Below are positions 1 to 64,000 of a stretch of 64,000 nt of DNA, one piece after another (within the stretch, counting starts at the first letter, position 1; every line of letters starts with the position of its first letter). The DNA comes from a virus: positions 1 through 64,000 of IMG/VR virus record IMGVR_UViG_3300033149_003257. One strand, 5' to 3'. Below the pieces are notes generated by a model. The model was not told where the DNA came from. It made no database searches and saw nothing but the letters and a program-made list of their open reading frames with translations. The position numbers and the translations under genes were made by a program.

Positions 1-321
1 AGTGCAGGTACTGCTGCTGCTGTTGGTGGTGGAGCTACTGTTTTAGGAGCTGCTGCACTTGCTGCTCTTTTAATATATGGTGCTGTAAAAACATATCAAA
101 GATTTATGTCTCAAGCTGCTAAAGCATGTAAAGGAAAATCTGGTAAAGAAAAAACTGCTTGTATGAAAGGTTATAAATTGAAAGCTCTAAATGCTCAAAT
201 GAATGATTTAAAAACTGCTTCAGCTGGATGTAATAAATCCAAAGATCCAAAGAAATGTATGGTTGCAATTGGAAGTAAAATGAAGAAAATTAAAAAACAA
301 ATTGAAAAGTTACAAAAGTAA
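1..321 (+). CDS. Baseplate-region paralogous small membrane-type protein, C-terminal part (cut by window edge)
   Basis: The reading frame is open from base 1 and ends at TAA 319-321, so the 5' end lies outside the window. The visible part starts with an Ala/Gly-rich hydrophobic stretch (about 30 residues, probably membrane-spanning or membrane-active), followed by a Lys-rich tail with four cysteines and the motif CNKSKDPKKC. The same order, hydrophobic stretch, Cys pair, CNKSKxPKKC and Lys-rich end, is found in the protein at 2575-3075, so the two are paralogs. Function is unknown; the position beside baseplate genes suggests a virion component. Confidence 0.7.
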   Translation, partial: SAGTAAAVGGGATVLGAAALAALLIYGAVKTYQRFMSQAAKACKGKSGKEKTACMKGYKLKALNAQMNDLKTASAGCNKSKDPKKCMVAIGSKMKKIKKQIEKLQK

Positions 322-347
322 AATTAACATATTTAATGAGGAAAAAA

Positions 348-566
348 ATGGATAATAATCTAAAAATATTATGTGGTTCATTAATAGTTGAATCAAATAA
401 AAGTAAAGATAACAAAATTAAACTTTTAAATTTTGTTAAAGAAGCAGATGATCTTCAATTAAAGACGTTATTATTAGATAGTAAAATTTTAGAAAAAGAT
501 AAGATAATTAAAGATGATATTAATAAAAGATTTGAAAAATCTGAATATAATCGGAAGAAAAATTAA
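348..566 (+). CDS. Small paralog of the N-terminal half of the 2575-3075 protein
   Basis: This 72-residue protein starts at ATG 348, chosen over ATG 336 because a GAGG ribosome site lies just before it. It matches the N-terminal domain of the 2575-3075 protein: LKI..G near the start, a run of charged residues, LL.FV..A...Q...LL, then K.D..I. It stops before any hydrophobic segment, so it is either a natural single-domain version or the front half of a split gene. It directly follows the gene at 1-321, which carries the C-terminal half of the same family. Function unknown. Confidence 0.6.
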   Translation: MDNNLKILCGSLIVESNKSKDNKIKLLNFVKEADDLQLKTLLLDSKILEKDKIIKDDINKRFEKSEYNRKKN

Positions 567-659
567 AACAAAAATATAATAAAAAATTTTCTAAAAATTT
601 TAGCATTTTTTAAGAGAAAAACAATTTAATAAACTTTTGAAAAGAAAGGAGATAGATTC

Positions 660-1448
660 ATGTTTAAAGGTTTCAACTTAGCGTATCCAGAATACGAAGT
701 AATAACACCTCAAACGAAAGCATCATTTAAAGTCAGATCTTTAAATGTACAGGAAGAAGAAAGATTAAAAGGGAGTCTTATGACTCCTACCAAAGTTACA
801 GAACATTTAAACCAATGTATATATGATTCAATTACATCAAAACCAGAAAATATTACAGATTATAATTCTTTCTTAAAAAATGTTACTATTAAAGATCGAG
901 AAGCTCTTTTATATGGTTTGTATCATATAACATATGAAGATATTAGAAATTATGATGTTCTTTGTGGATCTTGTTCAAAAAGATATCCAATTACAGTTAA
1001 AGCTTCTTCTACTTTTAATTTTAATGAATATCCAGAAAATGATGTTTTAACAAAGAAAATCAAATGTGATCTTCCAATGTCAAAAGGAGTTTCTGCAATT
1101 ATAAAACAACCTACTCTTTTTGATGAAATAACTTCATTAAAAAATAGTGGAGTTTCTACTAAAACTAATCTTGATATATCTACTGAAACATCTATTATTG
1201 AACAATTTGAACAAGATGTAGAAGAATCGAAAAATCCAATTATATATAATGAAAGAGAAGATATTATTGATGCTTACTTAAGTCTTCCTGCAAAAGATAA
1301 AAGAGAAATCTTTAATAAATATCAAGAAAATTTTGGAAAATATGGTATTGAATTAAAAATGTTATCTCATTGTCAATTTTGTGGGCATGAAGAAGTTATT
1401 AATATAGATTTGGTGGACAATTTTTTTCGCATGGTGTACTCGGCATAA
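660..1448 (+). CDS. Zinc-ribbon baseplate hub / tail-assembly protein (T4 gp26-type)
   Basis: A 262-residue protein with a very strong AAGGAG ribosome site. Two Cys pairs, CGSC (about residues 101-104) and CQFC (about 239-242), could bind one zinc. It ends in a DNFFRMVY segment of the type found in T4-like baseplate hub/assembly proteins (gp26/gp51 group). It sits directly before gp25, as expected for a baseplate cluster. A second reading frame (1408-1626) continues as a helical, charged tail and may be joined by ribosomal frameshifting near the T-run at 1422-1428, like tail-assembly chaperone pairs. The family assignment rests on layout and short motifs. Confidence 0.55.
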   Translation: MFKGFNLAYPEYEVITPQTKASFKVRSLNVQEEERLKGSLMTPTKVTEHLNQCIYDSITSKPENITDYNSFLKNVTIKDREALLYGLYHITYEDIRNYDVLCGSCSKRYPITVKASSTFNFNEYPENDVLTKKIKCDLPMSKGVSAIIKQPTLFDEITSLKNSGVSTKTNLDISTETSIIEQFEQDVEESKNPIIYNEREDIIDAYLSLPAKDKREIFNKYQENFGKYGIELKMLSHCQFCGHEEVINIDLVDNFFRMVYSA

Positions 1449-1626
1449 TGAAATAATTACATACAAAAGAAATTTAGCAGAAAATATATTTTCTTGTATG
1501 GAATTAAGTAAACAATCATATATAGAAATTGTAAATATGCCAGTCAAAAGATTTCAAAATTATCTAAAATGGAAATCAGATCTTGAAGAAGATCGACAAA
1601 AAATGTTAGAGGAAAAAACTTCATAA
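1408..1626 (+). CDS. Possible frameshift extension of the 660-1448 protein
   Basis: An open frame, +1 relative to 660-1448, runs from just after a TAG (1405-1407) to TAA 1624-1626. The gp25 ATG follows immediately. The product is well-behaved: after position 1440 it reads NEIITYKRNLAENIFSCMEL, then a helical segment with NMPVKRF and a Glu/Lys-rich end. The only in-frame ATG near the front is 1495, with no good ribosome site. The run TTTTTTTC at 1422-1429 would allow a +1 slip of the Phe tRNA (TTT to TTC) or a -2 slip. Such overlapping tails are typical of tail-assembly chaperones. Separate translation or a sequencing error are alternatives. Confidence 0.5.
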   Translation: MWWTIFFAWCTRHNEIITYKRNLAENIFSCMELSKQSYIEIVNMPVKRFQNYLKWKSDLEEDRQKMLEEKTS

Positions 1627-2058
1627 ATGGCAAATTTACTAGATAGATTTAATAAGAAAGTAATTGGTTCATATGATAGAATATCCGATGTTACACCAAT
1701 AGTTTTATCATCTGGTGATTTCCAAAGAGTAAATAATATCAATGTTATAATAACAAATTGGAATAACATTCTATTAATTCCACTTAGAAGTTATATTGAT
1801 GATCCTGAATTTGGTAGTGAATTATATAAATATGTTTTTGAACCAAAAGATGAAGATACTTTAGAAGGAGTTAAAAATGAAATTGAATATAGACTTCTTA
1901 GATTTGAAGATCGAGCTGAGTTAGTAAATTTAGAAGTTCAATTCTTACCAGGTAATGAAAAAGGATTTAATATATCTATTTCAGTTAAATATGAAGGAGA
2001 AACTGCAGATTTGACAGTTACTATTGATGAGTCTCTTTATGAGGGAGTTACAAGATAA
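1627..2058 (+). CDS. Baseplate wedge protein, gp25/GPW family
   Basis: A 143-residue protein with the gp25-like pattern: IxTNWNNILLIPLRSYIDDPEFGSELYKYVFE, followed by a segment with LRFEDRAEL and a C-terminal beta-rich part. In contractile tails this protein forms the inner baseplate ring that starts the sheath. Length is close to T4 gp25 (132 aa). The start is fixed by the stop codon of the preceding frame directly before its ATG. It is followed by other baseplate genes including the gp6-like wedge protein. Confidence 0.85.
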   Translation: MANLLDRFNKKVIGSYDRISDVTPIVLSSGDFQRVNNINVIITNWNNILLIPLRSYIDDPEFGSELYKYVFEPKDEDTLEGVKNEIEYRLLRFEDRAELVNLEVQFLPGNEKGFNISISVKYEGETADLTVTIDESLYEGVTR

Positions 2059-2060
2059 TT

Positions 2061-2573
2061 ATGTATATATATTACTTTGTAATTAAAATGTATAAAGGAT
2101 TATTTAAAAAGAAACATTCAGGAAATGTACATATTTTTTCAATACCAGTTGGAAAAGGAGTTTCTTGTTTATTAACATTACTTGGTGAATTAGAAAATGA
2201 AGAGAATACATATGTATTTACATTAAATGATATATTACCAAATGAAATGATAGAAAAACTATTAGAAGTCACAAAAGATGATTTTGAAGAAAGATTTGTA
2301 TTATTAGATAAAGTTCCTTGTACAGTATCAAGTAAAAATAATGTATTTAATATAAAAATCAAATCTAAAGGAAACTATATTTTATCTAATTCTACTTTAG
2401 AATATCAAGGAGAATATAAAAAAGATAAAATATTTTTATATAAAGGATCTTTAAATCTTTATATTCTAGGAATTAATGATAAACAATATGGAATGATGAG
2501 ATTAAAGAAAAATTCATTAGTTTCTGGATTTTTTAATAATATAAAAAGTAAATTACAAAAAGAGGAAAAATAA
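2061..2573 (+). CDS. Unknown protein in the baseplate cluster
   Basis: A 170-residue protein of unknown function, starting two bases after the gp25 stop. An alternative start is ATG 2088 (MYKGLFKKKHSG), which would remove a short hydrophobic front. The middle is acidic and helical, followed by alternating beta-type residues and a basic end (FFNNIKSKLQKEEK). No motif is recognised. Its place between gp25 and other virion-type genes suggests a small baseplate or tail component. Confidence 0.6.
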   Translation: MYIYYFVIKMYKGLFKKKHSGNVHIFSIPVGKGVSCLLTLLGELENEENTYVFTLNDILPNEMIEKLLEVTKDDFEERFVLLDKVPCTVSSKNNVFNIKIKSKGNYILSNSTLEYQGEYKKDKIFLYKGSLNLYILGINDKQYGMMRLKKNSLVSGFFNNIKSKLQKEEK

Positions 2574-2574
2574 G

Positions 2575-3075
2575 ATGAACATAACAGATCTTAAAATATT
2601 TACTGGAATATATATTACAGAACAAGATAATCTTACAAAAGAAGAAAAATTTCAACTACTTGACTTTGTTCAAAATGCTACCGAAAAACAAGTTTTATTT
2701 TTACTTACAGAAGGATATATGAAAGAAGATGAAAAAATTAACAATACTGTTGTATTAAAAGAAGATCCCCTAACGAATATGATTTTTGGAGTTGGAAAAC
2801 TTACAGCTGCTTTTGTAGCAGCATTAGTAATTAAAGGTGCATATAAAATTTACAAAAAATATCTAACAAAAATTGGTAGAGAATGTTATAAGTATATTGG
2901 AAATAGAAGAGTTGATTGCATTACAAAATTTAAACAAGAAGCTCTTAAAGCACAAATAAATACTCTTAATAAGGGAAAATCTAATTGTAATAAAAGTAAA
3001 CAACCAAAAAAATGTGTTGAAAAAATAGATTCTAAAATCCAAAAATTAAAAGAAAAACTATCTAAATACAAATAA
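2575..3075 (+). CDS. Full-length member of the baseplate-region paralogous family
   Basis: A 166-residue protein with two parts. Residues 1-60 are a helical domain (LKIFTG, then EEKFQLLDFVQNATEKQ). A hydrophobic segment (GKLTAAFVAALVIKGAY, about residues 73-90) is followed by a Lys/Cys-rich tail with CNKSKQPKKC. The N-terminal part matches the gene at 348-566 and the C-terminal part matches the gene at 1-321, so this copy shows the whole architecture. It may be a virion protein that inserts into membrane; that is inference from composition and position only. Confidence 0.65.
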   Translation: MNITDLKIFTGIYITEQDNLTKEEKFQLLDFVQNATEKQVLFLLTEGYMKEDEKINNTVVLKEDPLTNMIFGVGKLTAAFVAALVIKGAYKIYKKYLTKIGRECYKYIGNRRVDCITKFKQEALKAQINTLNKGKSNCNKSKQPKKCVEKIDSKIQKLKEKLSKYK

Positions 3076-3090
3076 AGGTTAAAAACTAAA

Positions 3091-3735
3091 ATGCAAAAAT
3101 ACACAAGACTTTATGATTATATACATGAATATCAGAGACTTGTATATGATATATATAGTAAACATGGAATAGCATTTTTAGTTACTTATTATAATATTAA
3201 TCCAACTGAAACTGTTTGGGATAATGAAAATTTAATGGGTGGTTCTTATGAAAGAGTTGGTGAATTATCTGGAGTAAAATGGGATAAATATCTTTTGCTT
3301 CCAATATATTTTACAGATGAAATATCTACTATTTTTGATGGTCAAGATATTGGTTTAATTAAAGAGAATGAAACAAATATTGTAATGCCAAGTACTTATA
3401 ATATAACTCCATATGCAAATGATAAAGTAAAATTAGAACAAGCATATTTAAGGCCAACTAATGATATATATCCATTATTTAATGTTACTGGAATAGAAAA
3501 ATCAACAAATACAGATCGATCTTTTTGGAAATTAAAAATAGAAGTAGAACAAAGTATTACAGTTACACAATTAGAAGAACAATTAAATCAAGTTTATACT
3601 TTTTATGAATATGATAAAAAAATACATACAATTTCTGACGCTGCAACTTTAACTAGAATGTTATCTAAAAATGAAGATTTAAAAGGATATTTAGATAATT
3701 TATATGATGAAAATAGCGGTTTTTATTTATTGTAG
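3091..3735 (+). CDS. Baseplate-cluster structural protein
   Basis: A 214-residue protein rich in Tyr and Asn with mixed alpha/beta character, ending in TAG. The centre carries the phrase NDIYPLFNVTGIEKSTNTDR, of the type seen in structural proteins beside gp6/gp53 in T4-like phages, but I cannot name the family with confidence. It lies 15 bases before the gp6-like gene with an AGAGGATATT ribosome site between them. It is probably a baseplate wedge or tail-end component. Confidence 0.5.
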   Translation: MQKYTRLYDYIHEYQRLVYDIYSKHGIAFLVTYYNINPTETVWDNENLMGGSYERVGELSGVKWDKYLLLPIYFTDEISTIFDGQDIGLIKENETNIVMPSTYNITPYANDKVKLEQAYLRPTNDIYPLFNVTGIEKSTNTDRSFWKLKIEVEQSITVTQLEEQLNQVYTFYEYDKKIHTISDAATLTRMLSKNEDLKGYLDNLYDENSGFYLL

Positions 3736-3749
3736 AGGATATTTAAAAA

Positions 3750-6224
3750 ATGACAGACACTTCAATTTCTAGTCAAATATATTTATCAAGAGATGAAATT
3801 AGAAGTCAAATAGTTGAATATTTAGAAACTTATCTTGAACTTGAAAATATAGATTTAACGAAACCATCGTTTCTTTCTTTTATAGTAAATATATTATCGA
3901 CTCTTACTAGTAATCTATTATTTTATCAAATATCTGCCTATAAAGAATTCTTTCTTACAAAAGCACAATTACCTGAATCTATTCTAAATTTATCTGCATT
4001 TCTTGGATATAATACAATTGAAGCACAATATGCAGTTACATCGGTTTTTATAACTATGCCACTTGGTTTTCCAGATGCAATTACTTCATTTACTATTCCA
4101 GAAGGTTTTAAATTTTATGCTGGAGAAATTGAATTTATAACATATTATGAAACTACTATAAGAATCGTAAATAATTCTTCTATTACAATTACTTTACAAG
4201 ATGGAACTAAAACGTATAATATACCTGTAGATATAGATATAGATGAACAAGAATTTAGTTTTACTCTTCCACTAAAACAATTAAAAATATCTGAACAAGA
4301 ATTTCAAATAGATGAAGATTTACAAACATATCAATTCACAACAATTGAAGTACCTATTGATGGAAAAGTATCTTCATTAATAGTAGAAATTAGAGAACCT
4401 GATGGAACTGGATGGACTACATGGACAGAATACAATAGTTTATATTTAATGAGTAGTACATCAACTGGTTATGTTTCTAGAAGAACGGACACTGGTAGAA
4501 ATTTATATTTTGGAAATGGATTAATTGGAGTTCAACCAACTCCAGGAAGTACTGTTAGAGTTACAATTGATGAAACTGAAGGGGAAGATGGAAATATTAT
4601 AGTTGGCTCTATAACAAAAGGAGAAAGAATATATAATACTACAAATTCTGGTGCAACTCAAATAGTTTCATATACAGTTGTTAACACTGAACCTGGAACT
4701 TCAGGAACAGAAGAGGAATCTTTAGAAGATATTAGAAGTGACTCAATTTCTTCTTTAGTATCATTAGGCAGATTAGTGGCAGAATCAGATTATGAAAATA
4801 TTAATGTTGTAATAGAAGATTCCCCGTTGGCATCAAATTCAATTCCAATTTTAAAAAGATCTGATATCAAAACAAATGAAATACAAATATTTACAATACT
4901 TGAATTTTCTAGTGATATAGTTCCAACTAGAAACACTTATCATCTATTTACAGATACATATATTCCACGAGACACTATATTAAATATTAATGGAGTTCAA
5001 TATTATACTATATTTGATATGACAATAGATAGTGTTAATGAAGCAGCTTATTATCATTATATAATATATCAAGTAGATATAATTCCAACATTAGTTACAA
5101 GTTTCAGTACTACATATAATTTTTATGCAGATAGATTAAGAGTTTCAAAAAATGGTCAAGGAGCAGATTTTAATTTACATTATTCTTCAACTGAAAGTAA
5201 TATTGCTTCTGCAACTTGTGAAATGGAAATAGCTAGCACTGGAGTAACTTATAATATGATTAATGATTCAACTGCTAGCTCTTTTATATATCAATTTTCA
5301 GATTATACTTCTATTCCAGAAAATGAAGAAACTTATTATTTTACAATAGCATCTGGAGGAACTTCAGTATCTAAATATTCAGCATCTCTAGTATTTAGAA
5401 AAAACCTAAATAACTTCATGATGTCGAATGCTTTTGCTAATGACTCTACAAGTACAATTGTATATGATATTCCTGTTATTAAAAAGTCTTATTATGATGA
5501 AATTAATAAAAGAAACTTTGAAAAATTAGTTTTACAAAAAATGATGACTGAAATGGATATGTCCTCTTATAAAATGTTAACTGATTTTGCTAATGTAAAG
5601 TTTACAAATACTACTGGTAATATGATAGGAATGCAATATAATCCAACAAATAAACAAAACGTAATTGGATTTAGATCAACTCCACCATCAAGTCCAACTT
5701 TAAATGATAGATATATTGTTGGAACTGGAGCAACTGGAACATGGTTAAATCAAGATAATAAAATAGTTCAATGTATTGATGCAACAAATGTTACTTGGTT
5801 TTTTACAACTCCAGCAACAGATGATATTGTTTATATTAATGAACTTGAAAAGAAATATATTTTTGGAGAATCTGGATGGGTTTTACCTGAATATGAAATT
5901 CCATTACAAATTGAATTAGAAGTATTTAAATCTTCTACATATAGCGGATCTACAACAGAATTAGCAAATTCAATTAGAAGTACATTAGTTGATAGTTTTA
6001 GTAATAGATTTGGAACTAATATAAATCTTTATAGATCTGAAATTATTGATGTTGTACAAGAAATAAACGGAGTAGATCATTGTAGATTAGTGAGACCAGA
6101 ATCTAGTATTTTCTTTAATTTCGATTTAAATACTGACTTAACACAAAATCAATTATTAGTATATACTCCCGAATATATATATTTTACTACAGATGATATA
6201 ACTCTTAGAATATTAGAGAGATAA
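3750..6224 (+). CDS. Baseplate wedge protein, gp6 / baseplate-J type
   Basis: An 824-residue protein. The N-terminal third has the pattern of baseplate J/gp6 proteins: helical start, then a beta domain (PEGFKFYAGEIEFITYYET) and a GNGLIGVQPTPGSTVRVTI segment. Near residues 310-350 the typical EPGTSGTEEESLEDIRSD...GRLVAESDYE segment follows. The C-terminal half is beta-rich and includes a GWV/NELEKKYIFGESGW stretch like those in host-interaction or tail-fibre-attachment domains. It would form the baseplate wedge that links the hub to tail fibres. T4 gp6 is 660 aa, so this is a larger version. Confidence 0.8.
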   Translation: MTDTSISSQIYLSRDEIRSQIVEYLETYLELENIDLTKPSFLSFIVNILSTLTSNLLFYQISAYKEFFLTKAQLPESILNLSAFLGYNTIEAQYAVTSVFITMPLGFPDAITSFTIPEGFKFYAGEIEFITYYETTIRIVNNSSITITLQDGTKTYNIPVDIDIDEQEFSFTLPLKQLKISEQEFQIDEDLQTYQFTTIEVPIDGKVSSLIVEIREPDGTGWTTWTEYNSLYLMSSTSTGYVSRRTDTGRNLYFGNGLIGVQPTPGSTVRVTIDETEGEDGNIIVGSITKGERIYNTTNSGATQIVSYTVVNTEPGTSGTEEESLEDIRSDSISSLVSLGRLVAESDYENINVVIEDSPLASNSIPILKRSDIKTNEIQIFTILEFSSDIVPTRNTYHLFTDTYIPRDTILNINGVQYYTIFDMTIDSVNEAAYYHYIIYQVDIIPTLVTSFSTTYNFYADRLRVSKNGQGADFNLHYSSTESNIASATCEMEIASTGVTYNMINDSTASSFIYQFSDYTSIPENEETYYFTIASGGTSVSKYSASLVFRKNLNNFMMSNAFANDSTSTIVYDIPVIKKSYYDEINKRNFEKLVLQKMMTEMDMSSYKMLTDFANVKFTNTTGNMIGMQYNPTNKQNVIGFRSTPPSSPTLNDRYIVGTGATGTWLNQDNKIVQCIDATNVTWFFTTPATDDIVYINELEKKYIFGESGWVLPEYEIPLQIELEVFKSSTYSGSTTELANSIRSTLVDSFSNRFGTNINLYRSEIIDVVQEINGVDHCRLVRPESSIFFNFDLNTDLTQNQLLVYTPEYIYFTTDDITLRILER

Positions 6225-6232
6225 TTATTCTT

Positions 6233-7351
6233 ATGATGGATCAATTATTAGAAAAGTCAAATATAGATTATTACAAATTAAAAAAAGTAATTGCAAATAT
6301 TACAGCGACAGAATTATCTAGATTAGTGGAACCATGTTATTATCCAAGTCTTAAAAAGAATTACTATGAATTATTACATATATGTAATTTATCTGAAAAA
6401 GACATAAAAGAATTTACTAAAAATTTATATAAGAATACTCCAGCTTCAAAATGGAAATTACCAAATGATCCAATAACAAATTTTTTAATATTTATAATGT
6501 ATTATTTTTTAAAGAAAAAAGACCAAATATCATTTATGTATACAATGACTTATTTTTGTATACGATACTATACTAATTTAATGATAAAACATATTAAATA
6601 TTGTAATCCTGATGTATTTCGATATACATTACAAAATATGTCAAAAATAAATTTGTTTATACGAGAAGGAACTATTCCGAATGGTCTTTATTATCTTTCA
6701 AATGAAATGACAAAAAAATATAAGAAAGATATACTAGATAAAAATACAGATAAAATTTTAAAGTTTATTACAGAATGTAGACATAGAATATCTCAAAGTG
6801 TAAAAAGTTTTTCCGAATCATATTATAAAGCAAAAAAAGACGGTTCATACATTAAAACACAAGAAGAAGAAATCAATAATGATGATGACTCATTTCAAAT
6901 ACAACATCAAGAAAGAAGTTCAAAAGTTATAGAACAACTTGTGAAAAATATAACTATTTATAAAGTAATAGATCAGAAAGCATTAAAAGAAGCAAAAACA
7001 ATTACTAAAATTAATATAAACTTAGCAAATGTAATTACAGATAAATTATGTAATATTAAATATTCCGATAATATAAGAAATATATTACAATTATTTGTCA
7101 AAGATTTAAAAGAAGTTAAACAATTATGTGGAAAAGATTTTTATAAAATTATGAAATCTTTAATGTCAATCAAAAGGACTATTCCCGGAAAAAACTATTT
7201 TAAAACACAAGTTAATCTATTATTACAAAAAATACTTGAAGAAGTAAATTATATAAAAGAATATGAAAAATTAGCAAATCAAACAAAATTTTTAATTAAT
7301 TCTTATCTCGCCTATTATATAACACTTTCCTTTAGAAATCACGTTTGTTAA
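6233..7351 (+). CDS. Unknown helical protein, end of baseplate cluster
   Basis: A 372-residue, Lys/Ile/Tyr-rich, mostly helical protein beginning nine bases after the gp6-like gene. I recognise no domain. A region around residues 80-125 is more hydrophobic (ITNFLIFIMYYFLKKK, FMYTMTYFCIRYYT), and a charged, disordered stretch follows near residues 205-230. Its stop codon touches the stop codon of the opposite-strand gene at 7352, so the two transcripts converge without any spacer. Likely a virion protein by position. Confidence 0.55.
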   Translation: MMDQLLEKSNIDYYKLKKVIANITATELSRLVEPCYYPSLKKNYYELLHICNLSEKDIKEFTKNLYKNTPASKWKLPNDPITNFLIFIMYYFLKKKDQISFMYTMTYFCIRYYTNLMIKHIKYCNPDVFRYTLQNMSKINLFIREGTIPNGLYYLSNEMTKKYKKDILDKNTDKILKFITECRHRISQSVKSFSESYYKAKKDGSYIKTQEEEINNDDDSFQIQHQERSSKVIEQLVKNITIYKVIDQKALKEAKTITKININLANVITDKLCNIKYSDNIRNILQLFVKDLKEVKQLCGKDFYKIMKSLMSIKRTIPGKNYFKTQVNLLLQKILEEVNYIKEYEKLANQTKFLINSYLAYYITLSFRNHVC

Positions 7352-8875
7352 TTATACAGAAACATTAACTTCAGAACCAGAAACAACTATATTTACATTA
7401 CCAATAGAAGATGGACCTCTTCTTAATAAATCATCTGCTGTATTTTTAACAGAAGTAGACACTCGTCTAACAGCATTTTCAACTGGAGTTATATCTACAT
7501 TCATTCTAACATCTGAAGGATTTGCAGTAATAGTTACATCTCCAATAGAACCTGGCTCCAAAATTTTTAATGTATCCCCAAAATTTTTAACTGATTCTTC
7601 AATTCTTCTTGCAGTATTTTGAATTGGTGTAAAATCTACTCTCATATTTGCATTTGTTATACTACCAGTAACATTTACATCTGTAACTTGCGGAATAGCA
7701 GATGATAATTCATTACCAAAATCTTCCATATAATTTTTAATTCTATCTGCTGTATTTTGTGCAGTTGATGATGGGTCAATACTTAAATTTGTATTTCTAA
7801 TATTTCTTTTTGTTTCTATGAAATTAGATTTTCCAATAATTGTATTATTATAATATTGTTCACCTTCTTTCATTGTAACTCTACTAGTAGATTTTGAAGA
7901 TTTCATTGCATCAATATATGATTTCACATTTGGTCTATCATGAGTAAGTTTTGTACCTGCTAACATACTATTAAATAAACTTCCAAAATCTATTCTAACA
8001 TCAACAATTCCCATTCTTTGATTATAAGCAATTTGTTGTTGATCTCCACCTTTTACTATAGTTACATTACTTATAAAAGCCGGATCTAAATTATAAATAC
8101 CCGGTGCTTTTATTTTATGTAGAAATGGCCAGTTATAAGTATTTCCATCTCCAGATATTGGAACAGCTAAAAGAAGTAATGCAGCTATTGGTCCAACAAT
8201 ATATTTTAGGGTATATGTTTCACTTGATGGAACTGGATTATATAATCTAATTGTCATTGAATATGATGGAGAAAAGCCACTATTTTTCCAAACCTGAGGG
8301 AAATCAATTCTAGCGCCAGCTAACATTTTAGAAGTAATATCAGTTATATTTTGAGATGCACCACCACTCATTTTTGATAAGGAAGACATAACTCCAGATA
8401 TTGCTGCACCACCTTTTTCCATTGCTTTACTTAAATATTCAGAAACTACTCCACCACCAGATAATTGTGTTTGAATATTTTTAAAAGCATCTGTAGCAGT
8501 TCTCGTTCCTAAAAGTTGATTAATAGTTGCAGCTCCCTCAGAAGCAACATTTGTAAATTTTTGTAGAAAACTTTCTCCATATTCATTTGTAAAAGAATCA
8601 GTTGGAAAATTATCTGCTATAAAAGCAACTCGAACTGCTTTTACTGAGGATCCATTTTCAATTTCGAAACCTAAATGAGATAAGAGTTCAGTATAAGATG
8701 GGCTGTCTGGAGACTTCCCAGTATCCCAAGCAGATTTTAAACTAAATAATGTCATACCTTTTCTAAATTCTGGAATACATGGTCTGATAGAAGCTATTGG
8801 CATCGAATTCAATATCATTTTATCACTTACATAAGTTCTAGGAGGTAAACCAATAATTGATGGAATTGTAGTCAT
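7352..8875 (-). CDS. Virion/tail structural protein
   Basis: A 507-residue protein next to the tape-measure gene on the same strand. The middle part (GFSPSYSMTIRLYNPVPSSE, then IVGPIAALLLLAVPISGDGN and a beta-rich stretch to about residue 300) looks like a tail-tube or baseplate protein fold. The last 130 residues hold two or three imperfect repeats of the form VTG/ITA...MRVDITPVENAVRR, with alternating beta strands and amphipathic helices. I cannot name the family. Position suggests a tail or baseplate component that contacts the tape measure. Confidence 0.5.
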   Translation of the reverse strand: MTTIPSIIGLPPRTYVSDKMILNSMPIASIRPCIPEFRKGMTLFSLKSAWDTGKSPDSPSYTELLSHLGFEIENGSSVKAVRVAFIADNFPTDSFTNEYGESFLQKFTNVASEGAATINQLLGTRTATDAFKNIQTQLSGGGVVSEYLSKAMEKGGAAISGVMSSLSKMSGGASQNITDITSKMLAGARIDFPQVWKNSGFSPSYSMTIRLYNPVPSSETYTLKYIVGPIAALLLLAVPISGDGNTYNWPFLHKIKAPGIYNLDPAFISNVTIVKGGDQQQIAYNQRMGIVDVRIDFGSLFNSMLAGTKLTHDRPNVKSYIDAMKSSKSTSRVTMKEGEQYYNNTIIGKSNFIETKRNIRNTNLSIDPSSTAQNTADRIKNYMEDFGNELSSAIPQVTDVNVTGSITNANMRVDFTPIQNTARRIEESVKNFGDTLKILEPGSIGDVTITANPSDVRMNVDITPVENAVRRVSTSVKNTADDLLRRGPSSIGNVNIVVSGSEVNVSV

Positions 8876-8893
8876 TTTATTATATCTCCTCTA

Positions 8894-11800
8894 TTATCCT
8901 AAATCTCCTTCTACTACAAGTGCTGTATATCTATTAATTGGAGAATTATTTCCTTGTTTATTACCCATATTACTTACAACTGATTGTGTTGTATTAGCAA
9001 AAGCATGTGTTACATTATTTATAATATTATGAACATCTTTATTACTACCAGAAATCTTCTTTGCAGTTTTATCTTGTGCTTCTGCATTTTCTTTTGCAAT
9101 ATATTTCCCTTCAGCCATTGCTTCATTTACTTGTCCTCTAACTATTTTAGATTTATCAAGTGCTGACATTAAACTATCTTTTACTCTTTCAGTTAAAGGT
9201 ATAAAAAGTTCATTAGCATGTGCTTCAATTAACATTCCACCTTTTTTAGCTTTTGGAATTCCAGAAGTTCCAGCCATAGCTAAAAGAGATTGTTTTTCTG
9301 AAGAAAATCTATTTCTCAAACTATCCCATAATTCAGGAGAACTTCTAAACCATTTACCAACCTTTGATTTTTCATCATATAATTTCTGAATAATATCTGA
9401 ATCTGATAATTTATTAATATCAACTCCAGATAATGCTCTATTTACTACATTAGTATTTGGTCCAAATTGTACAGCGGTTGACCATAAAGCTTCTTTAATA
9501 GCTTTCCCTCTTTCTGCTAAATTTTTTCCAATTGTACCTAAATTAGTTATTAATTTATCAAAATGTGTTTCTTTTATAAAATTACGTTGTTCTTTTGCAA
9601 AAACCTCACTTGATTCTCTTGCAATAGTTTTCCATACTTTATTAAACTCAGCTGTTCCAGGAGTAAGTCCTTTAAATCTATCTTGAAAAGTTGAACTCTC
9701 AAGAAATTTTTGTAATGTTCCAGTTTTTGATGCTAATTGATATATACCATATGAAGCTCCACCCTTATCACCTTTTCCAGAACTTATTGCTCCAGGACCT
9801 TTTCCTCCAGACTCATATAATTCAGAAATAACACCGAGTTGTTTTTTATTTGATCTAGATTCTTTTTCTTCAGCAGTTTCTGGAGTAAAAGAAGATAACC
9901 AAGTTCCAATACCACTTGAAACTTTTTTATTTTTTGATCTTTTTTCTTTAAAATCTTTTGGTAATAATCCTCCAATACTTTCTATTCTTTCAGCAGCTTC
10001 AGGACTTCTTTTTCTTATTTCTTCAATTCTTTGAATCAGTTTATCATCAGCTTTCTCTTTATGAGTTTTATCATATATCCATTTTCCTAAACCACCTTTT
10101 TCACCAAATGCTTTATCAATTCCTTTATTGATAAGAGTTCCAACAGAATATCCAATTGCAGCAGCTCCAGCAACTCCTGTAACTTTTCCTAAAACACTAT
10201 TGCTAATTATAGATGTTAAACCTCCCAGTTTTGACCCTAAGAAACTCCCAGGTCCAAGGAGTGTTGCTAATTTACTTGTAACTACAGAAGATAATGTTCC
10301 AAGGGCAGAAACAATAAAACTATTTTTACCAAAGAAAGTTGAAAATAATCTTCCTCCAAATTTACCAAAAACAGATCCTAAAGATTCACTAAAAACTCTT
10401 GTTAATGCTCTTCCTCCAATAAATTTAGTTATCAATGTAGGAATACTGCCTAATTTAGTAAAAATAGGAAATATACCAATTAGAAATTTCCAAATAGTAT
10501 TACCAAATCCTTTTAATTTTTTTGACATTTTAGATGTATGTTCTTCTTGTTTTCTTGCAGTAGTAAGTAATTTTCTTTCTGTAAGAGCAATATAATCAAC
10601 TCCTTCTTTCATTTCAATAATAGAATTATCAACTTTTTTCCTTGTAGTTAAAGCTTTCCATGCTGCTCCACCAATTCTTTTAGCTTCTCCTCCAACAGTT
10701 CTTTTTTCTGTTAAAAATTCACCAGCTTTTCCACCAAATTTTTTCAAAAGCCACTCTGTAGGAGCTGCTATACTTCTTAATCCTTTTCCAAACAATGACC
10801 ATCTCATATCCTGAGCTGTTATTTTTGTATCAGGAAAAGGAATTCCAGTTACAGCAGTTGCAGTATATTGTACAGCCCTTTTTATTTCTTCTAATATTTT
10901 ATCCCTTCTATCATCATGAACTGCACTAACTGTTCCATATGTTGCAACATTATCTGAAATAGCTTGTAAAGCATTACTACTTCTAGATGCTAAACCAGCG
11001 TAACCACCTCTTTTTCTAAATAAAATTCTTGCAACTTTTGCAGGAGCAATTACTGCTTTACCAAGAGTTTTAAAAAAGTATATACTTTCTCTTATTAAAG
11101 GATTTTCCCACATTATAGTTTCAACAAAAATCTTAAATCTATTCATATGAAAACCAAAACCCTTTCTTAATCTTCGAAGTTCAAGAATTATTTGTTCTTG
11201 TATTGGTTTTTCTTCTTCTTGAAAAGCATTTTCCATAGCTCTTTTAACACTTTGAATAAATCCTCTTTTCGATTCTTCTCCTTCTCGAATTAATTCACTT
11301 CTATGTCTCATTCTGATTGATTTAATAAGACTATCTTTTATTATTCCCATTTCTTCTTTACTTTGGTCAATTCTTTCTAATAATTTTTCAATTGGAATAA
11401 CTACTTCTGCAGCATGTAGTTTAGCTACCCCTCCTTTTTCTACATACCCACCTTTCTGCATTTTTGGAATTTTAGTAATTTTATTTTCTTTTTCTTCTTT
11501 TTTTCTAGAAAGAAATTCTTTTGCTTTCGTTCCAAGTGAAGTAAATGCTCTTCCAATTTGTGATTTAATTCTATCTGCAGCACTCTTAAAAACACCAGTT
11601 TCCATAAATTTAGCAGCAAAATATCCAAATATAGGAGTAGATCTAGATAATGCCATTGCTACTATATTCTGCTTATTAAAAGATATATCTTCAGAAACAG
11701 CTTTTCCATATTTTGAAACTACATCTTTTGACGCTTTAGCAGTTTCGACTGTAACTGTTTTTACTCCAGTTGCTAATGCACCAACTACCTTATTTAAACC

Positions 11801-12004
11801 TTGTATTGTTTTATTTAAAGACTTTTGAATATTTCTAACTGAACCTGTATCACTTACTTTTCTAACTTCTAATACTTTCTTATCTATATCATTTTTCATT
11901 TTTAATACTGAATTAGCGACACTATTAATATTATTAACTCTATTTGTATTATCTTCATTTATTTCTTTTTCTAATATATCTTTTGTTATATCATCATTAG
12001 CCAT
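8894..12004 (-). CDS. Tail tape-measure protein with lysozyme-like domain
   Basis: A 1036-residue protein. Two tape-measure marker motifs are visible: KGGYVEKGGVAKLHAAEVVIP at about residues 186-206 and KKGGMLIEAHANELFIP at about 916-932. A long helical N-terminus is followed by hydrophobic Gly-rich segments (about 500-640). Between about 735 and 905 lies a muramidase-like domain, with ELYESGGKG giving a candidate catalytic Glu and then GASYGIYQLASKTGT. Such proteins set tail length and can open the cell wall during DNA entry. It sits between other tail genes. The enzymatic role is inferred from the motif. Confidence 0.7.
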   Translation of the reverse strand: MANDDITKDILEKEINEDNTNRVNNINSVANSVLKMKNDIDKKVLEVRKVSDTGSVRNIQKSLNKTIQGLNKVVGALATGVKTVTVETAKASKDVVSKYGKAVSEDISFNKQNIVAMALSRSTPIFGYFAAKFMETGVFKSAADRIKSQIGRAFTSLGTKAKEFLSRKKEEKENKITKIPKMQKGGYVEKGGVAKLHAAEVVIPIEKLLERIDQSKEEMGIIKDSLIKSIRMRHRSELIREGEESKRGFIQSVKRAMENAFQEEEKPIQEQIILELRRLRKGFGFHMNRFKIFVETIMWENPLIRESIYFFKTLGKAVIAPAKVARILFRKRGGYAGLASRSSNALQAISDNVATYGTVSAVHDDRRDKILEEIKRAVQYTATAVTGIPFPDTKITAQDMRWSLFGKGLRSIAAPTEWLLKKFGGKAGEFLTEKRTVGGEAKRIGGAAWKALTTRKKVDNSIIEMKEGVDYIALTERKLLTTARKQEEHTSKMSKKLKGFGNTIWKFLIGIFPIFTKLGSIPTLITKFIGGRALTRVFSESLGSVFGKFGGRLFSTFFGKNSFIVSALGTLSSVVTSKLATLLGPGSFLGSKLGGLTSIISNSVLGKVTGVAGAAAIGYSVGTLINKGIDKAFGEKGGLGKWIYDKTHKEKADDKLIQRIEEIRKRSPEAAERIESIGGLLPKDFKEKRSKNKKVSSGIGTWLSSFTPETAEEKESRSNKKQLGVISELYESGGKGPGAISSGKGDKGGASYGIYQLASKTGTLQKFLESSTFQDRFKGLTPGTAEFNKVWKTIARESSEVFAKEQRNFIKETHFDKLITNLGTIGKNLAERGKAIKEALWSTAVQFGPNTNVVNRALSGVDINKLSDSDIIQKLYDEKSKVGKWFRSSPELWDSLRNRFSSEKQSLLAMAGTSGIPKAKKGGMLIEAHANELFIPLTERVKDSLMSALDKSKIVRGQVNEAMAEGKYIAKENAEAQDKTAKKISGSNKDVHNIINNVTHAFANTTQSVVSNMGNKQGNNSPINRYTALVVEGDLG

Positions 12005-12016
12005 ACTATATTACCT

Positions 12017-12913
12017 CTACAATTGTTTTAAAGCTTTAATTATTTTTGAAGAATTTTCTATTTCAGATAAAATTGAAATAACTTCACTTGGATATATTAA
12101 TTCTTGTATCATTATCGATGGAATATGTTTTTCTCCAAATAACTTATATGAATTATATATTGGAGATAAAATATGTTGATACATTCTAGAAGCTCTTAAA
12201 AAAGTAGAAAAATTTAATAAATATAATTTTACAATAACTATATAGTCTACAAGAACTTTATTAAATTCTTGAGAATCTAATTTAGAATATTTCTCTAAAG
12301 TTTTTTGTAAGTATTTATGATATTTAGATAAACTTGGATTTATTGAAAATTCTTCTTTCATTTCAAAAGTAGAAAACAAAAATTTTATTATATTAAAAAC
12401 TACGTTATTTGGAAGATTATCTATAGTAAATATTTTTTCAAATAAATTTTTATAAAACTTTATGAGATCAGATTTAAATATATTTAAAAATTTATTTGGT
12501 TTAGTTGATGAAAGCATATGTAAACATTCATGTATAGTTATAGTAGCCATTAAATCATTTGAACTAAAACCAAATAAATTTAAGCTATTCTCTATCATTA
12601 TATAAACTTTTTTAGATCTTGAATCGAAAAAGCCAGCAATTGATTTTTTTTCAATATCTTCTGGATTTTTACTGATTCTAGATTTAATTAATTTAAATAA
12701 ACCTTTTGAGTAAAATACAGGTACAACTATTCCTTTCTCAACTAAATCTTTTAATATTGGAACAATAAATTTTGACCTTCCTGTTTTTTCCATTGCTAAT
12801 AAATAATTCTTTTTTAAAGATTCAGATGAATATAAATCAATTCCATTAACATTATCTACTTTTGTTAATCCCACAGGAGGAGCAAATAATTCTTTAACTT
12901 GTTTTTGAATCAT
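12017..12913 (-). CDS. Zincin-type metallopeptidase
   Basis: A 298-residue protein with HECLH (HExxH zinc-protease motif) at about residues 129-133, preceded by ATIT and followed by MLSSTKPNK. The N-terminus contains FAPPVGLTKVDNVNGIDLY. The C-terminal half is helical and Lys/Leu-rich. HExxH supplies two zinc ligands and the catalytic Glu; a third ligand is not obvious, although EMKEEF downstream may contain one. It lies between the tape measure and the terminase in a structural region, so a role in virion maturation or in host cell-surface degradation is possible. It has no visible signal peptide. Confidence 0.6.
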   Translation of the reverse strand: MIQKQVKELFAPPVGLTKVDNVNGIDLYSSESLKKNYLLAMEKTGRSKFIVPILKDLVEKGIVVPVFYSKGLFKLIKSRISKNPEDIEKKSIAGFFDSRSKKVYIMIENSLNLFGFSSNDLMATITIHECLHMLSSTKPNKFLNIFKSDLIKFYKNLFEKIFTIDNLPNNVVFNIIKFLFSTFEMKEEFSINPSLSKYHKYLQKTLEKYSKLDSQEFNKVLVDYIVIVKLYLLNFSTFLRASRMYQHILSPIYNSYKLFGEKHIPSIMIQELIYPSEVISILSEIENSSKIIKALKQL

Positions 12914-12923
12914 AATTTAACTC

Positions 12924-13918
12924 CTAACAAATTTTATTTGCTAAATTTCCAGTAGAACATTCTGTTCCAGTTTTATGACCATATTTATAATGACATTCTT
13001 CACAAACAGAAATTCCAAAGTCTGGATCTAATGAGAAAAATGGTTCTAATTTTTGTGGACGAGTATGATGAACATGTTCTGCTTTTTCTCCACAATAAAT
13101 ACATTTGTAATCATCTCCCGTTTTAGTACTTCTTGTCTAAATATTTGATATTTTTCTGAAGTATATAAAATTTTTATATAATCATTTGGATCTGATTTTA
13201 AATTAAATAGTGGACATTCTTGTTTACATTCATCTGAACAATAAAAATTTGCTTCACCAAATCCACAAGGTTTTTCAAGTGCTTTTATTCTATCAAATAA
13301 TTGTTCTCTTGTAGGAGTGAACCAACCACCTTGTTCTTTTGAATTAGGACAATTATGGGTTTTACAATGTACTTGAATTTCTTTGGGTTTATCTGGATTA
13401 TATCTCATTTCTTCTATTTTAGAAAAGAATGGATATTTTTCTTTTATTTTATTAATACCAAATTTATTCCATACTTCACGACCTTTTAAAGAAGACTTCA
13501 TCTTTTTTATAGTTTCTTTTGAAAAGCAATTTAACATACCTTTATTCCATGGTTGTTTCCCCTTGCTAGACTTACTCATTTTCTTTTTACTTTCTATATT
13601 ATGTTTTTTTCCTTTATTAGAAACACTTATTTTTCTCTTGGTTTCTTCACTACAAACTGTTCCTTTTTTAGCTTCACTCATTTTTTTCTTTATTTCTTCA
13701 GAAATTATTATTCCTTTTTTAGCTTCACTCATTTTTTCTATAGAATCTTCTGAATATATATTAGTCTTTCCTTTATTCCATGGTTGTTTTCCTTTGTGAG
13801 ATATACTATTTTGTTCTCGAATTTTTGGACAACTATGAACATTTTTTTCACAGCACCATTTCCCATTTTTAAATTGATATTTCGCTTCTCTTCCACAACC
13901 GTAATCACATAATTTCAT
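12924..13918 (-). pseudogene. NUMOD3/HNH homing endonuclease with a frameshift before the HNH domain
   Basis: The N-terminus has a zinc-type motif (CDYGCG...WCCEKNVHSC), then four or more NUMOD3-type DNA-binding repeats (KGKQPWNKG, SEAKKG, SEETKRKIS). The first frame then goes off after FRQEVLKRE and stops at 13046. The -1 frame, entered at about 13115, continues as DDYKCIYCGEKAEHVHH, then CEECHYKYGHKTGTECSTG, a complete HNH domain ending at TAG 12924-12926. A single indel (or a programmed -1 slip) therefore separates the DNA-binding part from the nuclease. Its ATG overlaps the terminase stop (TAATG). It is probably a free-standing mobile intruder beside the terminase gene. Confidence 0.75.
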
Positions 13919-15540
13919 TAATCCATTTCCATATTTAATACATCTATAAATCCATCTATTTCTGTATTCTCTACTTTATGTTTTACAAAGTTCATTATAG
14001 AAGCATTATTGAAATCTACATTTTGTATATCATCATTCATATTTATAATATTATTCATTGAATTCGAAATTTCTGAAAACTTATTTGTTTCTAACATCAT
14101 TGGTGGATCATACTTCCTCACGTAAAAAGCAAGTGCTGCAGACATTGCTAAATCATCATGTTCCCCAGATTCACCTTCTACTTTTCCACTATTTTTTGTT
14201 ATTAAACCTGTCAATTCCAAAGCTAGTCTTTTTGATTTAACTATTTCTGGAAATTGTGTTATATATGAATATAATGCATCTATCATAAGAGGTCGAGTTT
14301 TTGCATTAGTTGATAAACCAGGAACCATTTTTGATTCACCTCTTTTCTCATTATACATCATGATAGAATACTCTGAACTATTAATTCCCTCTACTATTTG
14401 ATTTCCATATGAATTTGATTCTATTACAAGACTTCCGGGATATTGAGCACATGCAAACTTTACTACTTTTTCAAAATCTTGAACTTTACATTTTCCTTGA
14501 TATTCCCAAACTTGTTCAAGTGTTTCATAATCCCAAACAGTAATTGCAGATCTATCTTCTCCATGTTCTGGTGCAGTATCAACTCCAATAATATAATATC
14601 TATTTGGAATCGATCTTGAAAATACCCATATTTCACCATTAAATAATTTTAATTTTTCAATCGGTATAATATCTTTTGTTTTTTCCTGTAGAGTTGTAAC
14701 TGTTTGCTCGTCGAAAAATGTACCACTAGTAGACAAAAACTTCAATTCTAATTCTTGAGCAATTTTTCTTTTATCATTATCAAATAATTGACATTGAGTT
14801 TGGTACCATGAAGAATCATTTGCTAATTCTTGTATATCTTTCCAATAAATTGTAAAATCTTTAAATATACCATCATTAGAAACAGCATTCATATATTTTT
14901 CGTAAAACCATTTTCCAACTCCTACAGTTTTATTTGGTGTTGATAATACAATTGTTCCATAAGGAACTCCGTTTTTCTTTGCGTGCATCTGAGAAGTTGA
15001 CAAAGCAGGAACGATGGCTGTCCACGCATCATCAATATACTTAATAAACGCAGCCTCATCTATAATTAATAAAGTAACAGCTTTTCCTCTAAGTGTTTTT
15101 TCTGGTGCATTTGGTGCAACAGGAGTTGCATATGTTTTACAACCATTATTTAAAATAAATGCTCTTTCTGTTCTCTTTTTAAATTTTGGCCTCATCCACA
15201 ATGGAAGTTTATCTATCATAGACATAACATGTCTTGCAAAATCAGTAGCTTCTGGAGCATCTTTTGATATAACTCCAACAACAACATTATCATAAAATAC
15301 AGTTAACCAAGCAATATAAGCTTGTATAATAGTTGAAATACCAATTTGTCTACTTTTTAGTACAATAACAAATTTATTTTTATGAATATATGATACTAAT
15401 TCTTTTTGTTTATTATATGGATTTAATGTAATATCCCCACCAGGCAGTTCAATTTTTATATAGTTAGAACAAAAATATATAAAATCATTTTTACAATGTA
15501 TAAATTCTCTAACTAATCTTTCTGCGTCTGATTTATTCAT
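13918..15540 (-). CDS. terL: Terminase large subunit
   Basis: A 540-residue DNA-packaging motor. The ATPase has a phage-type Walker A, LKSRQIGIST (about residues 58-67), and Walker B LLIIDEAAFI (about 158-167). A motif near STPNKTVGVGKWFYEK suits the coupling region. The C-terminal RNase H-like nuclease shows IIGVDTAPEHGEDRSAI (about 315-331) and EHDDLAMSAALAFY near residue 460, which supply the acidic metal ligands. Length fits T4 gp17-like terminases. It is followed by, and overlaps, the disrupted homing endonuclease. Confidence 0.9.
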   Translation of the reverse strand: MNKSDAERLVREFIHCKNDFIYFCSNYIKIELPGGDITLNPYNKQKELVSYIHKNKFVIVLKSRQIGISTIIQAYIAWLTVFYDNVVVGVISKDAPEATDFARHVMSMIDKLPLWMRPKFKKRTERAFILNNGCKTYATPVAPNAPEKTLRGKAVTLLIIDEAAFIKYIDDAWTAIVPALSTSQMHAKKNGVPYGTIVLSTPNKTVGVGKWFYEKYMNAVSNDGIFKDFTIYWKDIQELANDSSWYQTQCQLFDNDKRKIAQELELKFLSTSGTFFDEQTVTTLQEKTKDIIPIEKLKLFNGEIWVFSRSIPNRYYIIGVDTAPEHGEDRSAITVWDYETLEQVWEYQGKCKVQDFEKVVKFACAQYPGSLVIESNSYGNQIVEGINSSEYSIMMYNEKRGESKMVPGLSTNAKTRPLMIDALYSYITQFPEIVKSKRLALELTGLITKNSGKVEGESGEHDDLAMSAALAFYVRKYDPPMMLETNKFSEISNSMNNIINMNDDIQNVDFNNASIMNFVKHKVENTEIDGFIDVLNMEMD

Positions 15541-15658
15541 ATTAATTAAATCCGTTATTATTTTATAATTTGTTCTATATAAATTGTATTCTTATATATA
15601 TTAATTATTGATAATATATTTATCTTATTTTACTTTTTTTTAAGAAAGGAGTGAAATC
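15541..15658. promoter_or_regulatory. Divergent intergenic region between terminase and the repeat-protein gene
   Basis: These 118 bases separate two genes that point away from each other, so start signals for both must lie here or very close by. The stretch is almost pure A/T. A strong AAGAAAGGAG ribosome site at its right end serves the TTG start at 15659. I cannot pick a certain promoter: several TATAAT-like words occur by composition alone. Confidence 0.4.
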
Positions 15659-16756
15659 TTGATACAAACATTAACAAAAGAACAAAAGGAAAAATTTAAA
15701 GATTATGTAAACAAATATACTAAAATTGGATTATCAACGGAAACGATTGATAAAGATAAAGCAACTAAATTTTGTTTTTGGTTATATAAATTTCTTGGGA
15801 AAGAAAATAAACCAAAAATTATATTTACAAAAGGTCCACTAGATTCTTTTTTAACTGCTTTATTGTTAAATATATTAGATAAAAATCAAGTGAGGAATCA
15901 AGTGGAGAATCAAGTGAGGAAACAAGTGGTGAATCAAGTGTGGGATCAAATGGAGAATCAAGTGAAGAATCAAGTGTGGGATCAAGTGTGGGATCAAGTG
16001 TGGGTTCAAGTGTGGGATCAAGTGTGGGTTCAAGTGAAGAATCAAGTGGGGAATCAAGTGGGGAATCAAGTGAGGAATCAAGTGGAGAATCAAATGGGGA
16101 AACAAATGAAAAATTCAAATAATTTATCTTTTGTTTGGCCATATTTAGATGGTCAATTTTGGAGTCCCTTTATTTCATTTTTTAATTTTATTTCAGAAGA
16201 ATTAAAAATTGAATTGATACCTGATTATTATAAATTTAAAGAAATAATAAATTATGGTCTAATATACCCATTAGAAGAATATTGTATAGTTTCTGAAAGG
16301 CTAGAAACAATTTATAAAAACGAGAGAGGACTTCATAATGAAAACGGTCCATGTTTAACATATAGAGATGGATTTTCATTATGGGCTTTAAATGGAGTAA
16401 CTTTAAACAAAGAAATAGTTGAAACTCCATCAGAAAATCTCGATCCAAATATTGTTTTTAAAGAAACTAATGTTGAAAGAAGAAGGGAGATTATTAGAAA
16501 AATTGGTATTGAGAGAATTATAAAATTAGGACAAATAATAGATAAAGATGGAGATTATGAATTAATAGATCTAAATTTGAATTCAGAAACTTCAAGACCA
16601 TATTTAAAAATGATAAATCCATCTACAAAAGATATACATGTAGAAGGAGTTCATCCATCTTGTAGAACTATAAAAGATGCAATACAATTTCGAAACTCTT
16701 TTATCTTTTCAAAATCAGAGAATGATGAAAAATTTGAGCTGGTAACATTAACTTAA
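15659..16756 (+). CDS. DUF6745-like protein with nineteen NQVx repeats
   Basis: This 365-residue protein uses a TTG start seven bases after AGGAG. After an 80-residue helical front come nineteen 4-residue units (mainly NQV/DQV plus K, R, W, E or G), about residues 76-151. The C-terminal part (FVWPYLDGQFWSPFISFFNF, then IVSERLETIYKNERGLHNENGPCL, WALNGV, and VEGVHPSCRTIKDAIQFRNS) matches what I remember of the DUF6745 family, known from bacteria with similar DRVWDRV-type repeats. The biochemical role is unknown. It forms a two-gene unit with 16781-17083. Family assignment is by pattern memory. Confidence 0.65.
   Translation: MIQTLTKEQKEKFKDYVNKYTKIGLSTETIDKDKATKFCFWLYKFLGKENKPKIIFTKGPLDSFLTALLLNILDKNQVRNQVENQVRKQVVNQVWDQMENQVKNQVWDQVWDQVWVQVWDQVWVQVKNQVGNQVGNQVRNQVENQMGKQMKNSNNLSFVWPYLDGQFWSPFISFFNFISEELKIELIPDYYKFKEIINYGLIYPLEEYCIVSERLETIYKNERGLHNENGPCLTYRDGFSLWALNGVTLNKEIVETPSENLDPNIVFKETNVERRREIIRKIGIERIIKLGQIIDKDGDYELIDLNLNSETSRPYLKMINPSTKDIHVEGVHPSCRTIKDAIQFRNSFIFSKSENDEKFELVTLT
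15884..16111 (+). repeat. 12-bp tandem repeat (about 19 copies) inside a coding gene
   Basis: The unit is close to AATCAAGTGnGG, repeated with few changes from about 15884 to 16111. It encodes the NQVx units of the surrounding gene and leaves long open frames on both strands, which explains the spurious overlapping ORFs there. Because the unit is a multiple of three, copy number can change without breaking the gene. Confidence 0.9.
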
Positions 16757-16780
16757 ATTATCTTTAAAAAGGAGAAAAAA

Positions 16781-17083
16781 ATGAAATATTATCAACAAGG
16801 AGACATACTAATAAAAGAGGCCACAATTCCTAAAAACGCAAAAATAATGGACAGAAGAATAATTGCAGAAGGGGAAACAACTGGTCATAAACATCAATTA
16901 GAAGATTTAGAAAAAGCACAACTACTACAAATAGACTCTCTCTTATTTCTTGATGTATTAGAAGAGACGAGAATTATTCATGAAGAGCATAATCCAGTTA
17001 CATTACCACCTGGAACTTATGAAGTTGGTTTTGTGATGGAATATGATCACTTTGAAGAAGAAACAAAAAGAATTAAAGATTAG
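16781..17083 (+). CDS. Small partner protein of the repeat gene
   Basis: A 100-residue protein with QQGDILI near the start, then AEGETTGHKHQL, then THEEH-like HEEHNPVTLPPGTYEV and a final EYDHFEEETKRIKD. I have a pattern memory of such proteins beside DUF6745 genes in bacteria, with conserved GH.H and LPPG.Y motifs. The His residues could bind metal. It is preceded by AAAAAGGAG and closed by a strong terminator. The function is unknown; the conserved pairing suggests that the two act together. Confidence 0.65.
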   Translation: MKYYQQGDILIKEATIPKNAKIMDRRIIAEGETTGHKHQLEDLEKAQLLQIDSLLFLDVLEETRIIHEEHNPVTLPPGTYEVGFVMEYDHFEEETKRIKD

Positions 17084-17086
17084 ACA

Positions 17087-17131
17087 AAAAAAATGGTTGT
17101 AATAAATGAATTATATTACAACCATTTTTTT
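17087..17131. terminator. Bidirectional intrinsic terminator
   Basis: A perfect 17-bp inverted repeat: AAAAAAATGGTTGTAAT at 17087-17103 and its complement at 17115-17131, with an 11-base loop. A-run on one side and T-run on the other allow termination in both directions. It lies exactly between the ends of two convergent genes (stop at 17083 and stop at 17136). Confidence 0.9.
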
Positions 17132-17135
17132 GTAT

Positions 17136-18401
17136 TTAAGTCAAACTTTTATTTGTACGCATCAAATTTAAATTAGCAGTTGTTTGCCATTCTCCTTCTC
17201 TATAAAAATCTATCTGACTTGATTTTAAAATATATTTTCCACTCAAACTAGTATATTCAAGTGTTCTTGCGTCAAGCTTCACAACTTCCCCGACTTTCAT
17301 TAATTTCTTTATTTGTAAATTTCTTTCTATATAAACACTAATAGTAGATAAATTAGAAATTAATTTTGCTATTTTAGAAATAGCAAATGTACTATCATAA
17401 TCAAATCCATCATTAAATGTATAATATTTAATTCTTTTTTGAGAAGAAATAGCTAAAGAATTTACAAAAGTTTCTGTATTTCCAGAAATCAATCCATAAT
17501 TAGAACATAAAGATTTTAAATCTTGAGTAATTGTGTAAAACAAAGTATCTCTTGGAGCAACTATATGTTTTAATGTTGGAGCTAAAACAGAAAAAGCAGA
17601 ATTTCCAGAATAAGTAGTTTCTAAAGGAGAATAAGTATAAAAATTATTATCTGCTAAACTTTTTTTAATGATATTCTCGTTTTCTGGATCTCCAGATGAT
17701 ATTTGATAAACTGTAAAAATTTGTGCTTTTTTCATTTTAGCTGTTAAATTTTTAATATAAAGTATATTATCATATGAACAAAAAATAACTGGAACTCCAG
17801 TATATAATCCAAATAAATTATCCAGATACATAATATTTTTATATACAGTTGTTGGTGGAATAATTATTTGTTCAACTATATTTTTATTTTCATTTTCTGT
17901 ATCATATTTTAAAGTTGTATTAGTATTTTTTTGTACTATATATGTAATGATATCTCTTAAAGTATTATTATAATTTTCTTTTGGTTTGGGAAGTAATACA
18001 TGATTAGTATAAGTTGTAATTGTTTTAAATGCTTCTTTACATACACCAACAATAGATAATGAAGATCTATCTTCTTGACTTCCAGATACTTCTTGTGCTG
18101 AAATTGGAACTGAAAAACTGGCATCAATAAGTAGTAAGTTAAAATCTATCTGTTCAGAAATTACTCCACTCTGATCTATTAATCTAATTGCTAATTTTAT
18201 AGAATCTTGACCATATAATTTTTTTAAAATAATATCTTTTGGAGATATAAATATTTCTAATGTGATTGTTTGATATGGACTTGTAATGGATGATGCAATT
18301 GTAACTCTATATATATCTTTACTATAATCTATTCCTTTAATATTTAATTGTATATCATAACTTCTTCCTGGTAAAAACTCTCGTTTTTCTTTAGTTGCCA
18401 T
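17136..18401 (-). CDS. Baseplate hub-like protein
   Basis: The start is placed at ATG 18401 (MATKEKREFL), which has an AAAGGA site. The longer frame to 18446 would run back into a terminator stem. The 421-residue protein has two beta-rich domains. The C-terminus (GEVVKLDARTLEYTSLSG, then KYILKSSQIDFYREGEWQTT) resembles the end of gpD/gp27/gp44-type baseplate hub proteins, where the G.Y.I..s.H/i...w.t pattern recurs. In the contractile tail this would link tube and baseplate. The assignment is a moderate guess; it is separated from the main tail cluster by the repeat-protein unit. Confidence 0.5.
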   Translation of the reverse strand: MATKEKREFLPGRSYDIQLNIKGIDYSKDIYRVTIASSITSPYQTITLEIFISPKDIILKKLYGQDSIKLAIRLIDQSGVISEQIDFNLLLIDASFSVPISAQEVSGSQEDRSSLSIVGVCKEAFKTITTYTNHVLLPKPKENYNNTLRDIITYIVQKNTNTTLKYDTENENKNIVEQIIIPPTTVYKNIMYLDNLFGLYTGVPVIFCSYDNILYIKNLTAKMKKAQIFTVYQISSGDPENENIIKKSLADNNFYTYSPLETTYSGNSAFSVLAPTLKHIVAPRDTLFYTITQDLKSLCSNYGLISGNTETFVNSLAISSQKRIKYYTFNDGFDYDSTFAISKIAKLISNLSTISVYIERNLQIKKLMKVGEVVKLDARTLEYTSLSGKYILKSSQIDFYREGEWQTTANLNLMRTNKSLT

Positions 18402-18446
18402 ATTGTATATCCTTTTTTTTAATTTGTTCAGAAAAAAAATGTACAA

Positions 18447-18495
18447 AAAAAAGACTTTTTAATTTTAATATGATAATAATTAAAAAGTCTTTTTT
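18447..18495 (-). terminator. Intrinsic terminator after the DUF932-like gene
   Basis: A perfect 18-bp inverted repeat (AAAAAAGACTTTTTAATT at 18447-18464, complement at 18478-18495) with a T-run on either strand. It closes the minus-strand unit that ends with the gene at 18501-19406 and separates it from the hub-like gene at 17136. Confidence 0.85.
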
Positions 18496-18500
18496 CATAA

Positions 18501-19406
18501 TTAAGTAACTAAAGAAGTCATTTGTTCTGGAACTATCAAAACTCTTTCTGCAATATCTTCTAATAATAATTTAGCATTTAAATTTTTTTCTTTTGTACTA
18601 TACTTTACTATAGATAAAAATAAGTTCCATGTAGAAATATTAATATTATCTAATTGTTGAGTTTCATCACTTAAATCTTGATTTATAATATTAGAAAGAA
18701 ATTCAGTTATTTCATGTCTTCGTTTTTTTCCTACTTTTTCAATTAATTCTAAAGTTGACATAACATCATCTATAGATAAATTACTATTAAAATTATTTTG
18801 TATTAATGTTAATATATTTCCAGAAAATACGTTTACATAATTAGCTACAGCAGATATCATTTTTGTTTGAGAATTTCTAATATGTACTTGTCTCATAGAA
18901 CCAATTTTTGTTCTAAAACCAAAACCAATTCGTTTTGAAGATCCTTCATGCATACATATTCCAAAACTAACATTAACTGTTTTGGTTCCATCATAACTAT
19001 TTGTTATAATTAGTTGTGGATATATATCACCAATAGAAGGATGATTTGTAGGATTTTGTATAACTATTTCATTATACATTTGAGTAAGCTTTGGTGATAA
19101 CATTGTATATTCCCTTAAAATAGCATTTCCACTTTGTAAAATGAATTGTCTTATCTTTTCATTTATATGATCGTTACCAATAAATTCATATAATCTAGAA
19201 AGAACTCCAGCAAAAGTAAACTCTTGATTATTTTGTCCTTTTGTAAATAAACCAAAATATGGTACATCTACATTATCAAGAAGTTCTGATCCATCTTTTG
19301 TTCTTAATTGATTATATACTACTTCTCCATACTGATCTTGATAATGAAAACAACCATTACCTCTATTTGTTAAACCCATGCTTTCTGCACGTTGTTCAAA
19401 ATCCAT
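18501..19406 (-). CDS. DUF932-like protein
   Basis: A 301-residue protein. The central part (IITNSYDGTKTVNVSFGICM, about residues 131-150) resembles the DUF932 family found in many phages and plasmids, where a TNSHDGT-type motif is followed by a conserved core. Next come FGFRTKIGSMRQVHIRNSQT and a helical C-terminus. The role of the family is unknown. Last gene of its transcription unit, with the terminator directly after it. Confidence 0.5.
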   Translation of the reverse strand: MDFEQRAESMGLTNRGNGCFHYQDQYGEVVYNQLRTKDGSELLDNVDVPYFGLFTKGQNNQEFTFAGVLSRLYEFIGNDHINEKIRQFILQSGNAILREYTMLSPKLTQMYNEIVIQNPTNHPSIGDIYPQLIITNSYDGTKTVNVSFGICMHEGSSKRIGFGFRTKIGSMRQVHIRNSQTKMISAVANYVNVFSGNILTLIQNNFNSNLSIDDVMSTLELIEKVGKKRRHEITEFLSNIINQDLSDETQQLDNINISTWNLFLSIVKYSTKEKNLNAKLLLEDIAERVLIVPEQMTSLVT

Positions 19407-19424
19407 TCTATATCTCTCTTTCTC

Positions 19425-20045
19425 CTAAAAGATAGAAACCCTTTCTGCAATAATTCTCATATAAATATTTCTATTATCATAAATAAATCTTTCATTTATT
19501 TGTATAACTTTAAATCGTTTTTCTAATTCAAAATAATATCTTGCTCTTTGTGGTGTCCATATACTAGCATGTGGATCTTCTGGTTCATTTAAAAGTTCAG
19601 TAGTCAGCAAAATATTATTGAACTCATAATCTTTATCATTTATATCTTCTTGTAATAACATATCGGATAATAATGTATAGTTTGGTACAATTACATCTAC
19701 TAAACCACCAATTTTAATACAAGTCGATAACATATAAATAAAATATAAAACTTCTGTCATTCTTACATGCTCTAAATATCTATATAATACAACTCTATCA
19801 AAAGAATTTCTATAAGAACTAATAAAATCTTGCCAGGTTGATTTTATATAAAATATTTTTGTAGAACTTTTAATATAATTCCATTTTTTATGTAGTCTAT
19901 CAATTTCATCAATTTCAGTTTTATCAATATAACATGGATCTACATTTACTATAAAATATTGTCCATGTAAATCCAAATCAAGTGGCTCTGATTTTCCAGA
20001 TCCAATATTTAAAATTGAAAGTTTTTCTTTTTGTGAATTAACCAT
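19425..20045 (-). CDS. Possible SAM-dependent methyltransferase
   Basis: A 206-residue protein with ILNIGSGKSEPLDLDLHG near residues 12-29, similar to motif I of class I methyltransferases (nucleotide-binding G.G.G type). FIVNVDPCYID follows, where an acidic residue after the second strand would contact SAM, and later YRYLEHV and IKIGGLVDVIVPNY, matching the helix and strand order of this fold. The substrate is unknown. The start may be ATG 20045 or GTG 20048. It overlaps the preceding gene (20038-20397) by eight bases, so translation is probably coupled. Confidence 0.5.
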   Translation of the reverse strand: MVNSQKEKLSILNIGSGKSEPLDLDLHGQYFIVNVDPCYIDKTEIDEIDRLHKKWNYIKSSTKIFYIKSTWQDFISSYRNSFDRVVLYRYLEHVRMTEVLYFIYMLSTCIKIGGLVDVIVPNYTLLSDMLLQEDINDKDYEFNNILLTTELLNEPEDPHASIWTPQRARYYFELEKRFKVIQINERFIYDNRNIYMRIIAERVSIF

Positions 20046-20397
20046 CACGTTCTGCCCTTTCTATCCATATAATATCATTATATGTTAAATTATTAAGTCC
20101 AATATTTTTAAAAGATTCAATAACTCTATCTTTAAAATTTAATAGAGTTTCATTATCATCCATGTTAGTTGGATGTAGTCCAAAACAAATTGAATCTGAA
20201 TATTGACTTATAAAATATTTTATATTATTTTCTTCTAATTTATTAATAAATATATCAATAATATCTTCATAAATATCATCTTCAGATTTTTTTCCATTTG
20301 AAACTAATTTTCGATAATCATCATAATCTAATTCCATTCCCCATACTACAAAAGAAGTAGTACTCGAATTTGTTACAAAATTTGTTTTTACTTTCAT
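20038..20397 (-). CDS. Small protein with the K.DFVTNSSS N-terminal motif
   Basis: A 119-residue protein that begins MKVKTNFVTNSSTTSFVVWG. This N-terminal motif (K..FVTNSSS.SF) is shared by many small phage and bacterial proteins of unknown function. The rest is acidic and alpha/beta, with two helical stretches. It overlaps the next gene (methyltransferase-like) and sits ten bases after 20407-21132, so it is part of a tight unit. Function unknown. Confidence 0.65.
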   Translation of the reverse strand: MKVKTNFVTNSSTTSFVVWGMELDYDDYRKLVSNGKKSEDDIYEDIIDIFINKLEENNIKYFISQYSDSICFGLHPTNMDDNETLLNFKDRVIESFKNIGLNNLTYNDIIWIERAERDG

Positions 20398-20406
20398 ATT
20401 TTTCTC

Positions 20407-21132
20407 TCACATGAATTCACTAACAATTGATTTTGTAAAGGGTAATAAATAGAAATTAAAATATCTTTCTCTATCTACATCAGAAAGATCTATTAATTTA
20501 ATAGTAGGTTTACTAATTTCTATTTCTCTATATCTCTTAAAAAATACTACAAACTTATTATTTAAAGTTGGAATACAAAATAGTTTGGGGTTCTCTCCAA
20601 ATATAATTTCATCTTTTATTTTTTGCAAACTTTTAAATATTATTTCTTTAATTGAAAAATTAATTTTCAACATTTTTTTATAAATTTTATCCATTTCTTC
20701 ATATCTATATGAAACACCTTTAACTGTAATTTTTTCTCCATCATAAGCTATATACTTATTTCTATCAAATGATATAATAAAAACTTCAAAAATAGTTTGT
20801 AGATTTAAAGGGAGAGATTGTGTTGCAGTCTTTTCTAAACGTTTTGTTAAAATTACTCCATCATATTGTCTTAATAATAATTCTTCATTTTTTACATTAT
20901 TAATATGTAAATATTCACTAATTATAGAATTGGTAACTTTATTTAACATTTTTGATAATCTTGAATTACCTTTCATCATTTGACCAATTCTAATATTTCT
21001 CGTTTCTTTAATATTTTTGTCTATATCTGAAATATCAATACCAATTTTTTCCAATATTGAATAATGACAAGATGGTATATCATATGAATATACATTTCTC
21101 AAAAATAATCTACAATTGTCGTTAAATTTCAT
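20407..21132 (-). CDS. Unknown 241-residue protein
   Basis: A protein with no family that I can name. Residues 40-100 contain a helical Asn/Arg-rich stretch (RNIRIGQMMKGNSRL, then NEELLLRQYDGVILTKRL). The QYDGV motif recalls nucleic-acid enzymes but is not diagnostic. The end is mixed alpha/beta. The stop is TGA at 20407-20409. A hairpin (21148-21184) lies just upstream of the start codon. Confidence 0.55.
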   Translation of the reverse strand: MKFNDNCRLFLRNVYSYDIPSCHYSILEKIGIDISDIDKNIKETRNIRIGQMMKGNSRLSKMLNKVTNSIISEYLHINNVKNEELLLRQYDGVILTKRLEKTATQSLPLNLQTIFEVFIISFDRNKYIAYDGEKITVKGVSYRYEEMDKIYKKMLKINFSIKEIIFKSLQKIKDEIIFGENPKLFCIPTLNNKFVVFFKRYREIEISKPTIKLIDLSDVDRERYFNFYLLPFTKSIVSEFM

Positions 21133-21147
21133 AATCGTATATTTTTT

Positions 21148-21184
21148 GGGAATTTATAACTATTTATATTAGTTATAAATTCCC
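21148..21184. repeat. Perfect 14-bp hairpin between minus-strand genes
   Basis: GGGAATTTATAACT at 21148-21161 and its exact complement at 21171-21184, nine-base loop. It stands between the stop of 21199-21963 and the start of 20407-21132. On the transcribed (minus) strand the stem is followed by A residues, not T, so it is not a usual terminator. It could be an mRNA stability or processing element. Confidence 0.7.
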
Positions 21185-21198
21185 TACAATTTAATATA

Positions 21199-21963
21199 TT
21201 ATTTTACTAAAGTTAACATAACAGAATCAATTTGAACAAGATGATTCAAATCATTCATGTTAATTTGTCTTTCATATAACCATTCAAAAACATCATTATT
21301 TGTATTTAAGGTATCAATTTGTTTAGATATTTGTTTATAAAGAATTTGTAAATTTTCTTTATTTGCATTATTAGCTAATTTTGATATAATTTCAGCTTGA
21401 TCAACAGATGGTACATTAAATCCAATTTCAGATTTTTTGACCTTAATTTGATCAAACGGAATTAACTTATCATTATGTTGAATACAAAATGTTACTATTA
21501 AACCTGTTTTTATGGCATAACATTTTAAAAATATTTCTTCATTATATTGATATAATACTTCAAAACCATTACTATATACATTCATTTTTTGACCATCAAG
21601 ATTTGGAACTAGAAATTGATCAGCATTTTCAAAAACTTGTAATTTTCTTTTATCATTTCCTCTATCATCTTTACCACCTTTTGGATCCAGAACAGAGAAA
21701 ATAATAGTTGATTTTGAGTCAACTCCTCTAATATCTACTGATACTTTATTTATATTATTAAATCGGTCCAAATTTGAATTACACCAATCAGTAAAATTAA
21801 TCATCGAAATATTAAAAGGAGGTGTATTTTCTTGTTGTTCATTTAGATTTTCTAACTGTCCGTTCGGAGTTTCTTCATTTCTAGGTAACTCTAAGTCATC
21901 TACATTAAATAAATTATTACCTTCCCCAGGTTGTTTTACCATTTCTGACAAATTTTCATCCAT
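21199..21963 (-). CDS. Unknown 254-residue protein
   Basis: The first 50 residues are acidic and disordered (many Glu, Asn and Gln), then a beta-rich domain follows (SVDIRGVDSKSTIIFSVLDP, with FEVLYQYNEEIFLKCYAIKTG). The last 80 residues are helical. No motif known to me fits. A good AAAGGAG site precedes the ATG. The acidic front and compact core could suit a scaffold or regulatory protein, but that is a guess. Confidence 0.5.
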   Translation of the reverse strand: MDENLSEMVKQPGEGNNLFNVDDLELPRNEETPNGQLENLNEQQENTPPFNISMINFTDWCNSNLDRFNNINKVSVDIRGVDSKSTIIFSVLDPKGGKDDRGNDKRKLQVFENADQFLVPNLDGQKMNVYSNGFEVLYQYNEEIFLKCYAIKTGLIVTFCIQHNDKLIPFDQIKVKKSEIGFNVPSVDQAEIISKLANNANKENLQILYKQISKQIDTLNTNNDVFEWLYERQINMNDLNHLVQIDSVMLTLVK

Positions 21964-21984
21964 TTTTTTCTCCTTTAAAAATTA

Positions 21985-22335
21985 TTATTCTAACCATTTA
22001 GAATTGATTAAAAGTTTTTCTCTCCATTTTTCAGGATCAATATCTGAAAAAGATTCCAAAATTGCTCCAGATAAAGCCATTATTTTTATTATATTTTCAT
22101 AAGTTTTTATTGGAGCCCTTTTATTAATTTCATATTCTCTACATGTTAATAACCATTCTGGTAATTCATTTGACCATTTATTTGTATATGATTCTATAGC
22201 TTTATCAATATAGTGTTTCAAAAATACTAAAAAACTTGCTATATTTAAGTTCTTATCATTCTTATAATTACCAAATACAGTTTGTTCATATAATCTTTCT
22301 TTTTTATATAATTCAATTAAATCTATTATATTCAT
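21985..22335 (-). CDS. Unknown small helical protein
   Basis: A 116-residue protein, all-helical in appearance, with Trp/Glu-rich stretches (WSNELPEWLLTCREYE) and a central LIKIMALSG-type segment followed by SDIDPEKWREKL. It may relate to MazG-like all-alpha nucleotide pyrophosphatases, but no metal-binding ExxE pair is clear. Its start touches the stop of 22335-22994 (one-base overlap), so the two are likely co-translated. Confidence 0.5.
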   Translation of the reverse strand: MNIIDLIELYKKERLYEQTVFGNYKNDKNLNIASFLVFLKHYIDKAIESYTNKWSNELPEWLLTCREYEINKRAPIKTYENIIKIMALSGAILESFSDIDPEKWREKLLINSKWLE

Positions 22336-22994
22336 TAAATTTTTTCTCCTTGTATTTCTAAATATGATTCTTTTAACTCATTATATATTTTATTTCTTCT
22401 TTCAGGAATACCATAAAATGATAGTTCCCATATAATAGAATGAATTATATCTAATAATGAAAATTGTGTTTCATATTCTTCAGATATATTTTTATCATCT
22501 GAGGAGTTTGATAAGTTATATATTTCTTTATAAAAAATATGGTTCCCAAGTTTTAATGGAATATCAATAATCTCTTTTAAAGATGACAAATCAATAGCAT
22601 AACAAGTCTCTGTTTTTTCATTATAACCATATACATCGATGTAATTTTCTATTTCATCATCAATACTATTATCATTCCATATATTTATTCGTGTTACTTT
22701 TTGTAAAGTTATATAATCGATATCGCTACAAACATAATAATCTTCTTGACATAAATTAAATTCTTCAATAAAAGGACCAAAGAAACTATCTAATAACTGA
22801 AATATCGGATATTCTATAATTATCTTAAAATAATCTTTGAGAGTAAATCCATTTTCTAATATAGAATTAACAAATAAAATTGAAAGGTCTTTACTATCTT
22901 TTGCAATATAATTTCCAGTAGGATAATATTCATCAGAATTTTCTTCTTGTTTCATTATTTCTATAAGTCCATTTTTCTTTAATAATAATTTCAT
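22335..22994 (-). CDS. Unknown acidic protein
   Basis: A 219-residue acidic protein with many Asp/Glu and Tyr. It starts after an AGGTG ribosome site at the edge of the region that holds the tRNA. No motif is recognised. It shares a one-base overlap with the next gene, 21985-22335. Confidence 0.5.
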   Translation of the reverse strand: MKLLLKKNGLIEIMKQEENSDEYYPTGNYIAKDSKDLSILFVNSILENGFTLKDYFKIIIEYPIFQLLDSFFGPFIEEFNLCQEDYYVCSDIDYITLQKVTRINIWNDNSIDDEIENYIDVYGYNEKTETCYAIDLSSLKEIIDIPLKLGNHIFYKEIYNLSNSSDDKNISEEYETQFSLLDIIHSIIWELSFYGIPERRNKIYNELKESYLEIQGEKI

Positions 22995-23021
22995 AAATTC
23001 ACCTGTTCAAATTAAAATTGG

Positions 23022-23095
23022 TCGGAACGGAGAGATTCGAACTCTCGTGAACTTGGTCCCAAACCAAGTGATTAACCAAACTAACCTACGTTCCG
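23022..23095 (-). tRNA. tRNA-Pro (anticodon TGG)
   Basis: A complete 74-base cloverleaf on the minus strand. The acceptor stem CGGAACG pairs with CGTTCCG, including the C1-G72 pair typical of bacterial tRNA-Pro, with discriminator A. The D arm is GGTT/AATC with GG in the loop. The anticodon stem CTTGG/CCAAG holds loop TTTGGGA, so the anticodon is TGG, reading CCA and other Pro codons. The T arm GAGAG-TTCGAAT-CTCTC is perfect. CCA is not encoded. CCA is the commonest Pro codon in this AT-rich phage, which explains why such a tRNA is useful. Confidence 0.95.
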
Positions 23096-23250
23096 ATTTT
23101 TTTTCTTCTCCATTTTAAAAAACGTTTAAATATAACTTTTTCATAAGTAAAACAAATTTTATAAGAAAATTTTTTCGGTATTCCACAATCAATTAGTCTA
23201 CAATATATATGTAATGGATTCATTATATGATAGAATATTGATTTGTGCAT
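23086..23250 (-). CDS. Small basic ORF running into the tRNA
   Basis: A 54-residue frame starting at ATG 23248-23250 after a GAGGTG site. The product is basic and hydrophobic (MHKSIFYHIMNPLHIYCRLI, and KWRRKK near the end) and its TAG stop lies in the 5' part of the tRNA gene. The ribosome site and length make it plausible, but no similarity is known to me. It could also be the leader of the tRNA transcript. Confidence 0.4.
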   Translation of the reverse strand: MHKSIFYHIMNPLHIYCRLIDCGIPKKFSYKICFTYEKVIFKRFLKWRRKKIGT

Positions 23251-23305
23251 TTTTTACACCTCAAGTATTTTTTAATTTGTTCTACTTAAAATATTATAAA
23301 TAAAA

Positions 23306-24013
23306 CTATTTCAATAATAAATCAAGATATTTTAAATTTTTATGCAAATATGAAGAATGCTGTTTCATATATTCTAAAACAATATATCCATACCACTTAT
23401 ATTTATATTTTAACTCTCTTACAAAAGATACTAAATTTAAATCACCATTTTGTATATTAAACGGTAGATGTTGTTGTTTTCCAATTCTATTAGATAAATG
23501 AATTACAGAAATCTTACTTAATAAAAATGGAATTATTTCATGATTAAACCATACATCACTAACATGACTAGTATCAAATGTAATCGATAAAGAATTAGAT
23601 TGTAAACATATTTCATAAATATTTAGTGGACTTCTTAATTCTTTCTTTTTTCTCCATTGAAAAGTTTCTATACTCAAGTTATATCTACCAATTCGATGTC
23701 GTAAAAAATAATTAGTAAATTGTATTATTCCTTTATTTGGATGAATTACAAAATATTGACAATCAGAAGAAAAAGATAATTCATCTATTAGTTCTATCAA
23801 ATCATGAACGTTTAAAACTGATAGACAATCAATTGGTAAATGAATTACTTTAATTTTATCTTTATTTTTTGATAAAGAGTCTAATATCAATTCTTTATTT
23901 TCTTGAAAAATACTAGTTTTAAAGATTGATATTTGTAGAAATACATTCATATAATCTATATTTTTGATAGACTCTTCATCATATAAAGGATATGAAATCA
24001 TATTTTCAATCAT
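23306..24013 (-). CDS. Xylose-isomerase-like TIM-barrel protein
   Basis: A 235-residue protein with the strand ends of the sugar-phosphate isomerase/endonuclease IV fold: VIHLPIDC, CQYFVIHPNKG, LSIETFQW, ITFDTSHVSDVW, VIHLSNRIGKQQHLPF, GYIVLEY. His, Glu and Asp at these ends (HP, IET, DTSHV, HLS, LEY) would hold metals. It could act on a sugar or on abasic DNA; length is shorter than endonuclease IV (about 280). Neighbours do not settle the substrate. Confidence 0.65.
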   Translation of the reverse strand: MIENMISYPLYDEESIKNIDYMNVFLQISIFKTSIFQENKELILDSLSKNKDKIKVIHLPIDCLSVLNVHDLIELIDELSFSSDCQYFVIHPNKGIIQFTNYFLRHRIGRYNLSIETFQWRKKKELRSPLNIYEICLQSNSLSITFDTSHVSDVWFNHEIIPFLLSKISVIHLSNRIGKQQHLPFNIQNGDLNLVSFVRELKYKYKWYGYIVLEYMKQHSSYLHKNLKYLDLLLK

Positions 24014-24026
24014 AAAAATATGTCCT

Positions 24027-24299
24027 TCAGTCTTTAGATAATTTAGTTAATTTTATATTATGTTCATAAAGTATATGTCTTATATTTGACTTTAATTCAT
24101 TAAATAAATATTCTTTAAATAAATCAACTTCATAATCTGCAAAATTAGATAAAATTCTACATAAAATATTTATTGTATCTTCTGATTTTAAATTAAATTT
24201 TCCAATTTCACCATATCTATTTTTGATAATATCTATTTAATTATTTCGAAATCCAGCTATAAATTCTTGTTTATAAAACCATTCATGTTTAGGTAACAT
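24027..24299 (-). pseudogene. Small gene with an in-frame TAA
   Basis: The frame opens at ATG 24299, overlapping the end of 24289-25422 by 11 bases. It reads MLPKHEWFYKQEFIAGFRNN, then TAA at 24237-24239, and goes on in the same frame for 69 more codons (IDIIKNRYGEIG...LTKLSKD) to TGA 24027-24029. Both parts look like coding sequence, so it is probably one 90-residue gene broken by a nonsense change. Readthrough or a sequencing error are alternatives. No start with a ribosome site is seen after the TAA. Confidence 0.55.
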
Positions 24300-25422
24300 A
24301 ATTTAAAGATACCATTTCAGATTTTTCAAATAATCTTTTTCTTATAGATACAGCTGGCTTTCCAACTTCTGGCTGAAATAATACTAACCTATCCCATTTA
24401 TTTCTTTTCTTTGGAATAACATAATTTCTTTCCCATTTAACATTTTTTAACCACATTGGAAATTTTTCTGTTTTTGGTTTATGATTACTATAACCATATT
24501 TATAAAAAGCAAGCTCAGTTGCTCTTGTCATAAAGCGCAATCTAGGAATTATATTATAAACATATTTCTTTCTTAAATTAGTAAGTTTAACTAAATTTTC
24601 TTGATTAGAATCAAATTTTCGAAAATCTAAGATTTCTGGAAAATCCACTTCTACTTGAAGAGCTTCAACTTTAATGGATTTTCCACTTCCTGTAGTAGTT
24701 TTTGGCCACTCTTGGGGTTTTTCAGATTCAGGATATTTAATACCGTCTTGTAACATACTTTTGATTTGTGAATTATAAAATGTAGCTTCTTTATTTAATC
24801 GCTCGATTAAAGCTTTTGTTATAAAATAATATTGTCCATATAGACTAATCCATCTATTTGGATGAACAAAATGTTTAAAAATTATAGAATTTCCAGTAAA
24901 TAATTTATTCTCCATTAAAAATTGATTTTCTTTTGCAGTTGGTAAAAATTCAATTTTTCTCCAACCTTTATGCCAATTTCCATTCAAATCAGTTAAAGAA
25001 AAATTTCTAAAATCACCAACTCCAGAAGTAGTCATTACATTCATATCTTTTATTCTAACAGAAAATGAAAATACATTTTTATTAGCACTAAGGCTAACTA
25101 TTGAACCGTGTCTATTTTCAGAAGAAACTAGTTGCTGCCCTTCTTTAGATTTCCTTCTTCTCATAGAATGATAAGTTGGTAAATTTATTACAGCACCTCT
25201 TCCAGACAATTCATATAAAAAACATGCTAAATCTAAATCTGTTCCTACAAATACTCCATTAACATAAGCTGGACCTGGTTTTCTAGAAAATAAATCATAA
25301 CCCCACCAACTTAAAACTTCATCTATTGTTCTAGATATATCTTCATTATTTATAATATCATCCATAGCTTGTGTATCAAGAACTTCCTTTAATGTCATTG
25401 CAACTTTTTTTGGTCGTGTCAT
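24289..25422 (-). CDS. Unknown 377-residue protein
   Basis: A basic protein without a family I recognise. The middle has aromatic-rich stretches (SWWGYDLFSRKPGPAYVNG and WISLYGQYYFITK), and the C-terminus is Trp/Lys-rich (MWLKNVKWERNYVIPKKRNK). It lies in a run of unknown genes between the TIM-barrel protein and FolE2. A nucleic-acid contact is possible from the basic composition, but nothing specific is visible. Confidence 0.55.
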   Translation of the reverse strand: MTRPKKVAMTLKEVLDTQAMDDIINNEDISRTIDEVLSWWGYDLFSRKPGPAYVNGVFVGTDLDLACFLYELSGRGAVINLPTYHSMRRRKSKEGQQLVSSENRHGSIVSLSANKNVFSFSVRIKDMNVMTTSGVGDFRNFSLTDLNGNWHKGWRKIEFLPTAKENQFLMENKLFTGNSIIFKHFVHPNRWISLYGQYYFITKALIERLNKEATFYNSQIKSMLQDGIKYPESEKPQEWPKTTTGSGKSIKVEALQVEVDFPEILDFRKFDSNQENLVKLTNLRKKYVYNIIPRLRFMTRATELAFYKYGYSNHKPKTEKFPMWLKNVKWERNYVIPKKRNKWDRLVLFQPEVGKPAVSIRKRLFEKSEMVSLNYVT

Positions 25423-25443
25423 CTTTACTCCTTTTGTTTTATT

Positions 25444-25842
25444 TTAATCCAACACTTTTACGGCTGGATAACATATTGTTCCATCAGGTGGTGAAACTTT
25501 TGATATTCTATAAAAAGGATCAATTATATTTTTTCTATAAAATTGATCTAAATCATAATCACTATCTAGAATAGAAATCCTACAAATACTATATGGTTTT
25601 TTACCTTTTCCTATTGAAAGTACTCTCTTTATGTTAAAACATGCCGGACAGTCCGTTTGTCTTCTAATAAACTTTTCTGCTTGATATTTTCTTTCAAAAA
25701 CCATTATTCCAAGAGTTCCTTTTGGAGCTTCTACAATTGTATCTTTTTTATAGTTAAGTCTATATTTTTTAATTCCATTACATAATGAAAGAAATGCGCT
25801 TTTATTATCTTCTGATACAACTTTATATTTTACTTTTCTCAT
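25444..25842 (-). CDS. Unknown small basic protein
   Basis: A 132-residue protein with KYKVVSEDNKSAF, then LNYKKDTIVEAPKGTLGIMV and FERKYQAEKFI. This order (S.. then Y..... A..GT.G...F....A..F) recurs in small phage and bacterial proteins of unknown role. One Cys pair, CPAC, is present at about residue 73. It lies 15 bases from FolE2 on the same strand. Confidence 0.5.
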   Translation of the reverse strand: MRKVKYKVVSEDNKSAFLSLCNGIKKYRLNYKKDTIVEAPKGTLGIMVFERKYQAEKFIRRQTDCPACFNIKRVLSIGKGKKPYSICRISILDSDYDLDQFYRKNIIDPFYRISKVSPPDGTICYPAVKVLD

Positions 25843-25857
25843 AAAATATACTCCATT

Positions 25858-26733
25858 TTAAATATGATAATTTCCATTAAATCCATCTGGTATAGATTTC
25901 CAATTAATAGCAATTGCTTCAGAAGTATGAATAGATTCTTCATGAGTACATTTTACAATCCAATCATATATTTCTATTTTTTCATTTAAACAATTAGAAA
26001 TTAATCTAATTGCATCTTCAACAAATATTGGATTTTCTGAAGCAATTCTTGCAACTTCCATTTCATCTTCCCTTTTTATAATTGGATAAGGTCTAGTTCT
26101 AATAACATTTTCAACAGATTCTATTATATCTTCCAACCAAACATAATTTGGTTCTTTTGTCTCAATTAATATATCTGCATAAGATCTTTGTGCGTGTGGA
26201 AAACCACTTTTAGAATTTTCTTTTAAATGATTACATAATTCAGCAGAACATGGACAATATGATGAGTATTGAATTATAACTCCTTGAAAAAATTTAAAAA
26301 TTCTAGAATGACTTTGATCTGATAAAAGAATTTCTTTCATCTGTCCTTCAAATCTACATTTATAATATAAAGGAAATACATTATTTGTTATTGGAGATTT
26401 TTTCTTTATTGGAAATCTAAATTCAAATTTCATAAAAGCAGAATGGGATCCAATATTACTAGTAACATCATCAAGTATTTGCTTAATTAATATATGTTTT
26501 AATGGAAGTTCTAAATAATTTTTTAAAGTAAGCAATAACCTTGACATTGATATTCCTTTTTTTGTAGGACCTAAACTAGTTCTCATAGAAACATTTGCTA
26601 TTAATTGATGATATCCTCCATATTTTGATTCTAATCTAAAAGGAACTTCAACATTTTGAACTCCCACTTGTGCTATTGGAATTTGAATATTTGGTTTACT
26701 TTCTTGAACATCTGGTAAATTACTATTAATCAT
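25858..26733 (-). CDS. folE2: GTP cyclohydrolase FolE2 (type IB)
   Basis: A 291-residue enzyme converting GTP to 7,8-dihydroneopterin triphosphate. It shows YCPCSAELC near residue 164 (the metal Cys region), then GFPHAQRSYADILIE (family HGQRS; here HAQRS), and ENPIFVEDAIRLIS (family NP.FVEDM.R). The family length (about 260-300) fits. Product would feed QueD (present at 46846-47262), the first two steps of the preQ0/7-deazaguanine route. The Gly to Ala change in HAQRS is a small departure from the usual motif. Confidence 0.85.
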   Translation of the reverse strand: MINSNLPDVQESKPNIQIPIAQVGVQNVEVPFRLESKYGGYHQLIANVSMRTSLGPTKKGISMSRLLLTLKNYLELPLKHILIKQILDDVTSNIGSHSAFMKFEFRFPIKKKSPITNNVFPLYYKCRFEGQMKEILLSDQSHSRIFKFFQGVIIQYSSYCPCSAELCNHLKENSKSGFPHAQRSYADILIETKEPNYVWLEDIIESVENVIRTRPYPIIKREDEMEVARIASENPIFVEDAIRLISNCLNEKIEIYDWIVKCTHEESIHTSEAIAINWKSIPDGFNGNYHI

Positions 26734-26751
26734 AAGTTCTCCTTATATAGA

Positions 26752-29700
26752 TTAGTTTTTATTACCTCTCTTAACTCCTATAGATATTAAATAAGCATCT
26801 AATAATTTAACAGATTCTGAAACTATAGACTGTTCTTTTTGATCTTTAATATGATCTGATTCAATTATTTCTTTGATATAGTTATTTTTTAAATCAATAC
26901 AATCAGATTTAGTAGTTAAAAATTCAAATAAATTACATGGCGCATCATGTGCAATTAAACAAGCAGTTTCCATTTCACCACACCTTTGTCCGCCTCTATT
27001 TTTTCTCCCCCCTAAAGGTTGTAAAGTTTTTCTAGCATATGAACCAATTCCTCTAACTGCTAATTTCTCTTCTGCTATATGAGAAATTTTTGAGAAATAT
27101 AAATATCCAACTGCAATAGGATTTTGAACAATTGTTTGATTTATTGGATCATATATTTCTGATTCAAATTCAGTATTTGTATATTTCATAATAGATTTTA
27201 ACTGTTCTATATTAATAGATTCAAAAGGAGGTTGTATTATAGTAAGATTATTAATAAAATTTTCATCTATAATATCAGGACATTGTTCTTTAAATTGATT
27301 AGAATACCATTTATCTTTTGTACTATCAATCATTTCAATATATTTAATAATATAATCTTTTGTTTCTTTATTACTAAATTTATTTAAATTTTTTAAAGCT
27401 TCTTGTTTTAAATTATAAAAAGACATAGACAAATGTAGTTCAAATAATTGACCAATATTCATTCTAGATATTATACCAAGTGGGTTGATACATATATCAA
27501 CATGTCTACCATCTTTTAATTTTGGCATCTTTTGATGATCAATAATATTAGAAACTATACCTTTATTACCATGTCGATTTACTATTTTATCTCCTATTTG
27601 TATATCTCTAAAAAATATTCCATTTATTTCAACTCTAATTCCATTTACTTTTTCATTTTTAAATTTATATTTTCCAGAATGAGAAAACTTATTTAATCTT
27701 TTTTCTCTAATTATATTTTCTGCTCTATTTTTTGGGAATAAATCAAAAATGATATCTTTAAATTTATTTTCATCTTTAATTTGTCTTTCTGTTATATTAG
27801 TTATCCAATCTACAAATTCAGGAATATCAGTATTCCACTCATTAGCAAATACATTTACTTCTGTAATAATCATATTCTTTTTTACTTTTAATGGAATCTC
27901 TTCTTCAAATATAGAACAGAAATTTGGAACTGAAACTAATTCTTTCAAAATTGCATATGGTTTACCTATTTTAATTGTTTCAAATTTATTAGGAATTGGT
28001 TTATATATTTCTTTATCTAAACTTAATAACACTTTATTTGGAGGTATATTAAATGATAAATCTTCTATGTGTATTGATGTAAGTGATTCATCTTTCACTA
28101 ATCTATCTGAAATAATAATTCCATCTTCATAATTATATCCATAGTATGACATTACAGCACATAAAAGATTTTTTCCTAAATTTATCTTACCATTTGTTAA
28201 AAAATTACTTTCTGCTAATATATCACCTTTCTTAAATTTATCACCAACTCTTACATAAAGACTCATAAAATCCATATTTTCAACATATATATTTCTAGCT
28301 GATATATCAAAAATATCAGAAGTATTATCATTATAAGTTACAATAAGAAAATTAGTATCGATATATAACACTTCACCATCTTTTTTAGCTATTTTAATAA
28401 ATTGGGTATATTTAGTATACAAACTTTCACAACCAGATTGAATCATTGGTATATCAAAATTTTTTAACATTACTGATTGTCTCATTTGTGAAGAAGCCAT
28501 TTGTAATCTTGTTTGATCATTATGTTCTAAAAATGGAATCATAGAAATTGGTATAGAAATAGGTTCTTTTTCTAGAAATTCTTTTTTAAATCTCAAATTT
28601 TCATCTAATTTAACATTTGGAATTAAACTTTGTAATACCCCACAATTATCTCTATCTGGTGTATCTACTGGACATATTCTTCCAAACATTGTTTCAGATA
28701 TATCACGTAAATGTTTTGGAACATTCTCTCTTTTAAAACCTCCTGGACCCAGTAAACTAGTTCTAGATAATCTAGTCAATTCATCAATAGGATTTATAGA
28801 AAAATCAAATTGAACTATATCGGATACATTACAATCTGATAATATTTGACTAGAATTTATATTAAATTTTGGTTGTCTGGAAGTTCTATTTGACATACAT
28901 AAATCAAAAATTGTTTTTGAAACTCTAGTTAATATTATATATTCAAAACATCTTATTCTTTTGTTAATGAAATTAGTATCATCAAAAGGTCCATTTTCAA
29001 TTGCATTAACTAATTCATCTAGAACGTTATTTGTTTTAAAAAATCTTTTTGACGTTATATCTGTTTTCATTATTAAATCTAAAGCATATACAACATTATC
29101 ACCTTTAGTTCTAGAATCATATTTAGAATACATTCTACCAAGTTCTAAAATATAATCATCCTGTGAAAAACCTTCGGATTCCTCATAATACATTTTTAAA
29201 TCAAACAATAACTTTTCAATTAATGTATTTGGATTATTTGATATTGTAATAGATGAAAAATTATATTTATCATCTAAATAATCTGGGCCAAAATATGAAA
29301 ACATTAATAACGATAAAGGAACTTTCTTTCCTAGAAAACTAGCCATAACGAGAGGTTCTTGTATTTCAGAATCTAGTTTTCTTGTATTTTCAATAACTAA
29401 TATAGTTGCTACATTTGTTCTTAACTTAATATTTTTACCTCTAGTTACAATAGGAATATCAAATAATTGAAACTGTGGTATTTTTTTCTTTCCATTAATA
29501 ATAATATAATTATCATCAACTAATTTTGGAATATACATACTGAGATCTAACTCAAAAGTTCCTTTTTTCAATTTTATTACTAAATTTTGTTTTAACGTTT
29601 TTTGTAATTCTCCAGAAGAAAATTTATGATCTTTTATTGTGCATTCAATAATTTCAAAACCAATTTCTTCTACTGTTTTTACTATTTCTTGAATTTGTTG

Positions 29701-29781
29701 AAGAAGATTAGAATATTCTAATTTTCTAATAGTAAAAACATTATTATTTTGAATCTTAAAATTCGGATTTATAATATCCAA
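26752..29781 (-). CDS. RNA polymerase beta-like subunit (first set)
   Basis: A 1009-residue, single-chain beta-type subunit. Diagnostic segments: QMASSQMRQSVML (about 425), SYYGYNYEDGIIIS (about 548-561), IQIGDKIVNRHGNKGIVS (about 727-744), NPLGIISRMNIGQLFELH and GGRKNRGGQRCGEMETACL (about 923-941). These form the catalytic-side DPBB domain and switch regions. It is shorter than the 1363-residue copy at 57740 and starts directly after the beta' gene (12-base gap). Along with its neighbour it forms a two-subunit core lacking any visible alpha subunit. Confidence 0.9.
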   Translation of the reverse strand: MDIINPNFKIQNNNVFTIRKLEYSNLLQQIQEIVKTVEEIGFEIIECTIKDHKFSSGELQKTLKQNLVIKLKKGTFELDLSMYIPKLVDDNYIIINGKKKIPQFQLFDIPIVTRGKNIKLRTNVATILVIENTRKLDSEIQEPLVMASFLGKKVPLSLLMFSYFGPDYLDDKYNFSSITISNNPNTLIEKLLFDLKMYYEESEGFSQDDYILELGRMYSKYDSRTKGDNVVYALDLIMKTDITSKRFFKTNNVLDELVNAIENGPFDDTNFINKRIRCFEYIILTRVSKTIFDLCMSNRTSRQPKFNINSSQILSDCNVSDIVQFDFSINPIDELTRLSRTSLLGPGGFKRENVPKHLRDISETMFGRICPVDTPDRDNCGVLQSLIPNVKLDENLRFKKEFLEKEPISIPISMIPFLEHNDQTRLQMASSQMRQSVMLKNFDIPMIQSGCESLYTKYTQFIKIAKKDGEVLYIDTNFLIVTYNDNTSDIFDISARNIYVENMDFMSLYVRVGDKFKKGDILAESNFLTNGKINLGKNLLCAVMSYYGYNYEDGIIISDRLVKDESLTSIHIEDLSFNIPPNKVLLSLDKEIYKPIPNKFETIKIGKPYAILKELVSVPNFCSIFEEEIPLKVKKNMIITEVNVFANEWNTDIPEFVDWITNITERQIKDENKFKDIIFDLFPKNRAENIIREKRLNKFSHSGKYKFKNEKVNGIRVEINGIFFRDIQIGDKIVNRHGNKGIVSNIIDHQKMPKLKDGRHVDICINPLGIISRMNIGQLFELHLSMSFYNLKQEALKNLNKFSNKETKDYIIKYIEMIDSTKDKWYSNQFKEQCPDIIDENFINNLTIIQPPFESINIEQLKSIMKYTNTEFESEIYDPINQTIVQNPIAVGYLYFSKISHIAEEKLAVRGIGSYARKTLQPLGGRKNRGGQRCGEMETACLIAHDAPCNLFEFLTTKSDCIDLKNNYIKEIIESDHIKDQKEQSIVSESVKLLDAYLISIGVKRGNKN

Positions 29782-29792
29782 AATATAAACTC

Positions 29793-32498
29793 CTATATTC
29801 TTTCCCCTCTTAATATTTTGTCCATAATACCTTTGTAAAAACCAGAATTAAAAATGCCATTTATAATATGTTTTTTAGGATTTGAAAATGCTAAACCAAG
29901 TAACCAACTTTCAAAAGATGGAACTGATTGTATACTATAATAATCAGGTTCTATTGTTTCTCTATTTTCTAGTAATCTCCATTTTCTAAATTCTTTCCAC
30001 ATTAACTGAGCTACAACACATTCAAAATGAACATGATGTATATTTCCTTCTATATTATAAACTTCAAATAATTCATCAACTATATCTTTATAATTTTTTC
30101 CTTTAAATTTATGTAATAATTTACTAACTATAGATAAATCTCCAATAATATCCATTTGTTTCATTACATTTTTCTTATCACTTTTATTTGTAATTGCGGA
30201 ACCTGAAGTGTGAAATGTACGTAATACTAATTGTGTATTATGTTCTCCTAATGATTGTGCAGCAATAACTCCAATAAATTTACTATCAATAAATTTATAC
30301 AAATCACCATAACATTTATGACATATATTTTCACTTTTACAAAATATGGGACTTCTTAAATAAATAGTTTTTCCAATAATTTCTCGATAATTATTTTCAT
30401 CTATAATTTTTAATATACTATCTTCTAAATGATATCTATACATAAGCATTTTAGCTTTCTTTTCATTATTTACAAAAACTTGTAAATAATCTTTTGTTCC
30501 ACAATCATCAAAAGTTAAAGAAATTTGTAAATTAGCACAACTAAATATTAATTTTCTAGATAAATATCCAGAGGTTCCAGTATTTAATGCAACATCTAAT
30601 AACCCTTTTCTACAACCAAATGTAGACATAAAAAATTCTTTCTCATCTAACCCATCTATTAAACAATTTTTAATGGGAGTAGATAAAATTTCACCATCAA
30701 AATTCGAAACAAATCCTCTTGTTAAAGTTATTTGTCTAATTTGATCCCAATTTCCTCTAGCACCAGATTTTATCATATCGGAATAATGAAAATTATCTTT
30801 TAGAAAATTCAAAGTATCATCACTTAAAACGTTTTGTAATTGCTCTCCAACATCTTTACAATTATAAATATTATTTTGAACTTCTTTATAATTTGGAATT
30901 ACACATTGATTCAGAGATAAAGTAGTACCAAAGAGTGTTGTATATTTAAAACCTTCTTTTTTAATTTTATCTAAAACTTGAGATGTTTCAATAGAATTAT
31001 ACTTTGTTTTTATATCATTTAAAATAAAACTTAAAATTCTCTTATCTACTGGATAATCTATTAGATCATAATCTTCTGGTAAACATTCATTAAATATTTT
31101 TCTAGATTCTGTAATTTCTTTTCCTTTATAAAAAGCTTTATCTTGAAGTGAGTCCAATTTATTGGAAGTTAAAATATGAATTCCAAAAATAATATCTTGA
31201 TTTGGTAATGGTACTAAACTATTATTAGATGGACTATTTAAATTTTTGCTCATTAAAAATTTATCTTTAATTTCCTGTTTAGATTCTTCTGTTATTGGAA
31301 TATAAACAGCCATTTGGTCTCCATCGAAATCAGCATTAAAGCCTCTGCAAGATAATGGATGTATTTTAATTACATTTTCAAGAGATACTTTAATTTTAAA
31401 TCCAATCATACCTAATCTATGTAAAGATGGTTGTCGATTTAAAATACATACTTCATCAGTAACAATTTGTTCACAAATTCTAAATAAAGAGGGAATTTTA
31501 TACTCTATACAATCTTCAACAAATTCAATGGCATCGCTTAATGTTTTAAATTTTCTTAATTCAATTAATTTTTTCGAAACTTGAATTTTAAATAATTCTA
31601 AAATCATTATATAAGGTAATACACATTCATCAATATCTAGAGTAGGTTCTGGAACAATTACTGCTCTACCAGAAAAATCTATTCTTTTACCAAGTATATT
31701 TCCTCTAATTAATCCTTCCTTTTTTGATAACTTATCTAAAATATGTTTATATAATTCATTAACATCATTTTGTAATTGTTTAAAATATTGATAAAATAGT
31801 TGTTTATCTCTATTAATATCTATTATAGTATCTTTCATAATTTCTCTTTTCATTAAGATCTGCATATAAAATCTATTTATTTTATCAACTACTTGATTAT
31901 TTTTACTTACGCTTTTTGCTGCAGGTCTCAAATCAGGAGGAAGAACAATTATTTGTTGTAAAAATAATTTATCAATATTATTTTTTATTATATTCCATTC
32001 ATCATAACCAATAGATGTTAAAGTGTCTGCAAAAGTAAATACTAAATTATATATAGCATCTAGTTTTTCCCATCTTTCACAATTTTCAGGAATATTATCT
32101 GGTTTTGTAACTACTAAGAAATCTTCTCCATCTTTATATAAAATACTATGTTCATTATGAAGTAATAAATCTATTGGATTTTTTATTTGTAAACCACCTA
32201 TATCTACTAAAAGATCATAAAATAATGGATTTATTACAGGTATAGGAAGAATTATTTTAGCAAATCTTCTTCTTCTTTCATAATTACTAACAATATCTAC
32301 TCCACATTCTTTACATTTTCCACCTGAAAAAGATATACCATAATATTTTCCACATTGACAAGTATAATTTTTCAATGGACCAAAAATTTGTTCAGAAAAT
32401 AATCCCTCTGAATGAAATTTTTTCTTATCCATTATTTTAGTTGAAGTAACCTCTTTCAAATCTTTACAAAATTCATTAAAATTTAAAAGTTCTGGCAT
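29793..32498 (-). CDS. RNA polymerase beta'-like subunit (first set)
   Basis: A 901-residue beta' subunit in one piece. Zinc site 1: CQCGKYYGISFSGGKCKECG (about residues 49-68). The lid/rudder region has NILGKRIDFSGRAVIV. The catalytic loop is NADFDGDQMAVYIP (about 386-399), giving the three Mg-binding Asp. Zinc site 2: DCGTKDYL, then CKSENICHKCYG (about 720-730), followed by GVIAAQSLGEHNTQLVLRTFH. It resembles bacterial beta' more than the split subunits of phiKZ-type phages. It lies 12 bases upstream of the beta gene and two bases downstream of the 77-residue small gene. Confidence 0.92.
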   Translation of the reverse strand: MPELLNFNEFCKDLKEVTSTKIMDKKKFHSEGLFSEQIFGPLKNYTCQCGKYYGISFSGGKCKECGVDIVSNYERRRRFAKIILPIPVINPLFYDLLVDIGGLQIKNPIDLLLHNEHSILYKDGEDFLVVTKPDNIPENCERWEKLDAIYNLVFTFADTLTSIGYDEWNIIKNNIDKLFLQQIIVLPPDLRPAAKSVSKNNQVVDKINRFYMQILMKREIMKDTIIDINRDKQLFYQYFKQLQNDVNELYKHILDKLSKKEGLIRGNILGKRIDFSGRAVIVPEPTLDIDECVLPYIMILELFKIQVSKKLIELRKFKTLSDAIEFVEDCIEYKIPSLFRICEQIVTDEVCILNRQPSLHRLGMIGFKIKVSLENVIKIHPLSCRGFNADFDGDQMAVYIPITEESKQEIKDKFLMSKNLNSPSNNSLVPLPNQDIIFGIHILTSNKLDSLQDKAFYKGKEITESRKIFNECLPEDYDLIDYPVDKRILSFILNDIKTKYNSIETSQVLDKIKKEGFKYTTLFGTTLSLNQCVIPNYKEVQNNIYNCKDVGEQLQNVLSDDTLNFLKDNFHYSDMIKSGARGNWDQIRQITLTRGFVSNFDGEILSTPIKNCLIDGLDEKEFFMSTFGCRKGLLDVALNTGTSGYLSRKLIFSCANLQISLTFDDCGTKDYLQVFVNNEKKAKMLMYRYHLEDSILKIIDENNYREIIGKTIYLRSPIFCKSENICHKCYGDLYKFIDSKFIGVIAAQSLGEHNTQLVLRTFHTSGSAITNKSDKKNVMKQMDIIGDLSIVSKLLHKFKGKNYKDIVDELFEVYNIEGNIHHVHFECVVAQLMWKEFRKWRLLENRETIEPDYYSIQSVPSFESWLLGLAFSNPKKHIINGIFNSGFYKGIMDKILRGERI

Positions 32499-32500
32499 AT

Positions 32501-32734
32501 TTAATGCTCTCCAAATTCTTCTATAATAAAATTTGCTATTTGAATAAAATGCTCTTTTACAACTGAAGAAACCACTAAATTAATATCTGGCAACAATTCA
32601 TTAACTATTTGTTTTAATTCTTCTCTACTCAATTTCTCTTCGTAATTTTTTATTATGTTTGTAATTAATTGAATTAAAGTTTCTTCAATTGTAAGTTTAT
32701 TAGTTTCTATTTCATTATTATTTTCTTGTGACAT
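32501..32734 (-). CDS. Small acidic helical protein before the RNA polymerase pair
   Basis: A 77-residue acidic protein (MSQENNNEIETNKLTIEETL, then helical KLSREELKQIVNELLP), stop two bases from the beta' start. No family is known to me. Its place between the E2-like gene and the RNA polymerase pair means that it could be an accessory polymerase factor or a partner of the tagging cassette; neither is shown. Confidence 0.55.
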   Translation of the reverse strand: MSQENNNEIETNKLTIEETLIQLITNIIKNYEEKLSREELKQIVNELLPDINLVVSSVVKEHFIQIANFIIEEFGEH

Positions 32735-32740
32735 TAATTA

Positions 32741-33109
32741 CTAATCTCCTTTACTTAATTGAATAAACATTGAATTTACTTTTTTATATTTTATAGATTT
32801 CCACAAAGTATAATAACATTCATCAAAATAAAAAGTTCTCAAATTATTTTCAATTATATTTAAAACTGAATCTGTTGGTTCAACATTTAAATACTTATCA
32901 GAAAGACAATAAATATGATTATCTGGATCACAATTTGGATGATAACCATTTAATATTATCTTTTTAATTTTTTGGTGATTCGTTATAATTAAATAACCAT
33001 TTATAATATGATCTTCTGGTAAATCTAAAATAACGTATAAACTTTTTTGGTAAATTATTCGATTTGGAATAATTCTTTTATTTATAAATAAAAAATCAAT
33101 TTTATCCAC
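32741..33109 (-). CDS. E2-like ubiquitin-conjugating protein
   Basis: A 122-residue protein with the order found in E2/UBC folds. Strands come first, then NGYHPNCDPDNHIYCLSD (about residues 54-71), then EPTDSVLNIIENNLRTF, and an aromatic, helical end. In E2 enzymes HPN is followed about ten residues later by the catalytic Cys and by a helix reading like ..ILLSIQSLL; here HPN, the Cys at about residue 67 (YCLS) and the helix fall in place. It would carry the modifier as a thioester. It lies six bases from the degenerate E1-like gene. Assignment by motif only; a fold prediction would test it. Confidence 0.55.
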   Translation of the reverse strand: MDKIDFLFINKRIIPNRIIYQKSLYVILDLPEDHIINGYLIITNHQKIKKIILNGYHPNCDPDNHIYCLSDKYLNVEPTDSVLNIIENNLRTFYFDECYYTLWKSIKYKKVNSMFIQLSKGD

Positions 33110-33114
33110 TTTTT

Positions 33115-34086
33115 TTAAGCTGCTCCAGTTTCTTCAATTATTTCAACAAAAGAACCATCATCATCTTTATGAACACTAATAACAAAATTAGAAGTCATAA
33201 ATGGAAAATTGATCATAGAAGAAATAATAGATGTAACATCAGTAGAATCTCTTATATAACATTTAGGTATTGTTTTATTAAATAAGGAATGTTCTTTCTC
33301 ACCAAGACAAATTGTTAATGGATTCTCTTTATTTAATTTTATAATTGGAATAATATGTTCTGATAAATTTACTACTTTATCTGTTTTTTCAGTTGAATTA
33401 TAAATAATATCTATTCTTTTTGATATACTACTATCAATACTTTCTTGTAATAAATTATCTAAAAAATCTAAATGAACTCGATGTATTATTTGATTATTTA
33501 TAAAATAATAGATTTGTTTACTAGCAATTATTTGAGAAGCAAATGATGATGCTTTTTGTATATCAGATTTACTCAGTTTAATTATATATCTTCCTTCATA
33601 TTGATAATTTGTTTTTACATTTTTTCTGCAATCAATAATTAGACTTTTACCTGAAATATATAATCTAATATTTATTTCTTTTGATCTATTACATACAAAA
33701 TCTCTACAATCTATAACTAAATCACAATCAGAAAAACATTTGCATTTTTCTATATATTTATTTTTAAATTTTGTTACAGTTACATCATCTGATATAATTT
33801 CTTCTAAAACATCAACTTTAAACTTACCAATATGTTCATATTTATAAATAGATGTTTTTAGATTTTTATTTTCTACAATATCATTATCTATAATAACAAT
33901 TTCTTTTACATCACTTAAAAATGATAAGTATCTACATAAAAATCCACCTAAAGATCCCAATCCAATTATTGCAATTTTTCTTATTTTATATTTAAAATTA
34001 TCATTAAAGATATTAGTATATATAACATTTAATTTTTCTTCTTTAATCAAAGGTTCCTTATCATTTTGATATCTTTCCTCTTTCAC
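33115..34086 (-). CDS. Degenerate E1/ThiF-like protein
   Basis: A 323-residue protein with a Rossmann nucleotide-binding start IAIIGLGSLGGFLCRYL (about residues 38-54), VIIDNDIVENKNL (E1 D.D.VE..NL), and GKFKVDVLEEI. The E1 Arg finger (usually NL.R) is missing (NLKTS), and no Cys stands where the thioester Cys normally is (region QKASSFASQIIASK). So it may be a non-catalytic partner of the E1 at 35635, like the AOS1-type half of SUMO E1, or a different ATP-binding enzyme. The C-terminal 100 residues are extra. Adjacent to the E2-like gene. Confidence 0.6.
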   Translation of the reverse strand: MKEERYQNDKEPLIKEEKLNVIYTNIFNDNFKYKIRKIAIIGLGSLGGFLCRYLSFLSDVKEIVIIDNDIVENKNLKTSIYKYEHIGKFKVDVLEEIISDDVTVTKFKNKYIEKCKCFSDCDLVIDCRDFVCNRSKEINIRLYISGKSLIIDCRKNVKTNYQYEGRYIIKLSKSDIQKASSFASQIIASKQIYYFINNQIIHRVHLDFLDNLLQESIDSSISKRIDIIYNSTEKTDKVVNLSEHIIPIIKLNKENPLTICLGEKEHSLFNKTIPKCYIRDSTDVTSIISSMINFPFMTSNFVISVHKDDDGSFVEIIEETGAA

Positions 34087-34096
34087 AGAGAAACTC

Positions 34097-34342
34097 CTAT
34101 TGATTACTTTCCATTATATTAAGCATTTCATCAATATTGTTCTTTAGAAAAATAAGTTCTTTTTTACTTAATCTTCCCATTTTTCCATATCCAATAGTTT
34201 CATCTTTTTTTACGTAACTTCTAGTTATTTGTAACTTAATTTCTCCTTCATCATATTTCATTAAAGACATTAATAATGATTTATTGTTTTCACCATTCAT
34301 TTCAAATAATTTTATTAAGACATCTTTTTCTGGATCCCACAT
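34097..34342 (-). CDS. Unknown small protein in the tagging cassette
   Basis: An 81-residue protein: MWDPEKDVLIKLFEMNGENN, strands (EIKLQITRSYVKKDETIGYG), GRLSKKELIFLKNNIDEML. The beta-sheet plus C-terminal helix and the KxGRLS-KKEL pattern recall PC4-like single-strand-binding proteins, but this is a weak likeness. It sits eleven bases from the degenerate E1-like gene and after the hairpin at 34362-34398. Confidence 0.45.
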   Translation of the reverse strand: MWDPEKDVLIKLFEMNGENNKSLLMSLMKYDEGEIKLQITRSYVKKDETIGYGKMGRLSKKELIFLKNNIDEMLNIMESNQ

Positions 34343-34361
34343 TTTTCCCCCTTATTAAAAT

Positions 34362-34398
34362 AAATAATCTGGAGAAAAAAATATTCTCCAGATTATTT
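34362..34398 (-). terminator. Hairpin with U-rich flank (probable terminator)
   Basis: A perfect 15-bp stem (AAATAATCTGGAGAA at 34362-34376, complement at 34384-34398), seven-base loop. On the minus strand the stem is followed by a T-rich stretch (TATTTATTTTAAT). It lies between the stop of 34411-35037 and the start of 34097-34342, so it may partly split the cassette into two transcription units. Confidence 0.65.
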
Positions 34399-34410
34399 TT
34401 CAAAAAATTA

Positions 34411-35037
34411 TTAATCTTTTTTTAGTTTACGATCTTTAATTTTAGAAATAATATTCGACTCTGTAAAGCTAGGAATAGGTTTATAAGAAGATTTGTAATC
34501 AAAATCTTTAGATGTAACTACTAATGGATAAATATGAGGTATTCTTAATATAGCACGATGAATCGATTTTCTATCTTTTCTGGTTGCTGTAACTAATTTA
34601 ATTTTATTATATAATTGTATATCAAGTGATTTAAAATGTTCATTTAATTTCTCTATTTCATCTACATCTTTTATTTTTTTTATCTTTAATATTTCTCTAT
34701 TATTCTTATTCCATGTAGAATCAAATGAACCTTTTTTAGAATTATTTTTAATCCATCGATTAACATATGGATTAATTTTATCATCATTTGTTTTTCTATA
34801 TAATGCTTTTACCGCTTTTTTGTAAGAATATGACTTTCCCTTTTGTTTATTATATGTATCTAATAATGAACATATACTAATTCCTCTAGCTAATATATTA
34901 AAATTTTCATCAATTAAAATACAAACTGTATAGACAATAGAAATTTCAGTTGTATTTTTATAAAATCTAATATATTTTACTCCTTTATCTTGAAGATTTT
35001 TCTTAAGAAATCTCCTTTTTTTATTTCCTTTCTTCAT
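34411..35037 (-). CDS. Unknown basic protein
   Basis: A 208-residue, strongly basic protein. The part SIVYTVCILIDENFNILARG then ISICSLLDTYNKQKGKSYSYKKAVKAL has the look of a conserved small phage family (xxARGxxxCSxxD.....GR..A...AL) that I know only by pattern. The C-terminus has KLVTATRKDRKSIHRAILRI. Function unknown. It lies in the middle of the modifier/E1/E2 cassette, between the modifier and the degenerate E1-like protein, so a link to the system is possible. Confidence 0.55.
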   Translation of the reverse strand: MKKGNKKRRFLKKNLQDKGVKYIRFYKNTTEISIVYTVCILIDENFNILARGISICSLLDTYNKQKGKSYSYKKAVKALYRKTNDDKINPYVNRWIKNNSKKGSFDSTWNKNNREILKIKKIKDVDEIEKLNEHFKSLDIQLYNKIKLVTATRKDRKSIHRAILRIPHIYPLVVTSKDFDYKSSYKPIPSFTESNIISKIKDRKLKKD

Positions 35038-35100
35038 TTCCTCCTATCTCCACAGATAACTTAGATAGTCTATTTAAAATAAAATTATTTATTATTTTTA

Positions 35101-35133
35101 GGGGATAATATATACAAAATATATATTATCCCC
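35101..35133. repeat. Perfect 14-bp hairpin after the modifier gene
   Basis: GGGGATAATATATA at 35101-35114 with its complement at 35120-35133, five-base loop. It comes 21 bases after the modifier stop on the minus strand. The transcribed flank on the far side is A-rich, so it is not a classical terminator; it matches the style of the hairpin at 21148-21184. Confidence 0.7.
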
Positions 35134-35154
35134 TTTTCATTATTTAATTAATAA

Positions 35155-35622
35155 CTATTTATAACCTTTTCCACCAGCTGGTTTTAGAAATTCTAAATTA
35201 TCACCAAATTGTAAAACATAACCAGATGGAACCTGTTTTCCATTAACTATTCCATCTGCCATTTTGTCAATATTTAAAACTTCCCGAAGAAATTCAGAAA
35301 CCGCACCAACTGTTTTTCCAACAACATCAAAACGACCAGATGCAGCACCACTAGAAACTAAAATTGTTGTTGTGCACCTATCACCAAATCGAGCAGATGG
35401 TTTTGTAAAGCTGCTAGTAAATACAGCACTTATGTCTGTCACTTTATTAGAATCAACATTACTAATAGAAGGAGATGCTCCATATTTTTCTAAAATTGCA
35501 TCAATAACTACATCTTTTCTTTTCTTAGACATACCCGGTATATCTAATTCATAAACACACATAGTTCTAAGATCAGCGACAGTCCTAGCTTCCAACTCTT
35601 CTCTTGTAAATTCTTTTTTCAT
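35155..35622 (-). CDS. Ubiquitin-like (beta-grasp) modifier with SAP-like N-terminus
   Basis: A 155-residue protein. Residues 1-50 (EARTVADLRTMCVYELDIPG, then KKRKDVVIDAILEKYG) look like a SAP/Rho-N-type helical DNA- or RNA-binding module. Residues about 82-155 read as a beta-grasp domain: TTTILVSSGAASGRFDVVGK, TVGAVSEFLREVLNI, GIVNGKQVPSGYVLQFGDNL, EFLKPAGG. It ends GG-KGYK with the Gly pair at about 150-151, so a four-residue tail would need removal to expose GG. A JAMM protease gene lies two genes away, fitting that need. Family of Ub-like proteins in E1/JAB operons; target unknown. Confidence 0.7.
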   Translation of the reverse strand: MKKEFTREELEARTVADLRTMCVYELDIPGMSKKRKDVVIDAILEKYGASPSISNVDSNKVTDISAVFTSSFTKPSARFGDRCTTTILVSSGAASGRFDVVGKTVGAVSEFLREVLNIDKMADGIVNGKQVPSGYVLQFGDNLEFLKPAGGKGYK

Positions 35623-35634
35623 TTTTTTTTTCTC

Positions 35635-36342
35635 CTAAATAAAAGATTTTAAAAGTTTTTGCTTTGGTTTTCTAATTTTTGAGCTTGCTGACATAGTTTT
35701 TATATCAAAATATATTTCTGAGTAAGTATAATCTTTTAAAACTACAATATTATAAAAAGCCCAACACATAATTGTAGCAACTCCTAAATTAGTAAAATAT
35801 AATTGTGGATCAGACTGAGCTAATTCTTCACAAGACAAATCATCAGGATGATTATCTTGAGCATTAATTATTTCAGGATGATAATCCGTAACTTTTGGAG
35901 TTATATCAACATCATTATATCTAACATATATTTGGACATTTCCATCTGTATATTCATTACCACCAGAAATTAAAATTATATTTGATAATGTACTACAATA
36001 ATCTGAAACTATTCTTCTTGTTTTATGATTATCTACACATACAAAAACTATATCATTATTATAAATATAAGAAGAAATATTATCATCATTTAAAAATTGA
36101 GAAACAAAATTGATGTCTAAATTATTAAATTTTTTTCTCAATTCTTCCATTTTAACTTTTGATTTGTTACCTAACATCATAAAATCTTGTCTTTCAAAAT
36201 TTTTAGGTTCGTATGAATCACCATCAATTAATTTAATATGTGATTCAAAGTTATTTAAATAATTTAAAAATCTACATATTTTTTCTGATAATATAGAACC
36301 AATTCCACCCAAACCAATTATTTTAATATTAATACATTCCAT
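35635..36342 (-). CDS. E1-like activating enzyme (ThiF/UBA family)
   Basis: A 235-residue ThiF-fold enzyme. INIKIIGLGGIGSILSEKIC gives the ATP-binding glycine loop. LIDGDSYEPKNFERQDF supplies the acidic residue and Arg finger (about residue 50). Then DDIVFVCVDN-type segments follow. The Cys in HPDDLSCEELAQSDPQLYFT (about residue 172) is the candidate thioester Cys, with the usual CEE..S.PQ pattern. It would adenylate the modifier C-terminus and form a thioester. It lies 12 bases upstream of the modifier start and 20 bases from the JAMM gene. Confidence 0.8.
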   Translation of the reverse strand: MECINIKIIGLGGIGSILSEKICRFLNYLNNFESHIKLIDGDSYEPKNFERQDFMMLGNKSKVKMEELRKKFNNLDINFVSQFLNDDNISSYIYNNDIVFVCVDNHKTRRIVSDYCSTLSNIILISGGNEYTDGNVQIYVRYNDVDITPKVTDYHPEIINAQDNHPDDLSCEELAQSDPQLYFTNLGVATIMCWAFYNIVVLKDYTYSEIYFDIKTMSASSKIRKPKQKLLKSFI

Positions 36343-36362
36343 AACTTAATCCTTTTAAGTAT

Positions 36363-37382
36363 TTAAAATTTCAATTTATTGGAATATTCTCTATTTGTTT
36401 TAATAATATCTTCTTGGGAATTATCACTAAAATTATAATTATCTTCATCAACATAAAAAAAATCTTCAACATCTACATCTAAATAATCTTCATTATCTTC
36501 ATCCCATTCTTCTATTTGTAATTTCATTTTATAATTTCTAAATACACATTCATTACATGGATTATATTCTTCATCTTCAATATTATTATTAAATAAGCTA
36601 TAATTAATATTTCCACTTGATAAGAAAGAAGAAGAAAATGGAAAAGATTGTTGATTATTATAAAAACTATAAGGGGACATTGAAAAATTGGAAACATAAA
36701 CTCTTTCAGATACATTTTTAAGCCAATCATTAACATTATAATTACATTTATTTTCATTTATTAAATATCTTAATTTTTTAAAATTATCTACTTCTTTAGA
36801 ATCTTCAGATAAAACAAGACCATCAATATATAAAGTTGGATCTACAATAAATCTAGAACCATTCGAAACTATACATGCAGATATACTAACATTTTCAGTA
36901 GGAATATTACCAATTGTTATATGTAAACCATCAAAATATTTTTCATCGTTGATATCTATACCGGAATGAAAAGCACTCATAAAACCATGAGAATGTATAG
37001 TTGCAATCATAATATAATTTTTTGGGCTTGCATTTCTTGTATATTTAATACCGCCTGGAGAAACTTCTTGCAATGGAGAATCGAAAAAATAACTATTATC
37101 TAACAAATTATAATATATAACTATAATTGACTCTCCTTTATACAAATCATATACTTTTTTGAAAAAAGTTATAATTTTATAAAATTCTTCGTTTGAAATT
37201 TTTGGAATATCTAATTTTGCAGAAGATGAAATACTATTTAATATAGAAATATTATCAACTGGTGTTATACTTTCTAATATCCCAACTTTCTTTTTTAAAA
37301 AAATACCTTCTTTAGCAACTATATAAAATATATCATCATCTGGAATCTCTTCTATTCCATTATTAATAAAAATTTTAAACAC
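36363..37382 (-). CDS. JAB/JAMM-domain metalloprotease
   Basis: A 339-residue protein starting with GTG 37382 (AGGAG site ten bases before). The JAMM motif is complete: ATIHSHGFMSAFHSGID (about residues 128-144), that is HxH, seven residues, SxxD, with an upstream Glu (ESIIVIYY region) as the fourth element. JAMM proteases cleave after Gly-Gly in ubiquitin-like systems. The C-terminal third is acidic and carries CNECVF, possibly a zinc knuckle. It sits directly upstream of the E1 gene, so it probably processes the modifier or removes it from targets. Confidence 0.8.
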   Translation of the reverse strand: MFKIFINNGIEEIPDDDIFYIVAKEGIFLKKKVGILESITPVDNISILNSISSSAKLDIPKISNEEFYKIITFFKKVYDLYKGESIIVIYYNLLDNSYFFDSPLQEVSPGGIKYTRNASPKNYIMIATIHSHGFMSAFHSGIDINDEKYFDGLHITIGNIPTENVSISACIVSNGSRFIVDPTLYIDGLVLSEDSKEVDNFKKLRYLINENKCNYNVNDWLKNVSERVYVSNFSMSPYSFYNNQQSFPFSSSFLSSGNINYSLFNNNIEDEEYNPCNECVFRNYKMKLQIEEWDEDNEDYLDVDVEDFFYVDEDNYNFSDNSQEDIIKTNREYSNKLKF

Positions 37383-37387
37383 TATTT

Positions 37388-40042
37388 TTATTCTCCTATA
37401 ATATTAATAATTTCTTTGGGGTCTACCATAATCCCATACTCTCTACGAACATTCGTATCTTTTATTTCTGTATAAGAATTATGAAAAGTTGGAATTACTT
37501 TTTTAAATTGATTTTGATTTACAATTTGTTTTAAACTTTTTCTCGGATTTAATATTCCATATCTAGATATTATACCATTTTTTCTAAAATGTCGTGCATA
37601 AGAATGAGAATACTCATCTTTTATAATATTGACTAAATATTTTTTGTGTAATGGTTCATAACTAGAATTTTCTAACATAGTTATGTTATTATTCATAGTC
37701 TCAAAAATGTCACCACCTTGAAAACCAAAAGTAGAGAATAAAATAGAATCATGATTTATTTTTGACCATGATGGCATATCTTTTGTATATAGTTCAAAAT
37801 TTTCTAACAAATCATCAAACCAAATAGTACAACAGTTTGAACATAAAACTAAAGGTTGATTACAACCAGTATCTGTTAAAAAAGCAACAATAATATTTGC
37901 TTTACTTTTTGGAAAACATTTTATTCCTTTTACCTTTGCTTTTATCTTAGTTCCAACTTTTACACCATTATATTCCGAAGAAACATGTCTAATTGTTCCA
38001 GCATTTATTATTCCAGTTCTAAAACTAATAAAATTTTTCTCATAATTAATATTATCATTACTATTCATTGAAATTACCAAATGATGAAAATCATTTACTG
38101 AAAAATTTGTAATTTGTCTAATTTTTAACATATCTACTGGATTTCTCCAATCTACAAAAATAACTTTATCTCCTAGTGAAAATTGTATATCTAAATCAAA
38201 ACTTCTGATTTTAACATGATCATCAGCTAATATATCTTGTATATTAAAATTTCTATTATAATCTAATTTATCAAGTTGATCAATATAATATCCATCTTTT
38301 CTAACATTTATAATTAAATTCTTACTACTATGCTGTAAATATAATCCATTTCTTACAGTTGAAACCATATTAGCATCATTATTTTCAGTTTCATTAACAA
38401 TATTATGATAATTAAAAAAACTATTTATGTCATAAATTTCTACTTCTTTATTACTGTTTTCAAATATACATCCTAAAACATTATCTTCTGTTTCTGTATC
38501 AAAAGCAACAAATTTTAATAATTTATAAAAATGAATAATTGGACTAAATATTCTTCTACTTTTTTTCATACGTTCATTAAAATAATATTTCTTTCCTATT
38601 TCCAATTTAGTACCATTATTTAATACTATATTATTTAAATCTATATGCTCAGCGACAATAGAATCAGATAAATAATTATAATTATCTGTTATTATTTCTG
38701 CTTTACCATCGTAATTAATTCTAATTTTATTTACCTTATTATAAATACCTTCTATTGGAAAAGTAATTTTAATAATATCTCCGCTTTTTATTGTTACACC
38801 ATTTTTTAAAATAATTTCAGATAAAGAATTTGTATCAAAAATTTGATTCATATATTGCATAAATTTATTAGTTAATTTATACTTTACTACTTTACTATTT
38901 TCTCTATCTTCAAAATTAATATATCTAACTTCTTCAAAATTATTCTCAAAACTATTCTTAAAAATTAGAGAATATATATATTTAACTCTTCCATTATTAA
39001 ATTTAACGGAATCTCCAACAGACAATATACGATCATTTAAATAAAGATTTTTTGAAAAACTTTCTACAAGTGTATAATATTCTTCACCTTCTTCACTTAT
39101 TTCTAATTCATCTACAACATCAATACCTTCACTAAAAAAAGAAACTATATCAAAATAACCTATAATATTTTGTCTGTTTTTCTTGATCTTTTTTTGTATA
39201 AGTGTTTCTACTAATCCCTTCAAATGGACGTTAGCCTTTAACCAATTTACATTAAATATAAACATTGGATCTTTCATAGAATAATAAGACCATGTTAAAA
39301 AATCAGATAACTCTAAAGGTCCTTCTCGTTCGTAATCAATATAATGATATGAATAATCTTTATTAAATATATTTTTCCAGAATGCATTAATATAAGCTTC
39401 AATAGTTTCGTTACAGTTTCCATATGTATATTTATTAGTAATTTCGCCTAAACAAACAGAATAATTTGTATTAATATTTGTTAAATTCGGTTTTAAAAGG
39501 TCATCTTCTAAAGAACCAAATGGAGATAATTTAAAAAATACTTTCATTTCTTTTACTATAGGACCATCAAAAATAAATATATATATAATATAAGGAAATG
39601 ATAAAGATATTTTGTATGGAGATTTATTTTCTTGAAGGAAATTTTGTAAATTAAATATATCTATTTTTCCTTCAATTTTTAATTTTTCAATTATAGCTTC
39701 AAAATTAAAATCTATAAAAATAGTTCTTATTCTTGGTTGTTCTTCAATAACAAATATTTTTTTATGTGTTAAATCTTTAAAAAATCTACAGTTTTTAGGA
39801 AGCAACATATCTAAATCAGCATGTGAATCTTGTATTAATATTTTCTGCATATGCTTAAAAAAATCACTTGTGAGTAATGAAAATTTATTTGAAAAAGGTA
39901 CTACATTAGCTTCAGCTTCATTGATATCTTTTTCTACTAAATTTAATTCAGATATTTTTTCATTACTAAATGCTTTTATATTATATAAACCTGTTTTATT
40001 TCTATCAATAATTATACAATCATTTGTTGACATTGTTGACAT
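37388..40042 (-). CDS. Large protein with PRTRC-B/E2-like domain
   Basis: An 884-residue protein. Around residues 105-240 a pattern fits prokaryotic E2 family D (PRTRC-B): EEQPRIRTIFIDFNF, then SFPYIIYIFIFDG, VFFKLSPFGSLEDDLLKPNL, TNINTNYSVCLGEI (Cys at about 197), and YINAFWKNIF. The rest is beta-rich and without recognisable motif, with several internal KV...GDxVKF-type segments (perhaps repeated SH3-like domains). It lies five bases before the JAMM gene. It may be an E2-type carrier, or a target or scaffold of the tagging cassette. The domain call rests on pattern memory. Confidence 0.5.
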   Translation of the reverse strand: MSTMSTNDCIIIDRNKTGLYNIKAFSNEKISELNLVEKDINEAEANVVPFSNKFSLLTSDFFKHMQKILIQDSHADLDMLLPKNCRFFKDLTHKKIFVIEEQPRIRTIFIDFNFEAIIEKLKIEGKIDIFNLQNFLQENKSPYKISLSFPYIIYIFIFDGPIVKEMKVFFKLSPFGSLEDDLLKPNLTNINTNYSVCLGEITNKYTYGNCNETIEAYINAFWKNIFNKDYSYHYIDYEREGPLELSDFLTWSYYSMKDPMFIFNVNWLKANVHLKGLVETLIQKKIKKNRQNIIGYFDIVSFFSEGIDVVDELEISEEGEEYYTLVESFSKNLYLNDRILSVGDSVKFNNGRVKYIYSLIFKNSFENNFEEVRYINFEDRENSKVVKYKLTNKFMQYMNQIFDTNSLSEIILKNGVTIKSGDIIKITFPIEGIYNKVNKIRINYDGKAEIITDNYNYLSDSIVAEHIDLNNIVLNNGTKLEIGKKYYFNERMKKSRRIFSPIIHFYKLLKFVAFDTETEDNVLGCIFENSNKEVEIYDINSFFNYHNIVNETENNDANMVSTVRNGLYLQHSSKNLIINVRKDGYYIDQLDKLDYNRNFNIQDILADDHVKIRSFDLDIQFSLGDKVIFVDWRNPVDMLKIRQITNFSVNDFHHLVISMNSNDNINYEKNFISFRTGIINAGTIRHVSSEYNGVKVGTKIKAKVKGIKCFPKSKANIIVAFLTDTGCNQPLVLCSNCCTIWFDDLLENFELYTKDMPSWSKINHDSILFSTFGFQGGDIFETMNNNITMLENSSYEPLHKKYLVNIIKDEYSHSYARHFRKNGIISRYGILNPRKSLKQIVNQNQFKKVIPTFHNSYTEIKDTNVRREYGIMVDPKEIINIIGE

Positions 40043-40044
40043 AA

Positions 40045-40416
40045 TTATTCACCTTTCATAAATTTTAACATTTTTGCATATTTTGTTATTATTTTTTTTG
40101 CTGTTTCTTCATGAATCGCAAAAGTCTTTTTTGTTCTTAAACCTTTTCTATTTTTTAGTAAATCTTCAGTTAATGCTGATTGTAAAACTATAATAAATTT
40201 TCCTGGCATTTCTCTTTCTAAATTAAGATAACTTGTTTCATTTTTTGTTTTTCCAGGAACCTGTAAAGATAAAAATATATTTGGCCCTTTTGGTAAATTG
40301 ACATAATCTTGTATTGTAGAAACTTCTTCTTGATAAATACTATCACAAAGTCTTTTTACTTGTTCATCAAGACTACTATCTTCACAGTCGATTAAAACTT
40401 CTTCTAAAAGTGTCAT
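40045..40416 (-). CDS. Unknown small protein
   Basis: A 123-residue protein, acidic front, basic end (GLRTKKTFAIHEETAKKIIT). The stop is two bases from the start of the 884-residue protein, so it is probably co-transcribed with the tagging cassette. No motif recognised. Confidence 0.5.
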   Translation of the reverse strand: MTLLEEVLIDCEDSSLDEQVKRLCDSIYQEEVSTIQDYVNLPKGPNIFLSLQVPGKTKNETSYLNLEREMPGKFIIVLQSALTEDLLKNRKGLRTKKTFAIHEETAKKIITKYAKMLKFMKGE

Positions 40417-40417
40417 T

Positions 40418-40768
40418 TTATTCCCCTAAATATGATTCACAAAATTGTTTCATATTAACAAATATTGATTTAAATAATTTTTCTTTATTAATTTTTTTTG
40501 TTGATGATTGATATAATATAAATGCAAATACCTCTTCAATAAAAGTTAAAATATCATCATCCAATTCTTCTACACTATTTGTATTTTGAATATATGCCTG
40601 GTTATTAATTATATCAATAAAATTAAACCTATCTTTCAAATTATTATTATCTTTAAATAAAATATTATTCATTCTTAATATACAACCAAATATATTATTT
40701 AACCATATAACTCCATTTGTTGTATCAATTTCTAAAGTTGCTAGAGGAATTTTTTTAATTAGTCTCAT
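40418..40768 (-). CDS. Unknown small protein
   Basis: A 116-residue protein: a short basic start, LATLEIDTTNGVIWLNNIFG, then a mainly helical acidic part ending KQFCESYLGE. Tightly packed between 40045-40416 and 40776-41081. Function unknown. Confidence 0.5.
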   Translation of the reverse strand: MRLIKKIPLATLEIDTTNGVIWLNNIFGCILRMNNILFKDNNNLKDRFNFIDIINNQAYIQNTNSVEELDDDILTFIEEVFAFILYQSSTKKINKEKLFKSIFVNMKQFCESYLGE

Positions 40769-40775
40769 AAATTAA

Positions 40776-41081
40776 TCACCTCCGTCTAATACTAAACTTT
40801 TTAGTTGGTGTTTCTAACCATTCTACTTTTTGGAATGGGACAGATCTCCAATCATTTTTTTCTAAATCAAAAACATGAATAATTTTATTATCTTTTAATA
40901 ACTTTAAAATTTTTTCTATATTTACAGATTTTGGTTTTTTGGAATCAGGTATTTTATCAAAATTTAAAGTACATTTCATAATTCTTATACTTCCATCTTG
41001 TTTTTTAAACCTTATATTTACCGAATCCTCTCCTCGAACTTTTCTCCAAAATTCTATTACACTATCTATAAAGTCTTCCAT
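40776..41081 (-). CDS. WYL_2 (DUF2693)-like small SH3-type protein
   Basis: A 101-residue protein. VNIRFKKQDGSIRIMKCTLN and later IIHVFDLEKNDWRSVPFQKV follow the pattern of the WYL_2/DUF2693 family, common in T4-type phages (F.KKDG..R.M.CT, then V.D.....WR). Its role in phages is not established; the SH3-like fold suggests nucleic-acid or ligand binding. It lies between the tagging cassette and the radical SAM gene. Confidence 0.65.
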   Translation of the reverse strand: MEDFIDSVIEFWRKVRGEDSVNIRFKKQDGSIRIMKCTLNFDKIPDSKKPKSVNIEKILKLLKDNKIIHVFDLEKNDWRSVPFQKVEWLETPTKKFSIRRR

Positions 41082-41095
41082 ATTCCTCCATTAAA

Positions 41096-42121
41096 TTATA
41101 TCCTTTTTTCTCGGTGCATAACAATTTCTGATAAACTAGGGTTTTTTTCAACAATATTTGACATTAACATACATGTCCAATTACATTTTCTACAAAGTTC
41201 TTTTTTATTCTTTTTAATAAAAGAATTTAAAAATGGACTTATTTCTTTATCTTTCAAAAATATTTTATCTGCTGGAAATACTCCAATACTTCCTTTTATT
41301 CGCAAACATAATCTAACCGTTCCATCAGCATCTATTGATAAATTATGTAAATTATTTTCAATTTTACAATCCATCTCAGATGGAAGTATATTTATAATTT
41401 TATTTAAAAAGTTAGATCCCATATGTACATCTAAATTCTCTTTTTGTATTAAATCTATTTGCTCTTCTAAAATTTTTGTTCTACTTACTAAGAGACTTTT
41501 ATCAGAAACATTAGAAAAATCATAATATGGAGTTTTTGCTATATCAATAAAAGTTATAGAACTACTTATATTATAGTCAGATAAATATTTTACTAGAGAA
41601 TATAAATACTCAACATTATTATTATCAACTGTAATTTCAGCAACTAGATCTTTTATAATTCCTTTATATTTAGAAAGATTTATTAATCCCTGTGTACTTT
41701 TTTTCATTCTGTCAGAAAATTCTTCATCAGAGAAAATTAGTGGATCAATTGAAGAAGTCAATCCAGAAATATATGGTACACTAATCATTAAATCTTCTAA
41801 TTTATCTTGAACTTCTTCTGAATTATTTGTAATAATTGTATAATGTATACCTTTCTTATTACAATATACAACTATTTCTGCAAGATCTTCTCTTAATAAT
41901 GGTTCACCACCATAAAATATATGAAACATATCTGAATTATGGTTATAAAATTTTTCTAAACAATTTATAACAAACGAAGTAGACATTTCATTTTCATAAT
42001 AATATTTCATATTTGGATATGCTTTTGGTTTATCTTTATAATTTCTAACAATTCCACAATAAGAACATCTAAGATTACACTTTCTTGTTAATAACCAATT
42101 AACAATTCTAATTTCTGACAT
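41096..42121 (-). CDS. Radical SAM / SPASM-type enzyme
   Basis: A 341-residue enzyme with CNLRCSYC (Cys 15, 19, 22), the CxxxCxxC site of the SAM-bound iron-sulfur cluster, then IFYGGEPLLR (GGEP motif), ITNNS, and LSIDADGTVRLCLRIKG near residue 260. At the C-terminus CRKCNWTC carries a SPASM-type auxiliary cluster motif. SPASM enzymes modify peptides or proteins (anSME, RiPP maturases). It is not a QueE-type enzyme, which is about 210-250 residues and lacks these C-terminal Cys. The target is unknown. Placed next to recombination genes. Confidence 0.8.
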   Translation of the reverse strand: MSEIRIVNWLLTRKCNLRCSYCGIVRNYKDKPKAYPNMKYYYENEMSTSFVINCLEKFYNHNSDMFHIFYGGEPLLREDLAEIVVYCNKKGIHYTIITNNSEEVQDKLEDLMISVPYISGLTSSIDPLIFSDEEFSDRMKKSTQGLINLSKYKGIIKDLVAEITVDNNNVEYLYSLVKYLSDYNISSSITFIDIAKTPYYDFSNVSDKSLLVSRTKILEEQIDLIQKENLDVHMGSNFLNKIINILPSEMDCKIENNLHNLSIDADGTVRLCLRIKGSIGVFPADKIFLKDKEISPFLNSFIKKNKKELCRKCNWTCMLMSNIVEKNPSLSEIVMHREKRI

Positions 42122-42140
42122 AAAAACTCCTTAATAAAAC

Positions 42141-44351
42141 TTAACTAAACAAAGATAACATTTCATCGCATTCAATTTGATCAATGTGCATATGACTTAT
42201 TATAAAAATAGATTTATCAAGAACGATTTTCTTTAATAATCTAGAAACATATAAAATGTTTTCCTCATCCAAAGAATCAAATATTTCATCCATTAATAAT
42301 AAATTAAATTTAATATGTTGAAAATTACTTTGTAAATCAGATAACATAAGAATAGTAGCAATATCAACAACTCTTGTTTGCCCACCAGAAAGCATATTTC
42401 TTGTATTAGATTTTGTCTGATTATCAAAAACATTTATAGATATCTTATCTCTAACTTCTCCAGATTTTGTAGTTTGTAAAGTATCAAATGATACAATATA
42501 TCTTCCATTAGAAATTTGATCCAAATAATAAGATACTCTATCATTCATAAAAGGAATACTTTCATCAATTAATAAACTAGGTATACCAGTAGATGAAAAG
42601 GCAATTTTCCAAAATTCTAAAATCTTAAGTTCATATTCTTTTTCTTTCTTACTTCTTTCAAATTTTTTGTTTTCATTATTGATTTCATCTATTTTATTTT
42701 TATAATAATGTAAATTACTTTCATCAAAAGTTTCTAATTGTTTACTTTCCAAAGAAGCTTTATTCATTTCTATTTGTATAGTAATATTATTTATTTGTTT
42801 ATTAATATCTTCTATTTCTCTTTCTATACAATCTTTTTTATTTTTTTCTATTTTTAAATTCTGTATTTCCTTTTCAAGATTTAACTTTTTATTTAGTAAA
42901 TCTTTAATAGAATTATCTTGTTTTTCTTTAGCAGAATTTTCTAGTTGTATTAAAACTTTACTAAGTTTTTCATCTATTTCTTTTATTTTAATAGATAATT
43001 GATTTGATAAATGTTTAATCTCTGTTTCAAAATCATTTTTAATTTGTTTCACAATTTCAGATTTCTCTTTTAATTTATCATTTAAATTATCTAACTTTGA
43101 TTTATATGGATTAATATAAATTTCAATTTCTTTAACTTGATTATCTAAATCTTCTATCTCTTTTTTTAAATGAATTTTATGGTCTTCAGTTATATCTTGT
43201 AAACAAAGAGGACATTTTGATGCTTCATTATTTATAGCATTTACAACTTTTTCTTGATCTCTAATTTTTCCCTGTAAATCTATTTCTTTCTTAGCAATAA
43301 TAGATTGAATTTCTTTTGCTTCTTCAATAATTGTTTCTATTTGATTTTCTTGTAAATTTTTTCCTTTTTCAAAATCTTCTTTTATTTTTATTTCATGTTC
43401 AGAAAAAGAAGTTCTAAGATCTTCTTTTTGCTTAAAAGCTAAAGATTTTAATTCAGACTCTTTTACAGATTTAGCAGACAAAATTTCTTGTTTAATATTA
43501 TCAAAATCAGTATTAATTTTATCTATTTCAAAATTAGTTTTTGATATTTTTGAATCTACTTCTCTAACAGATAAAATATCTGAATTCAATTTATTTAACT
43601 TTTGTAACATTTCATCTTTATTATTATTTAATATGATAATATTTTTTTGAATATCCTTAATATATAATTCTTTTTGTATATAAAACTTTTTCTTAGACTC
43701 TTCTATCTTTTGTATTTGTATTTCTGAATCCTTAAGTAGTTCAATATTAACACTTATCTTCTTATCAATTTCAGAAAGAGTTTGTAAAATATTTTCTATT
43801 CTCTTTGAAACTTCTCTATAATATAATACATATCTATCCAATAATAATATCTTTCTGAAAATTTCTTTTCGACTTGTATCATCCAAATCAGTAAAGAAAT
43901 CTTTAACTTTTTGAGAAAAGAAAAGAGTATTCATAAAAACTTTTCTAGAAACTAAAAGTCTTTCAACTTCTGGAACTACTTCTTTATGTCCTTTTTTATA
44001 TGGTTCTTCATCATTAATTCTAAGTGTAGCTAAATTTCCAATTTTATCATATTTCTGATATCTATCAACTCGATATTCTTGACTACTATTTAATTCATTA
44101 TCAAATATTTCAAACGTTACCCAAGTATGACAATTTTTATCTACAATATTGTTTACAACATCATCTCCTTTTTCATTTTTACTTGTTATACCATATAATG
44201 TAAAAGGAAAACACTCAAAAATAGTTGTTTTACCAGAACCATTTGGTCCAGTTATTAAAACTAATTTATTATCTTCAAAATTTATAACTACTGGATCTAT
44301 ATAACATCTAAAATTTTCCATTCCTATTTGTTTAAATTTTACTTGTCTCAA
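42141..44351 (-). CDS. Rad50/SbcC-like recombination nuclease subunit (T4 gp46 type)
   Basis: A 736-residue SMC-like ATPase. Walker A LITGPNGSGKTTIFECF (about residues 32-48), long coiled coil, a zinc hook SKCPLCLQDI (about 379), second coil, signature MLSGGQTRVVDIA (about 651-663), Walker B LLMDEIFDSLDEEN (about 687-700). With the partner at 44398 it forms the Mre11-Rad50-type nuclease that makes 3' overhangs for recombination-dependent replication. Length is slightly above T4 gp46 (560). Confidence 0.9.
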   Translation of the reverse strand: MRQVKFKQIGMENFRCYIDPVVINFEDNKLVLITGPNGSGKTTIFECFPFTLYGITSKNEKGDDVVNNIVDKNCHTWVTFEIFDNELNSSQEYRVDRYQKYDKIGNLATLRINDEEPYKKGHKEVVPEVERLLVSRKVFMNTLFFSQKVKDFFTDLDDTSRKEIFRKILLLDRYVLYYREVSKRIENILQTLSEIDKKISVNIELLKDSEIQIQKIEESKKKFYIQKELYIKDIQKNIIILNNNKDEMLQKLNKLNSDILSVREVDSKISKTNFEIDKINTDFDNIKQEILSAKSVKESELKSLAFKQKEDLRTSFSEHEIKIKEDFEKGKNLQENQIETIIEEAKEIQSIIAKKEIDLQGKIRDQEKVVNAINNEASKCPLCLQDITEDHKIHLKKEIEDLDNQVKEIEIYINPYKSKLDNLNDKLKEKSEIVKQIKNDFETEIKHLSNQLSIKIKEIDEKLSKVLIQLENSAKEKQDNSIKDLLNKKLNLEKEIQNLKIEKNKKDCIEREIEDINKQINNITIQIEMNKASLESKQLETFDESNLHYYKNKIDEINNENKKFERSKKEKEYELKILEFWKIAFSSTGIPSLLIDESIPFMNDRVSYYLDQISNGRYIVSFDTLQTTKSGEVRDKISINVFDNQTKSNTRNMLSGGQTRVVDIATILMLSDLQSNFQHIKFNLLLMDEIFDSLDEENILYVSRLLKKIVLDKSIFIISHMHIDQIECDEMLSLFS

Positions 44352-44397
44352 ACTACATAGCTCCTATAAGTATATTGAAAGGTATTGATGTATTCAC

Positions 44398-45405
44398 TTA
44401 TAATTCTACCTCACTACAAGAATTTACAATATCAATACCAACTGTTTTATAATCAATTCTCTTAGTTTCACTAATTTCTTTAATTTCTAAATATCTATCA
44501 AATCTTTCTGTTTCAGACATAGACATATCAATTCCTCTATTTGTAATATCAACTTGAGTTTTATTTACAATTCTAAAATCTTTATTTATATCATCAGTAT
44601 CAAAATTTTCTTTTTTAACTAAAACAACATCATGTCCATCATCTACTAATTTTTGAGATTCTTGAATTATATCTTGTTTATTTTCTTTTGTAATTATTAA
44701 TTGAAAATGTTTTTTATAACCAGTTGTTAATACACTTTCAATATTATGTTTATTTGTATCAATCACTAAAAATCTTTTTTCTTCATTCTTTTCATTCCAA
44801 TCTAATTGTATAGGAGATCCAACATATATAATATTACCAATTTCTTGAGGTTTATGATAATGTCCAAGCAAACAAGTTTTATAATTTTGTAATTGTGATA
44901 ATCTAATATCAGAAATAATTGATATACCACTACTAAGTTCAGCTTCATTTAATCCAAAATGAGCAATTAAATATTCGGAAGTACCATTTTTAATATCATC
45001 AACCATTTGATTAGACCATGGAATAAACAATATATTTTCTATTTGTTTTGTTTCATGAAACATAAATACATTTTTTTCATTATCTAAACACTTTAAAGAA
45101 GATATTCCACTTATCCCTCTAGAAGACATATCATGATTTCCATCTATAACATAAAAAGTTATATCTTCATTAGATCTTATATAGTCTAATAATACAGATT
45201 GGGCTAAAGAATGAATAATACTTTTAGTATGAAAAATATCTCCTCCAAAAAATATATTATTGATTTTATTTTTATGAGCATAATCAGATATATTATATAG
45301 AACTGTTTGTAAACTATGTAATCTTTCGGGAAGTTTCGTAGTTGATATAATTTTGTCTTGTGAATATAAAGACAAATGTAAATCTGCAGTATATATAAAT
45401 CTCAT
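44398..45405 (-). CDS. Mre11/SbcD-like nuclease (T4 gp47 type)
   Basis: A 335-residue phosphoesterase with the full set of metal motifs: YTADLHLS (about 5-12), FFGGDIFH (about 52-59), VIDGNHDMSS (about 86-95), AHFG (about 147) and LLGHYHKPQ (about 181-189). It would be the nuclease half of the gp46/gp47 complex. It lies between the Rad50-like gene (46-base gap) and the UvsW-type helicase (adjacent), the classic T4-type trio. Confidence 0.9.
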   Translation of the reverse strand: MRFIYTADLHLSLYSQDKIISTTKLPERLHSLQTVLYNISDYAHKNKINNIFFGGDIFHTKSIIHSLAQSVLLDYIRSNEDITFYVIDGNHDMSSRGISGISSLKCLDNEKNVFMFHETKQIENILFIPWSNQMVDDIKNGTSEYLIAHFGLNEAELSSGISIISDIRLSQLQNYKTCLLGHYHKPQEIGNIIYVGSPIQLDWNEKNEEKRFLVIDTNKHNIESVLTTGYKKHFQLIITKENKQDIIQESQKLVDDGHDVVLVKKENFDTDDINKDFRIVNKTQVDITNRGIDMSMSETERFDRYLEIKEISETKRIDYKTVGIDIVNSCSEVEL

Positions 45406-46833
45406 TTAATCTCCCTTAATTATAGAAACTGCTTGATCCTCATCAATTTTAAATATTTTATTATTACTAATTAAAACAAAATTTATATTCCATTTTTTTG
45501 TTTGATAAAATTTTAATCGATTAAAAAATGTTTTTCTAATATCTTCACAACCATAATCAACCATATCTATAATAATTGGTGTTTTCTTTCCTTCTTTAGA
45601 TCTTACAACTCTTCCAGCTAATTGTTTAATATTAGATATTGGTGATGTCATTATAACACAATCTTTATGAGGAGCATCAATTCCATCTCTCATTTTTTGA
45701 GGTGTTGCAAAAACAACTTTATAATTTAATTTGTCTAACTGAGCATTCCCAGTAAACTTAGATTTACTAGACTCACTTACCCAATTATATAATAAATCAA
45801 CAAGTTTTATTCTCTCACATATAACAATTAAATCTCTATTTCTTTGTAATTTACTCAACATTCCTTTAATATTAGATAAAAATGTTTTTGATTTATAAAT
45901 TAAATTTAAATATCGTGCTCTTTGAAACTGCCCCTCCCAATGAAGATATATTCGTCTTTTAGGAATATCAATTTGATAATCTAATAATAAAACAGTAACA
46001 TTTGCATCCATAGTTCCTTCCGCTTCTTCATCAGAATAAACTGGTCCTAAATGATATTCAATAATATCACCATTTCCATCATATCTATAAGGAGTTGCAC
46101 TAAGTCCGTTTACATTAAAAGATGGTATATGTATTGAACATTCAGAAAATGTAGGAGCTCCAATTGTAGTATGAACTTCATCACCAACAAAATATCCAAT
46201 ATTTGCATCTTTTAAAGATTGTATAAATTTATTTCTATTTCTTTTTAATAAAGATATAAAAGTCTGATCTGTTGCTATAATAATTGGTTTTTCTAAATCT
46301 TTAAGAAATGTAGATGAAGAAAGTCGAGAAATATCATTTTCTTGTAAATTTGTAAAAGATAATATTCCTTGCGGTGGATCAGAATCTTTAATTCCCTTCC
46401 ACTGTTCAGCAAGAGAATCACGATGAACTAGAATCATAGTTTTCTTTTTAATAGATGCAATTTTAAATATAGTAATTACTGTTTTTCCTACACCCGGTTC
46501 AAGTTCTAAAATTCCTCTTTCAGAAGATAATAAATATTCTATTGCTCTTTTTTGAGTTTTATTTCTAGGAACAATTTTATGATAGATATCTATATCTTCT
46601 CCATGACTTGTATTATCAATAATTTCAAAATTTTCTATCTCTTCCTCAAGAGGAAAAAATCTAGGAATTAATAAATTTTCATTATGTTCTAAAAAGAATT
46701 TAACAACTACAAAACTCCCAGTAGAATAATCTTTATTCCTTCTAATTAATCTAGATTTTATTTTGTTATAAAATGACTGATCTTTATAATAATTAGGAAT
46801 AATAATTCCACCTCTTCTTGAGAAAGTAAACAT
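45406..46833 (-). CDS. UvsW-type SF2 helicase
   Basis: A 475-residue DNA/RNA helicase. Motif I GILELEPGVGKTVITIF (about residues 107-123), motif II VGDEVHTTIGAP (about 219-230), motif III GLSATPYR (about 246-253), motif V/VI KMRDGIDAPHKD, SNIKQLAGRVVRSKEG (about 425-440). UvsW in T4 resolves R-loops and branched DNA. The similar length (T4 503) and the gp46/47 context support this. The start overlaps nothing; the stop meets the Mre11-like start. Confidence 0.85.
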   Translation of the reverse strand: MFTFSRRGGIIIPNYYKDQSFYNKIKSRLIRRNKDYSTGSFVVVKFFLEHNENLLIPRFFPLEEEIENFEIIDNTSHGEDIDIYHKIVPRNKTQKRAIEYLLSSERGILELEPGVGKTVITIFKIASIKKKTMILVHRDSLAEQWKGIKDSDPPQGILSFTNLQENDISRLSSSTFLKDLEKPIIIATDQTFISLLKRNRNKFIQSLKDANIGYFVGDEVHTTIGAPTFSECSIHIPSFNVNGLSATPYRYDGNGDIIEYHLGPVYSDEEAEGTMDANVTVLLLDYQIDIPKRRIYLHWEGQFQRARYLNLIYKSKTFLSNIKGMLSKLQRNRDLIVICERIKLVDLLYNWVSESSKSKFTGNAQLDKLNYKVVFATPQKMRDGIDAPHKDCVIMTSPISNIKQLAGRVVRSKEGKKTPIIIDMVDYGCEDIRKTFFNRLKFYQTKKWNINFVLISNNKIFKIDEDQAVSIIKGD

Positions 46834-46845
46834 ATTATAAATCCT

Positions 46846-47262
46846 CTAATCTAACGAAAAAGTAGCTTTTGAATTTTCATTTTCATAAATAGTTACATAA
46901 TCCATTTCTATAAGTATACTTATTTGTTTTAATTTATGTGATATTTCTCGATAAAGAATTTGACATAATATTTCAGCTGTTGGATCATAATTAAATTTAA
47001 TGATTTTCATATTTTTTTTCATTAAATCCATACAATCATCCATAGTATTTAACATTAATGCATGATCCCACTTATCTAATATTTCATTAACTATCTTCTT
47101 TAAATCAGAAAAATCTAGAAGCATATCATTATCATTTAAATATTCACTTTTAATTCCAACTAAAATAGTAAAATTATGACCATGAATATTAGAACACAAT
47201 CCACTATGCTTACTTAACCTATGACCCACAGGTATTGTAAATTTCTTTTCTATTTTAAACAA
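46846..47262 (-). CDS. queD: 6-carboxytetrahydropterin synthase, QueD/PTPS family
   Basis: A 138-residue enzyme. It has VGHRLSKHSGLCSNIHGHN (zinc His and the catalytic Cys; His at about 13, 27 and 29), LLDFSDLKKIV (about 58-68), LDKWDHALML and PTAEILCQILY. It converts dihydroneopterin triphosphate to 6-carboxy-tetrahydropterin on the way to preQ0. FolE2 at 25858-26733 would supply its substrate. No QueE or QueC is seen here. The phage may make preQ0 or alter its DNA with a 7-deazaguanine; the missing steps may be elsewhere or come from the host. Confidence 0.85.
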   Translation of the reverse strand: MFKIEKKFTIPVGHRLSKHSGLCSNIHGHNFTILVGIKSEYLNDNDMLLDFSDLKKIVNEILDKWDHALMLNTMDDCMDLMKKNMKIIKFNYDPTAEILCQILYREISHKLKQISILIEMDYVTIYENENSKATFSLD

Positions 47263-47289
47263 ATTTTGTCTCCTTAATTAAAATTAAGA

Positions 47290-47556
47290 TTATAATCGAA
47301 TTCCTTTAATATCTATAACACATTTCAAACCAAGTTGATATAATTGATTATTTAAAAAATTATGTAAAATTGATATATTTTCAAAAATAATACGTCTCAA
47401 TAAACTATAATCTATTTTAATTAAATGCCGGTGTAACATATTATCTATCCAAATAACTTCTCCAAAACCACCACAAAAACTACAAATATTTTGTATTTTA
47501 ACCATTTCTTCAACGATTTTTTCTCCATTACATTTTTCACAAATACATAAATTCAT
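47290..47556 (-). CDS. Small DnaJ-like zinc-finger protein
   Basis: An 88-residue protein with two zinc motifs: CEKCNGE (CxxCxG) and CSFCGGFGE (CxxCxGxG), then VIWIDNMLHRHL. CxxCxGxG pairs with WI.N followed by a helical tail occur in small phage proteins, and the zinc module is like that of DnaJ. The last part is helical. It overlaps the topoisomerase A gene by four bases (47553-47556). Function unknown, possibly a chaperone adaptor. Confidence 0.6.
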   Translation of the reverse strand: MNLCICEKCNGEKIVEEMVKIQNICSFCGGFGEVIWIDNMLHRHLIKIDYSLLRRIIFENISILHNFLNNQLYQLGLKCVIDIKGIRL

Positions 47557-48851
47557 ATGAATACCTCATATTGTTTTAATACTAACTGTTGTAAATTCTG
47601 TAAATCAGATTCTATAAGTTTAATTTTTTCTAGTAGTTCTTTTGTATCAGTATTTATAGTTAGTAATTTTCTAATTTTATATTTTGATATTAATTCTTTA
47701 ATTATTTCTTCAGAAACTCCACTATCTTCAGAGATTTTTTTGATAGAAGATTCTATATCAACATTTGAATTCATCAAATGACTTAATGATGGTTTGATCT
47801 TTTCTAGATTATTATATTCTTTAACTAATTGATTATTATAATTTATATCATTTACTAATTTATGTTTGTTAACTTTAGTAAACATATTATAAGTATCAAT
47901 TAACATATTATCAACAGATTTTATACAAACAGAATCGTTTATATAAACAACTATTTCAAATGGAATAGAACCTTTTAAAACTTCTTTCATTTTAGATATA
48001 AGTTTATTAAAAATAGCTTCTCTATTTCTTTGTTTTAAAACTTGAAAAACTATATTTGTTTTATCAGAAGATGAGTCAGTAAATCCAATATCTTGATTTT
48101 CTAATTCTTTCTGAAATTGATTTAAAATAGATTCAAATCTTTTTCCAGGAGGCCAAGATTTTAAAATTAATGTAGAGTTTGTATTATTTCTTCTAAAAAT
48201 TCCTTCAACTTGAATATTACACTTACCAGTAGTTAATAATTTTTTTAAATCTTCTTCTGAAGCAGTTATATTACAATCACTAATTGGTTTGATAACAGGT
48301 TCATCTCCAGATTTTGTAAGTAACCACATTAACCTTTTATATAAATCAGAAGTACTAAAAAATGGTATATAAGTTTTATAGCCAAATCCTATTCCTTGTG
48401 TATATTCTTTTCCCATTAAACAAAATGGAAACATAGTTGGAAGAATTGCAGGTTCCTTTTCTCCAAGATCATTAACTTCCCATTTTAAAGTATTAATATA
48501 TTTAAAAGCGATATTATATGTAAACTCAGATAATTTACATTCAGTATATCTTGACGCAGCAGCTCCAACAGGCTCTATTCCAACATTAGAACCAAAATTG
48601 CCTTGTCCATCTAAAAATCCCTGTTTTACCATTTGAACTAAAGTAGTATAAGCTTCACCATGAGGATGATAATTTCCAGTTGTATATGAATCAACTTGTT
48701 TACTCTTTTTAAATTTATTTCTAGCAATTTGATAAGCAGATAATAAAACTCTTCTTTCTACAGGTTTTAAACCATCTATTTGATATGGAAAACTTCGATA
48801 ATTAGAATATAAACCAAATTCTTTATATAATTTTTTTATAACTCTATCCAT
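47553..48851 (-). CDS. Type IIA DNA topoisomerase, cleavage subunit (T4 gp52 type)
   Basis: The start is set at ATG 48851 (GGTGGAG site eight to nine bases before), not at the longer TTG frame at 48869. The 432-residue protein has YQIDGLKPVERRVLLSAYQI, TTGNYHPHGEAYTTLVQMVK, GNFGSNVGIEPVGAAASRYT and the active Tyr in RYTE (about residue 102). GyrA C-terminal beta-pinwheel is missing, as in T4 gp52, so it acts as an untwisting or decatenating topoisomerase, not a supercoiling gyrase. It works with the ATPase at 49490. Confidence 0.9.
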   Translation of the reverse strand: MDRVIKKLYKEFGLYSNYRSFPYQIDGLKPVERRVLLSAYQIARNKFKKSKQVDSYTTGNYHPHGEAYTTLVQMVKQGFLDGQGNFGSNVGIEPVGAAASRYTECKLSEFTYNIAFKYINTLKWEVNDLGEKEPAILPTMFPFCLMGKEYTQGIGFGYKTYIPFFSTSDLYKRLMWLLTKSGDEPVIKPISDCNITASEEDLKKLLTTGKCNIQVEGIFRRNNTNSTLILKSWPPGKRFESILNQFQKELENQDIGFTDSSSDKTNIVFQVLKQRNREAIFNKLISKMKEVLKGSIPFEIVVYINDSVCIKSVDNMLIDTYNMFTKVNKHKLVNDINYNNQLVKEYNNLEKIKPSLSHLMNSNVDIESSIKKISEDSGVSEEIIKELISKYKIRKLLTINTDTKELLEKIKLIESDLQNLQQLVLKQYEVFI

Positions 48852-48852
48852 A

Positions 48853-48939
48853 TTAAATATCTCCACCAAATTCTTCTAAATTCCAATATGAGGTATATTT
48901 TCGAACCAATAAATACATATCTAATACAAATTTATACAT
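48853..48939 (-). CDS. Possible 28-residue micro-ORF before the topoisomerase gene
   Basis: MYKFVLDMYLLVRKYTSYWN followed by LEEFGGDI, ending one base before the topoisomerase ATG. The region 48940-49081 behind it holds only a stopped-up frame (LSEEEKNKLKEEMISYISKN, in phase with the previous gene but after three stops) that might be a gene remnant. Small size makes it uncertain. Confidence 0.3.
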   Translation of the reverse strand: MYKFVLDMYLLVRKYTSYWNLEEFGGDI

Positions 48940-49081
48940 TATTATTCATTAAAATTTTTGTAAGTGGAAAACAATTACAATTTTTCGAAATATAACTAAT
49001 CATTTCTTCTTTTAATTTATTCTTTTCTTCTTCACTTAAATATTTTAAAATCTTCTATATCTGAATTCAATTGTTATGTTG

Positions 49082-49339
49082 TTATGTAACATCTCCATTT
49101 TCTTGTATTTTTATATCTTCATATATAGAAACTTGTTTTCTGTAAAATTCTAATTTAGCACAATCCATAGTAGATATACATCTAGATAAATTAAAATAAC
49201 TTTTTCCTAAACGTTTTAAATACATTAAACAAAGTTTATATATACAATAATTTAATTCCCCATCTGCGTCAATTTTTTTCACTATTTCTTTTAAATGTTC
49301 ATCAAACTTCTCTCTTTGTTCTTTTTCAATATATGGCAT
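49082..49339 (-). CDS. Widespread small protein (MPYI...NGDV family, DUF6899-like)
   Basis: The start is set at ATG 49339 (AGGAAAAG site), not at 49363. The 85-residue protein opens MPYIEKEQREKFDEHLKEI, then DGELNYCIYKLCLMYLK, and MDCAKLEFYRKQVSIYEDIK ending NGDVT. The elements MPYI, GELNY, AKLEFYR and YEd.K..NGDV are typical of a small protein family found in many bacteria and phages (I recall it as DUF6899). Role unknown. Its ATG overlaps the stop of the small zinc-type gene at 49339-49497 (TAATG). Confidence 0.65.
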   Translation of the reverse strand: MPYIEKEQREKFDEHLKEIVKKIDADGELNYCIYKLCLMYLKRLGKSYFNLSRCISTMDCAKLEFYRKQVSIYEDIKIQENGDVT

Positions 49340-49497
49340 TATTCTTTTCCTATAAGAGAACATTTTTTATTTCTTTTTTTATTTTCCAATTTTTTCTTTT
49401 TCTTACTCTTTCCCCAACTACAAATAAAATTATAATGTTCATCAATTGATAACAAATTGCAAGACGGACAATCTTTTGTTATTACTTTTTTATACAT
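49339..49497 (-). CDS. Small Cys-pair protein overlapping topoisomerase B stop
   Basis: A 52-residue frame: MYKKVITKDCPSCNLLSIDE, then NFICSWGKSKKKKKLENKKR and KCSLIGKE. The CPSC pair plus FIC.WG and a basic Cys-containing end look like a zinc-type small family. It begins inside the last codons of the topoisomerase ATPase gene (49490-49492 is its stop), and its stop overlaps the next ATG, so all three are translated from one message. Confidence 0.6.
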   Translation of the reverse strand: MYKKVITKDCPSCNLLSIDEHYNFICSWGKSKKKKKLENKKRNKKCSLIGKE

Positions 49498-51295
49498 CAA
49501 TAATTTCCTTTTCTAAAAGAAGCCTCTTTTCGTCAGAACTAGAAAATAATTTAATAAGATCATCCAAATTTTTACAATAATTCAATTGAACTAATTTTCT
49601 AGTGTTATTATCAACCAAACAATATTTCAATTGATTTGGAGATAATTCACCTAACCCCTTAAATCTACTTATTTTTCTATCATCATTCAATGCAATTTTA
49701 ACTTCATCATTTGACCATAATGGTTTAAAAAAATTCTTTTCATTAATTGCAAATAATGGAGTTTGTGCTATATAATACTTTCCTGAAATAACAATCTCTG
49801 GAACTAGAACAGCAATAATCATGGAAATTAAACATGCTATATGAGAACCATCTGGATCTGCATCAGTAGCACAAATAACTTTACTATATCTTAATTTATT
49901 AATATCAAAATGAGGAGTAACTCCAGTACCAAGAGATTGAATTAATTCACCAACTTCTTTATTTGCTAATATATTTTTCTTTGTAGCAATATTTGGTATT
50001 TTTCCTTTTAATGGTAAAACAGCAACTGTTCTTGGATCTCTACATTGTAATAAAGATCCAGCAGCTGAATCTCCTTCTACAATAAATAATTCTCCAAATC
50101 TACTTGTACAATCTCTTAATTTTGTATATTTAGTAGAAGCTCTTCTATTTACAGTATTAAGCTTTAACTTTTTTGAGTCTAACTTTTTTCTATAATTTTC
50201 AAAATGTTCTAAAAGTTTCTGAGTTAACTCTTGATTTACATTAAAATAATTCTCAATATTTTGTTTTAATTTAGAAGATAATACTTCTAAATAAGATCTT
50301 TTATTAACTAGTTTATCTTTAGTTTGTCCATGAAATTCTGGATTCTTTAAAGAAAGATTAATATAAGCTCTAATACCACATAAACAATCTTGTGGTTGAA
50401 ATTTTATTCCTAATTTCTTAGCTTTATTATTAAATATATCTTTAAGAATATCTACAAACCAATTTACATGAGTTCCTCCACTATCTATATGAAGTAAATT
50501 TACAGATGATAATATTCTAGGAGAAACACTTCCATTAAAAGAATAACAAAACATTACTTGAAAAATTTCAGGATCAATTTTGACCTTACTAGTCACAATT
50601 TCAGTTATATCTTTATCATTTTGTAATAAACAATAATTTTGAAAATAAATATTTCTATCTAATGAAATTACTTCTCTATTTTTATCAACATTTAAAATCA
50701 AAGTAACATTTGGAAGCTCAACTGATGATATAATCAATCTTTTTCTCAATCTATCAATATCTGGTTCTAGTTTCTCAAATATTTTCCGATCTGGCTTAAA
50801 TTCAATTTTAGTAGAAAATGGCCGATCTTTAGTATATTCAACTATATTTTTTCTTAAAAACTTAGCATTTTTAAATTCAAAAATTGCATATTTATTATCT
50901 CTATATATTTCAATTTTATAAGTTTCACTTAAAGCATTTACAGCTACCAAACCAATCCCATGTAAACCACTACTTATTTCATAAACAGATTTTCTATCTT
51001 GAAATTTAGCACCAGTATGTAAATGTTCCGAAATTAAAATTGGTACATCATTTCCGATTGGAATTCCTCTCCCATTATCAAGAACAGATATTACATTCTC
51101 TTTAGTATTTATATTTACTGCAATTACATCAGCACAACCAGCTTGAGCTTCATCTAATGAGTTATCTAAAGCTTCTTCAATAAGATGACAAGGATTGGAT
51201 GTTTCACCGACATACATACTTGGAGTAAGTCGAACATGTGTTATATCATCAATTTTAGATATATCTTTTTCATTATATTCTTTTTTCATTTTCAT
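49490..51295 (-). CDS. Type IIA DNA topoisomerase, ATPase/TOPRIM subunit (GyrB/T4 gp39 type)
   Basis: A 601-residue subunit. GHKL ATPase motifs: EEALDNSLDEAQAGCADVIA (about residues 40-60), VLDNGRGIPIG, SSGLHGIGLVAVNALSE. Transducer middle follows. The TOPRIM domain has LFIVEGDSAAGSLLQCRDPR (about 404-423), VLPLKGKIPNI and ATDADPDGSHIACLIS (about 476-492). Unlike T4, where gp39 and gp60 are separate, all parts are on one chain. Partner of the cleavage subunit at 47553. Confidence 0.92.
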   Translation of the reverse strand: MKMKKEYNEKDISKIDDITHVRLTPSMYVGETSNPCHLIEEALDNSLDEAQAGCADVIAVNINTKENVISVLDNGRGIPIGNDVPILISEHLHTGAKFQDRKSVYEISSGLHGIGLVAVNALSETYKIEIYRDNKYAIFEFKNAKFLRKNIVEYTKDRPFSTKIEFKPDRKIFEKLEPDIDRLRKRLIISSVELPNVTLILNVDKNREVISLDRNIYFQNYCLLQNDKDITEIVTSKVKIDPEIFQVMFCYSFNGSVSPRILSSVNLLHIDSGGTHVNWFVDILKDIFNNKAKKLGIKFQPQDCLCGIRAYINLSLKNPEFHGQTKDKLVNKRSYLEVLSSKLKQNIENYFNVNQELTQKLLEHFENYRKKLDSKKLKLNTVNRRASTKYTKLRDCTSRFGELFIVEGDSAAGSLLQCRDPRTVAVLPLKGKIPNIATKKNILANKEVGELIQSLGTGVTPHFDINKLRYSKVICATDADPDGSHIACLISMIIAVLVPEIVISGKYYIAQTPLFAINEKNFFKPLWSNDEVKIALNDDRKISRFKGLGELSPNQLKYCLVDNNTRKLVQLNYCKNLDDLIKLFSSSDEKRLLLEKEIIDV

Positions 51296-51752
51296 CCTGT
51301 TTTTGTTCTTGTTTAACTAAGTATAATCCCTCTTTCATACATTCTATAAAATTAGAAATATGTTTCTCTCCTTGAAATATAAAATCTTCTTCCATATCTA
51401 AATATCCAGTAAAAATTAATTTAATTGAATTTTTTAGTCTATATTTAAAATTATCAAACCAATAAATAAATGTATTATCAAATAAATATAATAACGCTTG
51501 TTTAATTTTTCTTTTTATTACATATTCTTTAAAATTATCAAACCACAAAAGATCTCTACGATCAAATTTAAAAAAAGATACTCTTTTCCAGAATTCTAAA
51601 GATAACATATTTAATTCTTTATCAAAAGAAATATCAATATAAACATCATGAGAAGGATCTCCACATGAACAACTACATCTATATAAAACAGAGTCATCAT
51701 CATATTGATCACATAACATAACACCTTGTTTAAATTTTGACTCGTTTTTCAT
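51273..51752 (-). CDS. Unknown protein with Cys-rich front
   Basis: A 159-residue protein: RCSCSCGDPSHDVYIDISFD (about residues 25-44) could hold a metal. Hydrophobic Trp/Phe-rich helices follow (LLWFDNFKEYVIKRKIKQAL, FIYWFDNFKYRL). It overlaps the topoisomerase ATPase start by 23 bases and the VWA protein end by 23 bases, so translation is coupled. No family known. Confidence 0.5.
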   Translation of the reverse strand: MKNESKFKQGVMLCDQYDDDSVLYRCSCSCGDPSHDVYIDISFDKELNMLSLEFWKRVSFFKFDRRDLLWFDNFKEYVIKRKIKQALLYLFDNTFIYWFDNFKYRLKNSIKLIFTGYLDMEEDFIFQGEKHISNFIECMKEGLYLVKQEQKQDENEKRI

Positions 51753-53052
51753 TATTTTCTCCTAATCTAACTACAAACCCTGTTCTATCTACTTGACTAG
51801 CAGAACATCCTCTAGAAATAACCCAAATTATTTTTTTTGGAAGTAATTTTCTATTTACTGTATTTATATTTTCACAACCGCCATCAGTGAACATTAAAAC
51901 AACATCTGATTTTTTCTTTTTTGCTTCTATAAGTGCAGGTAATAATACAGTACCACCTCTTCCTTTTATATTAAATTGAATATCTTTAACTTTTTTTACT
52001 TCATAAGTTTTTTGAACTTTAGTATCACATTCAATAACAAATGTTTTACAATATCTATCATTTTCTATAATATTTTTAATACCTGATAATGCTTCTAAAA
52101 TTTCCTCTTTTGACATGCTTCCAGATGTATCTATACCAATAACAATAGAAAATGAAAAATCTCTAGTTCTTCCAGGAAATGGAGATATTACAGGTAAATC
52201 TAAATAATCTTTTAAAACAAAAGTATATGTTCTTTTTCTATTAATTTTTGTGTGAGATCTTATAAATTTACTTAATCTTGTTCCTCTTACAAGTTTTCTA
52301 ATAATCTGATAATAAGGAACTTCTGGCGGTCTTAATAAATTTTCAAGTAAATCATTAATATATGAAGGAAGATTACCTCTTTGTTTATTAAAATTTTTAG
52401 CAGCTTCTTTAGCTATAGTCGAAACATAATTATTAATTTTTCGTGATAAAGAATTTAAATCAGAAACTTGTTCAGAAATATTTTCCCATCTTGAATGATC
52501 ATCAATATTTTTTCCACTACTATTTCCTTCTCCTTTATCATCATCAAAACTTAAATTATTATAATTAACTCTCTTACATCTTTTTAATAATTCTTGATAA
52601 TAAAATTCAGAAAACTTGTTTGGTGGTAAATTATAAATATCTGGAAAACAAAGTTTATATGGTTCAGAATTCACAGTAAGAACTTTTGGTAAATCTGCTT
52701 GTGTATTTACACAACAATCTGCTGCTTTATTCCATATTCTAGATTTTACTTCTTTATTATGATTATTCATTTCATTAGCTAAGACTCTTAACAATCTACT
52801 AATATGTTTATTTAATAAATGCATTCCTTCATGTTTTAATATATAATCTATAGTAGCATCATTAGTATTCTTTACCATTTCAGGTTGATATAATAAACTA
52901 ATGCTACCATCTGGTTCAGGAGCTACTCCCATTATAGCCGGTAATCTCGGTTCTGCTTTTCTTCTAACTCTTGAAAACAAATATCCCCAGTAACTATTTT
53001 CTTTTAATATAGATTTTGCAATTAAATCTTTTAATCTTTCACCTGGTTCCAT
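51730..53052 (-). CDS. VWA-domain protein with metallopeptidase-like N-terminus (DUF2201 type)
   Basis: A 440-residue protein. N-terminal part: GVAPEPDGSISLLYQPEMV and IDYILKHEGMHLLNKHISR, where HEGMH (about residue 74) is an HExxH zinc motif. C-terminal VWA domain: IVIGIDTSGSMSKEEILEAL (MIDAS DxSxS, about 308-313), GRGGTVLLPALIEAKKKKSD, VVLMFTDGGCENINT. This layout (putative metallopeptidase plus VWA-like domain) recurs beside MoxR-type AAA+ ATPases. The AAA+ gene is at 53162-54376. Such pairs act as chaperones or assembly factors; the phage role is unknown. Confidence 0.75.
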   Translation of the reverse strand: MEPGERLKDLIAKSILKENSYWGYLFSRVRRKAEPRLPAIMGVAPEPDGSISLLYQPEMVKNTNDATIDYILKHEGMHLLNKHISRLLRVLANEMNNHNKEVKSRIWNKAADCCVNTQADLPKVLTVNSEPYKLCFPDIYNLPPNKFSEFYYQELLKRCKRVNYNNLSFDDDKGEGNSSGKNIDDHSRWENISEQVSDLNSLSRKINNYVSTIAKEAAKNFNKQRGNLPSYINDLLENLLRPPEVPYYQIIRKLVRGTRLSKFIRSHTKINRKRTYTFVLKDYLDLPVISPFPGRTRDFSFSIVIGIDTSGSMSKEEILEALSGIKNIIENDRYCKTFVIECDTKVQKTYEVKKVKDIQFNIKGRGGTVLLPALIEAKKKKSDVVLMFTDGGCENINTVNRKLLPKKIIWVISRGCSASQVDRTGFVVRLGENNEKRVKI

Positions 53053-53053
53053 T

Positions 53054-53125
53054 TTATTTCACCCATTCACTAATTTTTTCACGTTTTTTTATTTTAAAAT
53101 ACTCTTCTTCTGGTAATATCCACAT
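53054..53125 (-). CDS. Possible 23-residue micro-ORF
   Basis: MWILPEEEYFKIKKREKISE followed by WVK, ending one base before the VWA start codon. GGGTGG precedes the ATG at a usable distance. The same frame reads back to two stops of the upstream AAA+ gene with plausible residues (GYKGKGWVKN), so the real start may be non-standard. Very short, hence weak. Confidence 0.3.
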   Translation of the reverse strand: MWILPEEEYFKIKKREKISEWVK

Positions 53126-53161
53126 ATTTTTTACCCACCCCTTACCCTTATAACCATTTTA

Positions 53162-54376
53162 TTATTCTTTAGCACATTTTACTATGCTTTCATAAAAATT
53201 CTTTTTATAATCTATTGACTTTTTCATCAATTTAGAATGTATATTAGTAATATATTTAAATTCATCAGTACTTCTACCAAAAGAATCAATTTTAGAAACA
53301 AAAATTGCAGCTGTATCAATTGGCATTATACTTAAAAAACTTGCAATATTATTCAATTCTTTATCAGTATATTCTGGTCTAGAAGTAGTTAAATAAGTAC
53401 AAAAGCCAATCATTAATTCACCAAGTTTTGAATTATTATTATCATTAATTAGTTTCATTATTTGTGGTTTAACTTTGTCAAAATTTAAGAATACATCTTT
53501 TGGAGCAATATCTTTTTGATCTCTTATAAACTCTATAAACATTCTAGTTTTACTAATATTTAATAAACCAGATGCAAGACTTTCTATATCATTATAATGA
53601 GATCTAATTCCACCATTCATTTCAAATTTCCACATATGGTGTGACAATTTTTCCCAACTTGCTGGATTTGAATATACTGAACCGACTTTTTGTGCTTTAA
53701 AATCATATAAATAATCAGGATGTGCTTGAATAAATTCAATCACAGATGGGTGAAAATCATTTTCAATTGCATATTTTAAAAAGTCTGGAACACTAACTTC
53801 AGAATAAATATGCAATTGTCGTCTAAGTCCAGCAGCATCTTCTAAAGTATCCATACTATATTCTTGATCATCAGGATTATCAATAGATATAACAAACCAT
53901 CCTTGTGGAAAATGATATCTATGAATAGAATATTCATTCTGTACTTGCCAAAGTAATTGCTGTAAAGAGTGGTCTCCTCTTGAAAATTCATCTATAACAA
54001 AAAGACCATAACTATGTTTATCTTTTGGAACAAAATCTGAATATAACATCTTAAAACTTGTTTCTCCATCATTTACAACTGGAAATGGAATAATAAAATC
54101 ATCTCTAGAAAGTACAGGAGCTTTAACCATAATAATATCAAAATTTATATTTAGTTCTTTAGTAAGTTCATTAGCTATTTGATAACAAATTTGAGTTTTT
54201 CCAACTCCTGCTGGACCAATTATATGAAAACATTGTCTTTCTACCTGCCTTCCTTTATTCCAAGCATTTAAAGTATTTTTAATATCATTTTTAATTATAT
54301 CTTTAATTTTAGAAATTGATAAAATAGAAATATTTAATCTATCTACATATTTTAATTCTTCACCATTCTCCGACAT
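53162..54376 (-). CDS. MoxR-type AAA+ ATPase
   Basis: A 404-residue AAA+ protein with Walker A HIIGPAGVGKTQICY (about residues 52-66), Walker B YGLFVIDEFSRGDHSLQQLL (about 127-146), sensor 1 WFVISIDNPDDQEYSMDTLE and an Arg-rich LEDAAGLRRQLHIY. This fits MoxR/YifB-like ATPases. It is paired with a VWA protein, as is usual for MoxR systems. Its ATG overlaps the SSB-like gene stop (54376). It could remodel a phage or host complex. Confidence 0.8.
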   Translation of the reverse strand: MSENGEELKYVDRLNISILSISKIKDIIKNDIKNTLNAWNKGRQVERQCFHIIGPAGVGKTQICYQIANELTKELNINFDIIMVKAPVLSRDDFIIPFPVVNDGETSFKMLYSDFVPKDKHSYGLFVIDEFSRGDHSLQQLLWQVQNEYSIHRYHFPQGWFVISIDNPDDQEYSMDTLEDAAGLRRQLHIYSEVSVPDFLKYAIENDFHPSVIEFIQAHPDYLYDFKAQKVGSVYSNPASWEKLSHHMWKFEMNGGIRSHYNDIESLASGLLNISKTRMFIEFIRDQKDIAPKDVFLNFDKVKPQIMKLINDNNNSKLGELMIGFCTYLTTSRPEYTDKELNNIASFLSIMPIDTAAIFVSKIDSFGRSTDEFKYITNIHSKLMKKSIDYKKNFYESIVKCAKE

Positions 54377-55296
54377 TAAAATTCTCCATCAAAATCAATA
54401 TCATCAAAACTTACAAAAGTCTCACCAATGTCTTCTTTTGGTTTCTCCTCCACTTTTTCTTGTCCTTGAGGAGAATCAAACTTTTGTGAATCAGAAACTT
54501 GAGTTTCTGCATAACCAGTTATATCTCTTCTATTTTTCGACCAATCAAATTTTTCATTAAAATTAGAAAGAGTTTTCTTAGAAATTTTTAAAATCTGTTT
54601 AACTGTTTCATCTTGTACTTGATTTCCTTCTTCTAATTTAAAAACTTTTCTATTTCCAAAATTAGTAGGAACTTCAGTTATAGTTACTTTTGTAACAAAT
54701 CTTTTATTATTGACAACAGCTTTTTCAAATCTAGTAGATTCTGGAGTTACAGGTTTAAATAATGGAGAAAGATCTTTTTGGGCCATTTCATTAAGATATT
54801 CTGAAACATTTGAATATCTTACTCCTTTAGCTCTAATAAAAAGAAATATTGGTTTTTTATCTTGACCAACTATTGGTTTTCCACTTTCTTCACAATAAAT
54901 TCCTGTAACAATTAATTGAGCTCTACAAGCATTACAAAACTCATCAGAAGCTCTTTCTGCTGAATTAGAACCACATACTTTACCACTTGTTCCTTTCCAA
55001 GGAAGTGGACCACTTTGAAATGAAAAACATTCTACACTATCTCTTCCTTGTTTAGAAATTACTTTTGCTAAAACTTGTTTAACATGAGTAATAATCATAT
55101 AAACAGAATCTAAATTATATTCTACTCCTCTTAATTGAATCTTACCTGCTTGTTCTGTAACATTAATATGATTATTTCTAGTTTGACCAGCAATATAAAT
55201 AGAATGAAAAAATTCATCTTCTGGAGCAATTGGTTGTTTACTTTCAAAACCTGTACTATCCAACCCTTCAAATTCTTCCATACTAAAATCTTCCAT
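54376..55296 (-). CDS. Likely single-strand DNA-binding protein (gp32-like role)
   Basis: A 306-residue protein. A mixed beta-rich core with a Cys cluster (GKVCGSNSAERASDEFCNAC, then GIYCEESGK) is followed by a Lys/Glu linker and a strongly acidic aromatic tail ETFVSFDDIDFDGEF. An acidic C-terminal tip ending in Phe/Asp/Glu is a mark of phage and bacterial SSBs, which use it to recruit replication partners. It neighbours repair, helicase and topoisomerase genes. No sequence homology to gp32 was checked, so this is an inference. Confidence 0.5.
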   Translation of the reverse strand: MEDFSMEEFEGLDSTGFESKQPIAPEDEFFHSIYIAGQTRNNHINVTEQAGKIQLRGVEYNLDSVYMIITHVKQVLAKVISKQGRDSVECFSFQSGPLPWKGTSGKVCGSNSAERASDEFCNACRAQLIVTGIYCEESGKPIVGQDKKPIFLFIRAKGVRYSNVSEYLNEMAQKDLSPLFKPVTPESTRFEKAVVNNKRFVTKVTITEVPTNFGNRKVFKLEEGNQVQDETVKQILKISKKTLSNFNEKFDWSKNRRDITGYAETQVSDSQKFDSPQGQEKVEEKPKEDIGETFVSFDDIDFDGEF

Positions 55297-55506
55297 TTAT
55301 AATTCTCCTTCTGTATTGTTTTTTAAAAAAGGTTTATAATAATTAGAAAATATTTTTAAATTTTCTATATAATTTTTATTATTCTTTTCTTTTTCTTTTT
55401 TATCTAGTTTTTTAAGACAATGATGAGTATATATTATATTTTTCTTACATCAAGAATGTTCTTTACATATACAAGAAACTAAACAATTTTTACATGGATC
55501 TTCCAT
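55297..55506 (-). pseudogene. Small Cys-rich gene interrupted by an in-frame TGA
   Basis: The frame begins at ATG 55506 (overlapping the stop of the TM gene, TAATG). It reads MEDPCKNCLVSCICKEHS, TGA (55450-55452), then CKKNIIYTHHCLKKLDKKEK and on to NNTEGEL with TAA at 55297-55299, 69 codons in all. The front is close to the 26-residue ORF at 55697-55777 (MENPCKDCLFKNNC). The TGA could be a nonsense change from TGG, a recoded codon, or a sequencing error. With the rest of the code normal, mutation is most likely. Confidence 0.5.
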
Positions 55507-55694
55507 TAAAATTTTAATGCACTCCATAATGAAATAAATATTAAGATTACTGCTAAAAAGATAAATAAAGGAAAAATATATTCGCCTACATTAAATTTTC
55601 TTTTTTGTAACTTTTGTACTCCGTTAAAATCTACATAATAATTTTCTTCTTTTATATTCTCTTTTTGATATTTTTTAATATTATTTTTTTTCAT
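55506..55694 (-). CDS. Small single-pass membrane protein
   Basis: Start at ATG 55694 (MKKNNIKKYQKENIKEENYY); the longer TTG frame to 55700 adds two residues. It has 62 residues with a charged cytoplasmic front and one transmembrane helix near the end (FPLFIFLAVILIFISLWSAL). Its stop overlaps the ATG of the next small Cys-rich frame. It may be a lysis or superinfection-related protein; that is a guess from size and TM only. Confidence 0.6.
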   Translation of the reverse strand: MKKNNIKKYQKENIKEENYYVDFNGVQKLQKRKFNVGEYIFPLFIFLAVILIFISLWSALKF

Positions 55695-55696
55695 TT

Positions 55697-55777
55697 TCAA
55701 TAAAATATTTTTTTAAATTCATCACATAATTCATTACAATTATTTTTAAACAAACAATCTTTACATGGGTTTTCCAT
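55697..55777 (-). CDS. Tiny Cys-rich protein
   Basis: A 26-residue frame: MENPCKDCLFKNNCNELCDE followed by FKKIFY and TGA at 55697-55699. CxxC...C...C spacing recurs in tiny phage zinc-type proteins. It resembles the start of the interrupted gene at 55297-55506 (MEDPCKNC), so they are probably paralogs. It is short but the shared pattern favours real coding. Confidence 0.45.
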   Translation of the reverse strand: MENPCKDCLFKNNCNELCDEFKKIFY

Positions 55778-55803
55778 TTTATAACTTCATCATTTTTTAA
55801 TTT

Positions 55804-56376
55804 TTATTTATTTGGAAATAAACACCAATTACTTGAATTCCGATCATTAGGTATAGTAACTAAAGAAAATTCATTATTAAACCAACATTTCATATATTTT
55901 TCTGTTAATTCACTTGAAATAAATTCCCTTACTTCTTCAAATGAAAATTCATGATCTATATTTTCAATAGTTATTGGACTTACTTTTCTTACTTTTGAAT
56001 CAGTTATTTCACCACTTATTAATTTTGGATGAGGACAATAAACAATAACTAATTTATTACCAACTAATCTGAATATTTCATTTTTATACAAAAAACAATT
56101 TAAATCTAAATCATATGTAACTTTTTTTGCATTTAATACTCTGTCTATAGAAGTATGTTGTCTGCAAAGAATTCCTTCATCCTTTTTAGATTTACAAATT
56201 TCACAATCGTCTGGAGATAATGTATATTTAGTACCACGTATTTCAAATGTTGGATCAGCAGCTCTTTGGAAATATGATAATATTCTTCTTCTGTTTAACA
56301 ATAACTTTATTACCGTAATTGGATACAAATCACAAGCTAATCTTTCAATAAATTTTTCAGTAGATTCTAATTTCAT
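55804..56376 (-). CDS. Unknown protein with a Cys/His knuckle
   Basis: A 190-residue protein. CEICKSKKDEGILCRQH near residues 58-74 could bind zinc. A CPH motif and a helical VREFISSELTEKYMK follow in the C-terminal half. No family that I know. It starts after GGAGGT and lies between the membrane protein and the inverted repeat region. Confidence 0.5.
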   Translation of the reverse strand: MKLESTEKFIERLACDLYPITVIKLLLNRRRILSYFQRAADPTFEIRGTKYTLSPDDCEICKSKKDEGILCRQHTSIDRVLNAKKVTYDLDLNCFLYKNEIFRLVGNKLVIVYCPHPKLISGEITDSKVRKVSPITIENIDHEFSFEEVREFISSELTEKYMKCWFNNEFSLVTIPNDRNSSNWCLFPNK

Positions 56377-56460
56377 TTAAAAAACTACCTCCTAGTTTTT
56401 TGAGTTTTTTCCAACAAAAATTTGATTTTGAAACAAAAACAACAATTAAATTTATAGAAA

Positions 56461-56556
56461 CTTCTGTCATTATTATTATTAGCAATAACTAATATTTACA
56501 TATCAATAAAAATGATTGTAGATAAAAGCTATTGCTAACAGTCATAATGACAGAAG
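56461..56556. repeat. Large imperfect inverted repeat (27-bp arms)
   Basis: Arms at 56461-56487 and 56530-56556: the left CTTCTGTCATTATTATTATT plus AGCAATA matches the reverse complement of the right arm at 23-24 of 27 positions, with a 42-base loop. It lies in a 247-base stretch (56377-56623) with no gene. A second stem-loop follows at 56566-56605. The stem could form a structured RNA, a replication start element, or a protein-binding site. Confidence 0.7.
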
Positions 56557-56565
56557 CCTTGCGAT

Positions 56566-56605
56566 TACCAAACTAATAATATATCAACTATATTAATAAT
56601 TGGTA
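56566..56605. repeat. Second imperfect hairpin next to the inverted repeat
   Basis: TACCAA...TTGGTA with AT-rich inner pairs over 40 bases (56566-56605). It is directly after the larger inverted repeat at 56461-56556, so the two may form one structured element in the gene-free region before the gene at 56624. Confidence 0.45.
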
Positions 56606-56623
56606 TATTACTTTAAAATTTTA

Positions 56624-56788
56624 TTATTCCATATTATCATTATCATTATTATTTAGTAAATTTTTTTGTACTGGAATATTTAGAAATTTTGCTAATTTAA
56701 TTAAAAGAGAAACATTAGATTTCCTAACTGAATCTATTATTCTATTTCTTAATTTTTTAATTTGTTTTATTCTTTCTGTTTCAAACAT
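56624..56788 (-). CDS. Small basic protein
   Basis: The start is set at ATG 56788 (GGTGGAG site), giving 54 residues: MFETERIKQIKKLRNRIIDS, then helical SLLIKLAKFLNIP and a tail rich in Asn, Asp and Glu. The longer frame to 56851 has no ribosome site. Function unknown; it has the size and charge pattern of a small regulatory or nucleic-acid-binding protein. Confidence 0.5.
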   Translation of the reverse strand: MFETERIKQIKKLRNRIIDSVRKSNVSLLIKLAKFLNIPVQKNLLNNNDNDNME

Positions 56789-56889
56789 AAACTCTCCACC
56801 TTTATTTTTGTTGTAAAAATCCCATAATAATTTTTTCAAAAAATAAAACAACCTTCTATTTCTATCAATAATTTATATATATAGAAAAA

Positions 56890-57144
56890 TTATTTATCCA
56901 ATAATTCTAAAGAAGCCGGTTGTTTGTAATTAGATAAATCAATCAATACATTTCCGTTTTCAAATCTATCAGCAGCTTTAATTCTCTCTTTCACTTCTAG
57001 TGGCATAGCAGTATCAGTTAGATATACATAAATACCATTCTTAAAATTAAAAACCATACCATCACTGGTTTGTTCTACTTGAACAAAATCCTTCCTATCT
57101 GAACTAATATTAATAGAACCTTTTTTTATTTTAATCAATTGCAT
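56890..57144 (-). CDS. Unknown small protein
   Basis: An 84-residue protein with two beta-rich halves (KIKKGSINISSDRKDFVQVE, GMVFNFKNGIYVYLTDT), then EVKERIKAADRFENGNVLID. No family recognised. It overlaps the end of 57131-57736 by 14 bases. Confidence 0.55.
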   Translation of the reverse strand: MQLIKIKKGSINISSDRKDFVQVEQTSDGMVFNFKNGIYVYLTDTAMPLEVKERIKAADRFENGNVLIDLSNYKQPASLELLDK

Positions 57145-57736
57145 TAATCTTTTCCTTATTCTCAGAAATTTTTAAAACTACCAACATTCTAGATTTTTGG
57201 GAAATCCTTACAAACCATTCTAATAAATCATCTTTATTATATGTTCTCAAAAATTCTGATATCATCCAAGTATTTAAATGTGTATCTATTTGTTCTAAAA
57301 TAGCTTTTTCAATTAATACACTATTTTGTTTACAAAAACTATTAATATTAATAGATTTTAAATCTACTCCCATAAAGTTCCAAACAAATGATAAAAAATC
57401 TATATGATTGAATTCTAAAAATTCTAAATATATATATATATTATCACAATCAATTTGTTCAAAAATATTTATATTTTCCATAAATTCAAAATTATATATT
57501 TCTAAAATCTTTTCCAAAACTCTGCGACAAAATATTATTTGATCTTCTAAAATAGTTTGTTTTATATATATAATCTCATTTAAATAAATATTCTTAAATT
57601 CATCTTTACCAATATTTTCAAGGATCTCTAAATAACTATATTCACGATTTACTTCTAATATACTTTGTTGATCTTCATCATCCATCTCTAAAACATGAAA
57701 TGAATTTCCCCATAAAACTTCATTTGCTACATCCAC
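57131..57736 (-). CDS. Unknown acidic helical protein after the second polymerase pair
   Basis: A 201-residue acidic, mostly helical protein. Its start is three bases from the beta-like gene stop, so they share a message. Pattern: repeated Ile/Leu/Asn-rich helices (FFLSFVWNFMG-like segment), nothing recognised. It may be a polymerase-associated factor; no evidence beyond position. Confidence 0.5.
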   Translation of the reverse strand: MDVANEVLWGNSFHVLEMDDEDQQSILEVNREYSYLEILENIGKDEFKNIYLNEIIYIKQTILEDQIIFCRRVLEKILEIYNFEFMENINIFEQIDCDNIYIYLEFLEFNHIDFLSFVWNFMGVDLKSININSFCKQNSVLIEKAILEQIDTHLNTWMISEFLRTYNKDDLLEWFVRISQKSRMLVVLKISENKEKINAID

Positions 57737-57739
57737 AAT

Positions 57740-60700
57740 TTATCTCCCTAACATAAGTGATACAAAATAAGAATTTAATAATTCTCTAGTTGGTGATGAT
57801 TTAGATTCTCTATATTCTGCTGAACCTGTTTGAATAATATCTGAAATAATCTCATTTTTTGTAACATGATCATCACTTAATGGTCCAAAAAATTCAGATA
57901 AAATTTTTGGACAATTATAAGACACTAAAGCCCAAGTATCTTGTTCACCAACTCTTTGTCCTCCTTCTCGTCTCTTTCCAGATAATGGTTGTAAAGTTTT
58001 TTGTTTAACTGGACCAGTAGATCTAGTATGTATTTTTGAAGAAGCAAGATGTTCCATTTTTTCAATATACATATAACCAATCGGAACAACATTATAAGTT
58101 TTTGTATTAAATTCTGGAAGTTTTAAATAATAACCAGATTTTAAATTTAATATTTTCATACATTGTAAAATATCTTTATAAGATGGTGCTTTAAAAGGTG
58201 GAATAATTATTGGAACAAAACCATTATTTTTAATTTGATTAATCATTTCTTTAAATTTATTATCACTCATTTTAGAAATATTATTAGTTAAAGATGATAT
58301 AAATTTTTGTCCTTTTGATTTATCTAATGGTTTTAAAACTGAATTTAAAATATTTACTACCTTAGATTTTGTATTATTTTCTATTATTATATTTGCTAAT
58401 TTTTTTGAAATTAAACCACAATATAATTCATATATTTGACCCATATTCATTCTACCGATGACTCCGAGTGGATTTAAAATAATATCTACTGTTTCACCCC
58501 AAGGAGTTCTGGGCATCAAAGAATCTTTTTCAATTAATGAAATAATACCTTTGTTTCCATATCTATTACATAATTTATCTCCAATTTGAACTTTTAATTC
58601 TTGTTCAATTTTAAATTTTATAAGTACACCTTTTATAGAAACTCCTCTTATTGTAAACCGTTCTTTTTTCTTTCTTTCATATCTTTTATTAGTTCTTTTA
58701 ATTAAATCTTGTAATATTGGAAACTTATCTTCATTAATATTACAAAACACCTCTATATCAACAACTATTCCACCAGGACTTTTCTTTATATATTGACCAG
58801 AAGATATTTCTGAATTTTCATCTTCTAATTCTTCTATTCCAATTAATTCTTCTATTTCTCCAATTGATCTCCTTAAAAGAGGTTTTCCTTTTTCAATATG
58901 TTCTCCAATTTTACAAATATATAATAATCTATCTTCAGAAGATACAGGAGCTTCTTCTATAATACCATGTAATGAAGTCAACATATCATTAGAAACCAAT
59001 CTTTCATTTATAACAATTCCATCTTCAAAATTATATCCTTTATATGGCATAAGAGCTACTAATAAAGTTCTGCCTAAAGATATACTTCCTCCAGATACAC
59101 AAGCTCCTTCAGCAACTATTTCATTATTCTTTACAATCTGACCTTTTTTAACTTTTACTTTAAAAACACTTAATGTATCTTTTCCAGAACCAGATTTCAA
59201 ATGAAATGGTGATATATCTAGTTCATGTTTATCACCATTTTTACATATAATAATAATACTATCTTTTGTTATATTAAAAACTTTACCATTACATGGAGAT
59301 CTTTTAATAAAACTATCAGATAATACATTACTAAGAATAGACTCATAACCAGATTGTATTACCGGAGGTGATGGATTTTTTAATGGTAATGCTTGTCTTG
59401 CTTGACTACATGAAAACATAACTCTTGGACCATCATTATTTTCTATAAATGGAACCATACAAGAAGCAGATGACAACATTCCAGAATATTCATTGTCAGA
59501 AATATCTTTTGTTGTAAATAAACCTCTAGCAGATGTAATTAAAGCATCAACAGTTAAATATTGGATAATTCCAACATTACTACCTTCTGGAGTATCCAAT
59601 GGATCAATATTTCCAAAATAAGATGGATGTACATTTCTAGCTTCTAATTGTATAGCTCCCTTATCTGGGATTCCACCAATATTCTTTCCAACAGGAGAAA
59701 CTCTTGTCATAACTGATAATTCTTCAATAGGATTTGCATATTCCATATTAGAAACGATTTCAGAATTTATAAAATCTCTTAAAACTTTATCTGAAACTAA
59801 GTTAAACACTGCATTTTTATTTCCAGATAATACTTGTTCTTTATATTCTGTATAAGCAGCAAGAATTTGTTTTTGTGCTAAATTTACCAAAACTTCTGAA
59901 TTTCTTATTCTTTGATTAGATAAATCATTTCTTTTTTCTTCAAAACCAGTTACAACTTTACTGGCCATATATTTCATAATATCATCTAATTCAGTAGGTA
60001 ATTGTTTATTTACTAAAATTTGTTTAACAACCGGATCAACAATATTTTCTAAATTAGTTGATAAGAGATAAGTAGAATTTACTCTTCCAGTAATTTTTGT
60101 AATTAAACTATTAAAATACTCTTTACTTCCAAAAGGATATTGTATATTAAATTCATCCGGTTTACTTCTAGAAAAAGATTCACATAATTCAAATTTTAAA
60201 TCATTATCTACATTCTCAAAAACAACATATTCATTTTCATTTATTTTTGTAAACATCTCATCTTTTTTGGGTTTACTTTGAACAATTTTATATTTTAAAT
60301 TATATTTCTTAATTGTATTTTCAAAACCAAAACTATAACATAAAACTATAAATAATGATAATTTATATGAACCCATATATATTTCTAACCAATGATTTTT
60401 TCTGGTTCTTTTACTTTGTATATGAAATTTTGAATATGAACTTTCAAATTTCGAATCATAAGCTTTTGGAAATGTTATTGGACATAAAACTAATTGATTA
60501 ATTAAAATCTTCTTATCACCATTTAATCTAAAAACTCCAAATTTATCAATTTTAGGAACTTCAATTTCAACTTCATGTGTATTACCAAACTCATCTTTTA
60601 AAATTGTTTTTATAATAGATATATCAGATTTATCTATTTCAGTTGCTTTACTTTGTTTATCAACAATATTCATAGATACTATTTTTAATGGAATTTCTTT

Positions 60701-61831
60701 CCTTTCTAAAACTTTAAAAGAATTTTCCATATCTTTTTTCAAATTAATTTCAAAATCAATTTGTCTCTTTTGAAACAAATGTTCTGGTGATTTATCATCA
60801 ACCATTTTTGGAATATTTAATAACTCATTTATCATATTATCAGATAAAGAAATAGTTTTCTCTGGTTTTAATAATTCATCTGAATATGTATTATCAACAT
60901 TTTTTAAAGCTGTTTTAGTTTTATCTTTTGGAATCATTTTAGATAATCTATTAGATTTTTCCAAATCTCCACTAGTTTGATAAAGTATTGAAGCAACTGT
61001 TAATTTATCTATTTCTTCATCATTTAATTCATCTGAATTTATAGAATCTACTAAATCTGGTTGATTTTTTAAATAAGAAGATACTGCATTTTGAACTTTT
61101 GAAGAAGTATTCTTATTAATTACATCAGACACTTTTTTAATAACATTAGTAGATGCTTTATTAACTTCTACTTCCTCATCTTTTTCTAGATCAATTAATT
61201 TAATATTTCGAACATATTGTAATAATCTAGAAAATTGATAATTTTTATCTTTTATTAAAACTCTATATTTTGAACTATCAAGAGAGACAATATTTAATAA
61301 CATATGATCAAATAGAAAGTCATTATCTTTTAATTGCTGAACAATTGGAAATATCTTTCTATTAACAAATTGATTTAAATTTTTTGTAACATTAATAGAA
61401 TAAAATAAAACCTTTCTATAATTTTGTGGAAATTCATCTTGTATTTTTAGTAAAATATTCTTAATTAAAAATCCAGATCTTTGTCTATAATTAGTCGGTT
61501 TATAAATAGAATCTATTGCTTGTAAATAAGCTGATAAATCAAAAAATAAATTTTTATCAGAAGGAAATTTCATTGCAGTACTAAAAGCAAATAATTTATA
61601 GGATTTATATAATTTTCTAGTATCAGATAATAATCTTGTTCTCGGTATTTTTGTAATTGGAATAACAACATTTTTAACATCAATATTTCTAATTCCTAAT
61701 TTTGTATAATCATCTAATAATGTAGAATTTTCAGGAAAGAAAATAAGTAAATAAGGTCTTTCTCTATCTTGAGGAAATCTAATATTACTTACTACTCTTG
61801 TATATTGTTTTATATCATCAAATTTTAACAA
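57740..61831 (-). CDS. RNA polymerase beta-like subunit (second set)
   Basis: A 1363-residue single-chain beta subunit, close to bacterial beta in length. Signature segments: GPRVMFSCSQARQALPL (about 807-823), MPYKGYNFEDGIVINERLV (about 930-948), LKVQIGDKLCNRYGNKGIIS (about 1078-1097), NPLGVIGRMNMGQIYELYC and GKRREGGQRVGEQDTWALVS (about 1284-1303). It lacks the shortened N-terminus of the copy at 26752. It lies 11 bases before the beta'-like gene. Different length and sequence from the first set indicates that the two are not recent duplicates. Confidence 0.92.
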   Translation of the reverse strand: MLKFDDIKQYTRVVSNIRFPQDRERPYLLIFFPENSTLLDDYTKLGIRNIDVKNVVIPITKIPRTRLLSDTRKLYKSYKLFAFSTAMKFPSDKNLFFDLSAYLQAIDSIYKPTNYRQRSGFLIKNILLKIQDEFPQNYRKVLFYSINVTKNLNQFVNRKIFPIVQQLKDNDFLFDHMLLNIVSLDSSKYRVLIKDKNYQFSRLLQYVRNIKLIDLEKDEEVEVNKASTNVIKKVSDVINKNTSSKVQNAVSSYLKNQPDLVDSINSDELNDEEIDKLTVASILYQTSGDLEKSNRLSKMIPKDKTKTALKNVDNTYSDELLKPEKTISLSDNMINELLNIPKMVDDKSPEHLFQKRQIDFEINLKKDMENSFKVLERKEIPLKIVSMNIVDKQSKATEIDKSDISIIKTILKDEFGNTHEVEIEVPKIDKFGVFRLNGDKKILINQLVLCPITFPKAYDSKFESSYSKFHIQSKRTRKNHWLEIYMGSYKLSLFIVLCYSFGFENTIKKYNLKYKIVQSKPKKDEMFTKINENEYVVFENVDNDLKFELCESFSRSKPDEFNIQYPFGSKEYFNSLITKITGRVNSTYLLSTNLENIVDPVVKQILVNKQLPTELDDIMKYMASKVVTGFEEKRNDLSNQRIRNSEVLVNLAQKQILAAYTEYKEQVLSGNKNAVFNLVSDKVLRDFINSEIVSNMEYANPIEELSVMTRVSPVGKNIGGIPDKGAIQLEARNVHPSYFGNIDPLDTPEGSNVGIIQYLTVDALITSARGLFTTKDISDNEYSGMLSSASCMVPFIENNDGPRVMFSCSQARQALPLKNPSPPVIQSGYESILSNVLSDSFIKRSPCNGKVFNITKDSIIIICKNGDKHELDISPFHLKSGSGKDTLSVFKVKVKKGQIVKNNEIVAEGACVSGGSISLGRTLLVALMPYKGYNFEDGIVINERLVSNDMLTSLHGIIEEAPVSSEDRLLYICKIGEHIEKGKPLLRRSIGEIEELIGIEELEDENSEISSGQYIKKSPGGIVVDIEVFCNINEDKFPILQDLIKRTNKRYERKKKERFTIRGVSIKGVLIKFKIEQELKVQIGDKLCNRYGNKGIISLIEKDSLMPRTPWGETVDIILNPLGVIGRMNMGQIYELYCGLISKKLANIIIENNTKSKVVNILNSVLKPLDKSKGQKFISSLTNNISKMSDNKFKEMINQIKNNGFVPIIIPPFKAPSYKDILQCMKILNLKSGYYLKLPEFNTKTYNVVPIGYMYIEKMEHLASSKIHTRSTGPVKQKTLQPLSGKRREGGQRVGEQDTWALVSYNCPKILSEFFGPLSDDHVTKNEIISDIIQTGSAEYRESKSSPTRELLNSYFVSLMLGR

Positions 61832-61842
61832 AAATTAATCTC

Positions 61843-64000
61843 CTAAAAAGTTCCAGATAAAATTCTATCTAAAATAGATGGTTCAAATTTATCTTCACTT
61901 GTTAACCCGGTTTGTATAGCTTTTCCAATATTTTCAAAAGCTAGTCCACTAACAAAACTAGAATTGAATATAACTTCTTTTATATTTATCAAAACTGGAT
62001 CCCATGTTTTTCCCAATCTTGCTGGAATATTAATATCATCTTTATTTCTTAAAACATTACTCATTAATACTTCTATATGAACAGAATCCATATCTCCTGA
62101 TGGCCATTTATTAGTTATTTTTTTAAATAAATTAGTAGTATCTTTAAACAACTCTCTTCCACCAATTAATCGTTCCATATAATTAGCTTGATCTTTTAAT
62201 TCACTAGTTTCTAATGACGTTTCTAAAATAATATCTCCTTGTTTATAATTTAAAACAATTTGTTTATTAATTTCCTCAAAATTTCTTTTTTGTATAATAA
62301 CAGAATAATCCAAAACTATATTAAATATTAAATTATCAAACTCTATTGTCGAAATTAAATTAGATACCCATATAGAATTATCTTCAATACGAATATTATT
62401 ATTCATATTATAAACATTTAAATCAAGTTTTAAAATACAATCTTTTTTACAAATTAAACCATTTTCTTCTTGTTGTATATACTCATTTAACTTATTTTCA
62501 TTTATATCTAATAAAGGATCATTTTCTAAAATATCTTTTAATAAATTTTTATCAGTTATTGAAACTGCTCCGCCAAGGTGAAACGTTCGCATGATTAGCT
62601 GGGTTCCTCGTTCCCCAATAGCCATCCCAGCAATTGTTCCAATATATGGAGATTTATGTCTTAACAAAAGTTTCCCATAACAGGTATGACATATTTTATA
62701 AGATTTACAAAATATTGGAGATCTTAATTGAATAGTTTCTCCAACTTTATGTTCTTCCGGAATAAACTCTTCTATTCTTCCTTTATTTAAAAAATATCTT
62801 CCTTTAAGTCTTTTTATTAAATCTTTATCTAATCTTACATTTAAATATTTTTTTGTTCCACAATCTTTTAAATATGGATCTGCTTCAACATTACTTAACA
62901 AATAAACAAGTTTACGAGACAAATAACCTGTAGTAGACGTATTCAATGCACGGTCAATCATTCCTTTTCTACCGCCCTGAGACATCTCAAAAAATTCTTT
63001 ATTTGTTAAACCATCAGAATATGATCCACTAATTGGATCTAAAACTTTACCAGTTGGATCTGCAATAATACCCTTTGCTATTAAAATTTGTGTTGGTTGA
63101 TCCCATCCTTTTGCTGCTCCAGATTCAACTAGATCATATAATCCAGTATTTTTTAAATGTTTTATCAATATTTGTTTAGCTTTATTAATTAATATAGATG
63201 CTTGTTCAACTGTTGCTCCATTTATTTGTTTTTTTATTTCATAAATTTCATCTGGAAGTTCTATATCATCAATTTTTATAGATGGAGCAGAAATAGTAGC
63301 AAATTTAAAACCAATCTTCTCTAATTTAGAAAAGACATCTATAGCAATATTTTCACCATACTTTTCTAGAATTGTATTAATATAACTATTTATAATTTTT
63401 TTCGTTACTGTTTTATCTATAAATTCAAAATCAGGCGGAAAAGCATTATTTAAAATTGCTTTCCCCATGGTAGTATTTTTTCCTCTAAATTTAACTGGAA
63501 TATATGGATTAGTAGCATTTTCTAAATCTTCTTCATTAACTATTATAGGAGACTTATTTATCAATACATTTTTTGTTATAATATATAAACCAACAGCCAT
63601 TTCTTTAGAAAGGTCAAATGAAACATCTGTTGAAGAAGTTCCAGTTGTTCCTTTCATCATTTTCTCTTTAGCTTCTTGTTGAGCTTCATTTGTGAGAGGA
63701 TGATAAATAGCCATAACATCACCATCGAAATCAGCATTATGTTGACCAACTTGTAATGTACATACTTGAATAGTATCGCCTTCAATTAATCTAGGATAAT
63801 ATGCTCTATAAGATTCAGCATGTAAAACTGGATCTCTTTTCGCTAATACTACTCTACCTTCCATTACTGATTCTGTAGCATCAAAAAATATTTTATACAA
63901 CTCATCTGGAATAACATCTTTATTACGAATTGCTTTAATAACTCTCTGAACACTATCAACAGATAAACTAACATTATCAAAATTTTTTATTTCATCTTCC
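61843..64000 (-). CDS. RNA polymerase beta'-like subunit (second set), N-terminus beyond the window
   Basis: The frame stays open from the first ATG at 63900 to the window edge, so at least the N-terminal part is outside. Visible are DPVLHAESYRAYYPRLIEGD, then the catalytic loop HNADFDGDVMAIYHP (near 63722), three Mg-binding Asp. Later DCGTKKYLN, SPIFCKSYKICHTCYGKLLL (second zinc site) and GTIAGMAIGERGTQLIMRTFH (trigger-loop flank). The bacterial-type order is intact. With the gene at 57740 it forms a second polymerase core. Confidence 0.92.
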   Translation of the reverse strand, partial: EDEIKNFDNVSLSVDSVQRVIKAIRNKDVIPDELYKIFFDATESVMEGRVVLAKRDPVLHAESYRAYYPRLIEGDTIQVCTLQVGQHNADFDGDVMAIYHPLTNEAQQEAKEKMMKGTTGTSSTDVSFDLSKEMAVGLYIITKNVLINKSPIIVNEEDLENATNPYIPVKFRGKNTTMGKAILNNAFPPDFEFIDKTVTKKIINSYINTILEKYGENIAIDVFSKLEKIGFKFATISAPSIKIDDIELPDEIYEIKKQINGATVEQASILINKAKQILIKHLKNTGLYDLVESGAAKGWDQPTQILIAKGIIADPTGKVLDPISGSYSDGLTNKEFFEMSQGGRKGMIDRALNTSTTGYLSRKLVYLLSNVEADPYLKDCGTKKYLNVRLDKDLIKRLKGRYFLNKGRIEEFIPEEHKVGETIQLRSPIFCKSYKICHTCYGKLLLRHKSPYIGTIAGMAIGERGTQLIMRTFHLGGAVSITDKNLLKDILENDPLLDINENKLNEYIQQEENGLICKKDCILKLDLNVYNMNNNIRIEDNSIWVSNLISTIEFDNLIFNIVLDYSVIIQKRNFEEINKQIVLNYKQGDIILETSLETSELKDQANYMERLIGGRELFKDTTNLFKKITNKWPSGDMDSVHIEVLMSNVLRNKDDINIPARLGKTWDPVLINIKEVIFNSSFVSGLAFENIGKAIQTGLTSEDKFEPSILDRILSGTF

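Follow-up and report, generated by a model that had tools for sequence, protein, structure and literature searches.

Ubiquitin-like (Ubl) protein conjugation in bacteria has so far been known mostly from anti-phage defence or from plasmid cassettes of unknown function. As judged from the sequences, the closest known kind of system to the locus described here is PRTRC, a ParB-related, ThiF-related cassette of bacterial plasmids represented by the models TIGR03734-03742, although the proteins of our locus stay below the PRTRC membership cut-offs. CBASS is a Ubl-type system that targets phages (PMC10097602), and some tail gene clusters of phages are known to combine a Ub-like protein with a JAB protein (PMC1779556). 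Literature searches on phage PRTRC or Ubl systems and on Bacillus phage vB_BauM_KLEB27-3 returned nothing relevant, and two overviews of jumbo or huge phages mention no ThiF, JAB or Ubl (PMC7824862) and no ubiquitin (PMC7162821).

We analysed a window of 64,000 nucleotides, positions 1 to 64,000 of the record IMGVR_UViG_3300033149_003257. This record, 152 kb long, is a genome fragment of an AT-rich myovirus that encodes two multisubunit RNA polymerases (RNAPs). The cassette (32741-40042) had initially been annotated as a tightly packed, single-strand set of Ubl-conjugation genes in a phage with two RNAPs. This description holds and proves stronger than first stated: all the genes named are on the minus strand, with intergenic distances of a few bases except around the gap between Ubl, p208 and p81, and homology, invariant active sites, gene order and a viral context of terminase, baseplate and two RNAPs all agree with it. 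The general hallmarks of Ubl conjugation are recognizable in the sequence, namely a beta-grasp protein with a C-terminal Gly, an E1 with an ATP site and a Cys, an E2 Cys and a JAMM protease. We consider it likely that the cassette encodes an active, reversible Ubl-conjugation system, conserved as a core component in one lineage of large, RNAP-encoding myoviruses. Domains, invariant active sites, synteny and co-inheritance are demonstrated below; from them we infer enzymatic activity, direction of transfer and targets.

Predicted components of the cassette

The E1a gene (35635..36342, minus strand) codes for a ThiF-family E1 of 235 residues that matches ThiF (PF00899) above the curated cut-off (5e-19) and PRTRC_ThiF (2.9e-13), with 49.7 bits for the PRTRC ThiF equivalog TIGR03736 against a cut-off of 144.75. 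Its adenylation site is complete, G10/G12, D40, R51, D104 and C171 being kept in 92-93 of 93 sequences, and Cys171 is invariant (93/93). The initial annotation of an E1 with a Cys and an Arg finger is correct for E1a, in which the Arg is R51 of an NxxRQ motif. It does not extend to E1b (323 residues; 33115..34086, minus strand), which has neither the NxxRQ Arg nor an evident ThiF-type catalytic Cys. E1b is an E1-like protein, with a ThiF match (PF00899, 2.5e-14) above the curated cut-off and Foldseek matches to Cap2, MccB and ThiF (4e-8), the best being Cap2. At the end of its C-terminal domain is a conserved TG(A/G)A, TGAA in the window copy; the final Ala is found in 68 of 71 homologues and TGAA or TGGA in 51 of 71, T-G and the terminal Ala being kept and the residue before that Ala being A, G or S. 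The predicted strand-strand-helix-strand-strand order of this domain prompted the idea of a beta-grasp Ubl, for which hhalign returned a probability of 1.4%, with no Pfam or PDB match; hhalign comparisons with single ThiS/MoaD sequences were uninformative.

The putative modifier, Ubl (155 residues; 35155..35622, minus strand), appears to be bipartite. Its N-terminal half, with a SAP/Rho_N-like domain at residues 9-46, matches Rho_N in 9 of 11 homologues (best 3.8e-13), and its C-terminal half matches ThiS in 9 of 11 and TGS in 8 of 11 (best 5.7e-4), the ThiS and TGS matches being weak individually and the window Ubl's own profile matches lying below the Pfam cut-offs. These profiles, together with motifs, support the proposed beta-grasp assignment. 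The GG initially noted near the end is not what is conserved: the tail is [AST]G-x-KG (AG-x-KG for short) in 72 of 78 homologues, 51 of the 78 ending exactly in KG and 18 in KGC. The window Ubl ends in AGGKG-YK, that is, the KG tail with a YK extension, and two contigs (L015 and L065) encode a tandem fusion of two Ubl units. A Shine-Dalgarno constraint was ruled out as the cause of the E1b and Ubl tails, since their codons vary freely (GGA/GGT/GGG/GGC; GCA/GCT/GCG/GCC). Tail conservation is not a general trait of these phage genes either, as the last residue is not conserved in most neighbouring families.

The JAMM/JAB metalloprotease (339 residues; 36363..37382, minus strand) matches PRTRC_A (1.1e-8) and Prok-JAB (2.2e-4), and scores 34.9 bits with the PRTRC_A JAB model TIGR03735, whose cut-off is 101.8. 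The predicted HxH-x7-SxxD motif was found as H130-S-H132-x7-S140-x2-D143, with an upstream Glu (E84), and these E/H/H/S/D residues are invariant (92/92). The only PDB relatives of its profile, all weak, are of the Rpn11 type.

Two putative E2 proteins are encoded. The large protein with a PRTRC-B-like pattern, which we call Big (884 residues; 37388..40042, minus strand), consists of a predicted N-terminal E2-D domain at about residues 50-270 and a lineage-specific C-terminal region of ~600 residues. Of its homologues, 10 of 12 match Prok-E2_D (best 3.3e-6); the window Big itself scores 16.1 bits (PF14460, cut-off 25) and is unmatched by TIGR03737 (PRTRC_B). The predicted catalytic Cys197, within NxxxSVCLG, and Trp222 are both invariant (66/66 each). 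The E2-D part occupies residues ~50-290 in other phages, and giant phages have up to 3 E2-D copies, with the Cys kept in all. As for the small E2-like protein (122 residues; 32741..33109, minus strand), the HPN...C motif was confirmed (H57-P-N-x8-C68, with HPN..C in 61 of 66 non-redundant homologues), and H, P, N and C are among the 7 invariant columns of the alignment. Its AlphaFold2 model (pLDDT 88.7) has the order strands, HPN, Cys, helix, but the fold match is not significant: E2s are at Foldseek ranks 1, 5 and 7 with E about 1, and profile searches, including an empty one of the PDB, gave no significant match. The E2 folds are assigned from profiles, motifs and one good model.

Synteny and co-inheritance in RNA polymerase-encoding phages

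The six genes Big, JAB, E1a, Ubl, E1b and E2 are present in the same order in 59 of 63 viral contigs of the same clade, collected with RpoC alone as a starting point and counted if their flanks were sufficient. The check proposed with the initial annotation, a search for the same gene order in other phages, thus came out strongly in its favour. Recurrence of the gene order and active sites in dozens of viral contigs argues that the cassette is not due to chance, and the catalytic residues stay invariant down to roughly 20-30% identity. Distances of E1a, Ubl, JAB and E1b correlate with those of RpoC (Mantel r of 0.81, 0.81, 0.70 and 0.69, respectively; each p=0.001; 65 loci). The module is inherited vertically with RpoC and is nearly universal in the clade. 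The predicted conjugation/deconjugation module belongs to the core equipment of this lineage. Its close relatives are all metagenomic contigs; a scan of bacterial genomes with E1a gave 7 matches, every one a contig of a metagenome-assembled genome, and one of these (L104) is probably misbinned viral sequence, since it carries the same phage synteny.

The syntenic block is wider than the cassette. Upstream are SbcC, a radical SAM protein (41096..42121; Radical_SAM 2.9e-10) and p101, p116 and p123, small conserved genes (40045..41081); downstream are p77, a small conserved protein encoded between the E2-like gene and RpoC (32501..32734), and the RpoC-like (29793..32498) and RpoB-like (26752..29781) RNAP subunits, those with coordinates given here being on the minus strand. 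Viperin is the best named match of the radical SAM protein (1.6e-14), yet it is far under the cut-off and hardly better than matches to other radical SAM families, and we rejected this assignment. The p123 tail, RGE, looks Shine-Dalgarno-shaped.

Within the cassette, two gene modules, Big-JAB-E1a-Ubl and E1b-E2, are separated by a conserved hairpin. In the window, the hairpin AGGGGATAATATATA...TATATTATCCCCT (35100..35134, minus strand) is directly 3' of the Ubl gene. A strong hairpin follows Ubl in 62 of 67 loci, with a mean energy of -21 kcal/mol compared with -5 to -9 after other genes. The Big, JAB and E1a genes overlap or abut (median gaps -8 and -4), Ubl trails E1a closely (23.5), and E1b and E2 abut (-1). 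Between Ubl and E1b lie, in a minority of relatives, p208 (34411..35037, minus strand; no convincing family) and p81 (34097..34342, minus strand; no family match). The E1b-E2 module is linked to RpoC/RpoB, and Big-JAB-E1a-Ubl also occurs alone, in phage contigs of up to 527 kb. In phage contig L163, E1b-E2 is present and E1a/JAB/Ubl are missing, and contig L172 is the reverse; as each keeps one module, the two need not work together.

Comparison with described ubiquitin-like systems

Like PRTRC, the cassette combines a Ubl, an E1, an E2-D protein and a JAMM protease, and the order E2-D, JAB (PRTRC_A-like), ThiF is common to the window, its phage relatives and PRTRC-like plasmid or phage loci. 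An AG-x-KG-related tail is also found on Prok_Ub proteins of PRTRC-like plasmids and of phage KLEB27-3. The phage cassette departs from PRTRC in the SAP domain of its Ubl, in its second E1-like/E2-like pair and in being part of an RNAP/SbcCD core block. A search of the record for PRTRC_C/Prok_Ub (PF14454) stayed empty at E<=1, and no ParB homologue (TIGR03734 or PF02195) was detected within the possibly incomplete 152-kb fragment, controls being positive; the PRTRC_F profile gave no match, and control genomes were equally silent.

The cultured KLEB27-3 (OM634661.1) has a related cassette, gp194-gp199, with an E1 (gp194, 30.6% identity), a PRTRC_A-like JAMM protein, an E2-D-like protein and an AGVKG-tailed Ubl. 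Its modifier gene, gp199, consists of four tandem 57-residue Prok_Ub units in a polyubiquitin-like arrangement (5e-27), with no SAP domain. Two of these units are identical as proteins and differ at 31 codons, all synonymous (0 nonsynonymous). Profile searches detected no E1b or HPN-E2 in this cassette stretch.

Type II CBASS (Cap2/Cap3) shares E1, E2 and JAB with the phage cassette, the fold of E1b is closest to the Cap2 E1 domain, and in both systems a non-ubiquitin protein (here E1b) has a C-terminal Ala/Gly-type end. In contrast with CBASS, E1 and E2 are separate proteins, E1a and E1b matching only the E1 part of the fused E1-E2 models; a dedicated Ubl is present, and no cGAS-like enzyme was seen among the annotated genes of the window. 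As in Bil (BilABCD) and Bub, Ubl, E1, E2 and JAB are in one operon and there are weak BilD and BubCD matches, but the cassette is phage- rather than host-borne, its E2 and Ubl families are different and it has no defence neighbours; of the BilA, BilB, BilC and BilD models, only BilD gave a match, a weak one to E1b (E=0.0018). The HPN...C motif and Rpn11-like JAMM are reminiscent of eukaryotic ubiquitin/SUMO, the two different E1-like proteins of heterodimeric E1s, and the head-to-tail modifier units of L015/L065 and KLEB27-3 of polyubiquitin genes. Nevertheless, the similarity is very remote, the tail is KG, E2-D is an extra E2 and no E3 was recognized.

Possible mechanism and alternative readings

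With all catalytic residues preserved, the sequences suggest that a tagging chemistry of cells also works for some phages. JAMM would trim Ubl proteins that have a C-terminal extension (KG|YK in the window) to expose the C-terminal Gly; the tandem fusions of L015/L065 and KLEB27-3 likewise imply the need for a protease. E1a would then adenylate this Gly and hold Ubl as a thioester, and Ubl would pass to Cys197 of the Big E2-D domain and on to target proteins; the ~600-residue C-terminal region of Big probably binds the target or a complex. JAMM would also remove the tag. The SAP/Rho_N-like nucleic-acid-binding domain of Ubl and the recombination and transcription genes nearby lead us to guess that the targets would be proteins that work on phage DNA or take part in transcription (the RNAP of the phage or of its host). 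Next to RpoC/RpoB, E1b and the HPN-C protein would make up a second pair of E1-like and E2-like proteins. E1b may act in a heteromeric E1 as its partner subunit or pseudo-subunit; alternatively, it might be conjugated via its own Ala-ending tail, as CBASS cGAS is.

It is possible, if on balance unlikely, that conjugation is confined to the four-gene module, with E1b and the small E2-like protein as a diverged, non-conjugating RNAP-bound pair, e.g. assembly or regulatory factors, and TGAA as a ClpXP-type degron. The grouping of E1b with RpoC/RpoB beyond the hairpin and its missing NxxRQ Arg and evident catalytic Cys speak for this, as does the resemblance of a C-terminal AA to the ssrA end. However, HPN and Cys are the best-conserved positions of the small E2-like protein, and a degron does not need a pattern in which T-G and the terminal Ala are kept and the penultimate residue is A, G or S. 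Conversely, both branches might conjugate in what would be the phage's own eukaryote-like ubiquitin system, essential to infection: the SAP-containing Ubl would tether each tagged protein to phage DNA or RNA, while E1b, with its TG(A/G)A tail, and the HPN-C E2 would conjugate E1b to targets such as the cluster-encoded RNAP. We regard this joint reading, with both its branches, as doubtful.

A role in counter-defence, with the cassette serving either to inactivate host defence proteins by tagging them or as a decoy or competitor for host Bil or CBASS Cap2, appears improbable. Phages are targets of Ubl systems such as CBASS (PMC10097602), Cap2 is the best Foldseek match of E1b, and some CBASS cGAS proteins also end in Ala; nevertheless, a nearly universal, vertically inherited module contrasts with the typically patchy counter-defence genes, and a full catalytic set exceeds the needs of a decoy. 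We find it very improbable that Ubl is a sulfur carrier, thiocarboxylated by ThiF-type enzymes to supply tRNA, cofactor or cysteine synthesis and released by JAMM. The ThiS and TGS matches of Ubl, the ThiF/MoeB-like E1s and a QueD-like gene near the cassette would fit this function, unlike the two syntenic E2-like proteins with a conserved Cys, the Cys retained in all E2-D copies of giant phages, the KG rather than GG tail, and the annotated genes near the cassette, which include no rhodanese, cysteine desulfurase or thiamine/Moco gene. Lastly, cross-linking of structural proteins during virion or tail maturation, conceivable for a myovirus with a baseplate gene, in view of the known tail clusters with Ub-like and JAB proteins (PMC1779556) and by analogy with lambda TAPI (Ub-like) and TAPK (JAB), is scarcely probable, since the cassette lies in the SbcCD/RNAP block rather than adjoining terminase or baseplate genes and does not fit the E1-less TAPI/TAPK architecture with NlpC/P60.

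The conjugation system that we favour allows a test of whether ubiquitin-type tagging is used by viruses of microbes in the course of infection, and the related cassette of the cultured KLEB27-3 makes experiments possible. A tag with a KG-type tail would be missed by GG-adduct mass spectrometry and anti-GG antibodies. Trypsin would leave a single Gly, and its +57.02 Da equals the mass of carbamidomethylation, a coincidence that gives a practical reason why such tagging could be overlooked.

Gene order and inheritance of the cassette

The virus record containing the window, itself a fragment, has 151,964 bases at 24.8% G+C and includes genes for a terminase large subunit, a baseplate wedge protein, SbcCD-like proteins and topoisomerase II, as well as two gene sets for multisubunit RNA polymerases (RNAPs). 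On the minus strand, whose gene order runs opposite to the plus-strand coordinates of the block (cassette at 32741-40042), we find SbcC, radical SAM, p101, p116, p123, Big (with an N-terminal E2-D domain), JAB (JAMM protease), E1a, Ubl (the modifier), p208, p81, E1b, small E2, p77, RpoC and RpoB. The comparison set consisted of metagenomic contigs, and searching viral contigs with only E1a recovered the same block in many of them. As an independent test of synteny, we began a search from RpoC, which gave 80 loci; all six core proteins were present in 59 of these, counts that represent contigs rather than independent lineages because some are near-duplicates. The remaining loci comprise 11 contigs cut near RpoC, six with other kinds of RNAP (<=38% identity) and four real exceptions. 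L169 has none of the six core proteins, L172 has only the four-gene half (Big-JAB-E1a-Ubl), and Big and small E2 were not found in L174. On the phage contig L163, E1b and small E2 adjoin RpoC; E1a was not found on this 92-kb contig, and JAB and Ubl are absent from the stretch examined, making it a natural test case for independent function of the second module. In pairwise comparisons of loci, E1a, Ubl, JAB and E1b distances track those of RpoC (Mantel r of 0.81, 0.81, 0.70 and 0.69, respectively; p=0.001; 65 loci), and the module is therefore inherited together with the RNAP.

Enzymes, modifier and C-terminal tails

Both E1a and E1b belong to the ThiF family, above the Pfam cut-off. E1a resembles PRTRC_ThiF and JAB resembles PRTRC_A, each with a score far under the curated cut-off. 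The N-terminal Prok-E2_D domain of Big was matched in 10 of 12 homologues. Among non-redundant homologues, C171 and D104 of E1a are kept in 93/93 and R51 in 92/93, the JAMM residues E84, H130, H132, S140 and D143 in 92/92, and C197 of E2-D in 66/66. Small E2 harbours the E2 hallmark HPN...C, and only P15, I27, H57, P58, N59, C68 and D96 are invariant across 11 divergent homologues. Its confident AlphaFold2 model (pLDDT 88.7) has the order of an E2 core, strands followed by HPN, Cys and a helix; three E2s are among its top seven Foldseek matches, none of them significant. The E1b model (pLDDT 74) matched Cap2, MccB, ThiF and UBA5 (E down to 4e-8).

Ubl combines an N-terminal Rho_N/SAP-like domain with a C-terminal ThiS/TGS-like beta-grasp and a tail of the pattern [AST]G-x-KG, ending exactly in KG in 51/78 and in KGC in 18/78; a few homologues, including that of the window (KG-YK), have longer ends. 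L015 and L065 code for two tandem SAP-Ubl units, each ending in AGRKG. The last residue of E1b is Ala in 68 of 71 homologues, and 51/71 have the tail TGAA or TGGA, with free codon use there. In CBASS, conjugation of cGAS proceeds via a C-terminal Gly or Ala (PMC10097602), so the Ala end of E1b is compatible with a role as conjugation donor; profile searches recognized no beta-grasp in the C-terminal domain of E1b. The other families of the block mostly have no conserved end. In most relatives p123 (40045-40416, minus strand) has an [RK]GE terminus, which seems to arise from the Shine-Dalgarno sequence of the following gene lying within the 3' end of p123.

Two modules and their relatives

The Big, JAB and E1a genes are contiguous or overlapping and Ubl comes shortly after them; the E1b and small E2 genes abut. 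In 62/67 loci the Ubl gene is followed by a strong hairpin (mean -21 kcal/mol, versus -5 to -9 after the other genes), which looks like a terminator in some of them. That of the window lacks a sense-strand T-run, and so may be a 3'-end or processing element. Other phage contigs, of up to 527 kb (L088, L091, L095 and others), carry the four-gene half by itself, with one to three copies of the E2-D domain, each keeping its Cys, and a shorter Ubl, devoid of the SAP part in the sequences examined. The very large phage contigs L080, L087, L088, L089 and L095 have two or three E2-D paralogues within or beside the cassette, none of which has lost the catalytic Cys.

Of the named cultured phages in INPHARED, only Bacillus phage vB_BauM_KLEB27-3 matches E1a; its gp194-gp199 region codes for an E1, a JAMM resembling PRTRC_A, a protein with a sub-threshold resemblance to E2-D, and gp199. 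The latter (L020:2742-3449; OM634661.1) is an unannotated polyubiquitin-like gene of four tandem 57-residue Prok_Ub units (5e-27), each starting with Met and ending in AGVKG, followed by the extension MPRIVVK. The units show strong synonymous divergence with the protein almost undiverged, two being identical in protein despite 31 synonymous codon differences, as in eukaryotic polyubiquitin genes. Tandem Ub-like repeats as such are already known in bacteria (PMC1779556). Similar Ubl genes with AGTKG tails, in similar cassettes with E2-D, JAB and ThiF genes, are found on the large plasmids pAD3 of Bacillus velezensis (four units; L239:7986-8723) and pN497-ZHONG of Cytobacillus (two units; L240:7989-8330), which could be phage-plasmids or PRTRC-like plasmids.

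Proposed function and neighbouring genes

Judged by its genes, the cassette would work like PRTRC/Bil/CBASS-type conjugation. ThiF and PRTRC_A score below the PRTRC cut-offs and neither Prok_Ub nor ParB was matched in the record, and we thus do not class it as PRTRC; the most fitting description is a phage-core variant of prokaryotic E1-E2-JAB-Ubl systems. Two overviews of large phages (PMC7824862, PMC7162821) do not mention such a system; literature coverage is incomplete, and an earlier description may exist elsewhere. Its parts, invariant active sites, gene order and co-inheritance are observed directly. E1a would charge Ubl, E2-D and perhaps also small E2 would transfer it, and the JAMM protease would both mature the tag and take it off again. 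From anatomy, namely the SAP/Rho_N domain and the location among SbcCD and RNAP genes, we guess that the putative targets are nucleic-acid-associated proteins.

Immediately upstream of Big, the L004/L006/L007 group harbours a gene for a SAP-like protein without beta-grasp (L004:4045-4482). In nearly all relatives, the radical SAM gene (41096-42121, minus strand) lies 5' of the cassette; the best named match of its product is prokaryotic viperin (1.6e-14), far under the cut-off. A QueD-like (6-carboxytetrahydropterin synthase) gene at 46846-47262, minus strand (2.2e-26, above the cut-off), points to deazaguanine modification of DNA or tRNA in the phage.
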